Source: Candidatus Nitrosoglobus terrae
GTDB taxonomy: Bacteria > Pseudomonadota > Gammaproteobacteria > Nitrosococcales > Nitrosococcaceae
Length of the DNA stretch: 64,000 nucleotides
NCBI RefSeq assembly: GCF_002356115.1
Contig: NZ_AP014836.1
Coordinates: forward strand, 1,251,001-1,315,000
Direction of reading: 5' to 3'
Part shown: positions 1 to 64,000 of the stretch, in pieces
Layout of the letters: each line of letters starts with the position of its first letter
Position numbering within the stretch: position 1 is the first letter of the stretch
Made by a program: the position numbers and the translations under genes
Notes under the pieces: model-generated
Seen by the model: the letters and a program-made list of their open reading frames with translations, nothing else
Database searches by the model: none
What the model was told of the DNA's origin: nothing

Positions 1-236
1 AATGCACTATATATCGTTTTAAAATGTGCTATTACCTCTACTAACCCCATCACCGCAAGCTGAGAGGAATCAAATAATACCTCTGTTACTCCGGCTGCCC
101 GCATATTAGGCCCTGCAATACCACAAAAGCGCACATTAGGAGCAAGCTTATTAACCTCACGAATCAAATAAGCTCCATGCTGATCCCCTGAAGCCTCACC
201 CGCTACAATAGCGACTAAGGGCTCACACCTTACCAA
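1..236 (-). CDS. lpxB: Lipid-A-disaccharide synthase, N-terminal part (cut by window edge)
   Basis: LpxB condenses UDP-2,3-diacylglucosamine with lipid X to form the disaccharide of lipid A at the inner membrane. Only about 78 N-terminal codons lie in the window. Reading the minus strand gives VAIVAGEASGDQHGAYLIRE, then a GIAGPNMRAAGV segment and LAVMGLVEV, which match the conserved LpxB start (VAGE.SGD, GVAGP.M, LAVMG.VEVL). No ATG lies in frame, so the start is probably the TTG at 234-236, overlapping the end of the aminotransferase gene by 14 bases. The gene follows that aminotransferase and a dehydrogenase in the same direction, supporting a lipid A operon. The family is clear; the start is uncertain. 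Confidence 0.8.
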   Translation of the reverse strand, partial: MVRCEPLVAIVAGEASGDQHGAYLIREVNKLAPNVRFCGIAGPNMRAAGVTEVLFDSSQLAVMGLVEVIAHFKTIYSA

Positions 237-1329
237 GTAAGGTACTCCGAATAACCTCAAGCACTCGATCTACCTGCTGATCGCTCATCTCAGGAAAAAT
301 AGGTAGTGAAAAACATTGAGCGGCTACCTGCTCACTTACTGGGAGGTTTACGCCAGCACATTCTTGCTGAAAAACAACTTGTCTATGGAGCGGAATTGGG
401 TAATAAATCGCAGAGGCAATCTTGTTTGCGGCTAAAGCTGATATGATCTCATCTCGGTAGGGGGATAATACAGTATATTGATGGTAGACGTGCGTTCTAT
501 CTTTCTCTTCGTAGGGAGGGATACAATTGGGTAATTCTGCAAGCGCTGCGCTATAGCGCTGGGCAATACGCTGCCGTGCCCGATTATATTTATCAATATA
601 TTTAAGTTTTATTCGTAAAATAACCGCCTGTAACTCATCTAAGCGGCTATTAAAGCCAAGCTCCGAATGATGATAACGTTTCCAGCTTCCATGATCACGC
701 AATACTCGAAGGTGAGCGGCTGCTTGATCAGAGGAGGTAGCAATCAATCCACCATCACCATAGCAGCCTAAGTTTTTACTAGGAAAAAAACTAAAGCAAC
801 CGGCAAATCCTAGCGCACCTGCCTTACGGTCAGAAATTTCCGCCCCGAAAGATTGAGCGCAATCTTCAATAATCAACAGATTATGCTTAGCTGCAATAGC
901 CTCTAAATCAGACATATCAGCCCCCTGGCCAAACAGGTGCACTGGGAGAATAGCGCGAGTTTTTGGGGTAATAGCTGCCTCTACTTGCCTAGTATCAATA
1001 TTAAATGTTTTTTCATCAATATCGACAAACACAGGATGAGCACCCACGTAGCAAATAGCCTCAGCTGTTGCAATGAAAGTAAACGGCGTAGTGATTACTT
1101 CATCCCCCTCTCCAATCCCAGCCGCAATTAAAGCCAGATGAAGCGCATCGGTCCCCGAGGCAACACCCACAGTGTGAGTTACCCCTAGATAGGTGGCAAC
1201 CTCTTCTTCAAATGCTTTTACATTAGGGCCAAGAATAAATTGACTCTCTATCAGTGCCTGCGCTAAAGCCTCATCTATCTCCGCTTTGAGCGTTTGATAC
1301 TGCACCTTCAAGTCCACCATTGGCAGCAT
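223..1329 (-). CDS. gnnB: PLP-dependent DegT/DnrJ/EryC1 aminotransferase, probable GnnB
   Basis: This 368-residue protein is a sugar-nucleotide aminotransferase of the DegT/DnrJ/EryC1 family. The PLP-binding Lys is K185 in FFPSKNLGCYGDGG, and EDCAQSFGA (from 155) is the cofactor-contacting motif. It lies 9 bases behind a Gfo/Idh dehydrogenase and overlaps lpxB. In Acidithiobacillus ferrooxidans the same pair, GnnA and GnnB, sits beside lpxB and turns UDP-GlcNAc into UDP-GlcNAc3N. That change lets lipid A carry amide-linked acyl chains at position 3. The family is certain from sequence. The GnnB role is inferred from context; a WlbC/WecE-type O-antigen sugar aminotransferase is the alternative. 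Confidence 0.72.
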   Translation of the reverse strand: MLPMVDLKVQYQTLKAEIDEALAQALIESQFILGPNVKAFEEEVATYLGVTHTVGVASGTDALHLALIAAGIGEGDEVITTPFTFIATAEAICYVGAHPVFVDIDEKTFNIDTRQVEAAITPKTRAILPVHLFGQGADMSDLEAIAAKHNLLIIEDCAQSFGAEISDRKAGALGFAGCFSFFPSKNLGCYGDGGLIATSSDQAAAHLRVLRDHGSWKRYHHSELGFNSRLDELQAVILRIKLKYIDKYNRARQRIAQRYSAALAELPNCIPPYEEKDRTHVYHQYTVLSPYRDEIISALAANKIASAIYYPIPLHRQVVFQQECAGVNLPVSEQVAAQCFSLPIFPEMSDQQVDRVLEVIRSTLLGKV

Positions 1330-1338
1330 AATATTGTC

Positions 1339-2301
1339 CTAATTTTTAAGCTGAATTTTTAGCATTTGGCCAATTTGGAGCGCAACGGCTAAAGCTTGCC
1401 GCCCCTCCTCTCCACTCACTGATGGCTTGGTACCATTTTTAACCGCCTTTAGAAAGGAATCAATTTCAGCCATCATCGCATCGCTTTGATCAAAATTACG
1501 CTCCTCACCAGTAATCTCTGGAATACCAGGAAACATCTCTTGCGTACCTTTACGAAGAATATTTAACTTTTTATCCTGAAAATCAACAGAAATATAAGCA
1601 TCTTGCTGAAATATTCGCATTTTACGTTGCGCTTTCATACTGACACGGCTAGCAGTTACATTAGCCACACAGCCATTAGTAAATTGGATGCGAGCATTTG
1701 CTATATCTATATCACCTGTTAATACTGATACCCCATTAGCGTGAATGGTACTAATTGGAGATTTCACCACGCTGAGTATAATATCAATATCGTGAATCAT
1801 TAGATCCAGTACGACGCTAACGTCGATCCCTCTAGGATTAAAAGAGGCAAGGCGATGGGACTCAATAAACTGAGGACTCTTAACTATCTTCTGTAGTGCT
1901 ATGGTGGTAGCATTAAACCGCTCCAAATGCCCAATCTGAAGAATGAGTCGGTAACGATTAGCCAACGCTATTAGCTCGTTAGCCTCAGCAAGGGTGGCAG
2001 TCATAGGTTTTTCCAGTAAAATATGAATCCCCTCACGCAAGCAATCCCTAGCCACTTGATAATGAGAGTGGGTAGGAACAACAATACTCACTGCTTCTAC
2101 CTTACCAAATAAATCTCGATAATCCGTTAATGCAGCTATTCCATACTCCCCAGCAACTTGGCTAGCAATTTCTGGATTTAAATCTACCACTGCAACTAAT
2201 GTAGAATGAGTTAATGCTGCATATTTTTGGGCATGAAAACGCCCTAAGTATCCAGCACCAATGACTGCTGTCTTAATCTTATTTTCGCTACTAAAATTCA
2301 C
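1339..2301 (-). CDS. gnnA: Gfo/Idh/MocA oxidoreductase, probable GnnA
   Basis: A 320-residue NAD(P)-dependent sugar-nucleotide dehydrogenase. The N-terminal Rossmann motif is VIGAGYLGRFHA, and the family motif EKPMT lies near residue 98. The GTG start at 2299-2301 opens with NFSSENKIKTAV. The likely role is oxidation of UDP-GlcNAc at C3, making the keto substrate for the following aminotransferase. Its length agrees with GnnA-type enzymes (about 320 residues, from memory). In known gnnAB loci lpxA is usually upstream; here the upstream gene is an esterase, so the operon may have been rearranged. A role in another 3-amino sugar cannot be excluded. Confidence 0.7.
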   Translation of the reverse strand: MNFSSENKIKTAVIGAGYLGRFHAQKYAALTHSTLVAVVDLNPEIASQVAGEYGIAALTDYRDLFGKVEAVSIVVPTHSHYQVARDCLREGIHILLEKPMTATLAEANELIALANRYRLILQIGHLERFNATTIALQKIVKSPQFIESHRLASFNPRGIDVSVVLDLMIHDIDIILSVVKSPISTIHANGVSVLTGDIDIANARIQFTNGCVANVTASRVSMKAQRKMRIFQQDAYISVDFQDKKLNILRKGTQEMFPGIPEITGEERNFDQSDAMMAEIDSFLKAVKNGTKPSVSGEEGRQALAVALQIGQMLKIQLKN

Positions 2302-2390
2302 GTATAGTTTCCATGACTAAGTAACAAAAAAAATGAAGCAAAGACTAAATCATTAATCCAGCAGTTACCTTTAACAAAGGGAGATAACAC

Positions 2391-3152
2391 TCATTTACCC
2401 AAAAAAGTGAGTACTATTGTTGCAAATACCTCAGGCGCTTCAGCATGAAGCCAATGCCCAGATTTAGGAATAGACACCATCTCCGCCTTTGGAAACCATT
2501 TCCTAATTCCTATCTTATCACCGCCACGGATATAGCCTGAATCTTCTCCTTTGATAAATAAGCTAGGGCCTAGATATACATTTTTTCCTACCACTGCTGC
2601 ACAAATCGCCTGATAATTTTGCTGTAAGTTATTTAAATTGATACGCCAGCTATAACCCCCTTTGTTTTTCTCTAAATTCATCAATAAAAACTGCCGAGTC
2701 TCCAAATTTGGAATCTGACGGGATAGCGCTTCATCAATTTCTAAGCGGTTTTTATAAGCGGTAAGGTTTAGCTCACTTAAGGCGTTAAAAATCAAAAGAT
2801 GTTCTGGCGCATAAGCACGTGGGGCAATATCTGCAACTAGCAGGTGGGTAATCCGGTTAGGGAAGTCCAAAGCACACTGCATTGCAATCTTTCCTCCCAA
2901 AGAATGTCCCAATAAAGCAGCTGTATCTATACTCTGCTCATCCATAAAATCGATTAAATCTTGCGCTAACGAAGGGTAATTAAAAATTGCTTTAGGAGGT
3001 GAATGACCATGATTAGGTAAATCTATCGTAATTACTTGGAATTGACGGGAAAATGCTGTTGCTAAGCTGCGCCAATTGCTGATAGAGCCAAATAAACCAT
3101 GTAGAATAATAAGCGGTGTCCCTTTCCCTTGAACCTGGTGATGGAGTTGCAT
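2391..3152 (-). CDS. Alpha/beta-fold hydrolase, YbfF-like esterase
   Basis: A 253-residue soluble alpha/beta hydrolase. Visible parts are the oxyanion region LHGLFGSISNW (residues 18-27), the nucleophile elbow GHSLGG with Ser84, an acidic residue in KGEDSGYI, and the catalytic His233 in SGHWLHAEAPE. This layout and length match the YbfF acyl-CoA esterase group, which acts on short acyl esters or thioesters. It lies 19 bases downstream of prpD on the same strand, so it is probably read with the methylcitrate genes. The actual substrate cannot be read from sequence. Confidence 0.8.
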   Translation of the reverse strand: MQLHHQVQGKGTPLIILHGLFGSISNWRSLATAFSRQFQVITIDLPNHGHSPPKAIFNYPSLAQDLIDFMDEQSIDTAALLGHSLGGKIAMQCALDFPNRITHLLVADIAPRAYAPEHLLIFNALSELNLTAYKNRLEIDEALSRQIPNLETRQFLLMNLEKNKGGYSWRINLNNLQQNYQAICAAVVGKNVYLGPSLFIKGEDSGYIRGGDKIGIRKWFPKAEMVSIPKSGHWLHAEAPEVFATIVLTFLGK

Positions 3153-3171
3153 AAAAGGGTTTTTCTCTAGC

Positions 3172-4617
3172 TCAGGTTGCCCTTACAAGGAGTCCCATAA
3201 AATCATCTACGGACATTGTCAGCAATCGATCACGATTAGTATAAAGATCCAAAATAGCTTGGCATCGATCGAGGGGGAAACAGGCGTGGAGACTATTTTG
3301 AAATTTTTCTAGTAACAAAGATAGCGCTTCCGTGCGGCGCAATGGATGCCCTAAAGGATAAGCTACCTCTATCCGGGGGGTGGCGCTCCCATCGCTAAAA
3401 AATATCTGAATGGCATTAGCAATCGAACGCTTATCAGAATCCAAATAGTTTTGGGTAAATTCTCGCTTCTCAATCACCTTCATCTTATTTCGCAAAACAT
3501 CAATACGCGGATCGCCAGCTCGCTCATTCTCGTAATCACTCATAGTAAGTTTACCATCCAACAAGGCTACTGCTACCATATACTGTAAACAATGATCCCG
3601 ATCTGCTGAGTTATGGAGAGGGCCAGTCTTATCTATAATCCGCAATGCGGGCTCTTGGGTTTCAATCACAATCTGCTCAATCTCCTCTAATCGGGGTATT
3701 GCTTGAGGATGTAATGAAATTGCAGCCTCAATAGCAGTCTGCGCATGAAACTCAGCTGGATAAGCTACCTTAAACAGAATATTTTCAACTACATAGCTAT
3801 TAAAGCCTCGTGACAATGTAAATGCTTTTCCTTTAAATAACACTTCATAAAAACCCCAACCCGGGGCAGTGAGTGCGGAAGGATATCCCATTTCCCCCTG
3901 CAAAACCATCAGTGCCAGACGTAAACCCCGGCTGGTGGCATCACCTGCAGCCCAACTTTTGCGAGATCCCGTATTGGGCGCTTGGCGATAAACCCGCAAA
4001 GTGCCTCCATCAACCCAAGCATTGGAAAGCGCATTAATCACCTGATCACGAGATCCGCCTAATAGAAAAGCGGCTACCCCCGCACTAGCGACCCGAACTA
4101 GCAATACATGATCTAACCCTACTCGATTAAAAGAATTTTCCAAAGCAAGTACGCCTTGAATTTCATAAGCCTTAATCAAGGCTGTTAGCACTTGACCCAT
4201 CTGTAGCGGTGTTTCCCTTCGCTCTTGTCTACGGCGACTCAGATAATCTGCGCTCGCTAAGATAGCTCCCAGATTATCAGAAGGATGACCCCATTCAGCG
4301 GCTAGCCAAGTATCATTGAAGTCTAACCAACGAATCATACAGCCGATATTAAAAGCGGCTTGAACTGGATCAAGCTCATAGGATGTTCCTGGGACTCTAG
4401 CGCCATCAGGTAAAACAGCCCCAGGAACAACAGGGCCTAGTAACCGCCAGCAAGCCTCATTTCTAAGGGCAAGAAAACTGCAGGCTAAGCTGTCCAATAA
4501 ACAGTAATGAGCAGACTCATAAGCCGTTGGGCTAGTAATTACCCCATCAATAATATAATCAGCGATGGTCGTTAGTATCGTATCTACGGGTTGTTGAGTT
4601 GAGGGAAGGGTATTCAT
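3172..4617 (-). CDS. prpD: 2-methylcitrate dehydratase
   Basis: PrpD dehydrates 2-methylcitrate to 2-methyl-cis-aconitate in the methylcitrate cycle, which turns propionyl-CoA plus oxaloacetate into pyruvate and succinate. The protein is 481 residues, the usual MmgE/PrpD length. It contains the conserved WLDFNDTW segment, the GHPSDN motif followed by [11 protein letters not shown], and the [13 protein letters not shown] segment. The ATG at 4615-4617 is chosen over the in-frame TTG at 4630-4632 because GGAG lies about 6 bases ahead of the ATG. The gene follows prpC with a gap of about 11 bases. No acnD or prpF lies nearby, consistent with use of the PrpD-type dehydratase. Confidence 0.92.
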
Positions 4618-4628
4618 ATAGACTCCAA

Positions 4629-5750
4629 TCAACGTTGCTCAATAGGCACAAAATCCCGATTCTCTGGGCCAATATATTCCGCCATAGGGCGAATCAGCTT
4701 ACTATCGCTTCGCTGCTCCATAATATGGGCAGCCCAGCCCGCTATTCGAGCACATACAAAGACAGGGGTATAAAGCTCAATAGGAATACCCAGAAAACGG
4801 TAAGCAGGTGCCATATAAAAATCCAGATTAGGAAACAGGTTTTTCTCTCGCCTCATTACCATCTCGATCCGCTCCGCAATGGGAAATAAGCGATTATCTC
4901 CAATCTTATCCGCTAACTGCTGGCACCAGCGCTTAATGACTGCATTTCTAGGATCAGATTCTTTATAGATCCGATGGCCAAAACCCATGATTTTTTCTTT
5001 TTCTACTAACATTGCCATGATCTCATTCTCAGCGTCATCAGGATTGCTAAAACGATCAATTAATACCATAGCTGCCTCATTAGCTCCCCCATGCAAAGAG
5101 CCACGTAAAGCCCCAATCGCTGCAGTAACCGCAGAATAAAAATCAGAGGCTGTTGAGGTGACTACCCGAGCAGTAAAAGTAGAAGCCGCAAATTCATGCT
5201 CAGCATAAAGGGTTAGGGAAATATCTAATACTCGCCGAGAGATCTCATCAGGAGGCGTATTATGGAGCAACTGTAAAAAATGCCCAGCTATTGAATCCTC
5301 AGCCGTTCGTGTCTCAATACGCACCCCTTGATGATGAAATTGATACCAATACAGCAGCATGGAAGGAAATAGCGCTATCAACCGATTAGCAATATCCTGC
5401 TGCGGAGTTATATCAGTTTCAGGTTCCAGACAACCTAAAGCTGAACAACCGGTACGTATCACATCCATAGGATGGCTTTCTCTAGGCAATGCTTCTAGTA
5501 CCAGTTTTAATTCTTTAGGTAAGCCACGTAAGGATTGTAGCTGCCTCCGATACTGCGTAAGCTGGTTGTAGGTAGGGAGTTGACCATAAAGTAGTAAATA
5601 AGCTACTTCCTCAAAACTAGCCTGCTCAGCTAACACTTCAAGCGGATAACCTCGATAAGTCAATCCCCTAGATTCTTTTCCTACAGTACTGATTTTAGTT
5701 TTGCCAGCAATAATTCCAGCTAAACCGCTGCTGGTTTTTCCTGTACTCAT
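4629..5750 (-). CDS. prpC: 2-methylcitrate synthase
   Basis: A citrate-synthase-fold enzyme of 373 residues, joining propionyl-CoA and oxaloacetate. The catalytic residues are visible: His220 in SLHGGANE, His259 in MGFGHRIYK and Asp310 in PNLDFY. The short length and [14 protein letters not shown] near the N-terminus are typical of PrpC rather than the longer GltA type. It overlaps prpB by the ATGA tetranucleotide, with AAAGGAG six bases before its ATG inside the prpB end, so translation is coupled. A plain short citrate synthase is the alternative, but prpB and prpD on either side settle the role. Confidence 0.93.
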
Positions 5751-6637
5751 ATTTTCTCCTTTAACGGGAACGCATCCCGCTGGCGTTCATCGTCATAATA
5801 ACCTAGAATTTCGTAGAGTTCTTCGCGGGTTTGCATACTAGCTATCAAGCGCTTCTGAGTGCCCTCCTGACGCAAAATCTGGTAGGTTTTTAAGGCCGCT
5901 GCCGCCATAACACGGAAAGCCGTGAGTGGATAGAGGACGATCTTGACTCCAGCGCCTTGAAGCTCCTTCACTGTAAATAAAGGCGTACGCCCAAATTCAG
6001 TGATATTAGCCAGTACAGGCACTTTAACGGCTTGGGTAAAATATTGATATTCATTAAGAGATTGTAGTGCCTCGGCAAAAATCATATCAGCTCCTGCTGC
6101 TACATAACGTTGCGCCCGATCTGCCGCTGCCTCCAAACCTTCTACCGAGTAAGCATCAGTACGGGCCATAATCACAAACTGATCATCTATACGCCCGTTT
6201 ACCGCTGCCGCTATCCGAGTCACCATTTCATCAATACTGATTAAAACCTTACCTGGTCGATGGCCGCAACGTTTACCGAACACTTGATCTTCTAAATGCA
6301 GTCCCGCCGCTCCAGCCCGTGCTAAGGAACGCACAGTATGGGCAATCATCAATCTATCCCCCCAGCCCGTATCTGCATCCACTAAGAGGGGTAAATCTGT
6401 TACTGCCACAATACGGCAAACTTCATTGACCACTTCTGTTAAGGTGGTCAACCCCAGATCGGGTAAGCCAAAGGCAGCGTTAGCAACTCCAGCGCCTGAA
6501 AGATAAATAGCCCTAAAGCCCGCCTGCTCAGCAAGTAATGCCGTATAAGCATTAATTACCCCTACTAATTGCAAAGGACATTCCGCCGTAATAGCAGCAC
6601 GTAAAACGGTACCAGGACTATTATTTTCAGCAACCAT
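5747..6637 (-). CDS. prpB: Methylisocitrate lyase
   Basis: A 296-residue ICL/PEP-mutase-family enzyme that cleaves 2-methylisocitrate to pyruvate and succinate. The catalytic loop KRCGH (residues 122-126, Cys124) is intact, and DADTGWG (from 87) carries the metal-binding Asp residues. It is first in prpB-prpC-prpD-esterase, read leftwards. AGGA lies about 6 bases before the ATG at 6637. The 346-base gap upstream separates it from the divergent efflux operon and must hold the promoters for both. No PrpR-type regulator lies beside it in the window. Confidence 0.94.
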   Translation of the reverse strand: MVAENNSPGTVLRAAITAECPLQLVGVINAYTALLAEQAGFRAIYLSGAGVANAAFGLPDLGLTTLTEVVNEVCRIVAVTDLPLLVDADTGWGDRLMIAHTVRSLARAGAAGLHLEDQVFGKRCGHRPGKVLISIDEMVTRIAAAVNGRIDDQFVIMARTDAYSVEGLEAAADRAQRYVAAGADMIFAEALQSLNEYQYFTQAVKVPVLANITEFGRTPLFTVKELQGAGVKIVLYPLTAFRVMAAAALKTYQILRQEGTQKRLIASMQTREELYEILGYYDDERQRDAFPLKEKI

Positions 6638-6983
6638 GATTATCCTGATCTCTTATCAAAAATTGTAATAAGATTATACAAAACTCAGTGTACAATAAAA
6701 TCCGTTAGTTAATCAGATTCTAATTAGCTAAAAATCAATTTTTTAAAATATAATATGATGGTCGTTGGAAGCTTTGCTGAATAAAATATCAATACCCAAC
6801 CTCAACCGCTTAAGCTAAACCCATTCAGATTATTTTCCCCCAGATCTTAAAAATTATCGTTATTTACCTGCTAACTCACACTAACAAGTGTGTTTTTCAG
6901 GAAAATAAAATCTAATGGGTAAAATCTAAAACTATAACTTCATTAGATTTTTCCCCCATTAAATTAAGGTAATCAACATTTCT
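6638..6983. other. Divergent intergenic region, prpB / efflux operon
   Basis: This 346-base AT-rich gap has no credible gene. It must contain the leftward prp promoter and the rightward efflux promoter. Its right end carries the long imperfect inverted repeat at 6914-6960, listed separately. No confident -35/-10 pair was recognised. Confidence 0.6.
6914..6960 (+). promoter_or_regulatory. Long inverted repeat ahead of efflux operon
   Basis: The left arm AATGGGTAAAATCTAA (6914-6929) pairs with TTAGATTTTTCCCCCATT (6943-6960) except for one mismatch and a two-base bulge, around a 13-base loop. It ends 23 bases before the ATG of the adaptor gene. There is no T-run after it, so it is not a standard terminator. 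An operator for a dimeric repressor or a leader hairpin controlling translation is possible. Confidence 0.45.
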
Positions 6984-8210
6984 ATGGAGGCACTGGAAAA
7001 GCTAAAAATTCATCGTGTCCCCAAAACTACACCCCAGCAAGTGCCGAAACCCAATCGTAGATGGATTAGGGTATTCATCAGTCTACTGATTGGAGTCATC
7101 ACCCTCTACTTTATTTATACCAAAATCCTACGATCGGGCACCCAGATAATAGTGGGGACAATCTCCCTAGCCTATCCTGCTCAAGAATATACTTTATTTA
7201 ATGCGACCGGTTATGTAGTCCCCCAAACCAAAGCAGATATTGCCTCTAAGGCTACCGGCCAATTAGAAGCGCTGGAAGTTGAAGAAGGTGATTATGTCAA
7301 AAAAGGCGATGTCATTGCTCGTCTAGAAAATCGAGATGTCTTAGCCACTATGGCAAAAGCTAAAGCCAATATTGCGATTACCCAAGCAGGACTGCTTGAA
7401 GCTAAAGCTGAATTAGAAAATGCGGCTATTACGCTAAAGCGCCTTAAAAGCCTTGTTAATCGAAATTTAGCTACTCAAGCAGATTATGATATAGCAAAAG
7501 CCCGTTATGATACTGCTGAGGCAAAAGTACAAAGTGCCAGAGCCAACATCTTAGTGGCTGAAGCGGGCTATCAAGAAGCTAAAGTTGCGGTAGAATACAC
7601 CCTCATTCGCGCCCCTTTTGATGGAGTTATCTTAAAAAAACATGCTGATCTAGGCGATGTGGTAGCGCCTTTCTCCTCAGCCATGCAATCTAAAGGCACA
7701 GTAGTCTCCATGGCCGATATGAACACGCTACAGGTCGAGGTAGATGTTTCAGAGTCAAATCTCATGCAGGTTAAAATTAATCAACCTTGCCAGATCCAGC
7801 TCGACGCTTTCCCCGATAATCGCATCCGGGGCCGGGTACATATGATTATCCCTACCGTAGATAGAGCCAAGGCAACGATATTAGTGAAGGTTCGCTTTAT
7901 TGATCGAGATGATCGCATCTTACCCGATATGAGCGCCCGAGTTGCATTTCTCTCCCAAGAACTCTCATCCCAAGATCTACAACCCTATATTGTTGCCCCA
8001 ATCTCAGCTATTTTTCTCAATAATAATCAAGCCTATGCCTTCCGCATCCGCAATAATATTGCTTACCAAACACCCGTCATTATTGGAGAACAATGGAGAG
8101 ATTTAGTGGTTATAAAATCGGGGCTTGCTAATGGCGATAAAGTGGCTATTCATCTATCCACTAAGCTGAGAGATGGTACCCAAGTGATATTCAGCAGCAC
8201 GAATAATTAA
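6984..8210 (+). CDS. Periplasmic adaptor (HlyD/MFP family, MacA-like)
   Basis: A 408-residue membrane fusion protein. One N-terminal membrane anchor (about residues 26-45, VFISLLIGVITLYFIYT) is followed by a biotinyl-lipoyl half (KATGQLEALEVEEGDYVKKG), an alpha-hairpin rich in Ala and Lys (about 115-190), the second lipoyl half (YTLIRAPFDGVILKK) and a beta-barrel domain. It links an inner-membrane transporter to an outer-membrane channel. The next three genes encode an ABC ATPase and two FtsX-type permeases, so the system is MacAB-like with separate ATPase and permeases. No TolC-type gene is adjacent. The substrate is unknown. Confidence 0.88.
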   Translation: MEALEKLKIHRVPKTTPQQVPKPNRRWIRVFISLLIGVITLYFIYTKILRSGTQIIVGTISLAYPAQEYTLFNATGYVVPQTKADIASKATGQLEALEVEEGDYVKKGDVIARLENRDVLATMAKAKANIAITQAGLLEAKAELENAAITLKRLKSLVNRNLATQADYDIAKARYDTAEAKVQSARANILVAEAGYQEAKVAVEYTLIRAPFDGVILKKHADLGDVVAPFSSAMQSKGTVVSMADMNTLQVEVDVSESNLMQVKINQPCQIQLDAFPDNRIRGRVHMIIPTVDRAKATILVKVRFIDRDDRILPDMSARVAFLSQELSSQDLQPYIVAPISAIFLNNNQAYAFRIRNNIAYQTPVIIGEQWRDLVVIKSGLANGDKVAIHLSTKLRDGTQVIFSSTNN

Positions 8211-8225
8211 CTCGGCTCATTCGAT

Positions 8226-8903
8226 GTGATCAAAATAGAAAAAATCAGCAAATCCTACCAACGGGGTAGCCAAATTATCCCAGTGCTTGAAGATATTAAT
8301 CTCACCATCGCTGAAGGGGAATTTATTGCCCTTATGGGACCCTCAGGATCGGGTAAAAGCACCCTGCTTAACTTAATCGCGGGTATTGATACCCCTGATA
8401 GGGGCAATTTGTATGTCAATAATATTGATATCGCCACATTATCTGAACGGGATCTGGCTCAATGGCGATCTGAACACGTAGGCTTTATCTTTCAGTTTTA
8501 TAACTTAATGCCGGTGCTCACCGCCTTTGAAAACGTAGAGCTCCCTTTACTGCTCACCCCGTTATCTCGGAATGAACGAAAAGAACACGTAACATTGGCG
8601 CTGACCGTGGTCAGTCTTCAAGATCGAATGGATCATTATCCTTCCCAGCTTTCAGGGGGCCAACAACAACGGGTAGCCATTGCCCGAGCTTTAGTCACCG
8701 ATCCCACCCTGATTGTGGCTGATGAGCCTACTGGAGATTTGGATCGTGAGTCTGCGCAGGAAGTTCTAAACTTACTACAGCACCTTAACCGAGAATTACG
8801 AAAAACCATTATCATGGTCACTCATGATCAAGCGGCTGCTAATCGAGCGCATATTATTAAACATCTGGATAAAGGCATCCTCATAGATGAACTGCCCCTA
8901 TAA
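8226..8903 (+). CDS. ABC transporter ATP-binding protein (MacB/LolD type)
   Basis: A 225-residue ATPase with Walker [10 protein letters not shown], signature [15 protein letters not shown], Walker [13 protein letters not shown] and a switch His in VTHDQ. The sequence belongs to the MacB/LolD/FtsE group that works with FtsX-like permeases. It starts at GTG 8226, 15 bases after the adaptor stop, and precedes the first permease by 6 bases. It supplies energy for the export or mechanotransmission system of this operon. Confidence 0.93.
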
Positions 8904-8909
8904 AATCCC

Positions 8910-10070
8910 ATGCAGTATTTATTGCTATTAATCACCCGAAACGCTTTCCGTCAAAAACTTCGTACCCTCCTCACCATTCTTGGAATTGTAATTTCCACAG
9001 TGGCTTTTGGCCTGCTCCGTACGGTAGTGGATGCTTGGTATGGAAAGGCCGAATCAGCTTCATCCGCCCACCTGATTACTCGCAACGCTATCTCACTCGT
9101 TTTTCCTCTCCCCCTCAGCTATAAAAATAAAATTCAACAAATCAGAGGCGTTGCTGCCATCAGCTATTCCAATTGGTTTGGTGGTATTTATAAAAGTGAG
9201 AAAAATTTTTTCCCCCAATTTGCTGTTGAGCCACACAGCTATCTAAACCTTTATCCCGAATATTTGCTCTCCTCTGAGGAAAAGAAAAATTTTTTTCGCG
9301 ATCGCCAAGGGGCTATTGCGGGTAAAAGATTAGCCCAAAAATATGGCTGGAAAGTGGGCGATATTATTCCTATTCGCGGCACCCTCTATTCAGGTGACTG
9401 GAATTTTATGCTACGGGGTATTTACCAAGGCGCTCATAAAACCACTGACGAAACTTTATTTCTTTTTCAATGGGAATACTTAAATGAAAAACTCAAAGAA
9501 GTAGCAGAAAAACGCACCGATCACGTGGGTATCTATATTATTGGCTTAGAAAATGCTAGCCAAGCTGCTGAAGTATCACAGGCAGTTGACGATTTATTTA
9601 AAAATTCACCGGCAGAGACTCTTACAGAAACAGAAAAAGTTTTTCAACTGGGCTTTGTAGCCATGACTGAAGCCATTGTCACGGTAATTAAAATAGTTTC
9701 CTTTGTGATTGTTGCGATTATCATGGCCATCATGGCCAACACTATGGCTATGAGCGCCCGGGAACGAAAACGAGAGTACGCGACTTTAAAAGCACTCGGG
9801 TTTCCTGGCAGATTTATTGCGCTATTGGTTTATGGAGAATCCATTATTATTGCCATGACCGGCGGTCTCATTGGGCTTGGCTTACTTTATCCTACAGCCA
9901 CAATCTTTGTCAGTAAAATGGGTACTTTCTTTCCGGTCTTCAAGGTGGCTACTAAAACCGCATGGTTATCCCTAGGCACCGCATTTATGGTAGGGGTTAG
10001 CGCAGCAATTGTTCCCGCCTGGCAAGGCGCTCATACCCCTATCTTGAGTGGTTTTCGAGAGGTGGGTTAA
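8910..10070 (+). CDS. ABC transporter permease, FtsX/MacB type (first)
   Basis: A 386-residue permease. An N-terminal membrane helix (TLLTILGIVISTVAFGLL) is followed by a large periplasmic MacB-like domain (about 45-240) and a C-terminal three-helix FtsX domain. The FtsX hallmark SARERKREYATLKALGFPG is present near residue 285. It pairs with the next gene, a second permease of the same layout, suggesting a heterodimer. A 1-base gap separates its stop from the preferred start of that gene. Confidence 0.9.
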   Translation: MQYLLLLITRNAFRQKLRTLLTILGIVISTVAFGLLRTVVDAWYGKAESASSAHLITRNAISLVFPLPLSYKNKIQQIRGVAAISYSNWFGGIYKSEKNFFPQFAVEPHSYLNLYPEYLLSSEEKKNFFRDRQGAIAGKRLAQKYGWKVGDIIPIRGTLYSGDWNFMLRGIYQGAHKTTDETLFLFQWEYLNEKLKEVAEKRTDHVGIYIIGLENASQAAEVSQAVDDLFKNSPAETLTETEKVFQLGFVAMTEAIVTVIKIVSFVIVAIIMAIMANTMAMSARERKREYATLKALGFPGRFIALLVYGESIIIAMTGGLIGLGLLYPTATIFVSKMGTFFPVFKVATKTAWLSLGTAFMVGVSAAIVPAWQGAHTPILSGFREVG

Positions 10071-10071
10071 C

Positions 10072-11238
10072 ATGAGCGTACCCTATACCTATATCTTTCG
10101 TAATCTTTGGGCGCGCAAGCTAACCACATTACTCACCGCTATAGGTATGGCGTTAGTTGTCTTTGTTTTTGCCACGGTACTGATGCTTTCAGCGGGGCTA
10201 GAAGAAACCTTAGTGGCAACAGGTAGTCCCAATAATGTAATTGTGATTCGACACTCAGCGGAAACAGAAGTACAAAGCACAATTGATCGAGCGCAAGCGG
10301 GAATAATAGCCACGTTACCCAATATTGCTTATGGCTCCTTGGGAGAAACGCTAGTTTCCAAAGAATTAATCGTGCTTAACGTGTTACCTAAGCGCCATAG
10401 CGGTAAGCCTTCTAATGTCACTATTCGAGGCATTTCTAGCACTGGCTTAACCCTTCGCCCCCAAATTCATTTACACCAAGGGCGCTTATTTCATTCCGGT
10501 ACCAGAGAAATCATGATTGGCAATAATCTAGTCCAAAGTTTTGTCGGTACCCACATAGGAGAAAAACTTTATCTCGGGCTAAACCCATGGACTATTGTGG
10601 GCATTTTCGATGCGGGTAAGACAGCATTTAGTTCTGAGATCTGGGGGGATGTCAATCAGCTCATGCAAGCCTTTAGACGGGATGCCTACTCCTCCGTTAT
10701 CTTTAAATTAGCCGATCCAGAGGCTTTTGAGCAGACTAAACAGCTGTTAGAAAATGATCAGCGCCTCACCATAGAAGCCAAACGTGAAACTCAATTCTAT
10801 GCCGAACAATCGGAAATGATGTCGAGATTTCTTAAAGTGTTAAGATTAGCTTTAAGTATTATTTTTTCAATGGGTGCCACTATCGGCGCTATGATTACCA
10901 TGTATGCTTCCGTGGCTAATCGTACCATTGAAATTGGCACCTTACGGGCTATTGGCTTTCCTCGGCGAAACATTTTACAAGCTTTCTTGTTAGAATCTCT
11001 CACTCTAAGCCTTATGGGCGGCATTCCCGGCCTGATCATGGCTTCATTTATGCAGCTATTGACTATTTCCACCATGAATTGGAAAACATTCTCTGAACTC
11101 GCGTTTAGTTTTACTTTAACTAAAACAATTGTATGGCAATCCCTATTATTTTCACTGTTCATGGGCCTAGTAGGAGGATTTTTGCCCGCAGCTCGGGCGG
11201 CACGAATGAACATCATTGAGGCGCTACGGGCAGCGTAG
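10072..11238 (+). CDS. ABC transporter permease, FtsX/MacB type (second)
   Basis: A 388-residue permease with the same plan as its upstream partner: N-terminal helix, periplasmic domain, then an FtsX domain containing NRTIEIGTLRAIGFPRRNI. The ATG at 10072 is preferred over an in-frame start at 10048 because GAGGTG sits about 8 bases ahead and the upstream gene ends at 10070. An upstream start would overlap that gene by 23 bases. It is the last gene of the four-gene transporter operon. A small GC-rich repeat (cgctac/gtagcg, 11222-11240) lies at its end. Confidence 0.9.
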   Translation: MSVPYTYIFRNLWARKLTTLLTAIGMALVVFVFATVLMLSAGLEETLVATGSPNNVIVIRHSAETEVQSTIDRAQAGIIATLPNIAYGSLGETLVSKELIVLNVLPKRHSGKPSNVTIRGISSTGLTLRPQIHLHQGRLFHSGTREIMIGNNLVQSFVGTHIGEKLYLGLNPWTIVGIFDAGKTAFSSEIWGDVNQLMQAFRRDAYSSVIFKLADPEAFEQTKQLLENDQRLTIEAKRETQFYAEQSEMMSRFLKVLRLALSIIFSMGATIGAMITMYASVANRTIEIGTLRAIGFPRRNILQAFLLESLTLSLMGGIPGLIMASFMQLLTISTMNWKTFSELAFSFTLTKTIVWQSLLFSLFMGLVGGFLPAARAARMNIIEALRAA

Positions 11239-11251
11239 CGTATTGTTAGGA

Positions 11252-11785
11252 TTACTTAGATGGTAATAATTTTCGATAAGTATTCAAAAATTCCTCAAAC
11301 TTGGCTTTTTTAAAGAAAAGCTTAGATCGTTTCTCTAGCTTACCGCACCTTTCAAATGAGATTCTGGGCTGAGTATTGATAATATTTACCCAATCTTGTG
11401 CAGAAATATGCACAATATCCGTATAAACCGAATAGGTATATTGCGCTTTCTTCCATCCTGACATGTAATCTACCACTAATTTTTCCTTAGTCACTTCTTT
11501 AAATCTATTTTCACCGACACCCTTCACTGGTCTGTCATTTAAGAAAAAGCGATGATGTCCATTACCACAAAACTTTTTTATCGTATCCACGGAATTAAAC
11601 AACATCACATCAGGCTTTCCCGCGTCTCGAAGCTTAATCATCACGCCATATCGACCATAATCAGATTTAGCGCTATAGGAAATTACCCGTTCTTGAGATT
11701 CAGAATCAATTTCTTGCTCTATTTTTGCAGCAAACACATCGCTGCTAAAGATTAGCAAATAAAAAATCATCATATATTTATTCAT
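11252..11785 (-). CDS. Hypothetical secreted protein
   Basis: A 177-residue protein with an N-terminal signal peptide (hydrophobic MMIFYLLIFSSDVFA, probable cleavage after AFA-like VFA) and no further membrane segment. Two Cys residues (KKFCGNG and FERCGKL) could form a disulfide. It is rich in Lys and has no motif I recognise. It lies convergent to the transporter operon and divergent from the restriction gene. Export to the periplasm is inferred from the signal peptide only. Confidence 0.62.
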   Translation of the reverse strand: MNKYMMIFYLLIFSSDVFAAKIEQEIDSESQERVISYSAKSDYGRYGVMIKLRDAGKPDVMLFNSVDTIKKFCGNGHHRFFLNDRPVKGVGENRFKEVTKEKLVVDYMSGWKKAQYTYSVYTDIVHISAQDWVNIINTQPRISFERCGKLEKRSKLFFKKAKFEEFLNTYRKLLPSK

Positions 11786-11823
11786 CTTAATACTCGCTTA
11801 GCTTAATTTTTAAAAAGAAAACC

Positions 11824-14800
11824 ATGATTAGCGCCCTTTCTGCTTTATTAACTCAATTTCGTGAGCAAACCCTCAGCGTACGAGATCAAGGCACTAGCTT
11901 TGAAAAGCTTATGCTTCAATATTTTAAGACGGAACCTTTTTACCAATCCCAGTATCGAGAAATTTTCCGCTATGGAGATTGGGTTACCCGGTATGGTGAA
12001 CCGTTGGGGATTACCAGCAAACAGGATACAGGCATTGATTTAGTCGCCGTCACCCCTGAGGGTCAGCACCACGCGATCCAGTGTAAAAACTACGGGGCGG
12101 ATAAAACCATTAACAAAACCGATATTGATAGTTTTTTCACCGCCTCGGGTAAAACCTACTTTAGCCAGCGTATTATCGTAACCACTACTAATCACTGGAC
12201 GGAAAACGCCCAACGCTCACTAGAAAATCAACAGCCCCCAGTGAGTACACTAGATCTCCATGCCCTTGAAAATAGCATCATTGACTGGTCAGCGTATCAA
12301 GTCGATACCACTCAGCCCGTACTTAAAGCACAAAAGCAACTACGGGATCATCAACAGCAAGCCTTAAATCATACCCTTGATCGCTTTAAAACCGCTGATC
12401 GAGGCAAGTTGATCATGGCCTGTGGCACAGGTAAAACCTTTACTTCATTAAAAATTGCTGAGGCCATTGCTGGCAAAGGCAAGCGCGTGTTGTTTTTAGT
12501 ACCCAGCCTTTCGTTGTTAAGTCAAACTATCACTGAATGGACACAAGAAAGCGCTCTGCCGTTAACAAGCTTTGCCGTGTGTTCCGACAGTGACGTAGGC
12601 AAGCGCCAAACCAAAGCCGATGACGATCGAGTTATCACTGGATTAAGTGACCTGCAATATCCGGCCACCACCCATGCAGAAACCTTAAACAGGGTAATGA
12701 ACACCCGCCCTAATGATGACAGCATGACAGTGGTGTTCTCGACCTATCATTCCATTGCGGTATTGAATGAGGCTCAACAACAAGGTTTACCCGCCTTTGA
12801 TTTAATTATTTGTGATGAAGCCCACCGCACCACCGGGGCTACCTTTGACGGCGAAGAAGAAAGCGCCTTTGTGCGTGTACATGATAATAGCTTTATCCAA
12901 GGCCATAAACGCCTTTATATGACTGCTACCCCGCGTATTTATGGCGATGATGCCAAAAAGACCGAAGGCGTGACCTTGTGCTCCATGGACGATGAAAGTA
13001 TTTACGGCAAAGATCTCTACGTGATTACTTTCTCTGAAGCCGTCGCCCGCAAATTGCTGGTGGACTACAAGGTAATCGTATTAGCCATTGAAGAAGCCCA
13101 CATTAACCGCCGTTTACAAACCCTACTCACCAACCAAAGCAACAGCTTAAAAGTCGATGATGCCGCCAAGATTGTGGGGTGTTGGAAAGCCCTGTCTAAA
13201 CAAGATTTATTGGAAGGTAACGCCAAACTGGCTGAACCGATGAAACGTGCCGTCGCCTTCTGCCAAGTCATTGAAAAACAATACCAAGGCAAAAAGCACA
13301 AGGTCAGTTCGAAGCAAATTGCAGAAATGTTTGGCGCTGTGGTAGCGCAATACCAAGACTTTGAGAAAAATGAATTACTGAACAAGGACTCCACTGCTCC
13401 CCTTGATCCAGCCCTTTTGATGCGCTGTGAGGCTCAGCACGTGGACGGCACCATGAACGCCAGTGAAAAAGAAGCTAAATTAAGCTGGCTCAAAGCCACC
13501 ACGGAAGAGAACACCTGCCGTATTTTATCTAACGTGCGCTGTTTAGCTGAAGGGGTGGATATCCCCGCCCTCGATGCGGTATTGTTTTTAACCCCCCGTC
13601 ATTCCCAAGTGGAGGTGGTGCAATCCGTGGGTCGGGTGATGCGTACCGTGAAAGATGAAAACGGCAACGACCTGAAAAAAATGGGCTACGTGATTTTGCC
13701 GGTGGTGATTCCCGCCGGTGTAGAACCAGAGGTTGCCCTAAACAATAACGAAACTTATCGGGTGGTATGGCAGGTGCTCAACGCCCTGAGAGCGCACGAT
13801 GACCGCTTTGATGCCATGATTAACAAGCTAGAATTTAACGGAACGATGCCCGCTAAAATGGAAGTCATCGCCATCGCCGATAAAGTAACACGCAAGGGGG
13901 AGCGGGTTAACAAACAGCAGCGCCAAGCCGGCCAAGCCCGTGGTGGCAATGCTATCGGCAACGTGGCAGAAGATTACCCCGCATATCAGTATGGAATGCA
14001 ATTTGAAGTAGGCGAAATCGAACGCGCCCTCTATGCCAAGATCGTGAAGAAATGCGGCAACCGACACCACTGGGAAGATTGGGCAACCGATATTGCCAAA
14101 ATCGCCAATACCCATATCGACCGCATTAAAGCCATCTTAGAAAACCAAGCCAACAGCGCTGAAATTGCCGCCTTCAATACCTTTGCCGCTGAGCTTAGGG
14201 ACGATCTCAACAACAGCATTAGCGATGCAGAAATCATTGAAATGCTGGCGCAACACCTCATTACCCAGCCAGTCTTTGAGGCATTATTTGCTCAATATCA
14301 TTTTGCCCAACACAATCCCATGTCCCAAGCGCTACAGCGAGTGCTTGATACTCTCCACGCCCAGCAGCTAGACAAAGAACGGGATACCTTGGAATCTTTC
14401 TATGAATCGGTGAAAATGCGCGCCGAGGGCATTCACAGCGCCGAAGGGAAACAGCGCATTGTGATCGAACTCTACGATAAGTTTTTCCGCAACGCTTTCC
14501 CCCGCATGACCGAACGTTTAGGCATTGTGTACACGCCTATTGAAGTGGTGGATTTTATTATCCATTCCGTGGAGCATGTGCTAAACAGCGAATTTAACAG
14601 CAGCCTGGCCGAAAAGAATGTTCACATTCTCGACCCCTTCACCGGCACCGGCACCTTTATCACCCGATTATTACAAAGCGGTATTATCCCCCTTGAGAAA
14701 CTGCCGAATAAATACCAGCAGGAAATCCACGCTAATGAAATCGTGTTACTGGCCTATTACATCGCCGCCATTAACATTGAGGCTACTTATCACGGGATTT

Positions 14801-16851
14801 TAAACGGCAATATTACAGGTCAAGAAAACTCCGATAATACCCTCACCACAAAAACCGACTATCAGCCCTTTAACGGTATTTGCCTCACCGATACTTTCCA
14901 GATGACAGAAACCCCCGACTGGGTTGATAAACAACTCGAAGAAAACAGCGCCCGCCGTAAACGCCAACAAAGCCTAGATATTCGGGTGATTATGGGCAAC
15001 CCGCCCTATTCCGCTGGGCAAGAAAGCGCCAACGATAATAATGCCAATGTGGCTTATCCCAAACTCGATGAGCGCATCCGCCGCACCTATGCTGAGCACT
15101 CAACCGCCACTCTAAAGAATGCTTTATATGACAGCTATATTCGCGCCATTCGCTGGTCATCTGATCGGATTAAAGATCGTGGGGTGATTGGTTTTGTTAC
15201 CAATGGCGGCTTTTTAGAAGCCAACACCGCCGATGGCTTGCGTAAATGCTTAGCCGAAGAATTCAGTAATCTGTATATATTTCATTTACGCGGTAATCAA
15301 CGCACCTCTGGTGAACGCTCGCGCAAAGAAGGCGGCAAGATATTTGGCTCAGGTAGCCGCGCTCCTATCGCTATTTCTATTCTCGTAAAAAATCCCGATA
15401 GCTCAGCGCAAGGGCAAATTTACTTTTACGATATAGGCGATTACCTAAGCCAAAAAGAAAAACTAGAAATTATTGCTGAGCTAGGCAGTATTCAAGCCAT
15501 TACCGCCCAACACGGCTGGCAACCCATTACCCCCGATCGCTTTGGCGACTGGCTGAATCAGCGCGACCCGAATTTTGATAGCTACATCAGCTTGGGGGAT
15601 AAAAAAGATAAAAACGCTAAGGTGGTGTTTGAGAATTATTCTAGGGGCATAGCAACTAGTAGGGATGCATGGTGTTATAACGCTTCAAAAATAAAACTGC
15701 AAAAGCATATTCAGAAATCTATTAATTTTTATAACTCTGAGGTACAGCGCTATCTGGATGAAAAAAGCCAGCTAAAAGCTGAAGATTTTGCGAAATTTGA
15801 TTCAACTTCATTTACTTGGGATAGTGCAAATAAATGGGATTTAGAAAAAGGTAAATTTTACCCGTTTGATAGTCATGCGCTCTATAAGGCGATTTATAGA
15901 CCCTTTACAGGCTCTAATTTATATTTTCATCGATTGATGAATAATAGGGTTTATCAAATGCCCCAAATCTTCCCCACCCCAGAGAGCGAAAACTGGGTGA
16001 TTTCGGTAACAGGGCTTGGTACACCGAAAGAGTTTTCATGTGTTATTACCAATGTTATTCCTGATATTCAGTTACACGCCAATGGCCAATGCTTCCCCCT
16101 TTATCTCTACGAAAAAGCCGAGCCTAATATGGGTTTGTTCGCCCAAGCAGGGATTGAAGCCCAATACCAGCGCCGTGAGGCCATTACCAATGAAGCCTTG
16201 GCGCACTTTCAAGCGGCTTACCCAGAACTTAGCATCAGCAAAGAGGACATTTTCTACACCCTCTATGGTTTGCTCCACAGCGAGGATTACCGCGAGCAAT
16301 ACGCCGATAACCTCAGCAAACAGCTCCCACGGATACCACGGGTTAAAACCGCTCAAGTCTTTAGCGCCTTTACTCAAGCAGGCCGTGATTTGGCCGCGCT
16401 GCACTTAAATTATGAAACCGTGGTACTTAATACCACTGCCAAGCTGACGGGGAAAACCAAAGGCTTAACTATCACGGCTAATGGGGTTATTGGTGGCCAA
16501 GATAGTGATTTTTATGTCACTCAAATGAAGTTTGGCAAAACCAAAGACTCCGAAACCGGCAAGAGTGTAGAGGACAAAACCACCGTGATTTATAACCCCG
16601 GCATTACCATTGAACATATTCCCCTTGAATCTTACGACTACATTGTTAACGGCAAACCCGCCTTAGAATGGGTGATGGAGCGCCAAAGTGTGACTACTGA
16701 TAAAAAATCCGGCATTACCAACGACGCGAACGACTGGGCGCTTGAAACCATGGGCAACGCCAAATACCCACTAGAGCTATTCTTGCGCGTGATTACCGTG
16801 AGTCTGAAAACCCAAGCCATTGTGGGGAAATTGCCTAAATTAGAGATTTAA
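11824..16851 (+). CDS. Single-polypeptide restriction-modification enzyme (Type ISP, LlaGI-like)
   Basis: A 1675-residue fusion of everything needed for restriction and modification. The N-terminal Mrr-like nuclease has D72 in GIDLVAV and Q86-x-K88 in IQCKNYG. The SF2 helicase has Walker A GTGKT (201-205), DEAH (331-334), MTATPRIYG and QSVGRVMRT (from 600). The adenine methylase has motif I DPFTGTGTF (from 937) and motif IV NPPY (1059-1062). The C-terminal part, about 1200-1675, should be the target-recognition domain. This order and length match LlaGI/LlaBIII-type enzymes, which methylate one strand and translocate along DNA before cutting. The gene looks richer in GC than its neighbours, suggesting acquisition. 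The recognition site is unknown. Confidence 0.88.
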   Translation: MISALSALLTQFREQTLSVRDQGTSFEKLMLQYFKTEPFYQSQYREIFRYGDWVTRYGEPLGITSKQDTGIDLVAVTPEGQHHAIQCKNYGADKTINKTDIDSFFTASGKTYFSQRIIVTTTNHWTENAQRSLENQQPPVSTLDLHALENSIIDWSAYQVDTTQPVLKAQKQLRDHQQQALNHTLDRFKTADRGKLIMACGTGKTFTSLKIAEAIAGKGKRVLFLVPSLSLLSQTITEWTQESALPLTSFAVCSDSDVGKRQTKADDDRVITGLSDLQYPATTHAETLNRVMNTRPNDDSMTVVFSTYHSIAVLNEAQQQGLPAFDLIICDEAHRTTGATFDGEEESAFVRVHDNSFIQGHKRLYMTATPRIYGDDAKKTEGVTLCSMDDESIYGKDLYVITFSEAVARKLLVDYKVIVLAIEEAHINRRLQTLLTNQSNSLKVDDAAKIVGCWKALSKQDLLEGNAKLAEPMKRAVAFCQVIEKQYQGKKHKVSSKQIAEMFGAVVAQYQDFEKNELLNKDSTAPLDPALLMRCEAQHVDGTMNASEKEAKLSWLKATTEENTCRILSNVRCLAEGVDIPALDAVLFLTPRHSQVEVVQSVGRVMRTVKDENGNDLKKMGYVILPVVIPAGVEPEVALNNNETYRVVWQVLNALRAHDDRFDAMINKLEFNGTMPAKMEVIAIADKVTRKGERVNKQQRQAGQARGGNAIGNVAEDYPAYQYGMQFEVGEIERALYAKIVKKCGNRHHWEDWATDIAKIANTHIDRIKAILENQANSAEIAAFNTFAAELRDDLNNSISDAEIIEMLAQHLITQPVFEALFAQYHFAQHNPMSQALQRVLDTLHAQQLDKERDTLESFYESVKMRAEGIHSAEGKQRIVIELYDKFFRNAFPRMTERLGIVYTPIEVVDFIIHSVEHVLNSEFNSSLAEKNVHILDPFTGTGTFITRLLQSGIIPLEKLPNKYQQEIHANEIVLLAYYIAAINIEATYHGILNGNITGQENSDNTLTTKTDYQPFNGICLTDTFQMTETPDWVDKQLEENSARRKRQQSLDIRVIMGNPPYSAGQESANDNNANVAYPKLDERIRRTYAEHSTATLKNALYDSYIRAIRWSSDRIKDRGVIGFVTNGGFLEANTADGLRKCLAEEFSNLYIFHLRGNQRTSGERSRKEGGKIFGSGSRAPIAISILVKNPDSSAQGQIYFYDIGDYLSQKEKLEIIAELGSIQAITAQHGWQPITPDRFGDWLNQRDPNFDSYISLGDKKDKNAKVVFENYSRGIATSRDAWCYNASKIKLQKHIQKSINFYNSEVQRYLDEKSQLKAEDFAKFDSTSFTWDSANKWDLEKGKFYPFDSHALYKAIYRPFTGSNLYFHRLMNNRVYQMPQIFPTPESENWVISVTGLGTPKEFSCVITNVIPDIQLHANGQCFPLYLYEKAEPNMGLFAQAGIEAQYQRREAITNEALAHFQAAYPELSISKEDIFYTLYGLLHSEDYREQYADNLSKQLPRIPRVKTAQVFSAFTQAGRDLAALHLNYETVVLNTTAKLTGKTKGLTITANGVIGGQDSDFYVTQMKFGKTKDSETGKSVEDKTTVIYNPGITIEHIPLESYDYIVNGKPALEWVMERQSVTTDKKSGITNDANDWALETMGNAKYPLELFLRVITVSLKTQAIVGKLPKLEI

Positions 16852-16870
16852 ATAGGAGTATATTTTTATG

Positions 16871-17725
16871 CTAGAGCGGTACTCTAAGGCCAGCGACCAT
16901 CTCAAGATAATCAGGATGATCCGGAGGAATAAAGCCCCGTCGGATTAAAAAATCAATAATGACTAAATTACAATTTTTCTTAAATTCTTCGGTATCTTGA
17001 ACTAAGGCGGCCACCTTCTCCACCGGCCACAGATAAAATTCCTCTACTTCCCCATCTTGGCACTGAGGGATAACATCAGCCGGTAGTTCTAAATCATAGC
17101 AGTACATGATATCCGGTTTAAGGCCCAAGGGCGTTTCCATACAATAGGAAATATAACCCACGGGTATGGCTTGGGCGCAAAGATCAGGGGGAATAGCGGC
17201 CTCTTCCCAGCCCTCCTTTATCAAGTTCTCCGAAAGGGAAATCCCATAGGGCAAGCCACCGGCTATCATGTTATCCAGCTTTCCTGAATCACTCCATTTG
17301 CTACGGGATCGCCGCCCGATCCACATTTTTAGCTGGCCGTTGTCATTGACAACACCATTTAAGTGCTGGCCAAAAGCCCGAACCCCAAAATAAGAGGCAG
17401 CCCCCCGATCAAGGGTAAATAGCACCTGCGCTTTTGATGTTCCGGTGACGGGATAAGATTCTCCATGCCAATGGGGAATGACTCCCTGTTCCACTAAAAT
17501 TTCTACAACGGTTCTCATGGCTTGGGTTCGAGCGGCAAGCGAACAAAGATGAGGATCTAGCCGGACAGCTTGGGGGGAAACTTGGAAAACCGTGGGCCAC
17601 GATTTTAATCTTTCTGCAAAATCATGCTTAAGGTGCCCTACTCTTATCCCATCTACGTAAAAAGGGCGAAAATTTGCTAACTGACAATTATTGCAGTCTT
17701 TAATGTGGCTAAGGTAACTCATCAC
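16871..17725 (-). CDS. Nudix hydrolase with DUF4743-type N-terminal domain
   Basis: A 284-residue protein. The N-terminal half (about 1-120) resembles DUF4743, found in front of Nudix domains related to the yeast Tnr3 / YJR142W group. The Nudix region contains AGGLPYGISLSENLIKEGWE, followed by EAAIP, a degenerate form of the Nudix box with the metal-binding KExxEE-like core. Such proteins hydrolyse nucleotide or thiamine-diphosphate derivatives; the substrate here is unknown. The start is GTG 17725 or ATG 17722; neither has a clear ribosome site. It is convergent with the restriction gene, 19 bases away. Confidence 0.75.
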   Translation of the reverse strand: MMSYLSHIKDCNNCQLANFRPFYVDGIRVGHLKHDFAERLKSWPTVFQVSPQAVRLDPHLCSLAARTQAMRTVVEILVEQGVIPHWHGESYPVTGTSKAQVLFTLDRGAASYFGVRAFGQHLNGVVNDNGQLKMWIGRRSRSKWSDSGKLDNMIAGGLPYGISLSENLIKEGWEEAAIPPDLCAQAIPVGYISYCMETPLGLKPDIMYCYDLELPADVIPQCQDGEVEEFYLWPVEKVAALVQDTEEFKKNCNLVIIDFLIRRGFIPPDHPDYLEMVAGLRVPL

Positions 17726-17756
17726 TGGGAGTTAAAGATATATCCTTCCCCTGTTT

Positions 17757-17963
17757 TTATTTTGCAATACTATCCCGCTTTGAGTATGAATAGGTAGTGC
17801 TTGTAACCTTATTTTCCTTTTGATCCTCCATATCCTCCATGAGTTTATTTTTTATGGTTTTTTTGTAGTCGGCTGTTGCTATTGTAATTACTTTATCTAA
17901 TTCTATTTTTAATCGCTGTAATTCATCAGAAAGATTCTTTAAAATATCTCTATTTGTGGTCAT
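17757..17963 (-). CDS. Small hypothetical coiled-coil protein
   Basis: A 68-residue hydrophilic protein, Lys/Glu/Asp-rich, with a heptad-like N-terminal half (LKNLSDELQRLKIELDKVI). A good AGAGGGAAAG ribosome site sits just before its ATG, which favours a real gene. It ends 31 bases ahead of the Nudix gene in the same direction. No family is recognised. Confidence 0.45.
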   Translation of the reverse strand: MTTNRDILKNLSDELQRLKIELDKVITIATADYKKTIKNKLMEDMEDQKENKVTSTTYSYSKRDSIAK

Positions 17964-18026
17964 CTTTCCCTCTAATCCCTGAATGAAGCCTCTATAAGTC
18001 TAGAAAAGATTTATTAAAAATCAACT

Positions 18027-18875
18027 ATGAACATTGATAATCAAGATAATCGACTGCTAAAGCTCTTCCCAGCGCCATCAGAGACCGTAGCGCTTAAAGG
18101 GCTTTACTTACATCAAGAGCTACAAAGACTAGGCACAAACACAAGACCCTTTGTCTATACTAATTTTATCACCAGCTTAGATGGCCGAATCTCCCTAGCT
18201 CACCCAGAAAAAAAGACTCCTATTGTTCCAAGGGCTATTGCTAACCCCCGTGACTGGCGTTTATTTCAAGAACTCGCCGCTCAAGCAGATGTGATTATTA
18301 CCAGTGGCCGCTATATCCGCCAGCTCGCCGATGATGAAGCTCAAGATATCCTTCCCATCAGTGAAAAACCAGAATATGCCGATCTCATAGCATGGCGACG
18401 ATTACAAGGCTTATCACCGCAACCGGCTATCGTTATTGTCAGCAATAGCCTAGATATCCCTATTCCAAATGCATTGTTGGACTCCAAACGTATCATTTAT
18501 GTGGCGACAAGCGCTAGCGCTCATCCCTTGAAAATAAAAGAAATTGAAGCCAAAGGGATACGCCTCCTCTTTGCCGGTAACGAAGTAGTACAAGGTCGCG
18601 AATTAATTATCGCGCTGGGGCAAGCAGGACTCACCACTATCTATATGGTCGCTGGCCCCAAGATTTTAAATACTTTGCTCATGGATAAGATGCTGAACCG
18701 CCTTTATTTAACCCACGCGCTTAAAATTTTAGGCGGTGAATCTTTTGATACTTTATTTACGGGAAAACAGCTAGGATCGCCTGTAAATTTTAGTCTGAAT
18801 TCGCTTTACTACGATATAGTCGCTGAGGAAAAAATAAACCAATGTTTTGCTGTTTATGATGTTGTCGGATGTTAA
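18027..18875 (+). CDS. RibD C-terminal-domain (pyrimidine reductase-like) protein
   Basis: A 282-residue stand-alone RibD_C / dihydrofolate-reductase-fold protein. The hallmark TNFITSLDGRISL near residue 45 is the NADPH/substrate segment of the pyrimidine reductase half of RibD, and VAGPKILNTLL is the later nucleotide-binding glycine segment. No deaminase domain is present. It may reduce a pyrimidine or pterin intermediate, but stand-alone members have varied or unknown substrates. It is monocistronic in this window, with no clear ribosome site before the ATG. Confidence 0.78.
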   Translation: MNIDNQDNRLLKLFPAPSETVALKGLYLHQELQRLGTNTRPFVYTNFITSLDGRISLAHPEKKTPIVPRAIANPRDWRLFQELAAQADVIITSGRYIRQLADDEAQDILPISEKPEYADLIAWRRLQGLSPQPAIVIVSNSLDIPIPNALLDSKRIIYVATSASAHPLKIKEIEAKGIRLLFAGNEVVQGRELIIALGQAGLTTIYMVAGPKILNTLLMDKMLNRLYLTHALKILGGESFDTLFTGKQLGSPVNFSLNSLYYDIVAEEKINQCFAVYDVVGC

Positions 18876-18906
18876 TTAATTTATAGCTAAAAATTCTATT
18901 AGCATT

Positions 18907-19557
18907 CTATATTGATTTTGCTTTTTCATTTTCATTTTCAGGAGGTAGCGCTTGCCGTAAAACATTGAATAAATCATCTAACTCTTTAGTGATACCCTTA
19001 AGGCGATCTTGGATACTAGGTATTTGGGTTTTGAGCTTTTCTTTAATTTCTTTTAGGCGATCCTCAACCATAGGTAATGACTGCTGCAACATACCCGCAG
19101 ATTCACCAAGTTTTTTTGAAAAAGCTCTATTAAGTTCCTGAAGACTATGTAAAATACCGGTTACTTCACCTGCTTGAGCAATCGTTTCAACCGTCTCTTC
19201 ATAAAGTACCTTCCATTGATTCTCTTCATTGATAAGCAATGTCTCTGCAGAAATGGTCATTGGGCTATCATTTTGCCCCATTAAGACAACATCGGTTTTT
19301 ACCTTAGCTTGCTCACTTTCAATAATCGTTCTACCTATTTTAAACTCAGATATGGGTAAGGAAGGGTTTGCTAAATCATCCTCTGTTAAAGATTTACCAG
19401 CAATATATTGGCGAATAGTCGCTATATCATTTGTTTTTTTTGCCTCCCAAAACTTTGCAGCCACTTCAGAAGGCAATAGTTTCTCAGTACCTGAACTTAT
19501 CGTCGTCTTTAAACATAGCATTAACGACAACAGTATTAAAATAATTATTTGCTTCAT
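18907..19557 (-). CDS. Secreted NTF2-like (DUF4878-type) protein with helical tail
   Basis: A 216-residue exported protein. Residues 1-22 form a signal peptide (IIILILLSLMLCL). Residues about 28-125 (LPSEVAAKFWEAKKTNDIA to NQWKVLYEETVE) resemble the NTF2-like lipoprotein fold of the DUF4878 group. The C-terminus is charged and helical (DRLKEIKEKL, repeated as DRLKGITKELDDLF). GGAG lies about 8 bases before the ATG. It probably acts in the periplasm. The function is unknown. Confidence 0.68.
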   Translation of the reverse strand: MKQIIILILLSLMLCLKTTISSGTEKLLPSEVAAKFWEAKKTNDIATIRQYIAGKSLTEDDLANPSLPISEFKIGRTIIESEQAKVKTDVVLMGQNDSPMTISAETLLINEENQWKVLYEETVETIAQAGEVTGILHSLQELNRAFSKKLGESAGMLQQSLPMVEDRLKEIKEKLKTQIPSIQDRLKGITKELDDLFNVLRQALPPENENEKAKSI

Positions 19558-19590
19558 GCTAGGATCTCCTAGTTAATAAACCGTTCATCT

Positions 19591-21510
19591 TTATAACGAT
19601 AACGATTCAATATTCACTCCTGGCGCCAACTCTATATGCATTACTTTATCCGCCCAAATGACTTTTCCAATATCCACCCAAGGCTGATTGATATTTCTAT
19701 GACGCAAATCCTTTTCCCAGTGATCTAGGGGAACTTCTATTCTCTTGGCTTTAATTATAAAAACAGCCTCCTGTAAATTAAGCCCTACTTTCGTTCCCCA
19801 AAAGGCGGTAATTTTTTTGACAAATTTATAGAGTCGAGGTTTATCTATCTGGGGAGTCACCGCCACATTAGCCCACATGGATTGAACTCTGCCCCAATTG
19901 GGCGCAATAAGCCGCCCTTCTTGATTGATAAACGGTAGCCATTGCTCTTGCCCTTTTTTATCTCTATAGGTTATCCCCAGAATATGATTATAGCCCTGAA
20001 AATGATCATGCAAATAAAGCGCATGGGGCACTATGCCTAAAAATACATCCGATAAAGACAATATCCCATCACTTATTTGGTATAAGAGCTGGCTAAGCTC
20101 CCCCTTTGGATGGATATTCAGGCGATAAAGTATCCCATAGTGAATGGTGCTATTTAGCTGCAGCACTAAGATCAATATTATAAATTTAGCAATACGATTA
20201 GCACGCTGCTGGGGAGTCCCTGCCCAGTGCTGACAGAGGGTTATAACGCTATATTTCTCGTCTTGATCTTTTTCCAATGGCATAGCGCAATGATCATCAC
20301 AGGCTATTCGAGCACGTTGATCGGCTATCTTGCGGTAAATTCTTTTTCCCCAATGGTATATCCCTGGCGTTTTCAGTATTAATCCCAATAAAGCGGTATA
20401 TTTTATTTTTAGCAGGATCTGGATATAAGTATCGATGCCAAAATATAGCTGGCCTTGCCCATCAAGCGCATAGAGATCCTTTAATAATTGTTCATCGGAG
20501 AGATGATTAACTTCAGGGTATTTTCTTGCATACGTTTGTAAGCCTTTAAAGCTAATGGCTTTAAGCAGATCAAAGTGCTCTATGATAATTACCATACGAT
20601 TACATAAAGGGCATTGTTCATCATATAGCACAGTTAACAAGGGTGCTTTAAGCTGAAAGCCTTCCTTGAGCTTTCTCCACCAAGAGAAAGGAACCAGCAA
20701 AAAATAATGCACTAACATGGCAAAGCCAAAGGGATAAATATTAAGGAATAAAATAATCCCTAGATGAAGTAAGCATCCATAAATCAGCAGCGGAATGCGA
20801 AAGAAGCGGAAATAAAACGTAAAAATAAAAATAAATTCAAAAATAATGACTGAGTAGCCCATTATTTTTTGTAAGATTTCATCATTTAAAACCCAGCTCA
20901 TATCTATCGCCGAAATATAATAGGGCATGGTAGCGGGTAGCCATGATCCCAAACCATTTTGCCACTGCTCAGCAAACAGCTTATGCGCATCTGAATCCAA
21001 GTACATTAACCCTAACGAGATAGCTAGCGGCAGATAATAACTCAGCACGGAGGTAGTACTAGGAGGGTTGTAGTGTTGCCCTAATCTTAAAAATTTAAGT
21101 TTTAGTTTAAGACTATCCAAAGATAAGGATCTTTCTATAGGTAAAAAGATCAAAAGCAACCCTGATCCGATCATAAGTTGATCGAAACCCCCATCAAAAT
21201 CCCGCCACAGGGGGGTAAATATGGTAAAAATAAGCCAAAAAAAATAATTTATAACAGCAGCAAGGCGCGTGTTATAACCTACAATGAAAAAAAGAGTATT
21301 AATGACCCATAGGATAAGGACAAAATGAATAGTGGGAGAGGCAGTATCGATTGTAGGCGTAGGATCAAAAATCAGGGCACGAAAGTAATAAAGAAAAATA
21401 ATTTCCTGAAAAATAACTAAACCAAAGAAAATACGAAAGATACCTAGCCCTATTGTTGGAACTTGTTTATCAAGACCTCTTTGAACAAGATTTAAAATTT
21501 GCTGATACAT
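19591..21510 (-). CDS. HTTM-domain membrane protein fused to a DCC thioredoxin-like domain
   Basis: A 639-residue protein. The first 275 residues carry several membrane helices of the HTTM type, the domain shared with vitamin-K-dependent gamma-carboxylase. Around residue 295 a cytoplasmic DUF393/DCC domain begins with LYDEQCPLCNRMV, whose CxxC is the redox-like signature. A further membrane region and a long soluble C-terminus (about 470-639) follow. HTTM and DCC genes are often neighbours in bacteria; here they are joined. Redox handling of a lipid or membrane substrate is a guess. The next gene downstream is the NTF2-like secreted protein, 33 bases away. Confidence 0.75.
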   Translation of the reverse strand: MYQQILNLVQRGLDKQVPTIGLGIFRIFFGLVIFQEIIFLYYFRALIFDPTPTIDTASPTIHFVLILWVINTLFFIVGYNTRLAAVINYFFWLIFTIFTPLWRDFDGGFDQLMIGSGLLLIFLPIERSLSLDSLKLKLKFLRLGQHYNPPSTTSVLSYYLPLAISLGLMYLDSDAHKLFAEQWQNGLGSWLPATMPYYISAIDMSWVLNDEILQKIMGYSVIIFEFIFIFTFYFRFFRIPLLIYGCLLHLGIILFLNIYPFGFAMLVHYFLLVPFSWWRKLKEGFQLKAPLLTVLYDEQCPLCNRMVIIIEHFDLLKAISFKGLQTYARKYPEVNHLSDEQLLKDLYALDGQGQLYFGIDTYIQILLKIKYTALLGLILKTPGIYHWGKRIYRKIADQRARIACDDHCAMPLEKDQDEKYSVITLCQHWAGTPQQRANRIAKFIILILVLQLNSTIHYGILYRLNIHPKGELSQLLYQISDGILSLSDVFLGIVPHALYLHDHFQGYNHILGITYRDKKGQEQWLPFINQEGRLIAPNWGRVQSMWANVAVTPQIDKPRLYKFVKKITAFWGTKVGLNLQEAVFIIKAKRIEVPLDHWEKDLRHRNINQPWVDIGKVIWADKVMHIELAPGVNIESLSL

Positions 21511-21609
21511 AAACGCATATTAACGCCGGTGAGCTTTATTAGGGGAAATAAAAAATAATTTTAGAATAAATTCTTTGCTCAAAAAGCAAATAAATTGTTA
21601 ATTCAATCC

Positions 21610-21984
21610 CTAAGAATTTAGATATAAATAATAATAAACGAGTATCAATATACCTACAGAAAAAGGTACGATAGCTAGATCCTTATAGGTGATGGAATAA
21701 ACGATGATCTGAGTATCCACTCCAAGAAATTCCACTACCATCCAATAAGAATCAGCACTAATCCATAACACGATAGCCACATTGTGGCACAGCTCTGAAA
21801 CTATCTTTCTAGTATGAAAAGCGATCACAATAGCTATGATCAATGTCGGAAAAATTACGGCAACCCCTAGAGGTTTCCAGATAAAACACCAGCTAATATC
21901 TTTAAGTAACCAAAATAAAATATGAAGATTTTCCAACTTCCTAAAGCTTAGAGGAATGGTATAAACGGGTGATTGATTTTCCAT
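21610..21984 (-). CDS. Hypothetical integral membrane protein
   Basis: A 124-residue protein with about four predicted membrane helices (for example VAVIFPTLIIAIVIAF and VPFSVGILILVYYYLYL). No family is recognised. The layout resembles small inner-membrane proteins with both ends in the cytoplasm. It is 99 bases upstream of the HTTM gene on the same strand, so co-transcription is possible. The function is unknown. Confidence 0.6.
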   Translation of the reverse strand: MENQSPVYTIPLSFRKLENLHILFWLLKDISWCFIWKPLGVAVIFPTLIIAIVIAFHTRKIVSELCHNVAIVLWISADSYWMVVEFLGVDTQIIVYSITYKDLAIVPFSVGILILVYYYLYLNS

Positions 21985-22190
21985 AGCACTATAGATTTTA
22001 TAGAGGTTCTTTCTAGAGTAATTTAAATTTTACATTGATGATTATTACTTGGTACTAACGATTGAATAAGCCTAGAAACCTAAACTTAAGTTCATCGCTG
22101 ATTTATCCAGTGCCTGGTCTATATTTACGCAAGTATAATAAAGTATTATTTCCCCTGATTTTTTGACAATTAAACGACTTTACAACTTTC

Positions 22191-25067
22191 ATGGATAAAA
22201 ACTATAACCCACAAACCATTGAGCAACACTGGTATCAGATCTGGGAGCAACGAGGTTATTTCGCCCCCCGAGGAGATCACTCCCCTTACTGTATTATGAT
22301 TCCTCCGCCTAACGTAACGGGTCACCTTCATATGGGGCATGCCTTTCAAGATACTATTATGGATGCTCTCATTCGGTATCATCGAATGTGCGGGGATAAA
22401 ACCCTATGGCAGGTAGGAACCGATCATGCTGGAATTGCGACACAAATGGTAGTAGAGCGGCAACTCAATGCTCAAAATAAAAACCGCCATGATTTAGGTC
22501 GCGAATCTTTTATCCAAAAAATCTGGGAATGGAAAGAACATTCAGGAGGCACCATTACCCATCAGCTTCGCCGTATGGGTGCCTCTGTGGATTGGACTCA
22601 GGAGCGCTTTACCATGGATGAAGAGTTATCCCAAGCTGTCACTGAGGTTTTTATTCGTCTATTTGATGAAGAACTGATCTACAGGGGTCAGCGTCTGGTG
22701 AACTGGGACCCCATACTGCATACTGCTATTTCAGATCTAGAGGTTATCTCGGAAGAAGAAAATAGCTACCTTTGGCATCTACGCTACCCTCTGACCGATG
22801 GTAGTGGATATCTGGTAGTGGCCACTACTCGGCCGGAAACTATGCTAGGAGACGCTGCGGTAGCAGTTCATCCAGAAGATTCTCGCTACCAACAGCTTAT
22901 TGGTAAAGAGGTAGAACTTCCATTAACAGATAGAACTATTCCTATCATTGCCGATACTTATGTAGATCCCGCGTTTGGCAGCGGTTGTGTAAAAATTACC
23001 CCTGCCCATGATTTCAATGATTACGAAGTTTGGCAGCAGCATAAACAAAAATTAGCTTCTCAGCCACATAGTGGCTTAATCAATATTTTTACTCTCGATG
23101 CCCGGATAAAATCCTGCGCATCTGAAGATATAACTCTTAGTGACTTTAGCAAAAAAGAGCATTTAGCTGTCTATAAACTTATTCCTGAAAAATACCGAGG
23201 TCTAGATCGCTTTAAAGCTCGGGAGAGAATAATAGCTGATCTAGAACAAGCCAATTTACTGGAAAAAAAAGAAACCCATAAACTCATGGTGCCACGGGGA
23301 GATCGCTCTCGGGCCGTGATTGAACCTTATCTAACTAATCAATGGTTTGTGAAAACTAATCTCCTCGCCAAATCAGCTATTAAAGCAGTAGAAAATGGTG
23401 AGATTCGCTTTGTTCCAGAGAATTGGAACAAGATTTATTTTGACTGGATGCATAACATTCAGGATTGGTGTATCTCTCGCCAGATTTGGTGGGGGCATCG
23501 AATTCCGGCTTGGTATGATGCTAAAGGAAAAATTTATGTAGCCCCTACAGAAGATCAAGCTCGCCAAAAATATAACTTACCCAGCAATCTCCAATTAGAA
23601 CAAGATGCAGATGTTCTGGACACTTGGTTTTCTTCTGCGCTATGGCCTTTTTCTACCTTAGGATGGCCAAAAAATACCCCCCAGCTGCAAACTTTCTATC
23701 CTACCAGTGTACTGGTTACCGGATTTGACATTATCTTCTTCTGGGTGGCTCGAATGATTATGATGAGCCTTAAATTTACTGGAAAGATACCCTTTCACGA
23801 AGTCTATATTCATGGCCTCATTCGGGATTCAGAAGGACAGAAAATGTCTAAATCCAAAGGCAATGTACTTGATCCGTTGGATTTGATTGATGGTATTGAT
23901 TTGGAATCTTTAGTCACTAAACGAACCGCTGGGTTAATGCAACCCGCCTTAGCCAAGCGTATTGAGAAAGCCACTCGTAAGGAATTTCCCCAAGGAATTT
24001 CTGCCTTTGGTTGCGATGCTTTACGTTTTACTTTTGCTATTCTCGCCACTGGCGGGCGAGATATTCGTTTTGATCTAGGACGTATTGAGGGCTATCGTAA
24101 TTTTTGCAATAAACTTTGGAACGCAGCCCGCTATGTGATGATGAATGTTTCTCCAGAAATGCAACAAAGTAATGATGAGGAAGAAAATCTAAGCCAAGTA
24201 GGGAAAATTATAATTTTAGGCACTCCAGAACGCTGGATACTTTCTCGTCTTCAGGAAACTATTCGCCAAGTTACCGAAGGTATTAAGAGTTACCGCTTTG
24301 ATCGAGCTGCCCAAGTGCTTTATAGTTTTACTTGGAACGAATATTGCGATTGGTATCTAGAATTTTCAAAACCGATACTTAACAATCCAGCTATTTCCAT
24401 AGCTGCTAAGAGAGGTACCAGTCATACCCTGATACAAGTATTAGAAACTTTATTGCGTCTTGCCCACCCTATTATCCCCTTTATTACAGAAGAAATTTGG
24501 CAGCAGATAGCACCTCTTGCAGGCCGAGAGGGAAAAACTATCATGTTACAGCCTTACCCTCTTTTTGAAATCGAAAACATAGACCAAACGGCTATTAACG
24601 AAATAGAATGGATTATTGCTTTTGTCAGCGGAGTGCGCTCTATCCGCTCTCAAATGAATATTCCACCAAATAAGCCAGTTCCCCTGTTATTACAAGCAGG
24701 CACAAGCGATGATCAAAAGCGATTAGAAGCTAACCGTGAGTTTTTAGCTACACTGGCTAAAATCGACTCTATTCATTGGCTTAATAACGAGCAACCCCCT
24801 CCAGCAGCAACAGCTCTAGTAGGCAAACTTGAAATCCTTATCCCTTTAGCTGGGCTTATTGATACCGAAGCAGAACTTAAACGTCTAGATCGGGAGATAC
24901 AAAAACTGCGTAAGGATTTAGAACGGCTACAAAATAAACTCGCCAATCCTGATTATACAGAGCGTGCACCAACCGAAATTGTGGAAAAAGAGCAGTTAAA
25001 AGCCCAAGAAGTAGCTACTGCGCTAAGTGTAATGCAGCAACAGCGAGCCAAAATAGCAGTTTTGTAA
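22191..25067 (+). CDS. valS: Valyl-tRNA synthetase
   Basis: ValRS charges tRNA-Val. The 958-residue protein has the full class Ia set: HIGH-type motif [15 protein letters not shown] near residue 40, the editing domain ([10 protein letters not shown]), KMSKS in [10 protein letters not shown], an anticodon-binding domain, and a C-terminal coiled coil (about 885-955, [18 protein letters not shown]). An insert (about 555-615, [19 protein letters not shown]) sits after KMSKS, as in many proteobacterial ValRS. The length is as expected. The gene stands alone and converges on nitrosocyanin. Confidence 0.98.
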
Positions 25068-25104
25068 ATAAAAAAAGAGAGCAGCAAGAAAATCCTCGCT
25101 GCTC
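25068..25104 (-). terminator. Rho-independent terminator of nitrosocyanin
   Basis: Read on the minus strand, GAGCAGC and GCTGCTC form a stem around a 12-base loop and are followed by TC and seven T. It begins 17 bases after the nitrosocyanin stop and overlaps the end region of valS. This is a textbook intrinsic terminator in the nitrosocyanin direction. On the plus strand there is no T-run, so it may not stop valS. Confidence 0.85.
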
Positions 25105-25120
25105 CCATACATATAATATC

Positions 25121-25537
25121 TTAGTTAGCATCAATTACTACGTTTAAGCTTCCAGGAAGGTGGATATTTTTTGGATGAAGCTGGCACCAAATAGTAAAAG
25201 CCCCCGCTTTGTTAGCATTAAAGCTAACAGTTTTGGTTTCTCCGGCTTTAATCACTTGTTGAATTCCATAGGCATCAATAGAGAATCCTTCACTAATAGG
25301 GGATTTATTCTCTATGGTAATCTTTACCGCAGTCCCTTGCTCAACAACTAGATCATTAGGCTCATTTAGGACATTAAAAGCACGGATATTCTTAACAGTT
25401 ACCCCTTCAACATTAAGTTCTGGGATATTGGTATCAATCGCTTCAATAACTATCGTAAAACTTTGTTCTTTTGCTTGAGCCGTACCTATTAATAACATCC
25501 CAAGAAGACCAATAAATACCGCTTTGGTTATTTTCAT
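25121..25537 (-). CDS. ncyA: Nitrosocyanin (red copper protein of ammonia oxidisers)
   Basis: A 138-residue exported cupredoxin. A signal peptide ([16 protein letters not shown]) precedes the mature protein. Copper ligands of Nitrosomonas europaea nitrosocyanin (Glu60, Cys95, His98, His103) correspond to Glu83 in PISEGFSID, and Cys118, His121 and His126 in [10 protein letters not shown]; the spacings of 35, 3 and 5 residues agree exactly. [19 protein letters not shown] is also typical. It is a periplasmic protein thought to serve electron transfer or catalysis in ammonia oxidation. The ATG at 25537 has GGA upstream and is preferred over one 21 bases earlier. It is divergent from a MarR regulator. 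Confidence 0.95.
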
Positions 25538-25828
25538 GCTTAATTTTCCTTTACGCATTATTAATGGAATAACACCGCCGTTATTTTATATAACGGCATG
25601 CAAGATACTTAGAGCAAAAACCCACACCTATAAGAAACTCACTATGAGCAGCCCCATTTACAACTAATATTTTATATCTAGTTTCGAGTCGATACTTTAA
25701 ATAGGAAGATAACCAATGTCAATATTTCTACTCTCCGTAAATCAAGTAGTATGGTCACTCACTTATTTTAATTAGGCACTAGGCGCTGAAAGTATCGATT
25801 CTAGAAAAGCTTTTAAGTATGATTAATT

Positions 25829-26434
25829 ATGGACAAACAAAAGCTATTTAATTTAATAGAACGGGTTGGAGCATTAATTCGAGTAGAGGAACGAAAAGCG
25901 GCAGCTGCGCTTAGCTTACATCCCGCCCATCTCCAAGTCCTACGTTATCTAGCCCAATGTAACCGATATAGCAATACTCCCGTAGCAGTATCAGATTATT
26001 TTGGTACTACAAAAGGCAGCATTTCCCAATCGTTGCTGATATTACAACAGCATGGTTATCTTCAAAAAGAACCAGACCCTAAGGATCAACGCCTTGTTCA
26101 CTTAGTGCTTACTCCAAAAGGTAAAGCTTTAGCAAGGAATATGGATCTTACCTCATTACCTAATAAAGAAGAAATTTTCAAAGGTTTAGACACCGCAGAT
26201 CTACAAGCTATGCAGCATGTAGCCGAACAATTACTGTATAATATCCAAAGAGTGAATCAATACCAAACCTTTGGGCAGTGTCATACTTGCCAATATCTTA
26301 GGATAGTTGGTAGAAATAACTTCCGCTGTGGATTAACTCAAGAATTATTAGAATCTGACGAAACCCTAAAAATCTGCCGAGACCATGCCTTTCCTCCTAT
26401 TTCTCGCAGCTCGAATCTCACAATAAATCAGTAA
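25829..26434 (+). CDS. MarR-family regulator with Cys-rich C-terminal extension
   Basis: A 201-residue transcription regulator. Residues about 30-110 form a MarR winged helix (AVSDYFGTTKGSISQSLLIL, then DPKDQRLVHLVLTPKGK). The C-terminal 55 residues hold CxxC (CHTCQYL), FRCGL and KICRDH, four Cys that could bind a metal or an iron-sulfur cluster. It lies divergent from nitrosocyanin with 291 bases between starts, so it could control that gene and itself in response to metal or redox state. That link is inference from position. Confidence 0.82.
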   Translation: MDKQKLFNLIERVGALIRVEERKAAAALSLHPAHLQVLRYLAQCNRYSNTPVAVSDYFGTTKGSISQSLLILQQHGYLQKEPDPKDQRLVHLVLTPKGKALARNMDLTSLPNKEEIFKGLDTADLQAMQHVAEQLLYNIQRVNQYQTFGQCHTCQYLRIVGRNNFRCGLTQELLESDETLKICRDHAFPPISRSSNLTINQ

Positions 26435-26585
26435 CTTTCTATCCACTTAATCTATTCCTATTTCAGCAGCTAACATTATAATATCTTCAAAAAAATCACC
26501 CTCCATAAATGAGGGACTATTAGTTATTCTAACAATAGATTCTTAATTTAGCGCTAGCTATACTGATTGAAAAAGATTAAAAGAG

Positions 26586-26659
26586 GCTCCCGCTATAACT
26601 ATGATAGAGTGTACTAGTGCTACTACAGCAGCAGTATATATATGATTATAGCGGGGAGC
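26586..26659. other. Extended hairpin in intergenic DNA
   Basis: The arms GCTCCCGCTATAA (26586-26598) and TTATAGCGGGGAGC (26646-26659) pair along 13 positions with one bulged G. The 47-base interior could fold further. The hairpin lies between the convergent MarR gene and the His-tailed protein gene. It has no strong T-run on the plus side beyond CCCTTTTAG. It may be a transcription end signal or a small structured RNA. Confidence 0.5.
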
Positions 26660-26689
26660 ACCCTTTTAGTAGCCTACAAACGATGAAAA

Positions 26690-27151
26690 TTATTTAGCAA
26701 AATTAGCGTGATCATGGTGATCGGGGTGATCATGGTGAAAAAATGAGCTAATTCGCTTCCCAAAAGAATTAATTCGTTCCCCAAGATTATCAAATACTGT
26801 TAAAATTCCTGCACGAAAGTCCTCATCCCACCACGACTCGGCGTGAACTAATTTAACTCTTCTAAGCCGCTCCTCAATATACAATCGGCGTAGTTTAATA
26901 TCTTCTACATGAGGATGAAATTCTTTTTTGAGTGCTTTATGCCCATTAGCTAAAACTTCTTCTAGTTCAGTAAGTTTCTCCATAAACCCAGGCAGACTTC
27001 TCTCTAAACTAGCGATTCCTGCTTCTATATTTACACTTCGATCTGATCCAATCTGGATTCCACTATTTATATGCGTCTCTAATTGAGTGATATGTTGATT
27101 AATTTCAGCTAGTTCTCTGCCTAAATTCACAACTTTTTCTTCCATATTCAT
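26690..27151 (-). CDS. Coiled-coil protein with His-rich C-terminus
   Basis: A 153-residue hydrophilic, largely helical protein without a signal peptide. Heptad-like stretches are LGRELAEINQHITQLETHIN and FMEKLTELEEVLANGHKALK. It ends in HHDHPDHHDHANFAK, a His/Asp cluster that could bind nickel, copper or zinc. No family is recognised. Metal storage or buffering is possible, given the nearby copper protein, but this is speculative. The ATG at 27151 follows GGAGGGCGGGAT in the leader. Confidence 0.6.
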   Translation of the reverse strand: MNMEEKVVNLGRELAEINQHITQLETHINSGIQIGSDRSVNIEAGIASLERSLPGFMEKLTELEEVLANGHKALKKEFHPHVEDIKLRRLYIEERLRRVKLVHAESWWDEDFRAGILTVFDNLGERINSFGKRISSFFHHDHPDHHDHANFAK

Positions 27152-27588
27152 ATCCCGCCCTCCTATAATTTATTCGAGCCTAGTCATGAGCATAGAGTAC
27201 TCATGGATAATAGTAGCTCATATCTTCTAAATGTCTACAAATAATTGACATACTCCCACCACTCACCTAAGTGGTGGAGTCTTTGCAACCTGTACAAACT
27301 TACCGCTTGTACCTTTCAACACCGACAACTATCCCAATGCAGGAACTCTTTATACACTACTGTGTCCCACTATATCGGCTAACATAAAAATAGCATCAAC
27401 CAATTTGGTTTCCCTGACTTGATAGAGTCAGTTGTCACCAATATCAGCAAGCTCACCGCTTACTACTGTGCTATCCATCTCCATCTAAACTTCGTTATAC
27501 ATGGAGAATTCCGCAATTTAGTTAAAAATTTTTAATAACACTAACACTAAGATTCAAAATATCAGTTATGGTTCAAAAAATTTGTGAC
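27152..27588. other. Intergenic stretch with transposon relic
   Basis: This 437-base gap has no intact gene. Most of it (27246-27540) looks like a relic of an IS200/IS605-type element described separately. The remainder next to 27589 is AT-rich trailer of the S-formylglutathione hydrolase gene, with no obvious terminator. Confidence 0.5.
27246..27540 (-). mobile_element. IS200/IS605-like end without intact transposase
   Basis: On the minus strand a hairpin, ACTCCACCACT / AGTGGTGGGAGT (27252-27280), is followed by ATGTCAA. The same tail follows the right-end hairpin of the tnpB relic at 50497-50503. Subterminal hairpins of this kind mark IS200/IS605 right ends and the 3' end of their guide RNAs. 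No tnpA or tnpB reading frame survives. The outer boundary near 27540 is a guess. Confidence 0.4.
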
Positions 27589-28434
27589 TCACTTAGATAA
27601 TAGATCTCGATGATAAGCCAGATGATCAGCTATAAAAGTACTCACAAAGTAATATCCATGATCATAGCCCTTATGGTAACGCAGTATCACTGATTGCCCC
27701 GCTGCTTTACAGGCTATTTCAAAACGATCTAAGTGTAATTCAGTAAAAAACTCATCATTTAACCCTTGATCAATCAGTGGTGTAGGCAGACGGTAGCCAT
27801 CCTCAATTAAAGCGATAGCATCATAGCCTCGCCAGCTTTCACGATTCTTTTCTCCTAAATAATGGCTAAATGCTCTCTCTCCCCACGGACTCCGTATAGG
27901 GTTAGCAATGGGTGCAAATACAGATACGGACTGATAAAGTCCAGGGTTGCGTAACGCAAGCGTCAGTGCACCATGCCCGCCCATAGAGTGGCCAAAAATA
28001 CCCACATGGCCTTTGTCCGCTGGAAATTGCGCTAAAATAATATCGTGCAATTCTTGGGTAATATAGCTCTCCATACGAAAATATTTTGACCAAGGCTGTT
28101 GAGTTGCATCGAGATAAAATCCAGCACCTATGCCAAAATCCCAACTATCAGCCTCACCCGGAATGCCGGTTTGGCGTGGACTGGTATCCATTGTAACTAA
28201 CATCAATCCATACTCAGCGGCTAAACGTTGAGCGCCTGCTTTAATCATAAAGGTTTCTTCTGTACAGGTAAGTCCTGCCAAAAAAAACAACACCGGTACT
28301 AAGCTATGCTGTGCTTGAGGGGGTTGATATACCGAAAAACCCATAGGTAGGCCAATAATTCTCGAATCATGCTGATAATAACCTTGAATGCCGTCAAAAC
28401 AGGTGTGTGTACTACGAGTTACTAACGATTCCAT
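27589..28434 (-). CDS. fghA: S-formylglutathione hydrolase
   Basis: A 281-residue esterase-D-family enzyme hydrolysing S-formylglutathione to formate and glutathione, the second step of glutathione-dependent formaldehyde removal. The nucleophile is Ser150 in GHSMGGHGAL, the oxyanion region is FFLAGLTCTEETF, and the catalytic His is probably in HKGYDHGYYF. The length is typical. It lies 14 bases downstream of the dehydrogenase that makes its substrate, forming a two-gene operon. In an ammonia oxidiser, methanol oxidation by ammonia monooxygenase can make formaldehyde, giving this pathway a clear use. Confidence 0.95.
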   Translation of the reverse strand: MESLVTRSTHTCFDGIQGYYQHDSRIIGLPMGFSVYQPPQAQHSLVPVLFFLAGLTCTEETFMIKAGAQRLAAEYGLMLVTMDTSPRQTGIPGEADSWDFGIGAGFYLDATQQPWSKYFRMESYITQELHDIILAQFPADKGHVGIFGHSMGGHGALTLALRNPGLYQSVSVFAPIANPIRSPWGERAFSHYLGEKNRESWRGYDAIALIEDGYRLPTPLIDQGLNDEFFTELHLDRFEIACKAAGQSVILRYHKGYDHGYYFVSTFIADHLAYHRDLLSK

Positions 28435-28448
28435 ATTGCTGTGCTCCG

Positions 28449-29555
28449 TTAATAAATAACTACAGAACGTATCGACTCACCGGCTTTCATCAGCCGAAAT
28501 CCTTCATTGATATCTTCTAATTTCAAGGTATGGGTAATGAGCGAATCGATATTAATCTTTCCTTCCATATACCAATCGACAATCTTAGGCACATCAGTAC
28601 GGCCTCGGGCACCACCAAAGGCCGATCCTTCCCATTTTCGGCCAGTGACTAACTGGAAAGGACGAGTACTAATTTCAGCACCAGCTTCTGCAACCCCAAT
28701 AATAATGCTACGCCCCCAGCCTTTGTGGGTGCACTCTAATGCTTGGCGCATGACTTTAGTGTTACCTGTACATTCAAAGCTATAGTCAACACCTCCATCT
28801 GTAAGCTGCACAATCGCATCTACAACATTTTCAACCTCACTTGCATTAATAAAATCTGTTATGCCAAATTGGCGAGCCATCGCTTCGCGGCTGGGGTTGA
28901 TATCAATACCTATAATTTTATCAGCCCCTACCATTTTCGCGCCCTGAATGACATTTAAGCCAATGCCTCCTAAACCAAATACAGCCACATTAGCGCCTGC
29001 TTCTACTTTAGCGGTAAATAATACAGCGCCAATACCGGTAGTAACCCCACAACCGATATAGCAAACCTTATCAAAAGGGGCATCTTCACGGATTTTTGCA
29101 AGGGCGATCTCCGGCACCACGATATAATTGGAAAAGGTAGAGGTACCCATATAGTGCAATAAAGGCTTATTACTCAATGAAAAACGTGAAGTACCATCAG
29201 GCATCAGCCCACGTCCTTGAGTACTACGAATAGCTTGGCAGAGATTAGTTTTTTGAGATAAACAGAATTTGCATTCACGACACTCAGGCGTATAAAGCGG
29301 AATGACATGATCACCTTTACGTAACGATTTAACCCCAGATCCAATATCAACCACTATACCTGCACCTTCATGACCAAGGATAGCAGGAAATAAGCCCTCT
29401 GGGTCAGCGCCTGATAGGGTGTAATAATCAGTATGGCAGATTCCTGTTGCTTTAATCTCAACTAAGACCTCACCTGCCTTAGGGCCAGTAAGATCAATAT
29501 TTTCGATTGTAAGCAATTGATCAGATTCCCAAGCCACAGCAGCGCGTGTTTTCAT
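28449..29555 (-). CDS. frmA: S-(hydroxymethyl)glutathione dehydrogenase (class III alcohol dehydrogenase)
   Basis: A 368-residue zinc alcohol dehydrogenase of class III, oxidising S-hydroxymethylglutathione with NAD to S-formylglutathione. It may also reduce S-nitrosoglutathione, relevant where NO is formed. Catalytic zinc ligands appear in GICHTDYY and GHEGAG; the structural zinc set is CRECKFC with a further Cys in KTNLC. The nucleotide motif is VFGLGGIGLNVI. The length is typical, and it precedes fghA. A ribosome site AAGGAGG sits before the ATG. Confidence 0.95.
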   Translation of the reverse strand: MKTRAAVAWESDQLLTIENIDLTGPKAGEVLVEIKATGICHTDYYTLSGADPEGLFPAILGHEGAGIVVDIGSGVKSLRKGDHVIPLYTPECRECKFCLSQKTNLCQAIRSTQGRGLMPDGTSRFSLSNKPLLHYMGTSTFSNYIVVPEIALAKIREDAPFDKVCYIGCGVTTGIGAVLFTAKVEAGANVAVFGLGGIGLNVIQGAKMVGADKIIGIDINPSREAMARQFGITDFINASEVENVVDAIVQLTDGGVDYSFECTGNTKVMRQALECTHKGWGRSIIIGVAEAGAEISTRPFQLVTGRKWEGSAFGGARGRTDVPKIVDWYMEGKINIDSLITHTLKLEDINEGFRLMKAGESIRSVVIY

Positions 29556-30117
29556 GTCAAATAACCTCCTTCTATAGAATATGAATCCACAGTAGCAAAC
29601 TCAAATTCTAATCATTTAATAATCCGTCAAAATAATTAATAATCTATCATTCCCAATGTAATATTAGATCGAAACAATAGATCAATGAATGTGCTTAAGA
29701 AGGAGCGCAAGGGTGTGCGACAGCCCCCTAGCGGGATTACGTATTTACTTCAGCATCGAGCGCAAGGGCACAATAAAACATATTGACTACGGTGTTTTTC
29801 TATTATGGAATAGACTTTCCATCTAAGACTACCGCGAGGAGCGCGGAAAGTAAAAGCCTGTGGAGAAGCGCAGACACCTAAAAATAACTTGGTATCAAGT
29901 GAAGACAAAGGCTTCGATGAGGCGAGAAAAACGCAGTGAACAACTGGGTAGGATATTCGGTCGGCGAATGCAAATAAGCTGATAATTGCGGCACATAATC
30001 AGTTAACTCCAAACAAACAAATTACCCAGCGGCCGAAATTATATAACCGCTGGATAATTAGCTTAATATTAGTTAAATTACTGCTCTCATATTGTTTAAA
30101 AACCCTTAGGCAGCCAC
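29556..30117. other. Intergenic stretch with structured, GC-rich core
   Basis: This 562-base gap has no credible gene. About 29690-30010 is richer in G and purines than the flanks and carries two exact copies of GAGCGCAAGGG (29703-29713 and 29758-29768). Its style (GTGTGCGAC near the start, GGCGAGAAAAACGCAGTGAAC later) resembles structured RNA such as a group II intron 5' half, but no reverse transcriptase or domain V was found. The end (from 30021) belongs to the duplicated kelch block. Confidence 0.35.
30020..30059 (-). terminator. Hairpin downstream of first kelch gene
   Basis: AATTACCCAGCGG (30020-30032) pairs with CCGCTGGATAATT (30047-30059), 12 of 13 positions, around 14 bases. It lies about 60 bases past the kelch stop; in the gene direction a T-rich but interrupted tract follows. 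It is copied exactly at 55925-55963 after the second kelch gene. Termination is likely but not certain. Confidence 0.55.
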
Positions 30118-32259
30118 CTAATTATTCGGTATATTTTCCCCCGTACCCTCAAACTGTCTTAAATCCACCAGCCCAATATGAGTCATCGGATGTAAATAAT
30201 CACAACCGGCATCCCCCACACAGCCAAAGAGCACCATCCAACCCGAGCTATGCCAAGTCATGGTGTTACCTTTAATCTTATCGGTTAACGTCGTCGCGGG
30301 ATCATCCCACACCACCTTTTGGTAAGTATCTTTAGCGGCATCATAGACGTACACTGAAGAGGGATACGTAAACTGGTTTATCTTGCCTGATACGCCATTA
30401 TTCATCTGCTTATACATGGCTATCTTATCGCCTAAGGCCGCCATGTACACTCTTCCCCAATCATCCCCATTCCCATCGCGCAAGTCATCAGGCAGCAATC
30501 CCATTTCCTCAAAGGTATGGGTATCAATATTCCAGCGCCATAAACTATAGACATCTCCAAAGCCTTTCATGATGCTGCTGGCCTCATTGGTAATATAGAT
30601 ATAGCGGCCTACCTGCGCTACCGTGCCATCGGCAAACAAGCCAAAGGTATGGGGATAGGTGGCCCATGTTTGGGTATCGGGGTCAAAGTAGTAGGCGCTA
30701 CGGTCATCTAGGAAAATCAGTTTATCCGTTTGAGCATCATAAATCCCATGGGCAGAGGGTCTTGGTCGAGCTTGCATGGTCTTCATCGGCTCTGCCGGTA
30801 AGCCTTCCGGCTGTACCCATTGACGGCTGATAAAGTCAAAGTAAGAGAGAATACCAAAGCCCCCCCCTTGATTACAGGTGTCATTGTAGGGATACCAAAT
30901 CCCAGGCCCTAGCCACATCCGTTGTCGTTTCGTATCCCATAGCTGGCCCACTTCATCGGGATGCCTAGGATAGTTGCCCGTCGAGTTACCACAGTAATGG
31001 GCTTCTATTTTCCAAGTGTTCGCAAGGACATCATAGCTGTGTAAATCTTGTCGGCCATCTTGGGCAACGACGCTATCTCCAAAAGGAAACGGGGTATAAT
31101 CTCCTCCACCCCAGTCACCGGCCACCACATACAGCTTGCCATCTCCCAGTTCTGTTAAGCGCATATGCTTAGCGGCTCCATAGGGGCTTAGGCTGCTTTT
31201 TAACGGCGGTAGCGCTTGCGGGACGGCAGTCACTTTAATCTCTCCAGAAATAATCTGGGCCGGTGCACCAGAGGAACTTGGGGGGGGAGTTACCGGCGGA
31301 CTTACCGGCGGAGTCACAGGGGGCGGGGGAGGATCTGGATTTACCGGCGGTGAGGTAGGCGGTACAGAACCACTACTGCCCCCCGATACATTACCAGCCA
31401 ACTGTAAGCACCAAGTATTACTACTACTATAGCCTCCAGAGATAATATTTCCATTGCTATCAAAATAGGCCCCCCCCCGATAACAGTGCTTCTCTGTCGT
31501 CGGATCATAGGCCCCAAACGGCATCCGTACCGCCGGCATATTGGCTTGGGCGGTAATGTCTACCCAAGCAGGCCCCTGGTTATGAATATTCCAAGTAAAC
31601 ACACTATTGGTGCCCGTCCAGTTGGCATTGGATCCCAGTGTGGTAGGATTGCCCCCATAGACAACAATGTCTCCTGTGCCTTGATCATAGGTGACTTGGG
31701 GATAGGAACGGCTAACCGGTAGATTAGGAAGACTCACATCCCATTGCCGGGTTACTAAATTAAATCTTCTAAACTTTTTGCTATCAACCAATACGCCTCC
31801 CTCATTACACACCCCGCCCACAATGTACACCCACTGTCCCGCCGCTACCGCGCTATTACGCATGTTTTCACAGGCATCGGTGTTGGCCACTCCATTTACA
31901 GGCTCCAAGCTATAAGTTCCATCAGACTGGGGATGAATCAGCGTAATAAATTTACTCGGGCTACCGTTGAACGCTCCACCATAGACAAAGCCCATGTTTT
32001 GATCTTCACTCCAGACCATCGCTGGATTAAAGGCAGACCAGTTAAATCCGGCAGGCGCTTTAAACAACCCGCCCATCACCGTATTAATATCAACCCACTG
32101 GAGGCTAGCGTAATCAAAGAAACCATTCTGGTTAGGTTTGCCATTTAAATAAGCGCCTCCCAAAATCACCAGCCCTCTACCAGGGATACTTAGACTTAAG
32201 TGGTTGTCTCGATCGTTAATTCCATTTCCCGTTATCGCAAAGGTGGGCCCTGAACCTTC
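30021..32259. repeat. Long direct repeat, copy A (kelch gene and trailer)
   Basis: This block recurs at 55925-58421 in the same orientation, nearly base for base. Copy B differs mainly by a 258-base insertion in the linker and by GTAA versus GAGA near the 3' end of the gene (30186 / 56090 region, Leu versus Ser). Identity starts sharply at ATTACCC and stops sharply at CTGAACCTTC. Beyond that point inside the gene the two copies diverge strongly. Confidence 0.92.
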
Positions 32260-32514
32260 GTTATCTTGTTGTAGATAAGTAAAGGTATCGGTAGCTGAAT
32301 CAAAGCAGCGAACAGAATTATTTGGATCTCCTGAGGTGGCGTTACCAAATAAGAAAATAATACAGTTACGGCCATCGCCTACCTTAGCATAAGCCCCTGA
32401 GGTCCATCCCGCTGTATAATTCGACGGATCATGATACGGGCCTGTACTTATTGGATCAGCGTAAGCAGGGCTTATTGCTAACCCAATTGAAATAAATAGT
32501 AATTTCTTCAGCAT
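30118..32514 (-). CDS. Secreted two-domain kelch/beta-propeller protein (copy 1)
   Basis: A 798-residue exported protein. The signal peptide is MLKKLLFISIGLAISPAYA. Two kelch or galactose-oxidase-like propeller domains (about 25-375 and 430-795) are joined by a Pro/Ser/Gly linker (PPVNPDPPPPPVTPPVSPP). Repeats such as YDQGTGDIVVYGG and YDAQTDKLIFLDD show the propeller pattern. No PEP-CTERM, LPXTG or other anchor is seen. Nearly the whole gene and its trailer are duplicated at 56022-58736; only the first 85 or so codons differ. Binding or modifying a surface polysaccharide is a guess. The coding strand holds runs of 8-9 G or C. Confidence 0.78.
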   Translation of the reverse strand: MLKKLLFISIGLAISPAYADPISTGPYHDPSNYTAGWTSGAYAKVGDGRNCIIFLFGNATSGDPNNSVRCFDSATDTFTYLQQDNEGSGPTFAITGNGINDRDNHLSLSIPGRGLVILGGAYLNGKPNQNGFFDYASLQWVDINTVMGGLFKAPAGFNWSAFNPAMVWSEDQNMGFVYGGAFNGSPSKFITLIHPQSDGTYSLEPVNGVANTDACENMRNSAVAAGQWVYIVGGVCNEGGVLVDSKKFRRFNLVTRQWDVSLPNLPVSRSYPQVTYDQGTGDIVVYGGNPTTLGSNANWTGTNSVFTWNIHNQGPAWVDITAQANMPAVRMPFGAYDPTTEKHCYRGGAYFDSNGNIISGGYSSSNTWCLQLAGNVSGGSSGSVPPTSPPVNPDPPPPPVTPPVSPPVTPPPSSSGAPAQIISGEIKVTAVPQALPPLKSSLSPYGAAKHMRLTELGDGKLYVVAGDWGGGDYTPFPFGDSVVAQDGRQDLHSYDVLANTWKIEAHYCGNSTGNYPRHPDEVGQLWDTKRQRMWLGPGIWYPYNDTCNQGGGFGILSYFDFISRQWVQPEGLPAEPMKTMQARPRPSAHGIYDAQTDKLIFLDDRSAYYFDPDTQTWATYPHTFGLFADGTVAQVGRYIYITNEASSIMKGFGDVYSLWRWNIDTHTFEEMGLLPDDLRDGNGDDWGRVYMAALGDKIAMYKQMNNGVSGKINQFTYPSSVYVYDAAKDTYQKVVWDDPATTLTDKIKGNTMTWHSSGWMVLFGCVGDAGCDYLHPMTHIGLVDLRQFEGTGENIPNN

Positions 32515-32993
32515 AACTTATTAACCTCAACATCATTAATTAGGGGTTATCTGTTAGCCGTTCTTCTAAAGTTTTCTTAAAACAAAGAAATAACTTGAAT
32601 GAATGCAGCTACATGAATGTAGCGGGCATAAAATAAGTAGATTTAGGATATTTTATGAGACGGAGTGCACAAAACTCACTATTTATAGCGAAGTGCTATA
32701 AATATTTCTTAGATCTTATGTTGTCATCTCTTAATTTTTATTTAATTTCTAATAGGCATTCATCCTGCTCTTTTATCTACCTTACAAAAAATAAAACACT
32801 AGCGTATATTTATTGCTATAAAAAAATACTAAAAACCCCCTCTATTGTTGATCTTATATAAATTCAATTAGTTTACTTAAAAAACATTAATAAACGTTAT
32901 CCCACTAGGTTTTCTATAAGAGACTACTAGTTAGTTTTAACGTCCTTACTTTATTTAACCGTACGATAAAAATTATTGCCCCTAAGGCTTTAT
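32515..32993. other. Intergenic stretch, no gene seen
   Basis: This 479-base AT-rich gap lies between divergent genes and should hold the promoters of the kelch gene and the P-loop/metA pair. A small perfect hairpin GCTACA/TGTAGC lies at 32608-32623. A 68-codon frame at 32655-32861 has no ribosome site and an unconvincing composition. Confidence 0.5.
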
Positions 32994-33839
32994 ATGAAAT
33001 TTAGTATTAAAGAATTTAGAGACTGGGAAAATAAATGCATTACTCTTTTAGGCATGTCAGGCGTGGGTAAGACACGCCTAGCCTATATGCTACGCAAACA
33101 TAATTGGTTTCATTATTCTGGAGACTACCGTATTGGTACTCGTTACTTAGATGAGTCTATCCTTGATAACATCAAGCAGCAGACCATGCAAATTCCTTTC
33201 TTACGGGACATGCTACGGTCGGATTCAATTTATATCCGCAATAACATTACGTTCAATAACTTAAAGCCAGTATCTAGTTTTTTAGGTAAACTGGGAAATC
33301 CAGAGCAAGGAGGATTAGGATTAAAAGAATTTAAGCGCCGTCAAGAATTACATCGACAAGCAGAAATTGCAGCGATGAAAGATATACCTGCGTTTATTTA
33401 TAAAGCACAAAAAATCTATGGCTACCCCCATTTCGTTAATGATGCCGGTGGAAGCATTTCTGAGTTAGATGATCCAGATGTACTGAATATGCTGGCGCAG
33501 CATACTTTGATCCTTTATCTGAAAGCTACTGAAAAAGATGAACAAGAGCTGATTCGGAGGGCAGAAGAAGATCCTAAACCATTATATTACCGTGAAGATT
33601 TTTTGGATGAGCAGCTTGCACTTTATAGTCAGGAGAAAAAGCTGCCCTATATTGCTTTAATCGATCCTGATGAGTTTGTCCGCTGGGTATTTCCTCGACT
33701 CTTCTATTCTCGCCTGCCACGTTATCAAACCATTGCTGATAAGAACGGGTATATTATTACCACCGATGAGCTTAGGCAGGTAAAAAATGAGGCTGATTTT
33801 CTTCATTTGCTAGAATCAGCTATAGATAGACAGTCCTAG
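32994..33839 (+). CDS. P-loop ATPase/kinase-like protein upstream of metA
   Basis: A 281-residue protein with Walker A GMSGVGKTRLAYML close to the N-terminus, then FHYSGDYRIGTRYLDE and ending in a helical segment. It is soluble, without a signal peptide. The ATG at 32994 has AAGG about 7 bases upstream and is preferred over an in-frame TTG at 32976. It precedes metA by 26 bases in the same direction, so a link to methionine synthesis or its control is possible. The family looks like a conserved proteobacterial ATPase without an assigned role. Confidence 0.7.
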   Translation: MKFSIKEFRDWENKCITLLGMSGVGKTRLAYMLRKHNWFHYSGDYRIGTRYLDESILDNIKQQTMQIPFLRDMLRSDSIYIRNNITFNNLKPVSSFLGKLGNPEQGGLGLKEFKRRQELHRQAEIAAMKDIPAFIYKAQKIYGYPHFVNDAGGSISELDDPDVLNMLAQHTLILYLKATEKDEQELIRRAEEDPKPLYYREDFLDEQLALYSQEKKLPYIALIDPDEFVRWVFPRLFYSRLPRYQTIADKNGYIITTDELRQVKNEADFLHLLESAIDRQS

Positions 33840-33865
33840 TAACACATTACATCATATAACAACCC

Positions 33866-34936
33866 ATGCCTTTAGTTGCCAATTCTGATTTGCCTACCTT
33901 TGAACGGCTAAAACAAGAAGGTGAAGTCATCATCCCTAAGGATGTGGCGGTACATCAAGATATTCGAGAAATGCATATTGGGTTACTTAATATGATGCCT
34001 GATGCAGCACTTGCAGCAACTGAACGGCAGTTTTTCCGGCTGATCGGTGAAAGTAATCAAATCGCTCAGTTTTACCTCCACCCATTCACACTTAAGAAAA
34101 TTAAACGCGGTCCGGAAGCTATTGCCTATATAGAGCAGTACTATCAGTCCTTTGAGCAAATTCAAGCTGAAGGATTAGATGCGCTTATTATTACTGGAGC
34201 TAATATAACTCAGCCTTATCTCTCCTTAGAGCCTTTTTGGGAACCGCTGATTAAAGTAATTGATTGGGCTTATGAAAATGTGACCTCCACCCTTTGCTCT
34301 TGCCTTGCTACCCATGCTGCCCTTGAATTTCGCTATGGTCAGCAACGCCGGCAATTATCCACTAAACGCTGGGGCGTTTATTCCCATCGAGTACTAGATC
34401 GATCTCACCCTTTAGTAAGAGGGGTAAACACGCGCTTTGATGTACCCCACTCGCGTTTCAATGAGATTAGCCATGAGCAGTTTAAAGCAGCAGGTGTTCA
34501 TGTTTTAGCAGAAAGCACAAAAGGCGGCGTTCATCTGGCTGTGAGCGAAGATTTATTTCGTATTGTATTTCTTCAAGGACACCCTGAATACGATAGCATT
34601 AGTCTATTGAAAGAATATAAGCGAGAAGTTTTACGTTTTGCGTATAAGCAACGAAACGATTATCCTCCTTTCCCTGACAACTATTTTACTCTGAAGACTC
34701 AAGCTATACTGGAAGAATACAAAGATCAAATTATCCATGCTCAAAGCAAAGGCTGTCCAATCCCTGAATTGCCTGAGTCGCTGATTATAGGTTACTTAGA
34801 TAATACTTGGCACGATACCGCTGAGTCCATACTGAACAACTGGATTGGTAACGTCTATCAAATTACCAATAATGATCGTCGACTGCCCTTTATGGAAGAT
34901 ATTGATCCAAATAACCCGCTAGGGCTCCGGTATTAA
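33866..34936 (+). CDS. metA: Homoserine O-acyltransferase (MetA/HTS family)
   Basis: A 356-residue homoserine O-acyltransferase of the glutamine-amidotransferase-like MetA fold, which activates homoserine for methionine synthesis. Catalytic residues by comparison with E. coli MetA are Cys146 in STLCSCLATHAAL, His239 and Glu241 in LQGHPEYD. The protein is longer than E. coli MetA (309), with an extended C-terminus. The residue equivalent to position 111, where Gly or Glu distinguishes succinyl from acetyl use, is Thr115 in TGANITQP, so the acyl donor cannot be read. It follows the P-loop gene. Confidence 0.88.
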   Translation: MPLVANSDLPTFERLKQEGEVIIPKDVAVHQDIREMHIGLLNMMPDAALAATERQFFRLIGESNQIAQFYLHPFTLKKIKRGPEAIAYIEQYYQSFEQIQAEGLDALIITGANITQPYLSLEPFWEPLIKVIDWAYENVTSTLCSCLATHAALEFRYGQQRRQLSTKRWGVYSHRVLDRSHPLVRGVNTRFDVPHSRFNEISHEQFKAAGVHVLAESTKGGVHLAVSEDLFRIVFLQGHPEYDSISLLKEYKREVLRFAYKQRNDYPPFPDNYFTLKTQAILEEYKDQIIHAQSKGCPIPELPESLIIGYLDNTWHDTAESILNNWIGNVYQITNNDRRLPFMEDIDPNNPLGLRY

Positions 34937-34981
34937 CTCCACTAACACATTACTGCTGTTATCTAAAAATTACCTACTATA

Positions 34982-35773
34982 TTATTTATTACTATTATTA
35001 CCTTTATTCCACCCCGCTCTCATACCTACTCCTAATGGATGCCACTCATGGGTAAGCCGTATAGCCTCTGCAACCTGCGATTTATCCATATTTTCAGCAA
35101 GAATATCCCTCGTATGAGCAGCCCCCTTATCCCCCCGCTCTGCCGCAAGATTAAACCATAAGTAAGCTTGGACATAATTTTTTGCTATCCCATCCCCTTC
35201 GCTATATATTTCTCCAAGTCTATTTTGTGCTTTTAAAATCCCCTGGTTAGCTGCCTTAAGATACCATTTAATAGCTTCTTTTCGATCCTCAGAAACCCCA
35301 TAATCATCATTATCATAGAAAAAACCAAGATTAAATTGAGCTTCGGGATCCCCGTCCTCTGCTGCTTTTTTAAACCAATTAATTGCTATCTTATAATCTT
35401 GTGGCACCCCCTTTCCTTGATGATACATCACCCCTAAATTAAACTCAGCATCCACACCAAATTGCTTACTAAACTTATCAAACCATCTCTTAGCCTCTGT
35501 TGGATCTCGGGGTAAACCGTACCCATTAGCATACATAAGCCCTACGTAGTACTCAGCAGTCATATTTCCCTCTTCAGCAAGAGGCATGAACTCCTTAAAA
35601 GCTACGTCATAATCTTGATCCCTATAAGCTTTTTTTCCCGATTCTATATCGGCTTGAGCTACTTGCAATAAACTTAAGCTTAGTATAGCTACTATATATT
35701 TCCATATACCTACTATATTCAGCCAATAAACCCTAGAGCCTTGTTTCATCAAAGGATTAACCTCTTTACTCAT
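34982..35773 (-). CDS. Secreted Sel1-repeat protein
   Basis: A 263-residue exported protein. The signal peptide (YIVAILSLSLLQVAQA) follows a long N-region; the ATG at 35749 (MKQGSRVYW) is a credible alternative start because GAGG precedes it. At least five Sel1/TPR-like repeats follow, for example AEYYVGLMYANGYGLPRDPT and AEFNLGVMYHQGKGVPQDYK. Such alpha-solenoids scaffold protein complexes in the periplasm. The last 20 residues are basic. It is convergent with metA. Confidence 0.8.
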   Translation of the reverse strand: MSKEVNPLMKQGSRVYWLNIVGIWKYIVAILSLSLLQVAQADIESGKKAYRDQDYDVAFKEFMPLAEEGNMTAEYYVGLMYANGYGLPRDPTEAKRWFDKFSKQFGVDAEFNLGVMYHQGKGVPQDYKIAINWFKKAAEDGDPEAQFNLGFFYDNDDYGVSEDRKEAIKWYLKAANQGILKAQNRLGEIYSEGDGIAKNYVQAYLWFNLAAERGDKGAAHTRDILAENMDKSQVAEAIRLTHEWHPLGVGMRAGWNKGNNSNK

Positions 35774-36151
35774 ATCATTTATTTATCAATTTACTATAAG
35801 CTATATTTCTGTAATCTTCTATCAGTTTCTCATAAACATCAGCCAGGTCGGTTATAAAGTATTTAATTTAACTATTTATCCCTCAACGAGGGCTCATTAT
35901 ATAAGGTGATTATAAATAAATAACAAACAATAACAGTCTACTAATTTAGTGTTGAATTTAGATTCAAGCACAACTTATTAATAACTCTAAATGCTATAAC
36001 AACATACTCCCTAATTTAATAAAAATTAGGTACATTTATTATCTCTTCTTTTCATAATCCTAAAGAAGAGCTTGGAGTTTGCACCAAAGCTTCAAAATTT
36101 CTATTAGCGGCCGAAAACTACTTAAAATACTAAGGAGAAATCTAAGAAAGT
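35774..36151. other. Intergenic stretch, no gene seen
   Basis: This 378-base AT-rich gap lies between two divergent genes. Apart from AAGGAG about 15 bases before the next ATG, I see no gene, repeat or clear promoter in it. Confidence 0.5.
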
Positions 36152-36571
36152 ATGAAAAAAGAAACACTCTGGTATGGTTATCTGAATGCAGGCCAGAAGA
36201 GTACCCCTATTCTGCTCGACCATGAGCTTCCCACAAACAGTAATGAAACAATCTACTTGTTTAATCTTATGCGGGGAGAAATTCTAGAATATCAACGTCA
36301 AGTGGTTGAAGCAAAGCTACAAGAGCTAAATGTTGATGGGCAAACAGAGATTATTAACCAGCTTAAAGAAGCCTATACAAAAGCTCGGCGTAATTTTAAA
36401 CCACGGGGAACACATGGGCCACAATCATCCGACGGCCATGATCCATTGAGTAAAAATGAATCAACGGGAAAAACGCTAGAAGATCTGACTGGGTTTATAG
36501 AGACAGATGATGATGGAGGGTTTATTGAAGAAGAAGATGAGGAGGAGGATTGGTTTGATAAAAGCTCATAA
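36152..36571 (+). CDS. Acidic hypothetical protein
   Basis: A 139-residue cytoplasmic protein. The N-terminal 75 residues contain a helical segment (EILEYQRQVVEAKLQELNVD); the C-terminus is very acidic (ETDDDGGFIEEEDEEEDWFD). No family is recognised, and nothing in its neighbourhood suggests a role. The clean start with AAGGAG upstream, and the even codon use, support a real gene. Confidence 0.55.
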   Translation: MKKETLWYGYLNAGQKSTPILLDHELPTNSNETIYLFNLMRGEILEYQRQVVEAKLQELNVDGQTEIINQLKEAYTKARRNFKPRGTHGPQSSDGHDPLSKNESTGKTLEDLTGFIETDDDGGFIEEEDEEEDWFDKSS

Positions 36572-36601
36572 CCACCTATAGTAACTAATTTTCGTTTTAA
36601 G

Positions 36602-36659
36602 TTAAGGCGTTGTTATGGTTTTTTATAAAATTGTAAATATAAACTAAAGCGACGCCTTA
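36602..36659. other. Intergenic inverted repeat
   Basis: TAAGGCGTTG (36603-36612) pairs with CGACGCCTTA (36650-36659), with one G-T pair, around a 37-base interior containing a T6-A4 tract. It lies just after the acidic protein gene and may be a transcription end or a small mobile repeat. Confidence 0.35.
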
Positions 36660-36800
36660 GTTATCCTATATTTTGTAACACCATGTCTTAGGTATTACCT
36701 AGAATAATAGAGTAAAAGTATATGATAAATAGGGTCACCTTGAAGATATAGATTGATGACCCAAAGTACAGTATAGCTTAAATAATACAGGCTAGATAAC

Positions 36801-37022
36801 TTAGAACGAAGAATATCCTAACATGATTGCAACTAGATAAACCCCGCTTACTACCGCTAAAGATCCCCCCGTAACAATGGCCCAAAGTATATGAACCCGC
36901 TTCCCCACAATACAGACGATAATACCTGCTATGAGGGCAAAGAGCGCTGTTGCAGCTAATATTCCCTCGTCAGCTACTGGAGCTCCTACTCCACCTGTTA
37001 TAACATCTTCTTTATAACGCAT
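36801..37022 (-). CDS. Small two-helix membrane protein
   Basis: A 73-residue protein with two membrane helices (LAATALFALIAGIIVCIVG and IVTGGSLAVVSGVYLVAIML) joined by a basic loop KRVH. A strong GGAGG lies 5 bases before the ATG, which supports translation. The function is unknown; it stands alone. Confidence 0.6.
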   Translation of the reverse strand: MRYKEDVITGGVGAPVADEGILAATALFALIAGIIVCIVGKRVHILWAIVTGGSLAVVSGVYLVAIMLGYSSF

Positions 37023-37622
37023 GCGCCCTCCTTCATTTTTCTTAAAATATACTTATTAAATAATTCTCTATTTAATTATAGTCAGCCTAGAGCTATTATG
37101 CCATGACAATCTTAGAGTAATAGATAATTAACCATGGTCGAGCTTTATCTAATTCAATTTCCTTAACAGAGTATAAGGATAAATCCTTCCTTAATCGCTA
37201 GCAGTGCTCCCAAATACCTCCTAGGATGGCCAACTCACTTATCCAAGTATCCGTAGGCTGTTGATACAGAAATAACACAGTATCAGCAACATTTCACCAT
37301 ATATTTTCAAGAATTTTCATATTAAGCCCATCATTTTCCTAAATTTTAAGCTACTACTGTAATATATATTTATCGTGCTCAAGCGCTTTATCGAATAATG
37401 ATAATCTTTATTTAACCTATTCTGGGTATTAAAAAAACCAGATGAAAAACCTATAGTGCTATTTTTATAAAAAGAGTATTATATTAAATTGGATTTATTA
37501 AAATACCACAATGGTCATTGTTCTATATCCTTCCTAACAAACGTAGCCTTACTATTATTTAGCAAGGTATTTTCTTTTTTAAAGTACTCAGCTAATAATA
37601 AAGATTTAATAAGGATCTTGCC
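37023..37622. other. Intergenic stretch, no gene seen
   Basis: About 600 bases of AT-rich DNA with stops in all frames. It must include the promoters for the small membrane protein (leftwards) and for the DUF1523-like fragment (rightwards). I see no repeat, RNA or clear promoter. Confidence 0.5.
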
Positions 37623-37754
37623 GTGAAAGCACTCAGAACAATCGTTATTATTGCGGCACTAGCTGTAGTTATTATACTTAGTTATCAATGGCCTAGACCT
37701 AGTATTTTTAAAGAAATTGAACATATTATTTTTAGAATAACCCCATTGTGTTGA
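37623..37754 (+). pseudogene. 5' fragment duplicate of the DUF1523-like gene
   Basis: A GTG start with AAGGATC upstream opens a 43-codon frame whose first 37 codons match the start of the next gene: VKALRTIVIIAALAVVII, then SYQWPRPSIFKEI. It then runs into unrelated sequence and stops. This is a partial tandem duplicate, too short to be functional, though it could still make a small membrane peptide. Confidence 0.65.
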
Positions 37755-37803
37755 GCGTATTATTTTCAAAATATTGAAAATTTAAACGGAGTAAATAGAA
37801 TTA

Positions 37804-38181
37804 GTGAAGGCACTCAAAACAATTGTTATTATCATAGCAGTAAGTGTAGTTATTATATTCTTTAGTTACCAATGGCCCAGAACGGCGATTTTTAAAGAAA
37901 TTGTAAGCACTGAAGTTAAACGTATCGGTACTAGGGATCAATATCGTATTACGGCTATTGAGCAGAAAAATAACAAGCCTATGGTATTTCGTAATGAAGA
38001 TTCGTGGTACCGGCTTAAATTCAATAGCGCAGATATTCAAGGAGATGCAGCTCACGCTGCACGGCAAAATATCCCTGTAGAGATTACCTACTATGGTTGG
38101 CGTAGTAATCTACTCTCATGGTTTTGGAATGTTACTAAGATTAAGCTTTTGCAAAAAGAAGAGGTACCTGCTAAACCATAG
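37804..38181 (+). CDS. DUF1523-like membrane-anchored protein
   Basis: A 125-residue protein with one N-terminal membrane anchor (IVIIIAVSVVIIFFSY) and a periplasmic domain containing TEVKRIG, FRNEDSWYRLKFNSADIQ and VEITYYGWRSNLLSWF. These elements match the DUF1523 family (KRVD, RNEDT, KFDSADLQ, HYGWR). The role is unknown. The start is GTG at 37804. A partial duplicate precedes it by 49 bases. Confidence 0.75.
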   Translation: MKALKTIVIIIAVSVVIIFFSYQWPRTAIFKEIVSTEVKRIGTRDQYRITAIEQKNNKPMVFRNEDSWYRLKFNSADIQGDAAHAARQNIPVEITYYGWRSNLLSWFWNVTKIKLLQKEEVPAKP

Positions 38182-38245
38182 TAGCCAGTCTTCTTCTATT
38201 ACTACAATTTCTTGTAATTGGCTTTACTCTAGGCTCAATTAATAT

Positions 38246-38885
38246 TCATTTTCGGGCAGACCAAAACGTCAGTAAGTTAAACCACCGACCAACCGATTCT
38301 ACTTGCTTAAAACCTGCTTGATACAAATAGTTCGGTATCTCACCTCGGATATTAACAACAAGAGTAGGCATTAATATCTGAGGCCATAAAATTAGCCACC
38401 ATAAGAAATTCCTAGGTCGATCTAAATCGACCGCTAGCAAGTGACCACCTGGCTTGAGTACACGATAAATTTCAGCCAACCCTTCAGTCTTTAGCTCTGA
38501 AGGCAAATGGTGCAACATTAAACTAGATAATACGACATCAAAATATCCATGCTCAAAGGGAAGTTTTTCAATAACCCCAGCTTAAACTGGGCTTGGCTTC
38601 GGCAGTGGGAAGCATTCTTTCTTGCTAAAGCAATCATTTGGATAGAAGGATCCACTCCTATAACCTTCCCTGTTAAGCCTACTGCCTTCGTCGCTAATTG
38701 GGTTAGTACGCCGGTACCACACCCAATATCCAGCACTCGATCCCCAAGGTTTAGCTGAGCATGATAAATCGTTTTCTGCCTAAATTTTTCCCTTAAGCCT
38801 ACTAAAGCACATTCGATATCATAGACCACTTTAGTACAGATCCACGGGTTTTGAGTGCTTTCTCTTGCTCTAAATCATGATGCAT
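38246..38885 (-). pseudogene. Class I SAM methyltransferase, two frameshifts
   Basis: Three consecutive frames make one UbiE-like methyltransferase. The N-terminus MHHDLEQEKALKTRGSVLKW (start 38885) is out of frame with VYDIECALVGLREKF (from about 38829), which carries motif I VLDIGCGTGVLTQ. A second shift in a four-G run (38575-38578, minus strand) separates it from PFEHGYFDVVLSSLMLHHLP and the end RWFNLLTFWSARK. One missing G restores the second join. Two lesions suggest true decay, not a single read error. Confidence 0.75.
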
Positions 38886-38936
38886 AATATTCGCTTTAAT
38901 CCCACTTTAGGCTAAGACTCCCATTTTTCAACGCAG

Positions 38937-39908
38937 CTAGTAAATGCCTTTTTGATCTGGTAAACCTTGGCTAATTATTTGTAAAATATTTTCACCAGCC
39001 CCATTATACAGCTCAAGGGAAATTACTGTATTTTTAGCTATTGATTTACGGACGATCCAAGCACTGGTTACATGCATTCTTTCTATCTGAAGGGTAAAAT
39101 CAACATCCAAAAGAGTATAGCTAAATCTCGTAGAAAATAAATACTTAATTACACCTACATACGTTTGAACTGCCCCAAGATTACCTACACAAAAAGTTAC
39201 TCGCTGCGCTATATCCCGCAACGCTTCTATCAATAACCATACATCCGATAATGCTATCGGTGTAGCAAGATCAGATCCCACTAAACCTAGTCCTTGGATT
39301 CGAGTAATTCCAAAATTCTTAAAAAGAGCAGACAAGTCACGAATATCTTGGAAGTCTAACCATGACTGGCGAAGAAGATCTACATCAATTTCTTTATCGG
39401 CGCGCTGAGGTAATCTTGGCACTGGAGCTATCGATCGCCGAAGTTCCTGATCAACACTACGATAACAGTTAACTAAGCGCTCATAAGCTTCTCGGTTGCT
39501 ATCGGCAGTTAAATAAATTTTATGTACACTAGAGCCGTCTCGATTAAAAAACTGTAAGCCATAATAAAATCCGTCATCCAAGCTTTCCTGAACAGCAAAA
39601 CCATAATGCCAATGATTAAGAAACAGCTTCAGATTAAGCCTATCACCCTGTATCAGTCCCTCATGATTCCATAATTTTATGGTTTGACATTGACCTATAT
39701 TCTCTTGTGCCACACAACCATTGTCAGTCACTACTTTTACGCGACCCAACTGCGGTAATTCCTTGATCAGATCCTGTAGGCCACATAATCGAATTACTAT
39801 TTTATTACAAGATGCTGCTAACAGTGGTGTTTCATTGATATTTTTAGGGATATCCGCCTTTAAGAAACCCCTAGCTCCTTCATGATATTGTGTTAACGCT
39901 GCTAACAT
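38937..39908 (-). CDS. HemS/ChuS-family haem-handling protein
   Basis: A 323-residue cytoplasmic protein of the HemS/ChuS/HmuS family, which binds or degrades haem taken up through outer-membrane receptors. Visible family features are LKLFLNHWHYGFAVQES and FFNRDGSSVHKIYLT in the first repeat, and WLDFQDIRDLSALFKNFGIT starting the second. It is about 20-25 residues shorter at the N-terminus than usual; an in-frame stop just upstream rules out a longer form. A Fur box lies 30 bases before the start, so expression should rise in iron lack. Confidence 0.82.
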   Translation of the reverse strand: MLAALTQYHEGARGFLKADIPKNINETPLLAASCNKIVIRLCGLQDLIKELPQLGRVKVVTDNGCVAQENIGQCQTIKLWNHEGLIQGDRLNLKLFLNHWHYGFAVQESLDDGFYYGLQFFNRDGSSVHKIYLTADSNREAYERLVNCYRSVDQELRRSIAPVPRLPQRADKEIDVDLLRQSWLDFQDIRDLSALFKNFGITRIQGLGLVGSDLATPIALSDVWLLIEALRDIAQRVTFCVGNLGAVQTYVGVIKYLFSTRFSYTLLDVDFTLQIERMHVTSAWIVRKSIAKNTVISLELYNGAGENILQIISQGLPDQKGIY

Positions 39909-39937
39909 CCTAATTTATCCGTAATAATTCTATTAGT

Positions 39938-39956
39938 GATAATGATAATCATTTAA
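39938..39956 (-). promoter_or_regulatory. Fur box upstream of hemS-like gene
   Basis: GATAATGATAATCATTTAA matches 16 of 19 positions of the classical Fur consensus GATAATGATAATCATTATC (first 16 identical). It lies 30 bases before the hemS-like ATG in an AT-rich promoter region. A second weaker match (atgatattatcattt) is at about 39970-39984. Iron-dependent repression by Fur is expected. Confidence 0.85.
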
Positions 39957-40022
39957 ATATAAAAAATCAATGATATTATCATTTATAAAATAATATCTTT
40001 ACTATTTTGTTGGGAAGTTAAA

Positions 40023-40829
40023 TTAAATATTTTTAGACCAGATCAGCCGATCTAATCTCAGTCTATGCCTAGTGTCTGTCAGCCAATAAACCCCTCCCAA
40101 AACAGCGCCTACTGATCCAAATGCTGTGCTACCTGAAATTAGAAACATAATTAACATTTGGTATTTTACTGCTTCTATAGGGTCAACACCGGCCAGAATT
40201 TGGCCAGTCATCATGCCAGGTAGCGAGACTAAACCCGAAGCTGCCATAGCATTGATAATAGGTATTAGTGCGCTATATAAAGCATTACGAGTAACTGGAA
40301 GGACGGCTTTCCAGCGGGTAGCCCCTAAAGCCAGCTGAGCTTCTATAGCACGCTGCTCTCTTACCAACCCCGCAAAAAGATTATCTAAACCTAAGCTAAT
40401 TCCCGTCATTGTGTTCCCTAAGATCATTCCTAACAAAGGTAACGTATAACGAGGAGCGTACCAAGGATCTGGTCGTATCTGGATCGTTAAAGCAAGGACA
40501 GTAATTAATCCTGTCGCCAATAACATACACCCTGTGCCCAGACCATAAAACCAAAACCCAGCTATGCGGCGCTTCTGACGGGCTACAACTTCTCCACCTG
40601 CAAATAAAATCATGGCCAAGGCGGCAAAACCCGTCCACTGGGGAGAATTTAAAGTAAAAAGTATCTTTAACACCAAACCTACTAAGGTCAGTTGCACCAT
40701 CATGCGAATAGCTGCAATTAAAAGTTGCCGTTCTAATTTGAGCCCAAGAGAAAAGGACAAAGCGCCGTTGAGAACGACTAACATTGCAGCCATAGCTAAA
40801 TCAAAAGTATTCAACGAAATGTAATTCAA
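40023..40829 (-). CDS. fetB: Iron export ABC permease FetB (YbbM)
   Basis: A 268-residue inner-membrane permease of the FetB/UPF0014 family, with about seven helices. Family segments are IRMMVQLTLVGLVLKILF, LGMILGNTMTGISLGLD, and SLPGMMTGQILAGVDPIEAV near residue 200. In E. coli FetAB exports iron and raises resistance to peroxide. It overlaps fetA by four bases, so the two are translated together. Placement among haem and iron genes supports a metal role. Confidence 0.9.
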   Translation of the reverse strand: MNYISLNTFDLAMAAMLVVLNGALSFSLGLKLERQLLIAAIRMMVQLTLVGLVLKILFTLNSPQWTGFAALAMILFAGGEVVARQKRRIAGFWFYGLGTGCMLLATGLITVLALTIQIRPDPWYAPRYTLPLLGMILGNTMTGISLGLDNLFAGLVREQRAIEAQLALGATRWKAVLPVTRNALYSALIPIINAMAASGLVSLPGMMTGQILAGVDPIEAVKYQMLIMFLISGSTAFGSVGAVLGGVYWLTDTRHRLRLDRLIWSKNI

Positions 40830-41425
40830 AATATCCCCTCATGAATAGTGCCCTTTTCCACTAACAAGAACCGCCTTGCAATCCGGCGCGCTTGTTCTGG
40901 ATCATGAGTAACCCAGAGGATACTTAGGCCCATGTTTAAATGTTCCTTAAGAATATGTTCAACTCTATCAGTAGCTTTAGGATCAAGCCCTGAAGTAGGT
41001 TCATCCAATAGTAAAACCTGCGGACCTAAAACTAGCGCCCGAGCTAATGCAAGGCGCTGGCGCTCACCCGTAGATAAACTTGATACGGGTCGATCTAGAA
41101 TAATTACAGGCAACCCCAAAGCTACTATCCAAGGATTTGCTTCAATCACTGAGGGAAAGTGATCAATTACCCTATCACCCCACCAACCAGATTCAGCGGG
41201 TAAATAAATTACCTGCCGTCGCCATTGAGGTGCAGGAATAGTCTCCCGTAACTGGCCATCCAGTGTGATTTCACCTTGATTAGGATCTAGATCAGCAATA
41301 GCACGTAGTAACAGGCTTTTCCCCGATCCTGAAGAACCTTGTACTGCTAAGCACTCTCCATTTTTTAACCCAAAAGAGGTAGAAAATAGACCCGTCCGGC
41401 GTAAACTACGCACAGTGAGTGCCAT
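40826..41425 (-). CDS. fetA: Iron export ABC ATPase FetA (YbbL)
   Basis: A 199-residue ATPase with Walker A GSSGSGKSLLL, signature LSTGERQRLALARAL and Walker B VLLLDEPTSGLD, ending with the switch His in VTHD. The small size and the fetB gene directly after it identify FetA. It is 3 bases downstream of the PepSY protein gene, so PepSY-fetA-fetB form a tight operon. Confidence 0.9.
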   Translation of the reverse strand: MALTVRSLRRTGLFSTSFGLKNGECLAVQGSSGSGKSLLLRAIADLDPNQGEITLDGQLRETIPAPQWRRQVIYLPAESGWWGDRVIDHFPSVIEANPWIVALGLPVIILDRPVSSLSTGERQRLALARALVLGPQVLLLDEPTSGLDPKATDRVEHILKEHLNMGLSILWVTHDPEQARRIARRFLLVEKGTIHEGIF

Positions 41426-41428
41426 AAA

Positions 41429-42436
41429 CTAATGAAAGCGCTTGCGCCAATACGTTAAAAACCCACTACCTACCAATAACAACAAAGTAGCGCCTAAAAC
41501 TGCTATCACCCAAGATCTTCCCGTTTCTAAAAAACGCCACGTATGGAAAGAATATAACCAATTAGTCCAATGAGAAGATATCGAATCGATTTTAATTACC
41601 CTACCATCAACCCCGTGGAGATAAACATAAGCTCCATCCTTAAAATGTAACTGTAGTAAATAATTATCTGGAGTAGGAAAATAAATACGATCTAAATGCA
41701 CTCCAGGATAAGCCACAGATCCTTGGGCTATCGCACGTTCTAAATCAAAAGATTGTTGCGTATCTATTTCTCTTATTTTTATATGCGGTGGTGGATTCAG
41801 CCATTGTTTTAGGGGTTTATCAAAATTAAGTAAAGCCCCAAGGATAGCCAATAGCGCAAGTATCCCCCCCAGAATTAAACCTAACCAGCGGTGGACACTA
41901 CGTAGCTTTATCCGCCAAGATTTACCCTGCCAAGCGTAAATACGGGAGGAATGCCGCCACCATAAAATTAAACCCACCAGCCATAAAATAAGTAATGAAA
42001 TACCGCTAATACTGGCAATTATTCTTCCAACTAAACCAAAAGGCTTGCCATGATGCAAAGAATGAATAAAGCTCAATCCATCTTGATAATCTAATCTCTG
42101 ATAGGCAAAAATCACACCAGTGCCCGGATTCACAAACACCAATTGGTTATCATTATGGTTCCCCTCAAGTTTAGCAACTGCTGCTCTATCAGGCGCAGTG
42201 GATAAAGAGAGTTGTATTAGCTGATGTTTAGGGTAGGCACTACGGATTTTCTCTACCAAAATTGTAGGAGCCAAGCTGTGATCCACAGGAGTAGTTAATT
42301 TATAAGGAGGGTAACTATAGCGCAGCTGATCATAAAAACCCAGCACAATACCTGTACTAGCAATAATCAGTAAAAATACCGCACATACCGTTCCTACATA
42401 GACATGAATTTTAAAAAAAACTTTTGTACTGCTCAT
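41429..42436 (-). CDS. PepSY-associated membrane protein (PiuB type)
   Basis: A 335-residue membrane protein with four main helices (for example VGTVCAVFLLIIASTGIVLG near the N-terminus and VLGATLLLLVGSGFLTY at the end), PepSY-like periplasmic parts, and conserved FIHSLHHGKPFG and VHRWLGLILGG His motifs. PiuB-type proteins help reduce or release iron from siderophores or haem. It heads the fetAB operon; no Fur box was found in its own leader. Confidence 0.82.
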   Translation of the reverse strand: MSSTKVFFKIHVYVGTVCAVFLLIIASTGIVLGFYDQLRYSYPPYKLTTPVDHSLAPTILVEKIRSAYPKHQLIQLSLSTAPDRAAVAKLEGNHNDNQLVFVNPGTGVIFAYQRLDYQDGLSFIHSLHHGKPFGLVGRIIASISGISLLILWLVGLILWWRHSSRIYAWQGKSWRIKLRSVHRWLGLILGGILALLAILGALLNFDKPLKQWLNPPPHIKIREIDTQQSFDLERAIAQGSVAYPGVHLDRIYFPTPDNYLLQLHFKDGAYVYLHGVDGRVIKIDSISSHWTNWLYSFHTWRFLETGRSWVIAVLGATLLLLVGSGFLTYWRKRFH

Positions 42437-42622
42437 AAAAACCCAGAATAAATCTTAATTTAACTATACACAAAATTTTCGCCTGCTTTCAGCCCTTACT
42501 CCTAAAGTAGACAAATAGGACACGGTTCAATCTAGGTGATGAATATATCTTTACGATTTTAAATACCAGCCCCTTAGCTAATAGTTTATGAGAACAAGAA
42601 AATATGTTATTTATCTAATAAA

Positions 42623-42649
42623 TTAGCACTATGATAATTAGAGTGCTAA
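42623..42649 (+). promoter_or_regulatory. CIRCE operator (HrcA site) upstream of rpoH
   Basis: TTAGCACTA, nine bases, then GAGTGCTAA. This matches the CIRCE consensus TTAGCACTC-N9-GAGTGCTAA at 17 of 18 arm positions. It ends 31 bases before the rpoH ATG. A weak promoter could be TTAGCA (42623-42628) with TAATAT (42647-42652) at 18-base spacing, so HrcA bound here would cover it. An HrcA-repressed rpoH would join two heat-shock circuits. Confidence 0.9.
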
Positions 42650-42680
42650 TATAACGATTGAACTTCCAAGGGAGAATAGT

Positions 42681-43550
42681 ATGGAATTAGGTTTATATCA
42701 TAGTAGCAAAACCTTAGTACCCGTTGCTGTTGGTGATCTCAATGCTTATTACCGCAGCATCCGTAGCATCCCTATGCTAAGTGCTGATGAAGAACGCCAC
42801 CTAGCCCTCCAGCTCAGAGATCATAATGATCTGGATGCCGCCCGACGGCTAGTGATTTCCAATCTTCGTTTCGTTGCTCGAATTGCACGAGGATATAGTG
42901 GTTATAAGCTTCCTCTTGCCGATCTCATCCAAGAAGGTAATATCGGCCTGATGAAAGCGGTTAAGCGTTTTAATCCGGATCATGGAGTACGTTTAGTGTC
43001 TTTTGCTGTACATTGGATTCGAGCTGAAATCCATGAACACATTCTTCGTAATTGGCGGATCGTAAAAATAGCAACGACTAAGTCTCAGCGTAAGCTATTC
43101 TTTAATTTACGAAGGGCTAAAAAACGGTTGAGCTGGTTAAATCAAAAAGAAATAGATGAAGTTGCTAGTGATCTAGGTGTAAGCCCTAAGCAAGTAATGG
43201 AAATGGAGACTCGTTTAAGCTCTCAAGACATCTCCTATGACTATATTAAGGCCGAAGATAACGAAGACCATGCCCCCCCCCCACCAGCTGCCTATCTTGC
43301 TGCTGATCCAGCCTCAGATCCAGCTCAGCAGATAGAGCAGATCAACCATGATCATCATTACGATCAACAGTTACAGCAAGCGCTGGCTGAATTGGACTCT
43401 CGGAGCCGGAACATTGTTAGCCGCCGCTGGCTACAAGAAAATAAAAGCACTTTACACGAATTAGCGGCTGAATACCAAGTTTCCGCTGAACGTATCCGTC
43501 AGTTGGAAAATAATGCTATCAAGAAGTTACGTGCGGTTATGACAGGATAA
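42681..43550 (+). CDS. rpoH: Heat-shock sigma factor RpoH
   Basis: A 289-residue sigma-32. Region 2 has [20 protein letters not shown], the RpoH box is [14 protein letters not shown] (about 138-151), and region 4 ends with [20 protein letters not shown]. The linker between regions 3 and 4 contains APPPPAAY encoded by a run of ten C at 43273-43282. RpoH directs chaperone and protease transcription in heat shock. GGGAG lies about 8 bases before the ATG. The CIRCE operator upstream predicts HrcA repression. A slip in the C tract would remove region 4. Confidence 0.95.
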
Positions 43551-43567
43551 TTACCTGTTATAAAGTC

Positions 43568-43602
43568 TATAGTGGGGTGCCGATAGTCACCCCTATTTTT
43601 TT
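43568..43602 (+). terminator. rpoH terminator
   Basis: GGGGTG (43574-43579) pairs with CACCCC (43588-43593) around an eight-base loop, with a following TAT and seven T. It lies 24 bases after the rpoH stop and just before the convergent protease gene. It is a convincing intrinsic terminator for rpoH. Confidence 0.85.
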
Positions 43603-43609
43603 ATTATTA

Positions 43610-44410
43610 CTATGGCTTCAACCCAGAACTCTTAAGTAAATCTTGGATATAATTTACTGGGATAGCATAGGTAATTCCGCTTGGATCTTTGAGTATATTT
43701 TCTTTGCTGCCTTTCACAAACACCATATTGACTACGCCTAGTACATCTCCAGTCACTGGGTCATAAACTGGGCTACCGCTGTTACCTGGATAGGCTGTAG
43801 CATCAAGCTGAAATACTTTAAAAGGATGGGAGCTGAGCTGTTGAATACGTTGCGGGTTAAGGTCACGGCTACTTCTCCCAGCCGTAGCAATTGGTACGAT
43901 AGCCGATACAATACCTCGATGAGTAACCGGATACAGCCCTAATACAGGCCCAATAGGGAAACCTGTAAAAGCTATAGGGTTACCCTCGCGGACTTTCAAA
44001 ACATCTCCTAGAGAAACATGAGGCAGAATAGATCCCTCTATTTTTAATAATGCAAGATCATGCATAGAGTCTATAGTCACTTCCTCCGCTCGACGCAGCT
44101 GACCCCTAATACCGATAAAAATAGCTATATACTCCTTACGCTCAGCGTTTAGTGCAGTTGGTAAAACATGCGCATTAGTGATAATGTGTCGTCCGTCAGC
44201 TACGACAAATCCTGTTCCTCGATAATTTGCTTGAATCCCTCGAACAGGCGCGTAAGTACCTACCCCTACGACTGCTTGTTTAATGTGTTCAATTGTCTCA
44301 GGTAGGCCAATCGCCAGTACATTCATCGGTGCTAGAAGAAAAAAACCTACACTCAGTAGCTCCCATAGTTTTTGTAGCACCCAGCCAGGCAGAAGAAAAA
44401 ACTCTTTCAC
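43610..44410 (-). CDS. Secreted trypsin-like serine protease
   Basis: A 266-residue exported protease of the S1/DegP-like fold without a PDZ domain. An N-terminal hydrophobic segment (LLSVGFFLLAPMNVLAIG) targets it to the envelope. The triad is visible: His81 in ITNAHVL, Asp118 in MHDLALL and Ser211 in YPGNSGSPVY. It is convergent with rpoH but not in its operon. A role in envelope protein quality control or processing is likely; its substrate is unknown. Confidence 0.87.
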   Translation of the reverse strand: MKEFFLLPGWVLQKLWELLSVGFFLLAPMNVLAIGLPETIEHIKQAVVGVGTYAPVRGIQANYRGTGFVVADGRHIITNAHVLPTALNAERKEYIAIFIGIRGQLRRAEEVTIDSMHDLALLKIEGSILPHVSLGDVLKVREGNPIAFTGFPIGPVLGLYPVTHRGIVSAIVPIATAGRSSRDLNPQRIQQLSSHPFKVFQLDATAYPGNSGSPVYDPVTGDVLGVVNMVFVKGSKENILKDPSGITYAIPVNYIQDLLKSSGLKP

Positions 44411-44492
44411 TTGCAGTAACCTAAACTAATCATTGTTCTTTTACACTACTCTACTGCAAGGAAACACATAATTTTGGGCAAAGAGATACACT

Positions 44493-45752
44493 TTAATTAT
44501 CGCAATAAGCCGCGTATATTTCTTGACGTAATGGCCTATACATCCACGGAAACCACCACATGAATAAAGAAGATACAGTATTAATAATATCAAGATATTG
44601 GTTTACCCTATATTGTTGTTTCCATTCTAAAGCGATCATCCCAACTGCTATACCTATCCCTCCCCATATAAATACCCTACCTGGTTGCTGAAAGCGAAGT
44701 ACTAACAGGCTAAGTGCAAGAAATGGCCAGCTACCTAGAAGAACATTAATAGTATTCATTAGATCACGATTAAGATACCCTTGAAATAGTATTGAGTTAA
44801 AATTAGCAGGGGCAACATTAGTTATAGGATCTAGTCTATTAATCGTAATAGCCCCAAAAAGCGCAGCAATACCCCCCACAATAATAATCTTGCGCGGTTG
44901 CTTATACAGCATAGCAAAACAAAGCATTCCAATCCCTGTGCCTACGATAGCTTCGGCAGTGAGTACGTGATTTATGATAGATACCTGAAGAATAAAGACT
45001 GCACTAACAAACCCTAAAAACCACCAAAATACGGGTTTATCAGGCTTAAAAGTTAAAGCAATGATTAATCCAAGGGCGGTAGTCTCTAAACTGTAGACTA
45101 TCGTTTGCCCAACTTCGAGAGAAGATCGCTGAGTAAGTACATACCAAAGTGGCTTAAGCCCTTGGCGTAAATTAGAAATATCAAGTGAAGGTATCCAAGG
45201 CATGGTTTGAGAAATAGCCCATAGTCCCAATAAAAATAGGCTTATATTTGCTAGTGCCCCAGACTGTATATAAGCCTGACGTATCGACAATAACCATATA
45301 TAGATCCCCTCTTGCGGGAAGAATGAAATACAAATTCCCCCACCTATGAATGCTCCAGCAACATTAGATATTATATCCCAGAGTGAAGGCACGCGAGCCG
45401 GCAAGAAAATTTGCAAAAACTCAAGAAAAGTGCTTAATAAAACTCCCCCTAATAAAGCTATCAAAAGCTTAATTACTGAAGATCGAGAAACTGTAGCATT
45501 AGCAAGTAGAAAACCCAGCGGTATATACATACTAACATTAGCAAAAATATCCGTATAACTCAGCTTCCATCCACGCTCAAAATCCAACTGCTGTTGGGTT
45601 TCAGAAGGTATTCGCCATCCCTGCCATGGATAAAGAGTCCCATAACACAAAAAACTCACATAAAGAATCACCGGCAGTAAGGAAAGCCATTTACTCTGCT
45701 GCTTAAATCTCACGGTATATAATTTTTCTTTAAGCATACAACCAGTAAACAT
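44493..45752 (-). CDS. VanZ-family membrane protein
   Basis: A 419-residue membrane protein with about ten helices. The first 130 residues match VanZ (DIFANVSMYIPLGFLLAN, then TFLEFLQIFLPARVPSLWDI and NVAGAFIGGGI). The rest is an extension with further helices. VanZ-like proteins often sit beside exopolysaccharide genes. It lies 89 bases after the UbiA-type transferase gene, same strand, so it may belong to the arabinose-lipid operon or to the surface-sugar region in general. The start could also be the second Met (MLKEKL). Confidence 0.78.
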   Translation of the reverse strand: MFTGCMLKEKLYTVRFKQQSKWLSLLPVILYVSFLCYGTLYPWQGWRIPSETQQQLDFERGWKLSYTDIFANVSMYIPLGFLLANATVSRSSVIKLLIALLGGVLLSTFLEFLQIFLPARVPSLWDIISNVAGAFIGGGICISFFPQEGIYIWLLSIRQAYIQSGALANISLFLLGLWAISQTMPWIPSLDISNLRQGLKPLWYVLTQRSSLEVGQTIVYSLETTALGLIIALTFKPDKPVFWWFLGFVSAVFILQVSIINHVLTAEAIVGTGIGMLCFAMLYKQPRKIIIVGGIAALFGAITINRLDPITNVAPANFNSILFQGYLNRDLMNTINVLLGSWPFLALSLLVLRFQQPGRVFIWGGIGIAVGMIALEWKQQYRVNQYLDIINTVSSLFMWWFPWMYRPLRQEIYAAYCDN

Positions 45753-45841
45753 AGCGAATAAAATTCATGAGCTAACCTTACTCACCTAGCTAATGCCTAG
45801 AAAACACCCCTTTTATCCCTGTACTTACTAGCGTTTAAATA

Positions 45842-46714
45842 CTAATAGATTAACCAAAGTGTAAGTACAGCCCAGCCTATTGCAGAAAATAAAATATGAG
45901 GATCTCGCCTCAGATCTTGGGATGGCTCTCCCCCTTTTCCTTGGTGATGAAGCAAAAATATATACCGAAAAATAGCATAGGCTACTAACGGCAATGTATA
46001 AATGAGGTTTTCAGTCCCATGAGCTTGAATAGTTTCCGGGCTCATAGTATAAAGGCCATAGGACATTAGCACGCAAGCTGCAGTTACTGTAATCATTTTA
46101 TCCAGTAAAATTGGACTATAATCAGCCAATACACGACGATGATTTGCTCCGCCTTCCTGTAAAACCATAATTTCAGCCCGCCGTTTTGCAAAACCTAAAA
46201 ATAGAGTAAGCATTAAAGAGCACAGCTCTAACCATCGAGAAGGGGCGATACCTACGCCCACTGTACCTGCCAAAATACGCAGCAAAAACCCAGTAGCGAT
46301 AATAAACACATCTAAAATTACGACATGTTTAAGCTTAAAGGAATACGCTAGATTCATAATAACGTAGCTCAACAAAATTAATAGGGCAGCACGAGAAACC
46401 CATTCACCTAATCCTAAGCTGATAACTCCTAGAACCATTGCTAAACTAATGGCGGCCTTTACCCCCACAGTGCCAGCAGCTAATGGTCGATATTGTTTAG
46501 TAGGATGGCTACGATCGTTTTCCCGATCAATTAAATCATTAAAAATATAAATAGCACTAGAAATCAGAGAAAAAGCAATAGCCATGGTAACCACCTGAGT
46601 AACCATAAAAAGATTACCCCAAGCGTGGCCAAAAAAGATACCCACAAGGACAAAGCTATTTTTCACCCACTGGTAAGGGCGCATCAAGTAAAACAGATCG
46701 CCCAAGCGATTCAA
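45842..46714 (-). CDS. UbiA-family 5-phosphoribosyl-polyprenyl-phosphate synthase (Rv3806c-like)
   Basis: A 290-residue polytopic UbiA-fold prenyltransferase-like enzyme. The first Asp-rich motif is NDLIDRENDRSHPTK followed by RPLAAG; the start LMRPYQWVKNSFV is typical of the Rv3806c branch, which joins PRPP to decaprenyl phosphate. It is the last of four overlapping genes with DprE1- and DprE2-like partners and a phosphatase. It should make polyprenyl-phosphoryl-5-phosphoribose at the inner membrane. The family branch is well supported; the lipid carrier would be undecaprenyl or octaprenyl phosphate here. Confidence 0.85.
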   Translation of the reverse strand: MNRLGDLFYLMRPYQWVKNSFVLVGIFFGHAWGNLFMVTQVVTMAIAFSLISSAIYIFNDLIDRENDRSHPTKQYRPLAAGTVGVKAAISLAMVLGVISLGLGEWVSRAALLILLSYVIMNLAYSFKLKHVVILDVFIIATGFLLRILAGTVGVGIAPSRWLELCSLMLTLFLGFAKRRAEIMVLQEGGANHRRVLADYSPILLDKMITVTAACVLMSYGLYTMSPETIQAHGTENLIYTLPLVAYAIFRYIFLLHHQGKGGEPSQDLRRDPHILFSAIGWAVLTLWLIY

Positions 46715-47337
46715 AAGACATTCTCCATGGGAAATTGGCGATAATAAGCATAATCTGCGTAATCTAGCAGTGCTTGATCTCCTTCACTATCTCCATAAGC
46801 ATACAAACAGTAATTACGACGATCTCCTAACAACGCTGTTAAACGTCGGATTTTTTCATCGCCATAGCAGTTTTCCCCATTTAACCGTCCCGTTACTAAA
46901 CCATCAATAGTTAGTTCTAGACGCGAACCAAGTACAGCAGTAAAACCTATTTTATTAGCCCAAGGTTTTAAATAAAGCTCCAAGGAGGCACTCACCAAAA
47001 TACAGCGATGATTCTGACACTGGTGCCATGCTAAGCGCTGTAATGCCTTACCGCGTAATAAATAGGGAAGAGGATATTGAATAAAATATTCTGCACTTTG
47101 CTCAAGCTTAGCCAGATTTTGCCCTGATAGGAAACGGGTTAAAACCCGCTGCTTAGCTTCATGATTACTTAAGTAGCCGCATTTATAGGCCAACAAAATA
47201 GGAGATACCTTAGTTAAATATTGAGTAAAACGCAGAGTTCCAACCACAGTCCATAGAAAAGGAAACAAGCTGTCCAGATAAGTCAGCGTACCATCGAAAT
47301 CAAACGCAGCAACAACAGGCAGGCTCTGATTTGCCAT
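46711..47337 (-). CDS. HAD-IB phosphatase of the DprE cluster
   Basis: A 208-residue HAD-superfamily hydrolase of the phosphoserine-phosphatase-like IB group. The nucleophile motif is FDFDGTLTYLDSL (Asp residues 13-15), motif II is LVSASLE and motif IV is AYGDSEGDQALL. It overlaps its neighbours by 4 bases (ubiA-like) and 1 base (dprE2-like). Its probable job is removing the 5-phosphate from polyprenyl-phosphoryl-5-phosphoribose, a step done by another phosphatase type in mycobacteria. That role is inferred from position. Confidence 0.78.
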   Translation of the reverse strand: MANQSLPVVAAFDFDGTLTYLDSLFPFLWTVVGTLRFTQYLTKVSPILLAYKCGYLSNHEAKQRVLTRFLSGQNLAKLEQSAEYFIQYPLPYLLRGKALQRLAWHQCQNHRCILVSASLELYLKPWANKIGFTAVLGSRLELTIDGLVTGRLNGENCYGDEKIRRLTALLGDRRNYCLYAYGDSEGDQALLDYADYAYYRQFPMENVF

Positions 47338-48077
47338 TAAAGCTTAAGGCGCTTAAACAAAAATTCCGGAATAGCGCAAATAATAAACATAATATAACGC
47401 CAAAACCAAGGGACGTAGACTCTATCTTGGCGTTGTTCCAAAGCAATGATAATCCGCTCACCTACGGTATAGGGTAAGGCAACCCAAAAAAGCCTAGGTA
47501 ACCCAAAGGTCATTCCAGTATCTACAAAGCCTAGCTTAACTGTGAGTACCTGTACTCTTGAGACAAATAAACGGTTACGCAATCCTTGAAGAAAAATACT
47601 GAGCCCACCCTTAGCAGCACCATAATAATAATTACTTTGCCGGCCTCGATCCCCTGCCACCGAAGATAAACCAATAATAAAACCTGATCGTTTATTTTCT
47701 AAGTAATTCGCACACTCATTAAGTAGGGAAACAGCACCGATGAGATTTATAGCCATAATCTTTTTTACTTCTTCAAATTCTGTCCGAGCTGCCACCGTAT
47801 CACCTAAATAGCCGAAAGCTAATACTACCCCTTCTAGTCCCCCCATTGTTTCAACCGCCTGCTCTAAAAACAAACCATGGGCTGCATAGTTACCAGCATC
47901 AACAGTTCCCCAGTGCACCTTTATCTGATAGCGAATTATAAGATCTGCTGCAATTCGTGCTAACTCAGCTTCATCTCGCCCACCCAAGTATAGCGGATGG
48001 CCACGGCGTGCCAATGCTACTGCCGTACCACGGGCGATTGCAGAGGTAGCGCCTAGAATCAGAACAGCGCCCCTCAT
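47337..48077 (-). CDS. SDR-family reductase, DprE2-like
   Basis: A 246-residue short-chain dehydrogenase. The cofactor motif is GATSAIARGTAVALARRG with GGRDEAEL after it; the catalytic set is Ser in IGLSSVAGDRGRQ and Tyr-x3-Lys in YYYGAAKG. The opening and the RGRQSNYYYGAAKG block are typical of DprE2, which reduces the 2-keto intermediate to polyprenyl-phosphoryl-arabinose. A C-terminal hydrophobic stretch may hold it to the membrane. It overlaps the oxidase by four bases. Confidence 0.84.
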   Translation of the reverse strand: MRGAVLILGATSAIARGTAVALARRGHPLYLGGRDEAELARIAADLIIRYQIKVHWGTVDAGNYAAHGLFLEQAVETMGGLEGVVLAFGYLGDTVAARTEFEEVKKIMAINLIGAVSLLNECANYLENKRSGFIIGLSSVAGDRGRQSNYYYGAAKGGLSIFLQGLRNRLFVSRVQVLTVKLGFVDTGMTFGLPRLFWVALPYTVGERIIIALEQRQDRVYVPWFWRYIMFIICAIPEFLFKRLKL

Positions 48078-49432
48078 AGCGTACCTGCCAGTTGAAGGCG
48101 GCGAGAGAGGTCAGATTGAAATCGCCTCTCTGGATCAACGACCTGCTTAATACGCTGCCATTCTTCGAGCCGTGGGTACATAGCTCGTAGACTCTCAGGA
48201 CTTAAACAAGCATCCTTGGCTAAATACACCCGCCCTCCATATTTGATGACTAATTCATCTAATTGCTGTAACAGATTGAGCACCTTTTTACCCGTCATAG
48301 GTAAATCTAAGGCTAAGGTATAGCCCGCTACAGGAAAAGATAAAAGCCCCGCGTTAGCCGAGCCAAATCTTTTAAGTACTGCTAAAAACGCTCCCTGCCG
48401 ACTATTGATGAGATGCTCTAATAAACGGCGTATCCCCTCATGGGCATAGGGATCAGGGATTGCTACTTGATACTGAAGGAATCCTCGTCTGCCATATAAG
48501 CGATTCCAATGAGCTAACGCATCCAAAGGATAAAAAAAGGAAGCATAATCAGTAATAAAAGATCCTTTTTTCCTTCCTTGATGGCGATAATAACGTTCAT
48601 TAAAAACAGCCATAGTAAACCGGTTAAGCACAAAAGAAGGAAAGTTAAAAGGAATACTTTTTGAGCATAAAGGGGGAACGAAAAACGGATCTTTCCAATC
48701 ATCTGGTAGCTCATCACGACGCGCATGATGTCCTTTCATTACAATACTGCGACCAAAATGACGGCGAGCACTGGCACAATCGATCCAAGCAACTGTGTAT
48801 TGATCATCATAGTCCGTATCTTCAAGCCACTTGAAAGTGACCTCTAGATCAGAGGCGGGATTATGTTCAGCCATAATAGCTGCTGTTTCAATGGGAATTA
48901 GCCGAAAACTAGCCTCAGTAATAATGCCAGTTAAACCCATTCCTCCCAAGGTAGCCCAAAAAAGCGATTCATTTTTTTCTGGAGAACAACGCTGACGATG
49001 ACCATCAGCGAGCATTAGCTCTAGTTCCGTAACATGAACACCCAATGTCCCCGCATGATGATGGTTTTTACCGTGAACATCAGCCGCTATGGCTCCACCA
49101 ATAGAGACATACTGCGTCCCAGGAGTAACTGCTGGAAACCAGCCTCGAGGGACAAAAGTTTCCAAAATTTCAGCTAAAGTAGCCCCAGCCTCAGCTGTCA
49201 ATATCCCTGTAGAGTCATCAAAAGCTAGAAACCGGTTAAGACGTTCACTTAACATCACTTGGCCTTGGGAAGAAATGGCTGCATCTCCATAGCTTCGTCC
49301 CTGCCCCCGGCAGATAAGACTACCCTGCTTTGGTATATTTACATCCCGCATTAGCTCAGGGCGAATAAGTATAGATTTTGCTGTGGGATAACACCCCCAG
49401 CCAGAGATAGTTTTACTCAGTGATCTTGTCAT
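48074..49432 (-). CDS. FAD-dependent oxidase, DprE1-like
   Basis: A 452-residue FAD oxidoreductase matching decaprenylphosphoryl-ribose 2'-oxidase. The FAD region contains GQGRSYGDAAI and GGAIAADVHGKNHHHAG; the C-terminus has GGRVYLAKDACLSPESLRAM, with Lys406 matching the catalytic Lys418 of the M. tuberculosis enzyme (recalled alignment). At the benzothiazinone-target Cys387 position this protein has Ala374 (GYTLALDLP). It oxidises C2 of a lipid-linked ribose; the next gene then reduces the ketone. It heads the operon. A tnpB relic ends just before its ATG, and no clear ribosome site is seen. Confidence 0.86.
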   Translation of the reverse strand: MTRSLSKTISGWGCYPTAKSILIRPELMRDVNIPKQGSLICRGQGRSYGDAAISSQGQVMLSERLNRFLAFDDSTGILTAEAGATLAEILETFVPRGWFPAVTPGTQYVSIGGAIAADVHGKNHHHAGTLGVHVTELELMLADGHRQRCSPEKNESLFWATLGGMGLTGIITEASFRLIPIETAAIMAEHNPASDLEVTFKWLEDTDYDDQYTVAWIDCASARRHFGRSIVMKGHHARRDELPDDWKDPFFVPPLCSKSIPFNFPSFVLNRFTMAVFNERYYRHQGRKKGSFITDYASFFYPLDALAHWNRLYGRRGFLQYQVAIPDPYAHEGIRRLLEHLINSRQGAFLAVLKRFGSANAGLLSFPVAGYTLALDLPMTGKKVLNLLQQLDELVIKYGGRVYLAKDACLSPESLRAMYPRLEEWQRIKQVVDPERRFQSDLSRRLQLAGTL

Positions 49433-49439
49433 CGAAATG

Positions 49440-50503
49440 CGCGAGAGACCCTGGTGTTCAGGCCGGGGAGGGATAGCGCATCGGCGTAAAGCCGACCCTG
49501 TTCTCGCTTCTCCTTTGTCGTTGGCTATCTTTTTGTTTCGGCATTATCACATAATCTAAGATAAAATGTGAATTATGAAAGTCAAGCGCGCATACAAATA
49601 CAGATTCTATCCAGACCCCGAGCAAACAGAACTGCTTGCAAAGACGTTTGGTTGTGTGCGCTTTGTCTACAATCACCTCCTGAGATACCGAACGGATGCG
49701 TACTATCAGGCCAAGGAGAAGATCAATTACATTGGCGCTAATGCCAAGCTGACCGAGATCAAACAAAAGCCTGAGTTTGCTTTTCTCAATGAAATTTCTA
49801 GTGTTCCTTTGCAACAATGCCTGAGAAATCAGCAGGCCGCCTTCAAAAACTTCCCCCAAGCGAACCTACGCTGCTGCCGGTTACCGATAAAAAGGTCGGC
49901 ATCGATGTAGGCATTAAGAATTTATTCGTCACCAGTGATGGCTTCAAATCCGGAAATCCACGCCATAGGATGAAGTACGTCGCCAAGCTTGCCAAATACC
50001 AACGCCGCCTTGCCAAGAAAAAACTTGGCGGCAAGAACCGGCAAAAGGCAAAGCTCAAGGTGGCCCGTATTCACGCCAAAATCTCCGATTGCCGGATGGA
50101 TAACTTTCCCGCAAAAACCTTGCGGTGAAGAACATGATTAAAAACCCGAAACTGGCAAAGCCCATCGCCGATGCAAGCTGGGGAGAATTTACTCGGCAGT
50201 TGGAATACAAGGCCAAGTGGGCCGGTAGAGTGTATATCGAAATTGACCGATTCCTCCCTTCGTCAAAACGCTGCCACTGCTGCGGGTTTGTTTCTGAATC
50301 GATGCTGCTTGATGTCTGCTCGTGGATCTGTCTAGAATGCGAGAGAAAACACGACCGCGATGTTAATGCGGCGTGTAATATAAAAGCCGCCGGACTGGCG
50401 GTGTTAGCCTTTGGAGACTGAGTAAGCGGCGGTAGCATTTCGCTGTTGTCGTTCCGCGATCGATGAATTAGGAATCCCCTTCCTTTGGGGAGGGGGATGT
50501 CAA
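49440..50503 (+). mobile_element. Decayed IS200/IS605-family tnpB element
   Basis: A tnpB relic (see pseudogene) with flanking non-coding ends fills the whole gap between the DprE1-like start (49432) and the ligase stop (50513). The right end has the hairpin TCCCCTTCC/GGGGAGGGGG (50474-50496) and the tail ATGTCAA (50497-50503). The left part contains GC-rich inverted sequence CCCTGGTG/CGGGGAGGG. No tnpA is present. Exact boundaries are uncertain by several bases. Confidence 0.7.
49575..50421 (+). pseudogene. tnpB: RNA-guided nuclease TnpB, broken
   Basis: Three frames together spell a TnpB with pieces missing. Frame one (49575-49850) is the N-terminus KRAYKYRFYPDPEQTELLAK up to QAAFKNF. Frame two (about 49880-50100) begins at RuvC-I VGIDVGIKNLFVTSDG. 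Frame three (50110-50421) has NLAVKNMIKNPKLAKPIAD, a zinc finger CHCCGF...CLEC and the RuvC-III DRDVNAACN. Around 90 codons before RuvC-I and some 15 around the RuvC-II Glu are lost, so nuclease activity should be gone. Confidence 0.85.
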
Positions 50504-50512
50504 ATATCTGTT

Positions 50513-51871
50513 TTACTGCTTCTTTAATCTTAACTGATTCCGTCTATTCATTGGATATGGCTTCCTTTTAAAACGATTAGTACTTCCTTTTCTCGCTTCA
50601 CTTATATTATTACCACGCTGCCACTCATCAACCTCTTTTTGCAAGATAGCACTCACAGCTACCCAAGTATAAAATAAATCAAAATAGGCAAGGCTGAGAA
50701 ATGCACCCGAGACGCCATAGCCCACGAGAGAGATTTGTATAGCCTTTGCGTATGTTCTTATCCACGCCATTTCAGGGGGATATTCCAACTTGCTAAGCTT
50801 TCCTAACTGAAAAATTGTGCCCCACAGTAACAGCACAAACAAAAAAAATACGATAAAACCATGTTCCCCCATAGTTTGAAAATAGATACTGTGAGCTGCC
50901 TTTGCTTTTCTCTTCCAGTTGCCAATAAAATTGGCATAACTCAGCCAGCGCTCAGTATCCCCATTATAAAATCGCATCCCGGCCCCTAGAAAAGGGCGAT
51001 CTTTAGCAACGTTAAATGCTACCCCCCAAGCCTGAATACGCTGCAGTGAGGAGCGATCTTTTTCATAGCTAACGGTGGTCTGTTGCCGAGCGACCCATTC
51101 TTGGGGCATCAGGTTTTTGCCAAACGTAAAAACTAAAGGGGCTATTAAAAGTACTGTAAACAACTGGCGCTTATACTGCCAAAAAATGACAAATATAACG
51201 ACAACAAGACCCACCATGGCTCCACGGGAATAAGTTCCTAAGATAGCGGGAATAGTCAGCCAAAATGTAGCAAATAAAGCTAATCGAATCCACTTATCTG
51301 ACTCCTCGCGAGCCATGAACAGAGCAAGGGGTAGTATCATAAGCAATACTAGTCCCATTTCGTTGTTATCTCCAAAAAAAGATTCTGGTGGCCCCAATAC
51401 TCTATTATGCCCACCTGTTACAATAGTAAAAATCCCTCCCTTAACCCCATAAAACCCTAAGGATCCTACAATGACTAAACATAAAGCACGGATTCGATAT
51501 CGCCCATAAATCATCATCGCTGTTATGAAGGTAAATAAAAAAACCTTCTCATCTCTATTCCATTCCTCATAGGCTTCTTCTGGATACCAAGCAAAAATCG
51601 TCGTAATTGTAAAATACACCATAAAGATAGCAATTGTGATCATTCCTCGCGTCCAAGGAATCGATCGCCGATCTTTAGCAAAGAATAGCCCAAAAATAGT
51701 GGCTCCCCCAATAGCCATGGCCACAGGCAAGCTTGCAAGAGTCCAGCTCAACTTATGAGGATTCATATAACTTAGCCATGACCAAGCCAATACGCCAATC
51801 CATGGCCGAATCAGACTCGCTGGCACTAACGCGACTAAAATTGCCAATATGACAATATCACGTAAACCCAT
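50513..51871 (-). CDS. O-antigen ligase-like protein, exosortase-A-associated type
   Basis: A 452-residue polytopic membrane protein with 11-12 helices and a Wzy_C/O-antigen-ligase core. GTYSRGAMVGLVVVIF and HSIYFQTMGEHGFIVF are typical periplasmic-loop and helix segments. The start GLRDIVILAILVALVPASLI matches the family named O-glycosylation ligase of the exosortase A system. It joins or transfers polymerised sugar units. The C-terminal 40 residues are very basic. It ends ten bases before the tnpB element and is 2 bases behind a glycosyltransferase. Confidence 0.85.
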   Translation of the reverse strand: MGLRDIVILAILVALVPASLIRPWIGVLAWSWLSYMNPHKLSWTLASLPVAMAIGGATIFGLFFAKDRRSIPWTRGMITIAIFMVYFTITTIFAWYPEEAYEEWNRDEKVFLFTFITAMMIYGRYRIRALCLVIVGSLGFYGVKGGIFTIVTGGHNRVLGPPESFFGDNNEMGLVLLMILPLALFMAREESDKWIRLALFATFWLTIPAILGTYSRGAMVGLVVVIFVIFWQYKRQLFTVLLIAPLVFTFGKNLMPQEWVARQQTTVSYEKDRSSLQRIQAWGVAFNVAKDRPFLGAGMRFYNGDTERWLSYANFIGNWKRKAKAAHSIYFQTMGEHGFIVFFLFVLLLWGTIFQLGKLSKLEYPPEMAWIRTYAKAIQISLVGYGVSGAFLSLAYFDLFYTWVAVSAILQKEVDEWQRGNNISEARKGSTNRFKRKPYPMNRRNQLRLKKQ

Positions 51872-51873
51872 GT

Positions 51874-53052
51874 TTACTTCCCTGAAAAAGAATTAGCAGC
51901 AGCTTGAAATACTGCATCTAATTCTTCGGCCTTCCGCATCCAAGTATAGTGACTACAAACCGTTTTTCGTCCCTCTTGGCCAAGGGATTGTTGCCATTTT
52001 CTATCCTTAATAACCTTTATTGTTGCTTTGGCTATAGCTTCGGCACCAGCACAAATAAGGATATTTTCATTTTCTTGAATTACCAACCCACCTGCAGCAA
52101 CGGGTGAAGCAATAACGGGTTTACTCATTGCCCAAGCCTGTAGTATTTTATTTTTTATTCCAGCGCCCTTTCGCATTGGGCAAACAAATACGGTTGCTCG
52201 CGCTAAATAGGGTCTTACCTCTTCAACAAATCCCGTTACAATGACGTTATCTCTCGCCAATGCTTGTACGGCTGGAGCAGGATCTCGTCCCACAAGAATT
52301 ACTTTTACCTCCGGTATTTGCTGTTGAATTCGAGGTAAAATCTCTTGTACTAAAAAACAGGCAGCATCTATATTCGGCTGAAATCCCATTGACCCTTCAA
52401 ATACAATAGTTGCCGGATCTGAATCTCCCTCAAAAGGGTAAAAATAGTTTTCATCTACCCCATTGTGAATCGTATATATGGGCGTATTAGGGCACACACG
52501 GCTCAAAACACTTGCTTCTAGCTCGCTGACCACAATACAAGCATCGGCGGGACAAAAATAGCAGCGCTCAAATAATGCATTTTGCACTAAACGCTTTCCC
52601 ATTCGTATCCGTTCCATAAAATGAGTAGCGGTACATAATTCTCGCCAATACTCGACAATTCCCTCGTCAACAATATCGGCAACAAAAGGCAGTGATCTAG
52701 AACGAGGTACATTCACCACGGTATTCCAGCCTGACATCCATACGAGATCATATGCTTGACTGGACATATGCTGCTGAAGCCAATCTATCATGGGCTGGCT
52801 TTGATGAGATAAATCTATTGAAAGCATTCTCCGTAACCGCATTCCTAGAGCCTCTTTTTTTGGTTGCGGTTGTGGAAAGACAATAATTTTATGAAACAAA
52901 TCCTTTAAAGGAGAAGGGATATCCTTATCCCCGTAACAGGCCAGATCAAAACGATGTTTAGATAATAAGGAGCGCACATAATGATAAATACGAAGATTTT
53001 GCCCATTATGCAGCGGGAAGGGATAACGATCACAAAGAACAAGAATCCGCAT
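51874..53052 (-). CDS. Glycosyltransferase (PEP-CTERM/EpsH-associated, TIGR03087-like)
   Basis: A 392-residue GT-B glycosyltransferase. The start MRILVLCDRYPFPLHNGQN and the acceptor-side HNGVDENYFYP, plus GSMGFQPNIDA and the donor segment KGAGIKNKILQAWAM, match the sugar transferase group found with exosortase loci. It builds a surface polysaccharide on a lipid carrier in the cytoplasm. It lies between the ligase and a GT2 gene, all in one direction. Confidence 0.82.
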   Translation of the reverse strand: MRILVLCDRYPFPLHNGQNLRIYHYVRSLLSKHRFDLACYGDKDIPSPLKDLFHKIIVFPQPQPKKEALGMRLRRMLSIDLSHQSQPMIDWLQQHMSSQAYDLVWMSGWNTVVNVPRSRSLPFVADIVDEGIVEYWRELCTATHFMERIRMGKRLVQNALFERCYFCPADACIVVSELEASVLSRVCPNTPIYTIHNGVDENYFYPFEGDSDPATIVFEGSMGFQPNIDAACFLVQEILPRIQQQIPEVKVILVGRDPAPAVQALARDNVIVTGFVEEVRPYLARATVFVCPMRKGAGIKNKILQAWAMSKPVIASPVAAGGLVIQENENILICAGAEAIAKATIKVIKDRKWQQSLGQEGRKTVCSHYTWMRKAEELDAVFQAAANSFSGK

Positions 53053-53062
53053 TAGGTGTCAC

Positions 53063-53992
53063 TTAATTGGGTCTTCGCCCTAGAAATAGCTCCACGAAAA
53101 CCTTTACTAGACCAATAGCTGCAGTTTTATTTAAATTTGCCGCCAAGCTACCAAGATAACAGCTCAATGCATTCCCATAACGCCCCTGCTGCCGTGCTTG
53201 ATAGGCACGCGCACATCGAACGATTCTAAGCTTCTTCATTAACGCTCTTTGCTGGCTTGTCGTTAACTTACCCACGCGTTGCCTAAATGTGGCTAATACC
53301 TGTTCCGTTTCTAATAATACTGCATCAAGAGCACTACCTAAACTATCTGGATAATCGTATGTACGCACAAGAGGCCTTTCTATGGCAGCTATCCTATAGC
53401 GCCTCGAAATTCGGAGCCATAAATCAAGATCTTCACCAATTCTAAATTGCTCATCAAAAAGATTTTCTCTAAAGAGCTCCGCACGCCCCACTACAGTGGG
53501 TGTAGCTACAAATAAGGAGGTGCAAATTCGCTCAAAGCCATCACGGAATATGAGACCCTCACTATCCCGCTCACCTCCCGGCAGATAAACGGAAGTATGT
53601 TGATCAAATCCATTTATAATAAATTGATTATTTCGCCATTTTTCAAAATTAGTACAGATTAAACCCACATCAGAGTAGCGTTGCATAATCTCCAATTCAG
53701 GGCGTAATTTGCCTTCTAGCCATTCATCATCTGCGTCAAGAAATGCAATATATTCCCCTTGGCTGGCTTTGATCCCTATGTTTCTAGCGCCTCCAGCACC
53801 TATCCCTGAGGTACGGATAACTTGCACTTCCTTATAACTAGAAGCTAGCGCTCCTGTCTCATCTGTTGAACCATCATCAATCACAATTAATTCAGTAGGT
53901 AAATTAACCTTTAAAACACTCTCAATAGCCCTAGATAATGTTTCAGTAGCATTTCGGGCAGGGATAATAACAGTTGTCTTCGCTACCCGCAC
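53063..53992 (-). CDS. Family 2 glycosyltransferase
   Basis: A 309-residue GT-A transferase. The nucleotide motifs are IIPARNATETLSRAIES and VIDDGSTDETG, the metal site is FLDADDEW, and GARNIGIKASQGEYIAF is the family core. The C-terminal 60 residues are basic and helical and may lie on the membrane. It adds one sugar in the polysaccharide pathway; donor and acceptor cannot be read. Confidence 0.87.
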   Translation of the reverse strand: MRVAKTTVIIPARNATETLSRAIESVLKVNLPTELIVIDDGSTDETGALASSYKEVQVIRTSGIGAGGARNIGIKASQGEYIAFLDADDEWLEGKLRPELEIMQRYSDVGLICTNFEKWRNNQFIINGFDQHTSVYLPGGERDSEGLIFRDGFERICTSLFVATPTVVGRAELFRENLFDEQFRIGEDLDLWLRISRRYRIAAIERPLVRTYDYPDSLGSALDAVLLETEQVLATFRQRVGKLTTSQQRALMKKLRIVRCARAYQARQQGRYGNALSCYLGSLAANLNKTAAIGLVKVFVELFLGRRPN

Positions 53993-54027
53993 AAATCACA
54001 TCCTCAAGTTATTAGGTAAACCCTACC

Positions 54028-55245
54028 CTACCTACCAGCCGCTATCGCTTCTAAGCAAAGATTATCTAATATAGCAAGATTATGATTCGCGTCAAAGTAC
54101 GTTGCTGCACGCTTATAGCCGGCTTTACCTAACCTAATTCGTAAATCGCGATCTAAGGCAAGCTGCTCAATAGCTAATGCCAATTCTTGATCACTACCTG
54201 CTTGATGAAATAACCCAGTTTGCCCTTCAAGTACAATTTCACGAGGGCCGGGTAGATCTGCAGCGATTACTGGACGTGATGCGGCCATAGCTTCTACCAA
54301 CACCGTTCCAAATGGCTCTTTAAGAGAAGCATGAACAAAAAGATCAGCTGCAGTCATCACTGCAGGAATATCATTCATAAAACCTAAAAAATGCACAGAC
54401 TCCGCTAATCCTAGCTGTTCCACAAGGCGGTAAATATCTTTCTTATAGGGCTCACCATCATGATAAAGGGTAGTATCACCCGCAATAATTACCTTAATTT
54501 GAGGTACCCGCCCTCGAACCTTAGCAACCGCCCGGAGAAATACCTCATACCCTTTCTGCGGTACCATACGAGCTACAAACGCTATTACCAAAGCTTCTTG
54601 TGAGATATTTAGATGAGCGCGAAGATCCTGCCCTCTATCTTGGGCAGTATTATAGGTATTGAGCGGAATCCCATTAGGGATAACTTCAACTAATGTAGGA
54701 TTAACACCTGCCTCCAGCATAGCTTCCGCCTCATAACGGGTTGTTGCTGCTACACGGAATACGTTTTCATTAAGAAAGCGTACAAGTTCTTGGCGTTGCT
54801 CCAGCTTAATACCCCAAGGAACAAAGGTATCTGCTCTAGCACGCCATATCACTGTAAGCCCTCTTCGAACTGCTAACCGGCCACCCGTATTTAAATCAGG
54901 ATAGGTATTACAAACAACTATTGACTTAAGACTAGATGTATTTTTTATTGTCCGGAATAAGCGATCAAGACGCCAACGGCCAAGACGTCGCGCTAGCAAC
55001 CCAGTAATGCCGCTAGCCGATCCGTGCCAACCAGACACTAACACGCTACAGCCAAATGCTTGTACTCTATTTACAAGAGAACCATTTTCACCTAACACTA
55101 CAGTGATATCTTTATGGGGAAACTTTGTGCCTTGAATATGATCTAATAACCTTAATTCACCACCCCCTAAATCTCCGTACCAAGACAAATAGACAAGATT
55201 ACCTACAGCGCGATGAATCGCCGCTTGATCTTTATTAACGGCCAT
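54028..55245 (-). CDS. Family 4 glycosyltransferase
   Basis: A 405-residue GT-B transferase. The N-terminal acceptor domain has LSWYGDLGGGELRLLD. The donor domain has VARMVPQKGYEVFLRAVAKV and the retaining-GT signature EPFGTVLVEAMA. It starts the leftward run of three glycosyltransferases and the ligase, 35 bases upstream of the GT2 gene. It is divergent from the TPR gene, with a 59-base gap. Confidence 0.88.
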   Translation of the reverse strand: MAVNKDQAAIHRAVGNLVYLSWYGDLGGGELRLLDHIQGTKFPHKDITVVLGENGSLVNRVQAFGCSVLVSGWHGSASGITGLLARRLGRWRLDRLFRTIKNTSSLKSIVVCNTYPDLNTGGRLAVRRGLTVIWRARADTFVPWGIKLEQRQELVRFLNENVFRVAATTRYEAEAMLEAGVNPTLVEVIPNGIPLNTYNTAQDRGQDLRAHLNISQEALVIAFVARMVPQKGYEVFLRAVAKVRGRVPQIKVIIAGDTTLYHDGEPYKKDIYRLVEQLGLAESVHFLGFMNDIPAVMTAADLFVHASLKEPFGTVLVEAMAASRPVIAADLPGPREIVLEGQTGLFHQAGSDQELALAIEQLALDRDLRIRLGKAGYKRAATYFDANHNLAILDNLCLEAIAAGR

Positions 55246-55304
55246 GTGCCAATATAAATTAATTTTTTTGTAAAAAATCTAAAAAACTAAGGAGTTTATC
55301 AATC

Positions 55305-55904
55305 GTGTTACGTTATTTATCTCTAAGTATTCTGCTGATCACCCTGCTTATACTACCGACAGAGAGCCAATCCCGGCGTGTATACGATTATTATGATCGG
55401 GCAAGCCAGCCATCTAATCTTTTAACCAACGTTGAAGGATACCATATAAATCTTATCTATGACGGATTGAGGGACAAGTATTATCCTAAAGTCGAGAATA
55501 ATATTAAATTTATTCTTGATTATTTCCCCAACCACCCAAGGGCACTTACGATACTTGCGCAGTATACCTCTGAATTCCATAAATACAAATTTGCTGAGGA
55601 GTATTTTGGTCGCGCTTTAAAGCTGTTCCCTAATACAGCTTCTACCTATGGGATTTATGGATTCTATCTCCATCGCCAAGGAAAGCTTGAGGAGGCCATT
55701 GCTCAGTACCGTAAAGCAATTAGCCTAAAGGAAGATTACAGTGAAGCTTATTATAACCTAGGGCTAGCATTACTAGATGAAGGAAAGGCTAAAGAAGCTA
55801 ATAAAGTAGCACAAAAAGCCTATGCGCTTAACTACCCCTTCCTAGGGCTACGTAAGCTACTAGAAAAACAAGGAGCATGGAAGCCCCTCAAAAAATCTAA
55901 TTAA
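55305..55904 (+). CDS. Secreted TPR-repeat protein
   Basis: A 199-residue exported protein. The signal peptide is SLSILLITLLILPTESQS. Three or so TPR repeats follow, the clearest being YGIYGFYLHRQGKLEEAIAQ and AYYNLGLALLDEGKAKEANK. It starts at GTG 55305 with AAGGAG about 12 bases ahead. TPR proteins commonly scaffold polysaccharide secretion systems in the periplasm, and this one is embedded in the sugar cluster. Confidence 0.8.
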   Translation: MLRYLSLSILLITLLILPTESQSRRVYDYYDRASQPSNLLTNVEGYHINLIYDGLRDKYYPKVENNIKFILDYFPNHPRALTILAQYTSEFHKYKFAEEYFGRALKLFPNTASTYGIYGFYLHRQGKLEEAIAQYRKAISLKEDYSEAYYNLGLALLDEGKAKEANKVAQKAYALNYPFLGLRKLLEKQGAWKPLKKSN

Positions 55905-55924
55905 TACCGCTTATTATCCTCACC

Positions 55925-55963
55925 ATTACCCAGCGGCCGAAATTATATAACCGCTGGATAATT
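55925..55963 (-). terminator. Hairpin downstream of second kelch gene
   Basis: ATTACCCAGCGG (55925-55936) pairs with CCGCTGGATAAT (55951-55962) with one mismatch. It is the exact twin of 30021-30059 and marks the left edge of the duplicated block. It sits between the TPR gene end and the kelch stop, so it may serve both directions. Confidence 0.55.
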
Positions 55964-58421
55964 AGCTTAATATTAGTTAAATTACTGCTCTCATATTGTT
56001 TAAAAACCCTTAGGCAGCCACCTAATTATTCGGTATATTTTCCCCCGTACCCTCAAACTGTCTTAAATCCACCAGCCCAATATGAGTCATCGGATGAGAA
56101 TAATCACAACCGGCATCCCCCACACAGCCAAAGAGCACCATCCAACCCGAGCTATGCCAAGTCATGGTGTTACCTTTAATCTTATCGGTTAACGTCGTCG
56201 CGGGATCATCCCACACCACCTTTTGGTAAGTATCTTTAGCGGCATCATAGACGTACACTGAAGAGGGATACGTAAACTGGTTTATCTTGCCTGATACGCC
56301 ATTATTCATCTGCTTATACATGGCTATCTTATCGCCTAAGGCCGCCATGTACACTCTTCCCCAATCATCCCCATTCCCATCGCGCAAGTCATCAGGCAGC
56401 AATCCCATTTCCTCAAAGGTATGGGTATCAATATTCCAGCGCCATAAACTATAGACATCTCCAAAGCCTTTCATGATGCTGCTGGCCTCATTGGTAATAT
56501 AGATATAGCGGCCTACCTGCGCTACCGTGCCATCGGCAAACAAGCCAAAGGTATGGGGATAGGTGGCCCATGTTTGGGTATCGGGGTCAAAGTAGTAGGC
56601 GCTACGGTCATCTAGGAAAATCAGTTTATCCGTTTGAGCATCATAAATCCCATGGGCAGAGGGTCTTGGTCGAGCTTGCATGGTCTTCATCGGCTCTGCC
56701 GGTAAGCCTTCCGGCTGTACCCATTGACGGCTGATAAAGTCAAAGTAAGAGAGAATACCAAAGCCCCCCCCTTGATTACAGGTGTCATTGTAGGGATACC
56801 AAATCCCAGGCCCTAGCCACATCCGTTGTCGTTTCGTATCCCATAGCTGGCCCACTTCATCGGGATGCCTAGGATAGTTGCCCGTCGAGTTACCACAGTA
56901 ATGGGCTTCTATTTTCCAAGTGTTCGCAAGGACATCATAGCTGTGTAAATCTTGTCGGCCATCTTGGGCAACGACGCTATCTCCAAAAGGAAACGGGGTA
57001 TAATCTCCTCCACCCCAGTCACCGGCCACCACATACAGCTTGCCATCTCCCAGTTCTGTTAAGCGCATATGCTTAGCGGCTCCATAGGGGCTTAGGCTGC
57101 TTTTTAACGGCGGTAGCGCTTGCGGGACGGCAGTCACTTTAATCTCTCCAGAAATAATCTGGGCCGGTGCACCAGAGGAACTTGGGGGGGGAGTTACCGG
57201 CGGACTTACCGGCGGAGTCACAGGGGGCGGGGGAGTAGGGTTTGAACCCACAGAAGAGCTGCCACTGATAGGAACGCCTAATTGTTGAGCTTTTTGTGCT
57301 AACAGTGCCATAAGCTCATTTTTAGTCATTACCACATCAGGATAATTTTCTGTGTACTGTTGTAGCAATATATTCAATTGCTTTTGTAGAGCTTGGATTT
57401 GGCTATCAGTAGAGCTTGATCCGCTCCCACCAGAGGAACTTGGGGGGGGAGTTACCGGCGGACTTACCGGCGGAGTCACAGGGGGCGGGGGAGGATCTGG
57501 ATTTACCGGCGGTGAGGTAGGCGGTACAGAACCACTACTGCCCCCCGATACATTACCAGCCAACTGTAAGCACCAAGTATTACTACTACTATAGCCTCCA
57601 GAGATAATATTTCCATTGCTATCAAAATAGGCCCCCCCCCGATAACAGTGCTTCTCTGTCGTCGGATCATAGGCCCCAAACGGCATCCGTACCGCCGGCA
57701 TATTGGCTTGGGCGGTAATGTCTACCCAAGCAGGCCCCTGGTTATGAATATTCCAAGTAAACACACTATTGGTGCCCGTCCAGTTGGCATTGGATCCCAG
57801 TGTGGTAGGATTGCCCCCATAGACAACAATGTCTCCTGTGCCTTGATCATAGGTGACTTGGGGATAGGAACGGCTAACCGGTAGATTAGGAAGACTCACA
57901 TCCCATTGCCGGGTTACTAAATTAAATCTTCTAAACTTTTTGCTATCAACCAATACGCCTCCCTCATTACACACCCCGCCCACAATGTACACCCACTGTC
58001 CCGCCGCTACCGCGCTATTACGCATGTTTTCACAGGCATCGGTGTTGGCCACTCCATTTACAGGCTCCAAGCTATAAGTTCCATCAGACTGGGGATGAAT
58101 CAGCGTAATAAATTTACTCGGGCTACCGTTGAACGCTCCACCATAGACAAAGCCCATGTTTTGATCTTCACTCCAGACCATCGCTGGATTAAAGGCAGAC
58201 CAGTTAAATCCGGCAGGCGCTTTAAACAACCCGCCCATCACCGTATTAATATCAACCCACTGGAGGCTAGCGTAATCAAAGAAACCATTCTGGTTAGGTT
58301 TGCCATTTAAATAAGCGCCTCCCAAAATCACCAGCCCTCTACCAGGGATACTTAGACTTAAGTGGTTGTCTCGATCGTTAATTCCATTTCCCGTTATCGC
58401 AAAGGTGGGCCCTGAACCTTC
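55925..58421. repeat. Long direct repeat, copy B (kelch gene and trailer)
   Basis: This is the counterpart of 30021-32259. It differs by a 258-base insertion (about 57236-57493 counted from the first linker) flanked by a repeated linker, and by few point changes. Both copies lie on the same strand 25.9 kb apart. Confidence 0.92.
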
Positions 58422-58736
58422 ATTGGCTTGTTGTAGATAGCTAAAGGTATTGCTCGATGAATCAAAACATCGTACTGAGTTGTTTGGCGTTCCTGCAGTG
58501 GCATTGCCAAATAAAAAAATAATACAGTTGCGTCCATCGCCTACCTTAGCATAAGCCCCTGAGGTCCACCCCGCAGTATAATTCGACGGATCATGATACG
58601 GGCCTGTAATCATTGCTGCTTGCGCAGATCCTGCTAGAATTACTAGAGCACATACTAATACCCAGCATTTAATAAAGCTAACAATCTCATGCTGTCTAAA
58701 AATGATGCTTAGCAAGATAAAATTAAAAGATAACAT
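56022..58736 (-). CDS. Secreted two-domain kelch/beta-propeller protein (copy 2)
   Basis: A 904-residue exported protein, near-identical to the 30118-32514 product from about residue 105 onward. The N-terminus has a longer signal region (FIKCWVLVCALVILAGSAQA) and shares only amino-acid similarity with copy 1 up to GSGPTFA. Between the propellers there is an extra 86-residue segment with a helical stretch (IQALQKQLNILLQQYTENYP) and a second Pro-rich linker. Its place beside the amidotransferase and glycosyltransferases suggests a role with the exopolysaccharide. It lacks a visible cell-wall or PEP-CTERM anchor. Confidence 0.78.
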   Translation of the reverse strand: MLSFNFILLSIIFRQHEIVSFIKCWVLVCALVILAGSAQAAMITGPYHDPSNYTAGWTSGAYAKVGDGRNCIIFLFGNATAGTPNNSVRCFDSSSNTFSYLQQANEGSGPTFAITGNGINDRDNHLSLSIPGRGLVILGGAYLNGKPNQNGFFDYASLQWVDINTVMGGLFKAPAGFNWSAFNPAMVWSEDQNMGFVYGGAFNGSPSKFITLIHPQSDGTYSLEPVNGVANTDACENMRNSAVAAGQWVYIVGGVCNEGGVLVDSKKFRRFNLVTRQWDVSLPNLPVSRSYPQVTYDQGTGDIVVYGGNPTTLGSNANWTGTNSVFTWNIHNQGPAWVDITAQANMPAVRMPFGAYDPTTEKHCYRGGAYFDSNGNIISGGYSSSNTWCLQLAGNVSGGSSGSVPPTSPPVNPDPPPPPVTPPVSPPVTPPPSSSGGSGSSSTDSQIQALQKQLNILLQQYTENYPDVVMTKNELMALLAQKAQQLGVPISGSSSVGSNPTPPPPVTPPVSPPVTPPPSSSGAPAQIISGEIKVTAVPQALPPLKSSLSPYGAAKHMRLTELGDGKLYVVAGDWGGGDYTPFPFGDSVVAQDGRQDLHSYDVLANTWKIEAHYCGNSTGNYPRHPDEVGQLWDTKRQRMWLGPGIWYPYNDTCNQGGGFGILSYFDFISRQWVQPEGLPAEPMKTMQARPRPSAHGIYDAQTDKLIFLDDRSAYYFDPDTQTWATYPHTFGLFADGTVAQVGRYIYITNEASSIMKGFGDVYSLWRWNIDTHTFEEMGLLPDDLRDGNGDDWGRVYMAALGDKIAMYKQMNNGVSGKINQFTYPSSVYVYDAAKDTYQKVVWDDPATTLTDKIKGNTMTWHSSGWMVLFGCVGDAGCDYSHPMTHIGLVDLRQFEGTGENIPNN

Positions 58737-58809
58737 TATAAAATTATTTTTTGATTAAAATTTCATTTAAGTGTTAGATATCGAGTCTTTACTAATAATA
58801 GCTATCCGT

Positions 58810-58878
58810 TCACCAACCAGCGGTAGAAAATACAAAGATGGCCATCACAAGCAGAAAAACTAAAAGTATATTATCCAT
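58810..58878 (-). CDS. Possible 22-residue membrane peptide
   Basis: A short frame, MDNILLVFLLVMAIFVFSTAGW, whose ATG overlaps the stop of the amidotransferase gene by eight bases (ATGGATAA). The peptide would be a single hydrophobic helix. The overlap could allow translational coupling. No homologue is known to me; chance is a real alternative. Confidence 0.3.
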   Translation of the reverse strand: MDNILLVFLLVMAIFVFSTAGW

Positions 58879-60751
58879 TTTTAGCTTTATAAATAGATAA
58901 TGACTCTAGAGATTTCTGCTGCGCCAGCCGTGTAGATTCCTCTTCCTGAAGCCATTGCTCTAAAATCATAAGAACCCACGATAAAGTACCATAATAGGCT
59001 GCATGCTCATGAAGGCGTGGCCCAATAAGATCATCTATTAATGCCGGCTGTATAAACCCTCGGCCACGCAAGCTCATCAAGCTATCTCCTACAAGCTCAT
59101 ACAAAGGCTGATAATCCTTTAACCATACACCAACAGGCAATCCAAAACCGTGTTTATGCTTAGCTATCACCGCATCGGGGAGAAAACCTCGTAAGGCTTC
59201 CTTAAAAAAATAACGCAACTGTGTACGCTTGACTTTGAAATTAGACGGTAAAGATGCTGCAAAATCACCAACAGCATCATCTAACATCGGGAAAGCTACA
59301 TCAACACCAGCAGCACTACACATCCCTACCACTTTAGGTAAATCGTTATCCGCCAACGTAATTCTTAAATCATAACCCAACATACGATTAATAAGACTCT
59401 TAGCAACAACTCCTTGATAAAGAGAAATCAAATGTTGCAGCGGTGAGTCTTGATTAATAGAAGTGAGGAAGTTTCCAGAAAAAATCTGCTCCGAACCTAT
59501 TCTATTAATGAGATTATAAGACTCCATCCTGTTTGGCATTGGAACAGCTGCCCGTTCAATATAACGCTGTAGTTTCGCTATAATAGGTAGCCGCTGAGCT
59601 TGAGGAACTTTAATTATGGGCTCAATTAACCCTCTTCGCAGCATCTTTGGGATTTGCTCATAGAGAGAGAGTATCCATTGCTTAGCATAACGTGTATTGC
59701 CACCAAATAACTCATCCCCACCATCGCCCCCAAGTAAACAATCAATCCCATCTTCTTTAGCCAATTGGGCGCAGAAGAAAGTAGGAACCGCCGAAGCATT
59801 GCCAAAAGGTTGCCCGTAAGCACGGGTTATTTTAGGAATAGCCGTTATTATATCTTGGGGTGTTACATAATATTCATGGTGATCTGTGCCAAAATGATTA
59901 GCTGTAATACGAGCATAGTGGGTTTCATCATAACCATCAGCAGCAAAACCAATAGAGTAAGTACGTGCCGGCTGATCTAGGGCCTTACCTAGTAAACCCG
60001 TTACAGTAGAACTGTCTGTACCTCCGCTTAAAAACGCACCAACAGACTTATTCCCTTGCACAGATCGAGTAACAGCTTGACATAATGTATCCCGAAACGT
60101 TTCCTTAAGCTCTGCCAGTGGCGGTTGCCGAGCCTGCTCATGGAATACATAGCGCCAATAAGGTTTTGCTTCAATTACTCCTCGACGATAATGTAGTGCT
60201 TGACCTGGAGGTAGCCGCCATACTTTTTGATAGATAGTTTTTGGCGCTGGAATTATATGAAAATAGGCATAATCAAAAATAGATTGGGAATCTATTTCAG
60301 TGATTATGGCTGGGTGAGCCACTACTTCAGCGGGAGTGGGGCCAAAAACTAAAGATCCATTCATCTCGCTATAACAAAGCGCATAAGCTCCATAGCGATC
60401 TACAGCTAATAGCGCCTCATTCTCAGTGCTATCTAGTATTGCTAAAGCAAAAGCCCCTTTTAGCTGAGCTAACATTTCTAGCCTATCACGACGAAATCTG
60501 CTGACTAACCCTTGCAACATATCTTCATTTAGGGGATCATCATTCCAACGAGCATTACCCACTACAACTGCAATAACACCCTCCTGTTCTCTAATCAGTA
60601 GACGATCAGGATGATGGCCAGTGACTGCGATAGAATGGTTAACAAAAACAGGGCTACTGGCTAGATTCTCTTGAGCCATAATCGATAAAAGGCATCGCCC
60701 TATCTCTTCAGACCCTGGATTATATTGAAACCAACCCCATAGCCCTCTCAT
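58871..60751 (-). CDS. Asparagine-synthetase-like amidotransferase lacking the N-terminal Cys
   Basis: A 626-residue AsnB-type protein of the kind found in exosortase-A polysaccharide loci. The synthetase half has the PP-loop LSGGTDSSTV and a GGDGGDELFGG motif. The glutaminase half should start Met-Cys-Gly; here it reads MRGLWGWFQYNPG, so the nucleophile Cys2 is Arg. Ammonia or another amine, not glutamine, would then be the nitrogen donor. It overlaps the GNAT gene by four bases. It probably amidates a sugar acid or related precursor of the surface polymer. Confidence 0.85.
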   Translation of the reverse strand: MRGLWGWFQYNPGSEEIGRCLLSIMAQENLASSPVFVNHSIAVTGHHPDRLLIREQEGVIAVVVGNARWNDDPLNEDMLQGLVSRFRRDRLEMLAQLKGAFALAILDSTENEALLAVDRYGAYALCYSEMNGSLVFGPTPAEVVAHPAIITEIDSQSIFDYAYFHIIPAPKTIYQKVWRLPPGQALHYRRGVIEAKPYWRYVFHEQARQPPLAELKETFRDTLCQAVTRSVQGNKSVGAFLSGGTDSSTVTGLLGKALDQPARTYSIGFAADGYDETHYARITANHFGTDHHEYYVTPQDIITAIPKITRAYGQPFGNASAVPTFFCAQLAKEDGIDCLLGGDGGDELFGGNTRYAKQWILSLYEQIPKMLRRGLIEPIIKVPQAQRLPIIAKLQRYIERAAVPMPNRMESYNLINRIGSEQIFSGNFLTSINQDSPLQHLISLYQGVVAKSLINRMLGYDLRITLADNDLPKVVGMCSAAGVDVAFPMLDDAVGDFAASLPSNFKVKRTQLRYFFKEALRGFLPDAVIAKHKHGFGLPVGVWLKDYQPLYELVGDSLMSLRGRGFIQPALIDDLIGPRLHEHAAYYGTLSWVLMILEQWLQEEESTRLAQQKSLESLSIYKAKNG

Positions 60752-61884
60752 GATTTAATCTCCTTAGAGGTAGCAAAAACTTTAATAAAACTACGCAAGC
60801 GTCGCAGCAAAGGAATTCCATGCTCTTCCACAAAATAACTTAACCGGGCTAAAGCAGATTGACCATATACAAATCGCCGCTTTAAAGATTCAGCTGAATC
60901 CGTCCAGCGGAGCTTATAGCTATTATCACCGGGACCAAAGTAATAACGGGTTAAAGAAGTTTGAAATAAGGCTTCAATAATCTTCCAGTTCAGATAAGTA
61001 CCGGGTGAAAGCTCTGCTTGAGTCAGATCATAGTCAGAACGTAGTGCATAAATATTATTTTGGCACTTAAGCTGATATTCACAGGCTAGCGGATGGCCAT
61101 TAAGCCACAAAATCCAGATAGACAGCCAATCACAGTGTGCTGCATATTCCGTCAAACGCCGAATAAAAGCATAAGGGCCTGTTTTATTTAAAGCACCAAG
61201 CTTATCCTCTTTCCAACTGGACACGGACATTGCAACTGCAGTTTGTAGCGCTACTTCCTTCCGAGAAAAATCTTGTACCCACTCAAGCTCAATTTTACCT
61301 GCCCGAGTTAAATGATTAGCCACAAGATTATTGCCTTTTTTAAGGCGTCGACTACGCTTTTGGTAGAAATTTTCCCATCCTCCTTCTAGCGAGATATAAT
61401 AATTTCGCGTTTCCGCGCCTATTGCTTGAGCAAACCCGCTAGCAGCAAGATTATCGACCAGAGTATCTATTGCAGCTGAAACTGGTAAATACCGTAAATC
61501 AACCAGATCCCACTGGTAACTGCATCTCTTTAACCAGCCTGCTAATGTACAGGTAATAAGAGATTCCTCTCCAGGCATAGCAATAAGATCGCAGTACTGA
61601 GTATCCGGCACAGATAAGAACTCTACAACGCGCAACGGTAACCCCCGCAACCGACAAGTAGAGCGGATAAAGGGACAGATCCCAATCAAAGTTGAGTCTC
61701 GCCACACCAATAATATCCATAGCTTAGCCTCTTGTCGACGCCATTGCCAAACCGAATCGAACCATTCATAGCATAGGAATATATGATGAGAACTAGAAAC
61801 CTGATCTACCAACATATTCCATTGTGATTTCAGCCCTAAAAAGTGATCCTCATCCTCTACTACTTCTACTTGAATATGATTCAT
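60748..61884 (-). CDS. GNAT-fold acyl/aminoacyltransferase (BioF2/CelD-like)
   Basis: A 378-residue soluble protein with a tandem GNAT fold of the BioF2-like/FemAB-related group used in polysaccharide clusters. Landmarks are HIFLCYEWFDSVWQW near residue 34, RSRRLKKGNNLV, the LACEYQLK core, and YYFGPGDNSYKLRW near residue 312. It may attach an acyl or aminoacyl group to a sugar. It sits between deacetylase and amidotransferase genes in the same direction. Confidence 0.75.
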   Translation of the reverse strand: MNHIQVEVVEDEDHFLGLKSQWNMLVDQVSSSHHIFLCYEWFDSVWQWRRQEAKLWILLVWRDSTLIGICPFIRSTCRLRGLPLRVVEFLSVPDTQYCDLIAMPGEESLITCTLAGWLKRCSYQWDLVDLRYLPVSAAIDTLVDNLAASGFAQAIGAETRNYYISLEGGWENFYQKRSRRLKKGNNLVANHLTRAGKIELEWVQDFSRKEVALQTAVAMSVSSWKEDKLGALNKTGPYAFIRRLTEYAAHCDWLSIWILWLNGHPLACEYQLKCQNNIYALRSDYDLTQAELSPGTYLNWKIIEALFQTSLTRYYFGPGDNSYKLRWTDSAESLKRRFVYGQSALARLSYFVEEHGIPLLRRLRSFIKVFATSKEIKS

Positions 61885-61968
61885 TATTTAAAACTGGTTT
61901 TATAGCTTAGATCTGAAAAGTCGCTTAACCGCCATATATCCCTAAGGATGATGAGCTATTTATATTTT

Positions 61969-62949
61969 TTATAAAGGGCAACTTACGGGTCGATATCGTA
62001 ATGCATTTTCAGTTAACCTGGCGACAAAACGTAGTGGTGTACGATCCCATGGAGTAAACCGTGGTATCTGGTAAAGATCCACCCCTTGGCGAGCGGCTCC
62101 CCACGCTGTAGTCACTGCTGCTTTATAGCCAGCTGCCCTTACCATCTCCACGTGCTCCCGCCTAAAATCTATACCTGGCTTTCCATTGGGGTAAGCAAAA
62201 AGATCAATAGGCTCACCTAGTGTTTCCTCCAGTTCTTTTTTGTTAGAGATAATTTCTTCCTGTGCTCTCTCAAACGATAAGCAGGATAAAATAGGATGAT
62301 TACGAGTGTGCCCGCCAATCTCCATCCCAGCTTGGCGAAGGGTCACTATATCAGAGCGATTCATCATGGGGCTATTTAAAAGCGGATTACCTGCCATTTC
62401 AAGTATATAAGCTGCTATCTCCTCTCGCCGATTAACTTCATCTGAATATTTTAGCTGAGCAATAAGCGCTGTAGCCGCCTGTCGACGAGATTCTAATGTA
62501 GTCAAATCATAGCAACCCAATTCCCGCTCTCTCAAATCTAAAATTGATCCTGAAGCTTGGCCTATCGCATCGATCACGGTATCATTCCACATCCGTCCGC
62601 CATCTAGATGCCCCGAGGCAATAAAAAAACTAGCGCATAAACCATGACGTTGTAGTATCGGTAGGGCATGGGTTACATTATCTTGATAACCATCATCAAA
62701 AGTCACACAAAGTGCTCGTCTTGGAAGACCGCCTTGATGTAAACATTGTATTGCTTCAGTAAGCGGTAGCACAGAAAAATACTGCTTTATAATTCTCATA
62801 TGACCTTCAAAGGCTTCCGTATCCACTTCCCCTCGCCGTAGTGGATCGGGTTTAGGAAGCACTCGATGATAAATCAGCACGGAAAGTCGAGAACCACCTG
62901 GTAGGTTAAGAATTTTTCCTATCCAAATTTCAAAGAGATCTATCTTCAT
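61969..62949 (-). CDS. Polysaccharide deacetylase (NodB domain)
   Basis: A 326-residue carbohydrate esterase 4. The metal and catalytic motif is CVTFDDGYQDNVTHALP; the His pair is in GGHTRNHPILS; a later motif is FAYPNGKPG. The start SVLIYHRVLPKPDP is typical. No signal peptide is visible. It removes N-acetyl groups from a surface glycan or lipid-linked precursor. It is the first gene of the leftward run deacetylase, GNAT, amidotransferase. Confidence 0.88.
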   Translation of the reverse strand: MKIDLFEIWIGKILNLPGGSRLSVLIYHRVLPKPDPLRRGEVDTEAFEGHMRIIKQYFSVLPLTEAIQCLHQGGLPRRALCVTFDDGYQDNVTHALPILQRHGLCASFFIASGHLDGGRMWNDTVIDAIGQASGSILDLRERELGCYDLTTLESRRQAATALIAQLKYSDEVNRREEIAAYILEMAGNPLLNSPMMNRSDIVTLRQAGMEIGGHTRNHPILSCLSFERAQEEIISNKKELEETLGEPIDLFAYPNGKPGIDFRREHVEMVRAAGYKAAVTTAWGAARQGVDLYQIPRFTPWDRTPLRFVARLTENALRYRPVSCPL

Positions 62950-62990
62950 TATCTATAATACGACTACATATTAGGCAATTTGCCTACCTA

Positions 62991-63481
62991 CTAATGCTCC
63001 CCCTGCAAAGCAGCAGGAAGAGAGGGTAATTTCTGTTTAATACTAACACTCTTAAAATGCCCAAGGTTTTCAATATTAGGTTTAGATGTGGTAACGATGA
63101 TGCCATCCTAGCCGTAACAGCTTAACGCCTCGCGAAATCGGAATATGTCTTTAATATATCTGTAGCGAAAGGCTGATTCAAACTAACGACTACAAAGGGC
63201 ATCTTGCCATGAAGTCTGAAGTTCTTTTCGACAATACCGATAGCTAATGCTTAGTATCCTAATTTTGTCAAACGCACCAACATAGCACCGTTACCGGCCT
63301 CAACATCAAGTACCTATCCTCCTTCAAGAATATGGTACTGAATTACTATTTCTAAAAAACCATGCAATCCTTGAATTGCATGGACAGGTAGTTCCTCAAA
63401 GGTTTCCCCTCGGTATTCTTTGCTCATCACCTGACGGTAAGAATTCACTAGTACTGTATCCTGATCTCTAAAATTCTTCAT
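62991..63481 (-). pseudogene. Decayed SAM-dependent methyltransferase
   Basis: On the minus strand, MKNFRDQDTVLVNSYRQVMS opens a frame that reaches VLDVEAGNGAMLVRLTKLGY, a motif-I-like segment, but stops interrupt it on both sides. A later fragment GIIVTTSKPNIENLGHFKSV followed by KQKLPSLPAALQGEH ends at 62991. The pieces fit one methyltransferase of the polysaccharide cluster that has decayed. Confidence 0.6.
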
Positions 63482-63549
63482 ATCTTCATATTTTTACTTT
63501 AATATTACCGCCATTATCGCCTTTTTCATAATTACTTATGAGGCTACAA

Positions 63550-64000
63550 ATGTCTAACTCGTTTTTCACCGCTTTTCATCAGTACACTCGGCGCCAACTT
63601 GGTACCATACTTGCTAAAGTAGGATTTAGATACACCAGCTATTATCAAAAGCAGCGCGCCATAGAACGACTATCTACCATTGCTGAAGGCATTAGATATC
63701 TGGAGCATTCAAGCACAGATAAAACACAACCCTCCTCGGAAGAGGCTCCTATCTTTATTTTCTCTGCCGGTTGGCGCAGCGGCTCTACCCTCCTTCAGCG
63801 CTTAATTTGCTCTAGCGGGAACACGCTTATTTGGGGTGAGCCATACGCTCATTGCAACTATATTCAAACTCTCGCCTCAACTTTACAGCCTTTCAATCAG
63901 AAATACCCACCAGAGCATTTTTATTTAAAAAATACCCCGCAATTAAAAGATCTATCTGCTGCCTGGATTGCCAATCTCTACCCAGAATCCCATCACTTGA
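63550..64000 (+). CDS. Sulfotransferase, N-terminal part (cut by window edge)
   Basis: The first 150 codons of a cytosolic sulfotransferase-like protein. IFIFSAGWRSGSTLLQRLI (about residues 73-91) is the PAPS 5'-phosphosulfate-binding loop type seen in bacterial sulfotransferases. GAGG lies seven bases before the ATG at 63550; an in-frame ATG at 63538 is less likely. It could sulfate a sugar of the nearby polysaccharide. The rest of the gene lies beyond the window. Confidence 0.75.
   Translation, partial: MSNSFFTAFHQYTRRQLGTILAKVGFRYTSYYQKQRAIERLSTIAEGIRYLEHSSTDKTQPSSEEAPIFIFSAGWRSGSTLLQRLICSSGNTLIWGEPYAHCNYIQTLASTLQPFNQKYPPEHFYLKNTPQLKDLSAAWIANLYPESHHL

Follow-up and report, generated by a model that had tools for sequence, protein, structure and literature searches.

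D-Arabinofuranose (D-Araf) is usually seen as a hallmark of mycobacteria, and its pathway as a target for tuberculosis drugs. The mycobacterial DPA pathway comprises the UbiA-type protein Rv3806c, Rv3807c, DprE1 (Rv3790) and DprE2 (Rv3791). Lipid-linked pentofuranose systems are also found in Gram-negative bacteria, where homologues of DprE1/DprE2 serve Araf synthesis and the phosphatase is of HAD type (Kelly et al. 2024, PMC11127046). The donor route was shown by experiment for ribose in Citrobacter, and DprE1/DprE2 homologues occur in systems whose glycan carries Araf; the lipid-linked ribose and xylose systems share their first two enzymes, and the xylose system has just one epimerase, of a different type (PMC11127046). 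The side-chain pentofuranoses surveyed in that work are, with one exception, alpha-linked. D-Araf has been reported on the pili of Pseudomonas paraeruginosa (PMC12369383), and the D-Araf genes of P. aeruginosa/paraeruginosa PA7 (PSPA7_6245-6251) serve pilin arabinosylation with TfpW. One of the mycobacterial transferases is AftB, a terminal beta-(1->2)-arabinofuranosyltransferase of family GT89 (PDB 9dlf/9dlh). Its D62 is catalytic, D62, R221 and R372 are essential, and T91, E172 and T274 contact a donor analogue (PMC12041299).

A donor operon of this known type is present in a 64,000-nucleotide stretch (the window) of the genome of Candidatus Nitrosoglobus terrae, probably an ammonia oxidiser. 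What is unusual is its combination with an unlinked AftB-like transferase and a missing flippase. Literature searches turned up no paper tying the D-Araf donor pathway to ammonia oxidisers.

The donor operon and its distribution

Four intact open reading frames on the same strand fill positions 49432 to 45842 exactly, each overlapping its neighbour by 1-4 bases:

48074-49432, minus strand: DprE1 homologue, polyprenylphosphoryl-beta-D-ribofuranose 2-oxidase, 452 aa
47337-48077, minus strand: DprE2 homologue, SDR-family keto reductase, 246 aa
46711-47337, minus strand: HAD-IB phosphatase (TIGR01490), predicted polyprenyl-P-ribose-5-phosphate phosphatase, 208 aa
45842-46714, minus strand: UbiA-family decaprenyl(polyprenyl)-phosphate phosphoribosyltransferase, 290 aa, TTG start

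A first-pass annotation had named the genes in this way, and the assignment is borne out by family matches for all four, by PDB matches for DprE1, DprE2 and UbiA, and by the motifs kept, an agreement far greater than coincidence could give. In an NCBIfam search DprE1 matches NF053785 with E 4e-134 and 448 bits, under the model cut-off of 500; its best PDB match is the mycobacterial DprE1 4aut (E 1.7e-95). DprE2 scores 270 bits against NF005489/PRK07102, above the cut-off of 267, and matches NF053786 with E 7e-41, where its 140 bits fall short of the cut-off of 250; in the PDB the DprE2 chain of 21gq scores best (E 3e-18). Both are thus homologues in the same operon context that lie outside the curated, mycobacterial-centred equivalog models. 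The phosphatase matches TIGR01490 with E 3e-39, and a sequence search of the PDB matched it to no solved HAD structure. UbiA scores 277.8 bits against the decaprenyl-phosphate phosphoribosyltransferase model NF008977 (cut-off 234) and matches PDB 8j8j with E 1.9e-40.

The FAD-binding DprE1 keeps GRSYGD, DVHGKNHH, GFLQYQ, K354 and K406, including the conserved active-site HGKNHH, Gln and Lys, and the adjoining gene for the DprE2-type SDR keeps S-YxxxK. All four HAD motifs (DFDGTLT / SAS / K / GDSEGD) are present in the phosphatase, whose gene is linked to that of the phosphoribosyltransferase; the latter has NDxxDxxxDRxHPTK, which includes the Mg/PRPP motif NDxxDxxxDR. The genes are 71-78% identical to those of Nitrosococcus-like relatives and are under purifying selection, with dN/dS of about 0.04-0.08 where dS is finite, dS being near saturation.

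The phosphoribosyltransferase, DprE1 and DprE2 are homologous to their mycobacterial counterparts, with the catalytic motifs, and the same product is predicted. The differences are a phosphatase of the HAD-IB rather than the Rv3807c type, as had been noted at first pass, a lipid that is probably undecaprenyl, and a substitution in DprE1. In an alignment with mycobacterial DprE1 the catalytic lysine is kept, and Ala374 stands at the position of M. tuberculosis Cys387, the residue that benzothiazinones bind. The three-component systems of Citrobacter youngae O1/O2 likewise pair a UbiA-type phosphoribosyltransferase with a HAD phosphoribose phosphatase (PMC11127046), but here the two are separate rather than fused, there is no linked flippase, and the GT-C present in the genome is unlinked. 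The parallel with P. aeruginosa drawn in the first-pass annotation is right: PA7 has the same donor pathway and is also Gram-negative. In contrast to PA7, the operon lies in an exosortase A exopolysaccharide context with no adjoining pilin genes, and the candidate transferase, assigned by comparison with AftB, is AftB-like.

Among six genomes of the family the operon is common to Nitrosoglobus (G000) and two others, G002 and G003 (DprE1 73-76% identity); G001 has a divergent operon (43%), and G004 and G005 have none. In the DprE1 tree the window groups with G002 and G003 (SH-aLRT 100), in a clade that also holds Nitrosomonadales, Gallionella and Moraxellaceae. Since G001 is placed in a different clade, the pathway seems to have entered the family at least twice. 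DprE1 was found at E <= 1e-40 in 69 of 369 genomes sampled from the class (19%). At least 579 relatives were confirmed among species genomes, 80 of which span many phyla, including Planctomycetes, Bacteroidetes, Cyanobacteria and Acidobacteria. DprE1 also occurs on 62 plasmids, and none was found in phages. Given this wide spread, the operon as such is not exceptional; with DprE1 in a fifth of the class sample and HAD phosphatases in the pathway already published (PMC11127046), its novelty had been overstated at first pass.

The missing flippase and the exosortase A locus

Each of the nine sampled relatives of the same architecture (loci L024, L025, L031-L034, L051, L059 and L148) combines DprE1, DprE2, HAD and UbiA with a PF03706 protein. 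PF03706 follows UbiA in each of the nine, and the window is the exception that lacks it. In many alphaproteobacterial loci GtrA adjoins DprE1 instead. Among 46 loci with enough flanking sequence, 17 have GtrA and 10 have PF03706, two of these carrying both. PF03706 (TIGR00374, "flippase-like") may be an alternative donor flippase. No flippase is encoded in or adjoining the operon, and a genome-wide search for GtrA and PF03706 gave no GtrA and a single PF03706 protein. This protein was rejected as the donor flippase, since its neighbours HpnJ and HpnK place it in a hopanoid cluster as HpnL. The operon described at first pass as complete is so for donor synthesis only: it lacks the flippase-like fifth gene and has no counterpart to the GT-C that adjoins it in relatives.

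The operon is flanked by the following features:

44493-45752, minus strand: VanZ-family membrane protein of the exosortase locus, adjoining the operon but not part of it
49575-50421, plus strand: broken transposase-like gene, IS200/IS605 OrfB-like, in three frames, identified by inspection, between DprE1 and PEP_O_lig_1
50513-51871, minus strand: PEP_O_lig_1 (TIGR03097, 464 bits), putative exosortase A-associated O-glycosylation ligase
51874-53052, minus strand: GT4 glycosyltransferase of the exosortase locus, stp1-like (TIGR03087, under cut-off)
53063-55245, minus strand: two more glycosyltransferases of the exosortase locus, GT2 (53063-53992) and GT4 (54028-55245)

Farther upstream lies exosortase A, with an XrtA score of 348 bits (cut-off 208), along with a MOP flippase. 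With exosortase A, PEP_O_lig_1 and stp1, the exopolysaccharide neighbourhood described at first pass holds. The VanZ protein was considered as a substitute flippase and rejected as a member of the exosortase locus. Its homologues occur in three relatives, among them G005, which has no DprE1, and in G002 the homologue lies about 25 kb from DprE. In two relatives the place of the transposase-like gene is taken by a GT-C and a PEP-CTERM gene: beside DprE1, G002 encodes a GT-C-like protein together with a PEP-CTERM protein, and the arrangement in G003 is similar; the GT-C adjoining DprE1 in these two Nitrosococcus-like genomes is absent from the Nitrosoglobus genome. No GT-C is recognisable in the window's part of the exosortase locus, where the neighbouring glycosyltransferases are GT2 and GT4.

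An AftB-like orphan GT-C

A PMT_2 search of the whole genome gave two sub-threshold GT-Cs. One is the AftB-like protein, so that a search for GT-C arabinosyltransferases, suggested as a check at first pass, was positive, although outside the exosortase locus:

G000:C1:1924580-1926142 (L029:8578-10143): AftB-like orphan GT-C, 521 aa, 625 kb from the operon

It matches the NCBIfam AftB model NF041481 (terminal beta-(1->2)-arabinofuranosyltransferase) with E 2e-23, scoring 82 bits where the cut-off is 1050, and in the PDB it matches nothing but AftB 9dlf (E 1e-19). It is a distant homologue and not an AftB orthologue. Homology extends over about two thirds of the length, but the overall score is low, the protein is shorter (521 versus about 650 aa), as is its C-terminal periplasmic part, and the acceptor cannot be mycobacterial arabinan. 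In an alignment mapping, McAftB residues D61 and D62, which form the catalytic DD motif, and T91, E172, R221, T274 and R372 correspond to D29, D30, T59, E129, R169, T223 and R298, and all seven are conserved.

AftB-like proteins were found at E <= 1e-10 in three of the 369 class genomes, all three of which have DprE1. The probability of this co-occurrence by chance is about 0.006, or about 0.03 without the Nitrosoglobus genome (hypergeometric, relatedness not controlled). The NF041481 model picks out four genomes, one of which (G020) has a short partial match and no DprE1. Within the six-genome family the protein is confined to Nitrosoglobus; the Nitrosococcus-like relatives have the same operon and no AftB-like protein, so they must use another GT-C. 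A regular-expression search placed an AftB-like GT-C beside DprE1 in only one of 80 loci (L060); such genes are therefore not generally linked to DprE operons. Homologues in the plasmid collection come from Leptospira, Rhodococcus (annotated zomB) and Nocardia. Because the orphan is unlinked to the operon and scores far below the AftB equivalog cut-off, its acceptor, and even its donor, could differ. The second weak GT-C (L029:14500-16674, 724 aa) matches no family model, and its relatives in the family are no more than partial and weak; it is kept as a candidate.

Proposed pathway and its alternatives

From the gene identities, the intact motifs, the selection and the AftB homology with its active-site residues, we infer a substrate, a flipping step, a linkage and an acceptor as follows. 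UbiA would convert PRPP to polyprenyl-P-ribose-5-P, the HAD phosphatase would yield polyprenyl-P-ribose, and DprE1/DprE2 would epimerise C2 to give polyprenyl-P-D-arabinofuranose. This is the route given in the first-pass annotation, and the gene identities agree with it. The operon product is very probably polyprenyl-phosphoryl-beta-D-arabinofuranose, and confidence in a donor pathway leading to it is high. The donor would be flipped to the periplasm by some protein other than the usual linked partner, whose gene the operon lacks. In the periplasm at least one GT-C, most likely the AftB-like orphan, would pass D-Araf on to a glycan or glycoprotein of the cell surface through retaining catalysis of the AftB type; the exosortase A exopolysaccharide is a candidate acceptor by the position of the donor operon alone. 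The AftB-like enzyme is the best-supported transfer step, with retention and a beta linkage predicted by homology, in contrast to the alpha-linked side-chain pentofuranoses of Kelly et al. Taken by itself, this end step has about even odds. The reading as a whole, in which a retaining transferase of AftB type (GT89-like) lets the ammonia oxidiser decorate a surface glycan or glycoprotein with beta-linked D-Araf, and unlinked genes serve a donor operon whose own flippase and transferase have been lost, is given a probability of roughly 0.4.

The location of the operon inside the exosortase A locus, near PEP_O_lig_1, and the PEP-CTERM and GT-C-like genes adjoining DprE1 in a Nitrosococcus-like relative would fit an unrecognised enzyme of that locus placing D-Araf on the exosortase A exopolysaccharide or on PEP-CTERM proteins, the AftB-like orphan serving another target. 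With only GT2 and GT4 neighbours and no recognisable GT-C in the window's part of the locus, this is improbable. Another reading is that the operon is in decay: donor synthesis would persist, a rearrangement marked by a transposon would have taken away the neighbouring GT-C, the PEP-CTERM gene and the flippase-like PF03706 gene and with them the transfer step, and the AftB-like protein would have another role. The constancy of PF03706 in the nine relatives, the absence of the upstream GT-C found in both Nitrosococcus-like genomes and the broken transposase-like gene filling the gap agree with this. Decay is nevertheless quite unlikely: none of the four genes is broken, their active-site motifs are kept and dN/dS is low; idle genes would be expected to be lost from a small genome; and the genome has an AftB-type transferase whose donor-binding residues are conserved.

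DprE1 and DprE2 might also act on another lipid-linked sugar, the donor being a different pentofuranose such as unepimerised ribose or xylose. The first two enzymes are indeed shared by lipid-linked ribose and xylose systems, and both proteins score under the curated equivalog cut-offs. However, it is the arabinose route that has a separate oxidase and reductase, the xylose system relying on its one epimerase of another kind; the best PDB matches are mycobacterial DprE1 and DprE2; and the AftB-type transferase in the genome favours D-Araf over another pentose. A different pentose is thus very unlikely.

The operon is a further sign of how widely the donor pathway is spread among environmental Gram-negative bacteria. 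Because the genome carries a relative of the sugar-attaching enzyme AftB, real use of D-arabinose by this organism is likely. The host is predicted to contain D-Araf, beta-linked by the AftB homologue, and its DprE1, with Ala374 in place of the drug-binding cysteine, is expected to escape covalent trapping by benzothiazinones. If the reading is true, an ammonia oxidiser would perform AftB-type beta-D-Araf transfer, a chemistry so far known from the mycobacterial group.

Further genes of the window

The following features were recorded in the window:
11824-16851, type ISP restriction-modification enzyme, a single chain of 1675 aa, intact-looking
49575-50421, transposase-like OrfB remnant split over 3 frames, separating DprE1 from PEP_O_lig_1
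56022-58736, protein of 904 aa whose Kelch-like repeats flank a proline-rich linker, within the exosortase locus
The type ISP enzyme consists of Mrr-like nuclease, helicase, coupler, methylase and specificity domains.

GT-C-like and AftB-like proteins

A second GT-C-like protein of the same genome (L029:14500-16674, 724 aa), encoded 4.4 kb from the AftB-like gene, has membrane helices followed by a long C-terminal part; a family match was not found for it. Leptospira interrogans (NZ_CP020413.2, L162:7920-9851) also has an AftB-like protein, annotated as hypothetical, which is 28% identical to the query across 80% of the query length.

Neighbors of DprE genes in relatives

In a Nitrosococcus-like relative, the gene for a PEP-CTERM protein (L024:7539-8384) adjoins DprE1, and one sulfotransferase-like and one GT-C-like gene lie nearby. 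The divergent DprE operon of the family member G001 (L026:12468-17009) encodes 3-4 tandem paralogous polytopic proteins of ~380 aa each, with no match in Pfam or NCBIfam. In Paraperlucidibaca, a relative (L051:12772-13791) has HAD on one side and UbiA on the other. These proteins are a candidate for an unnamed family of GT-C pentofuranosyltransferases.
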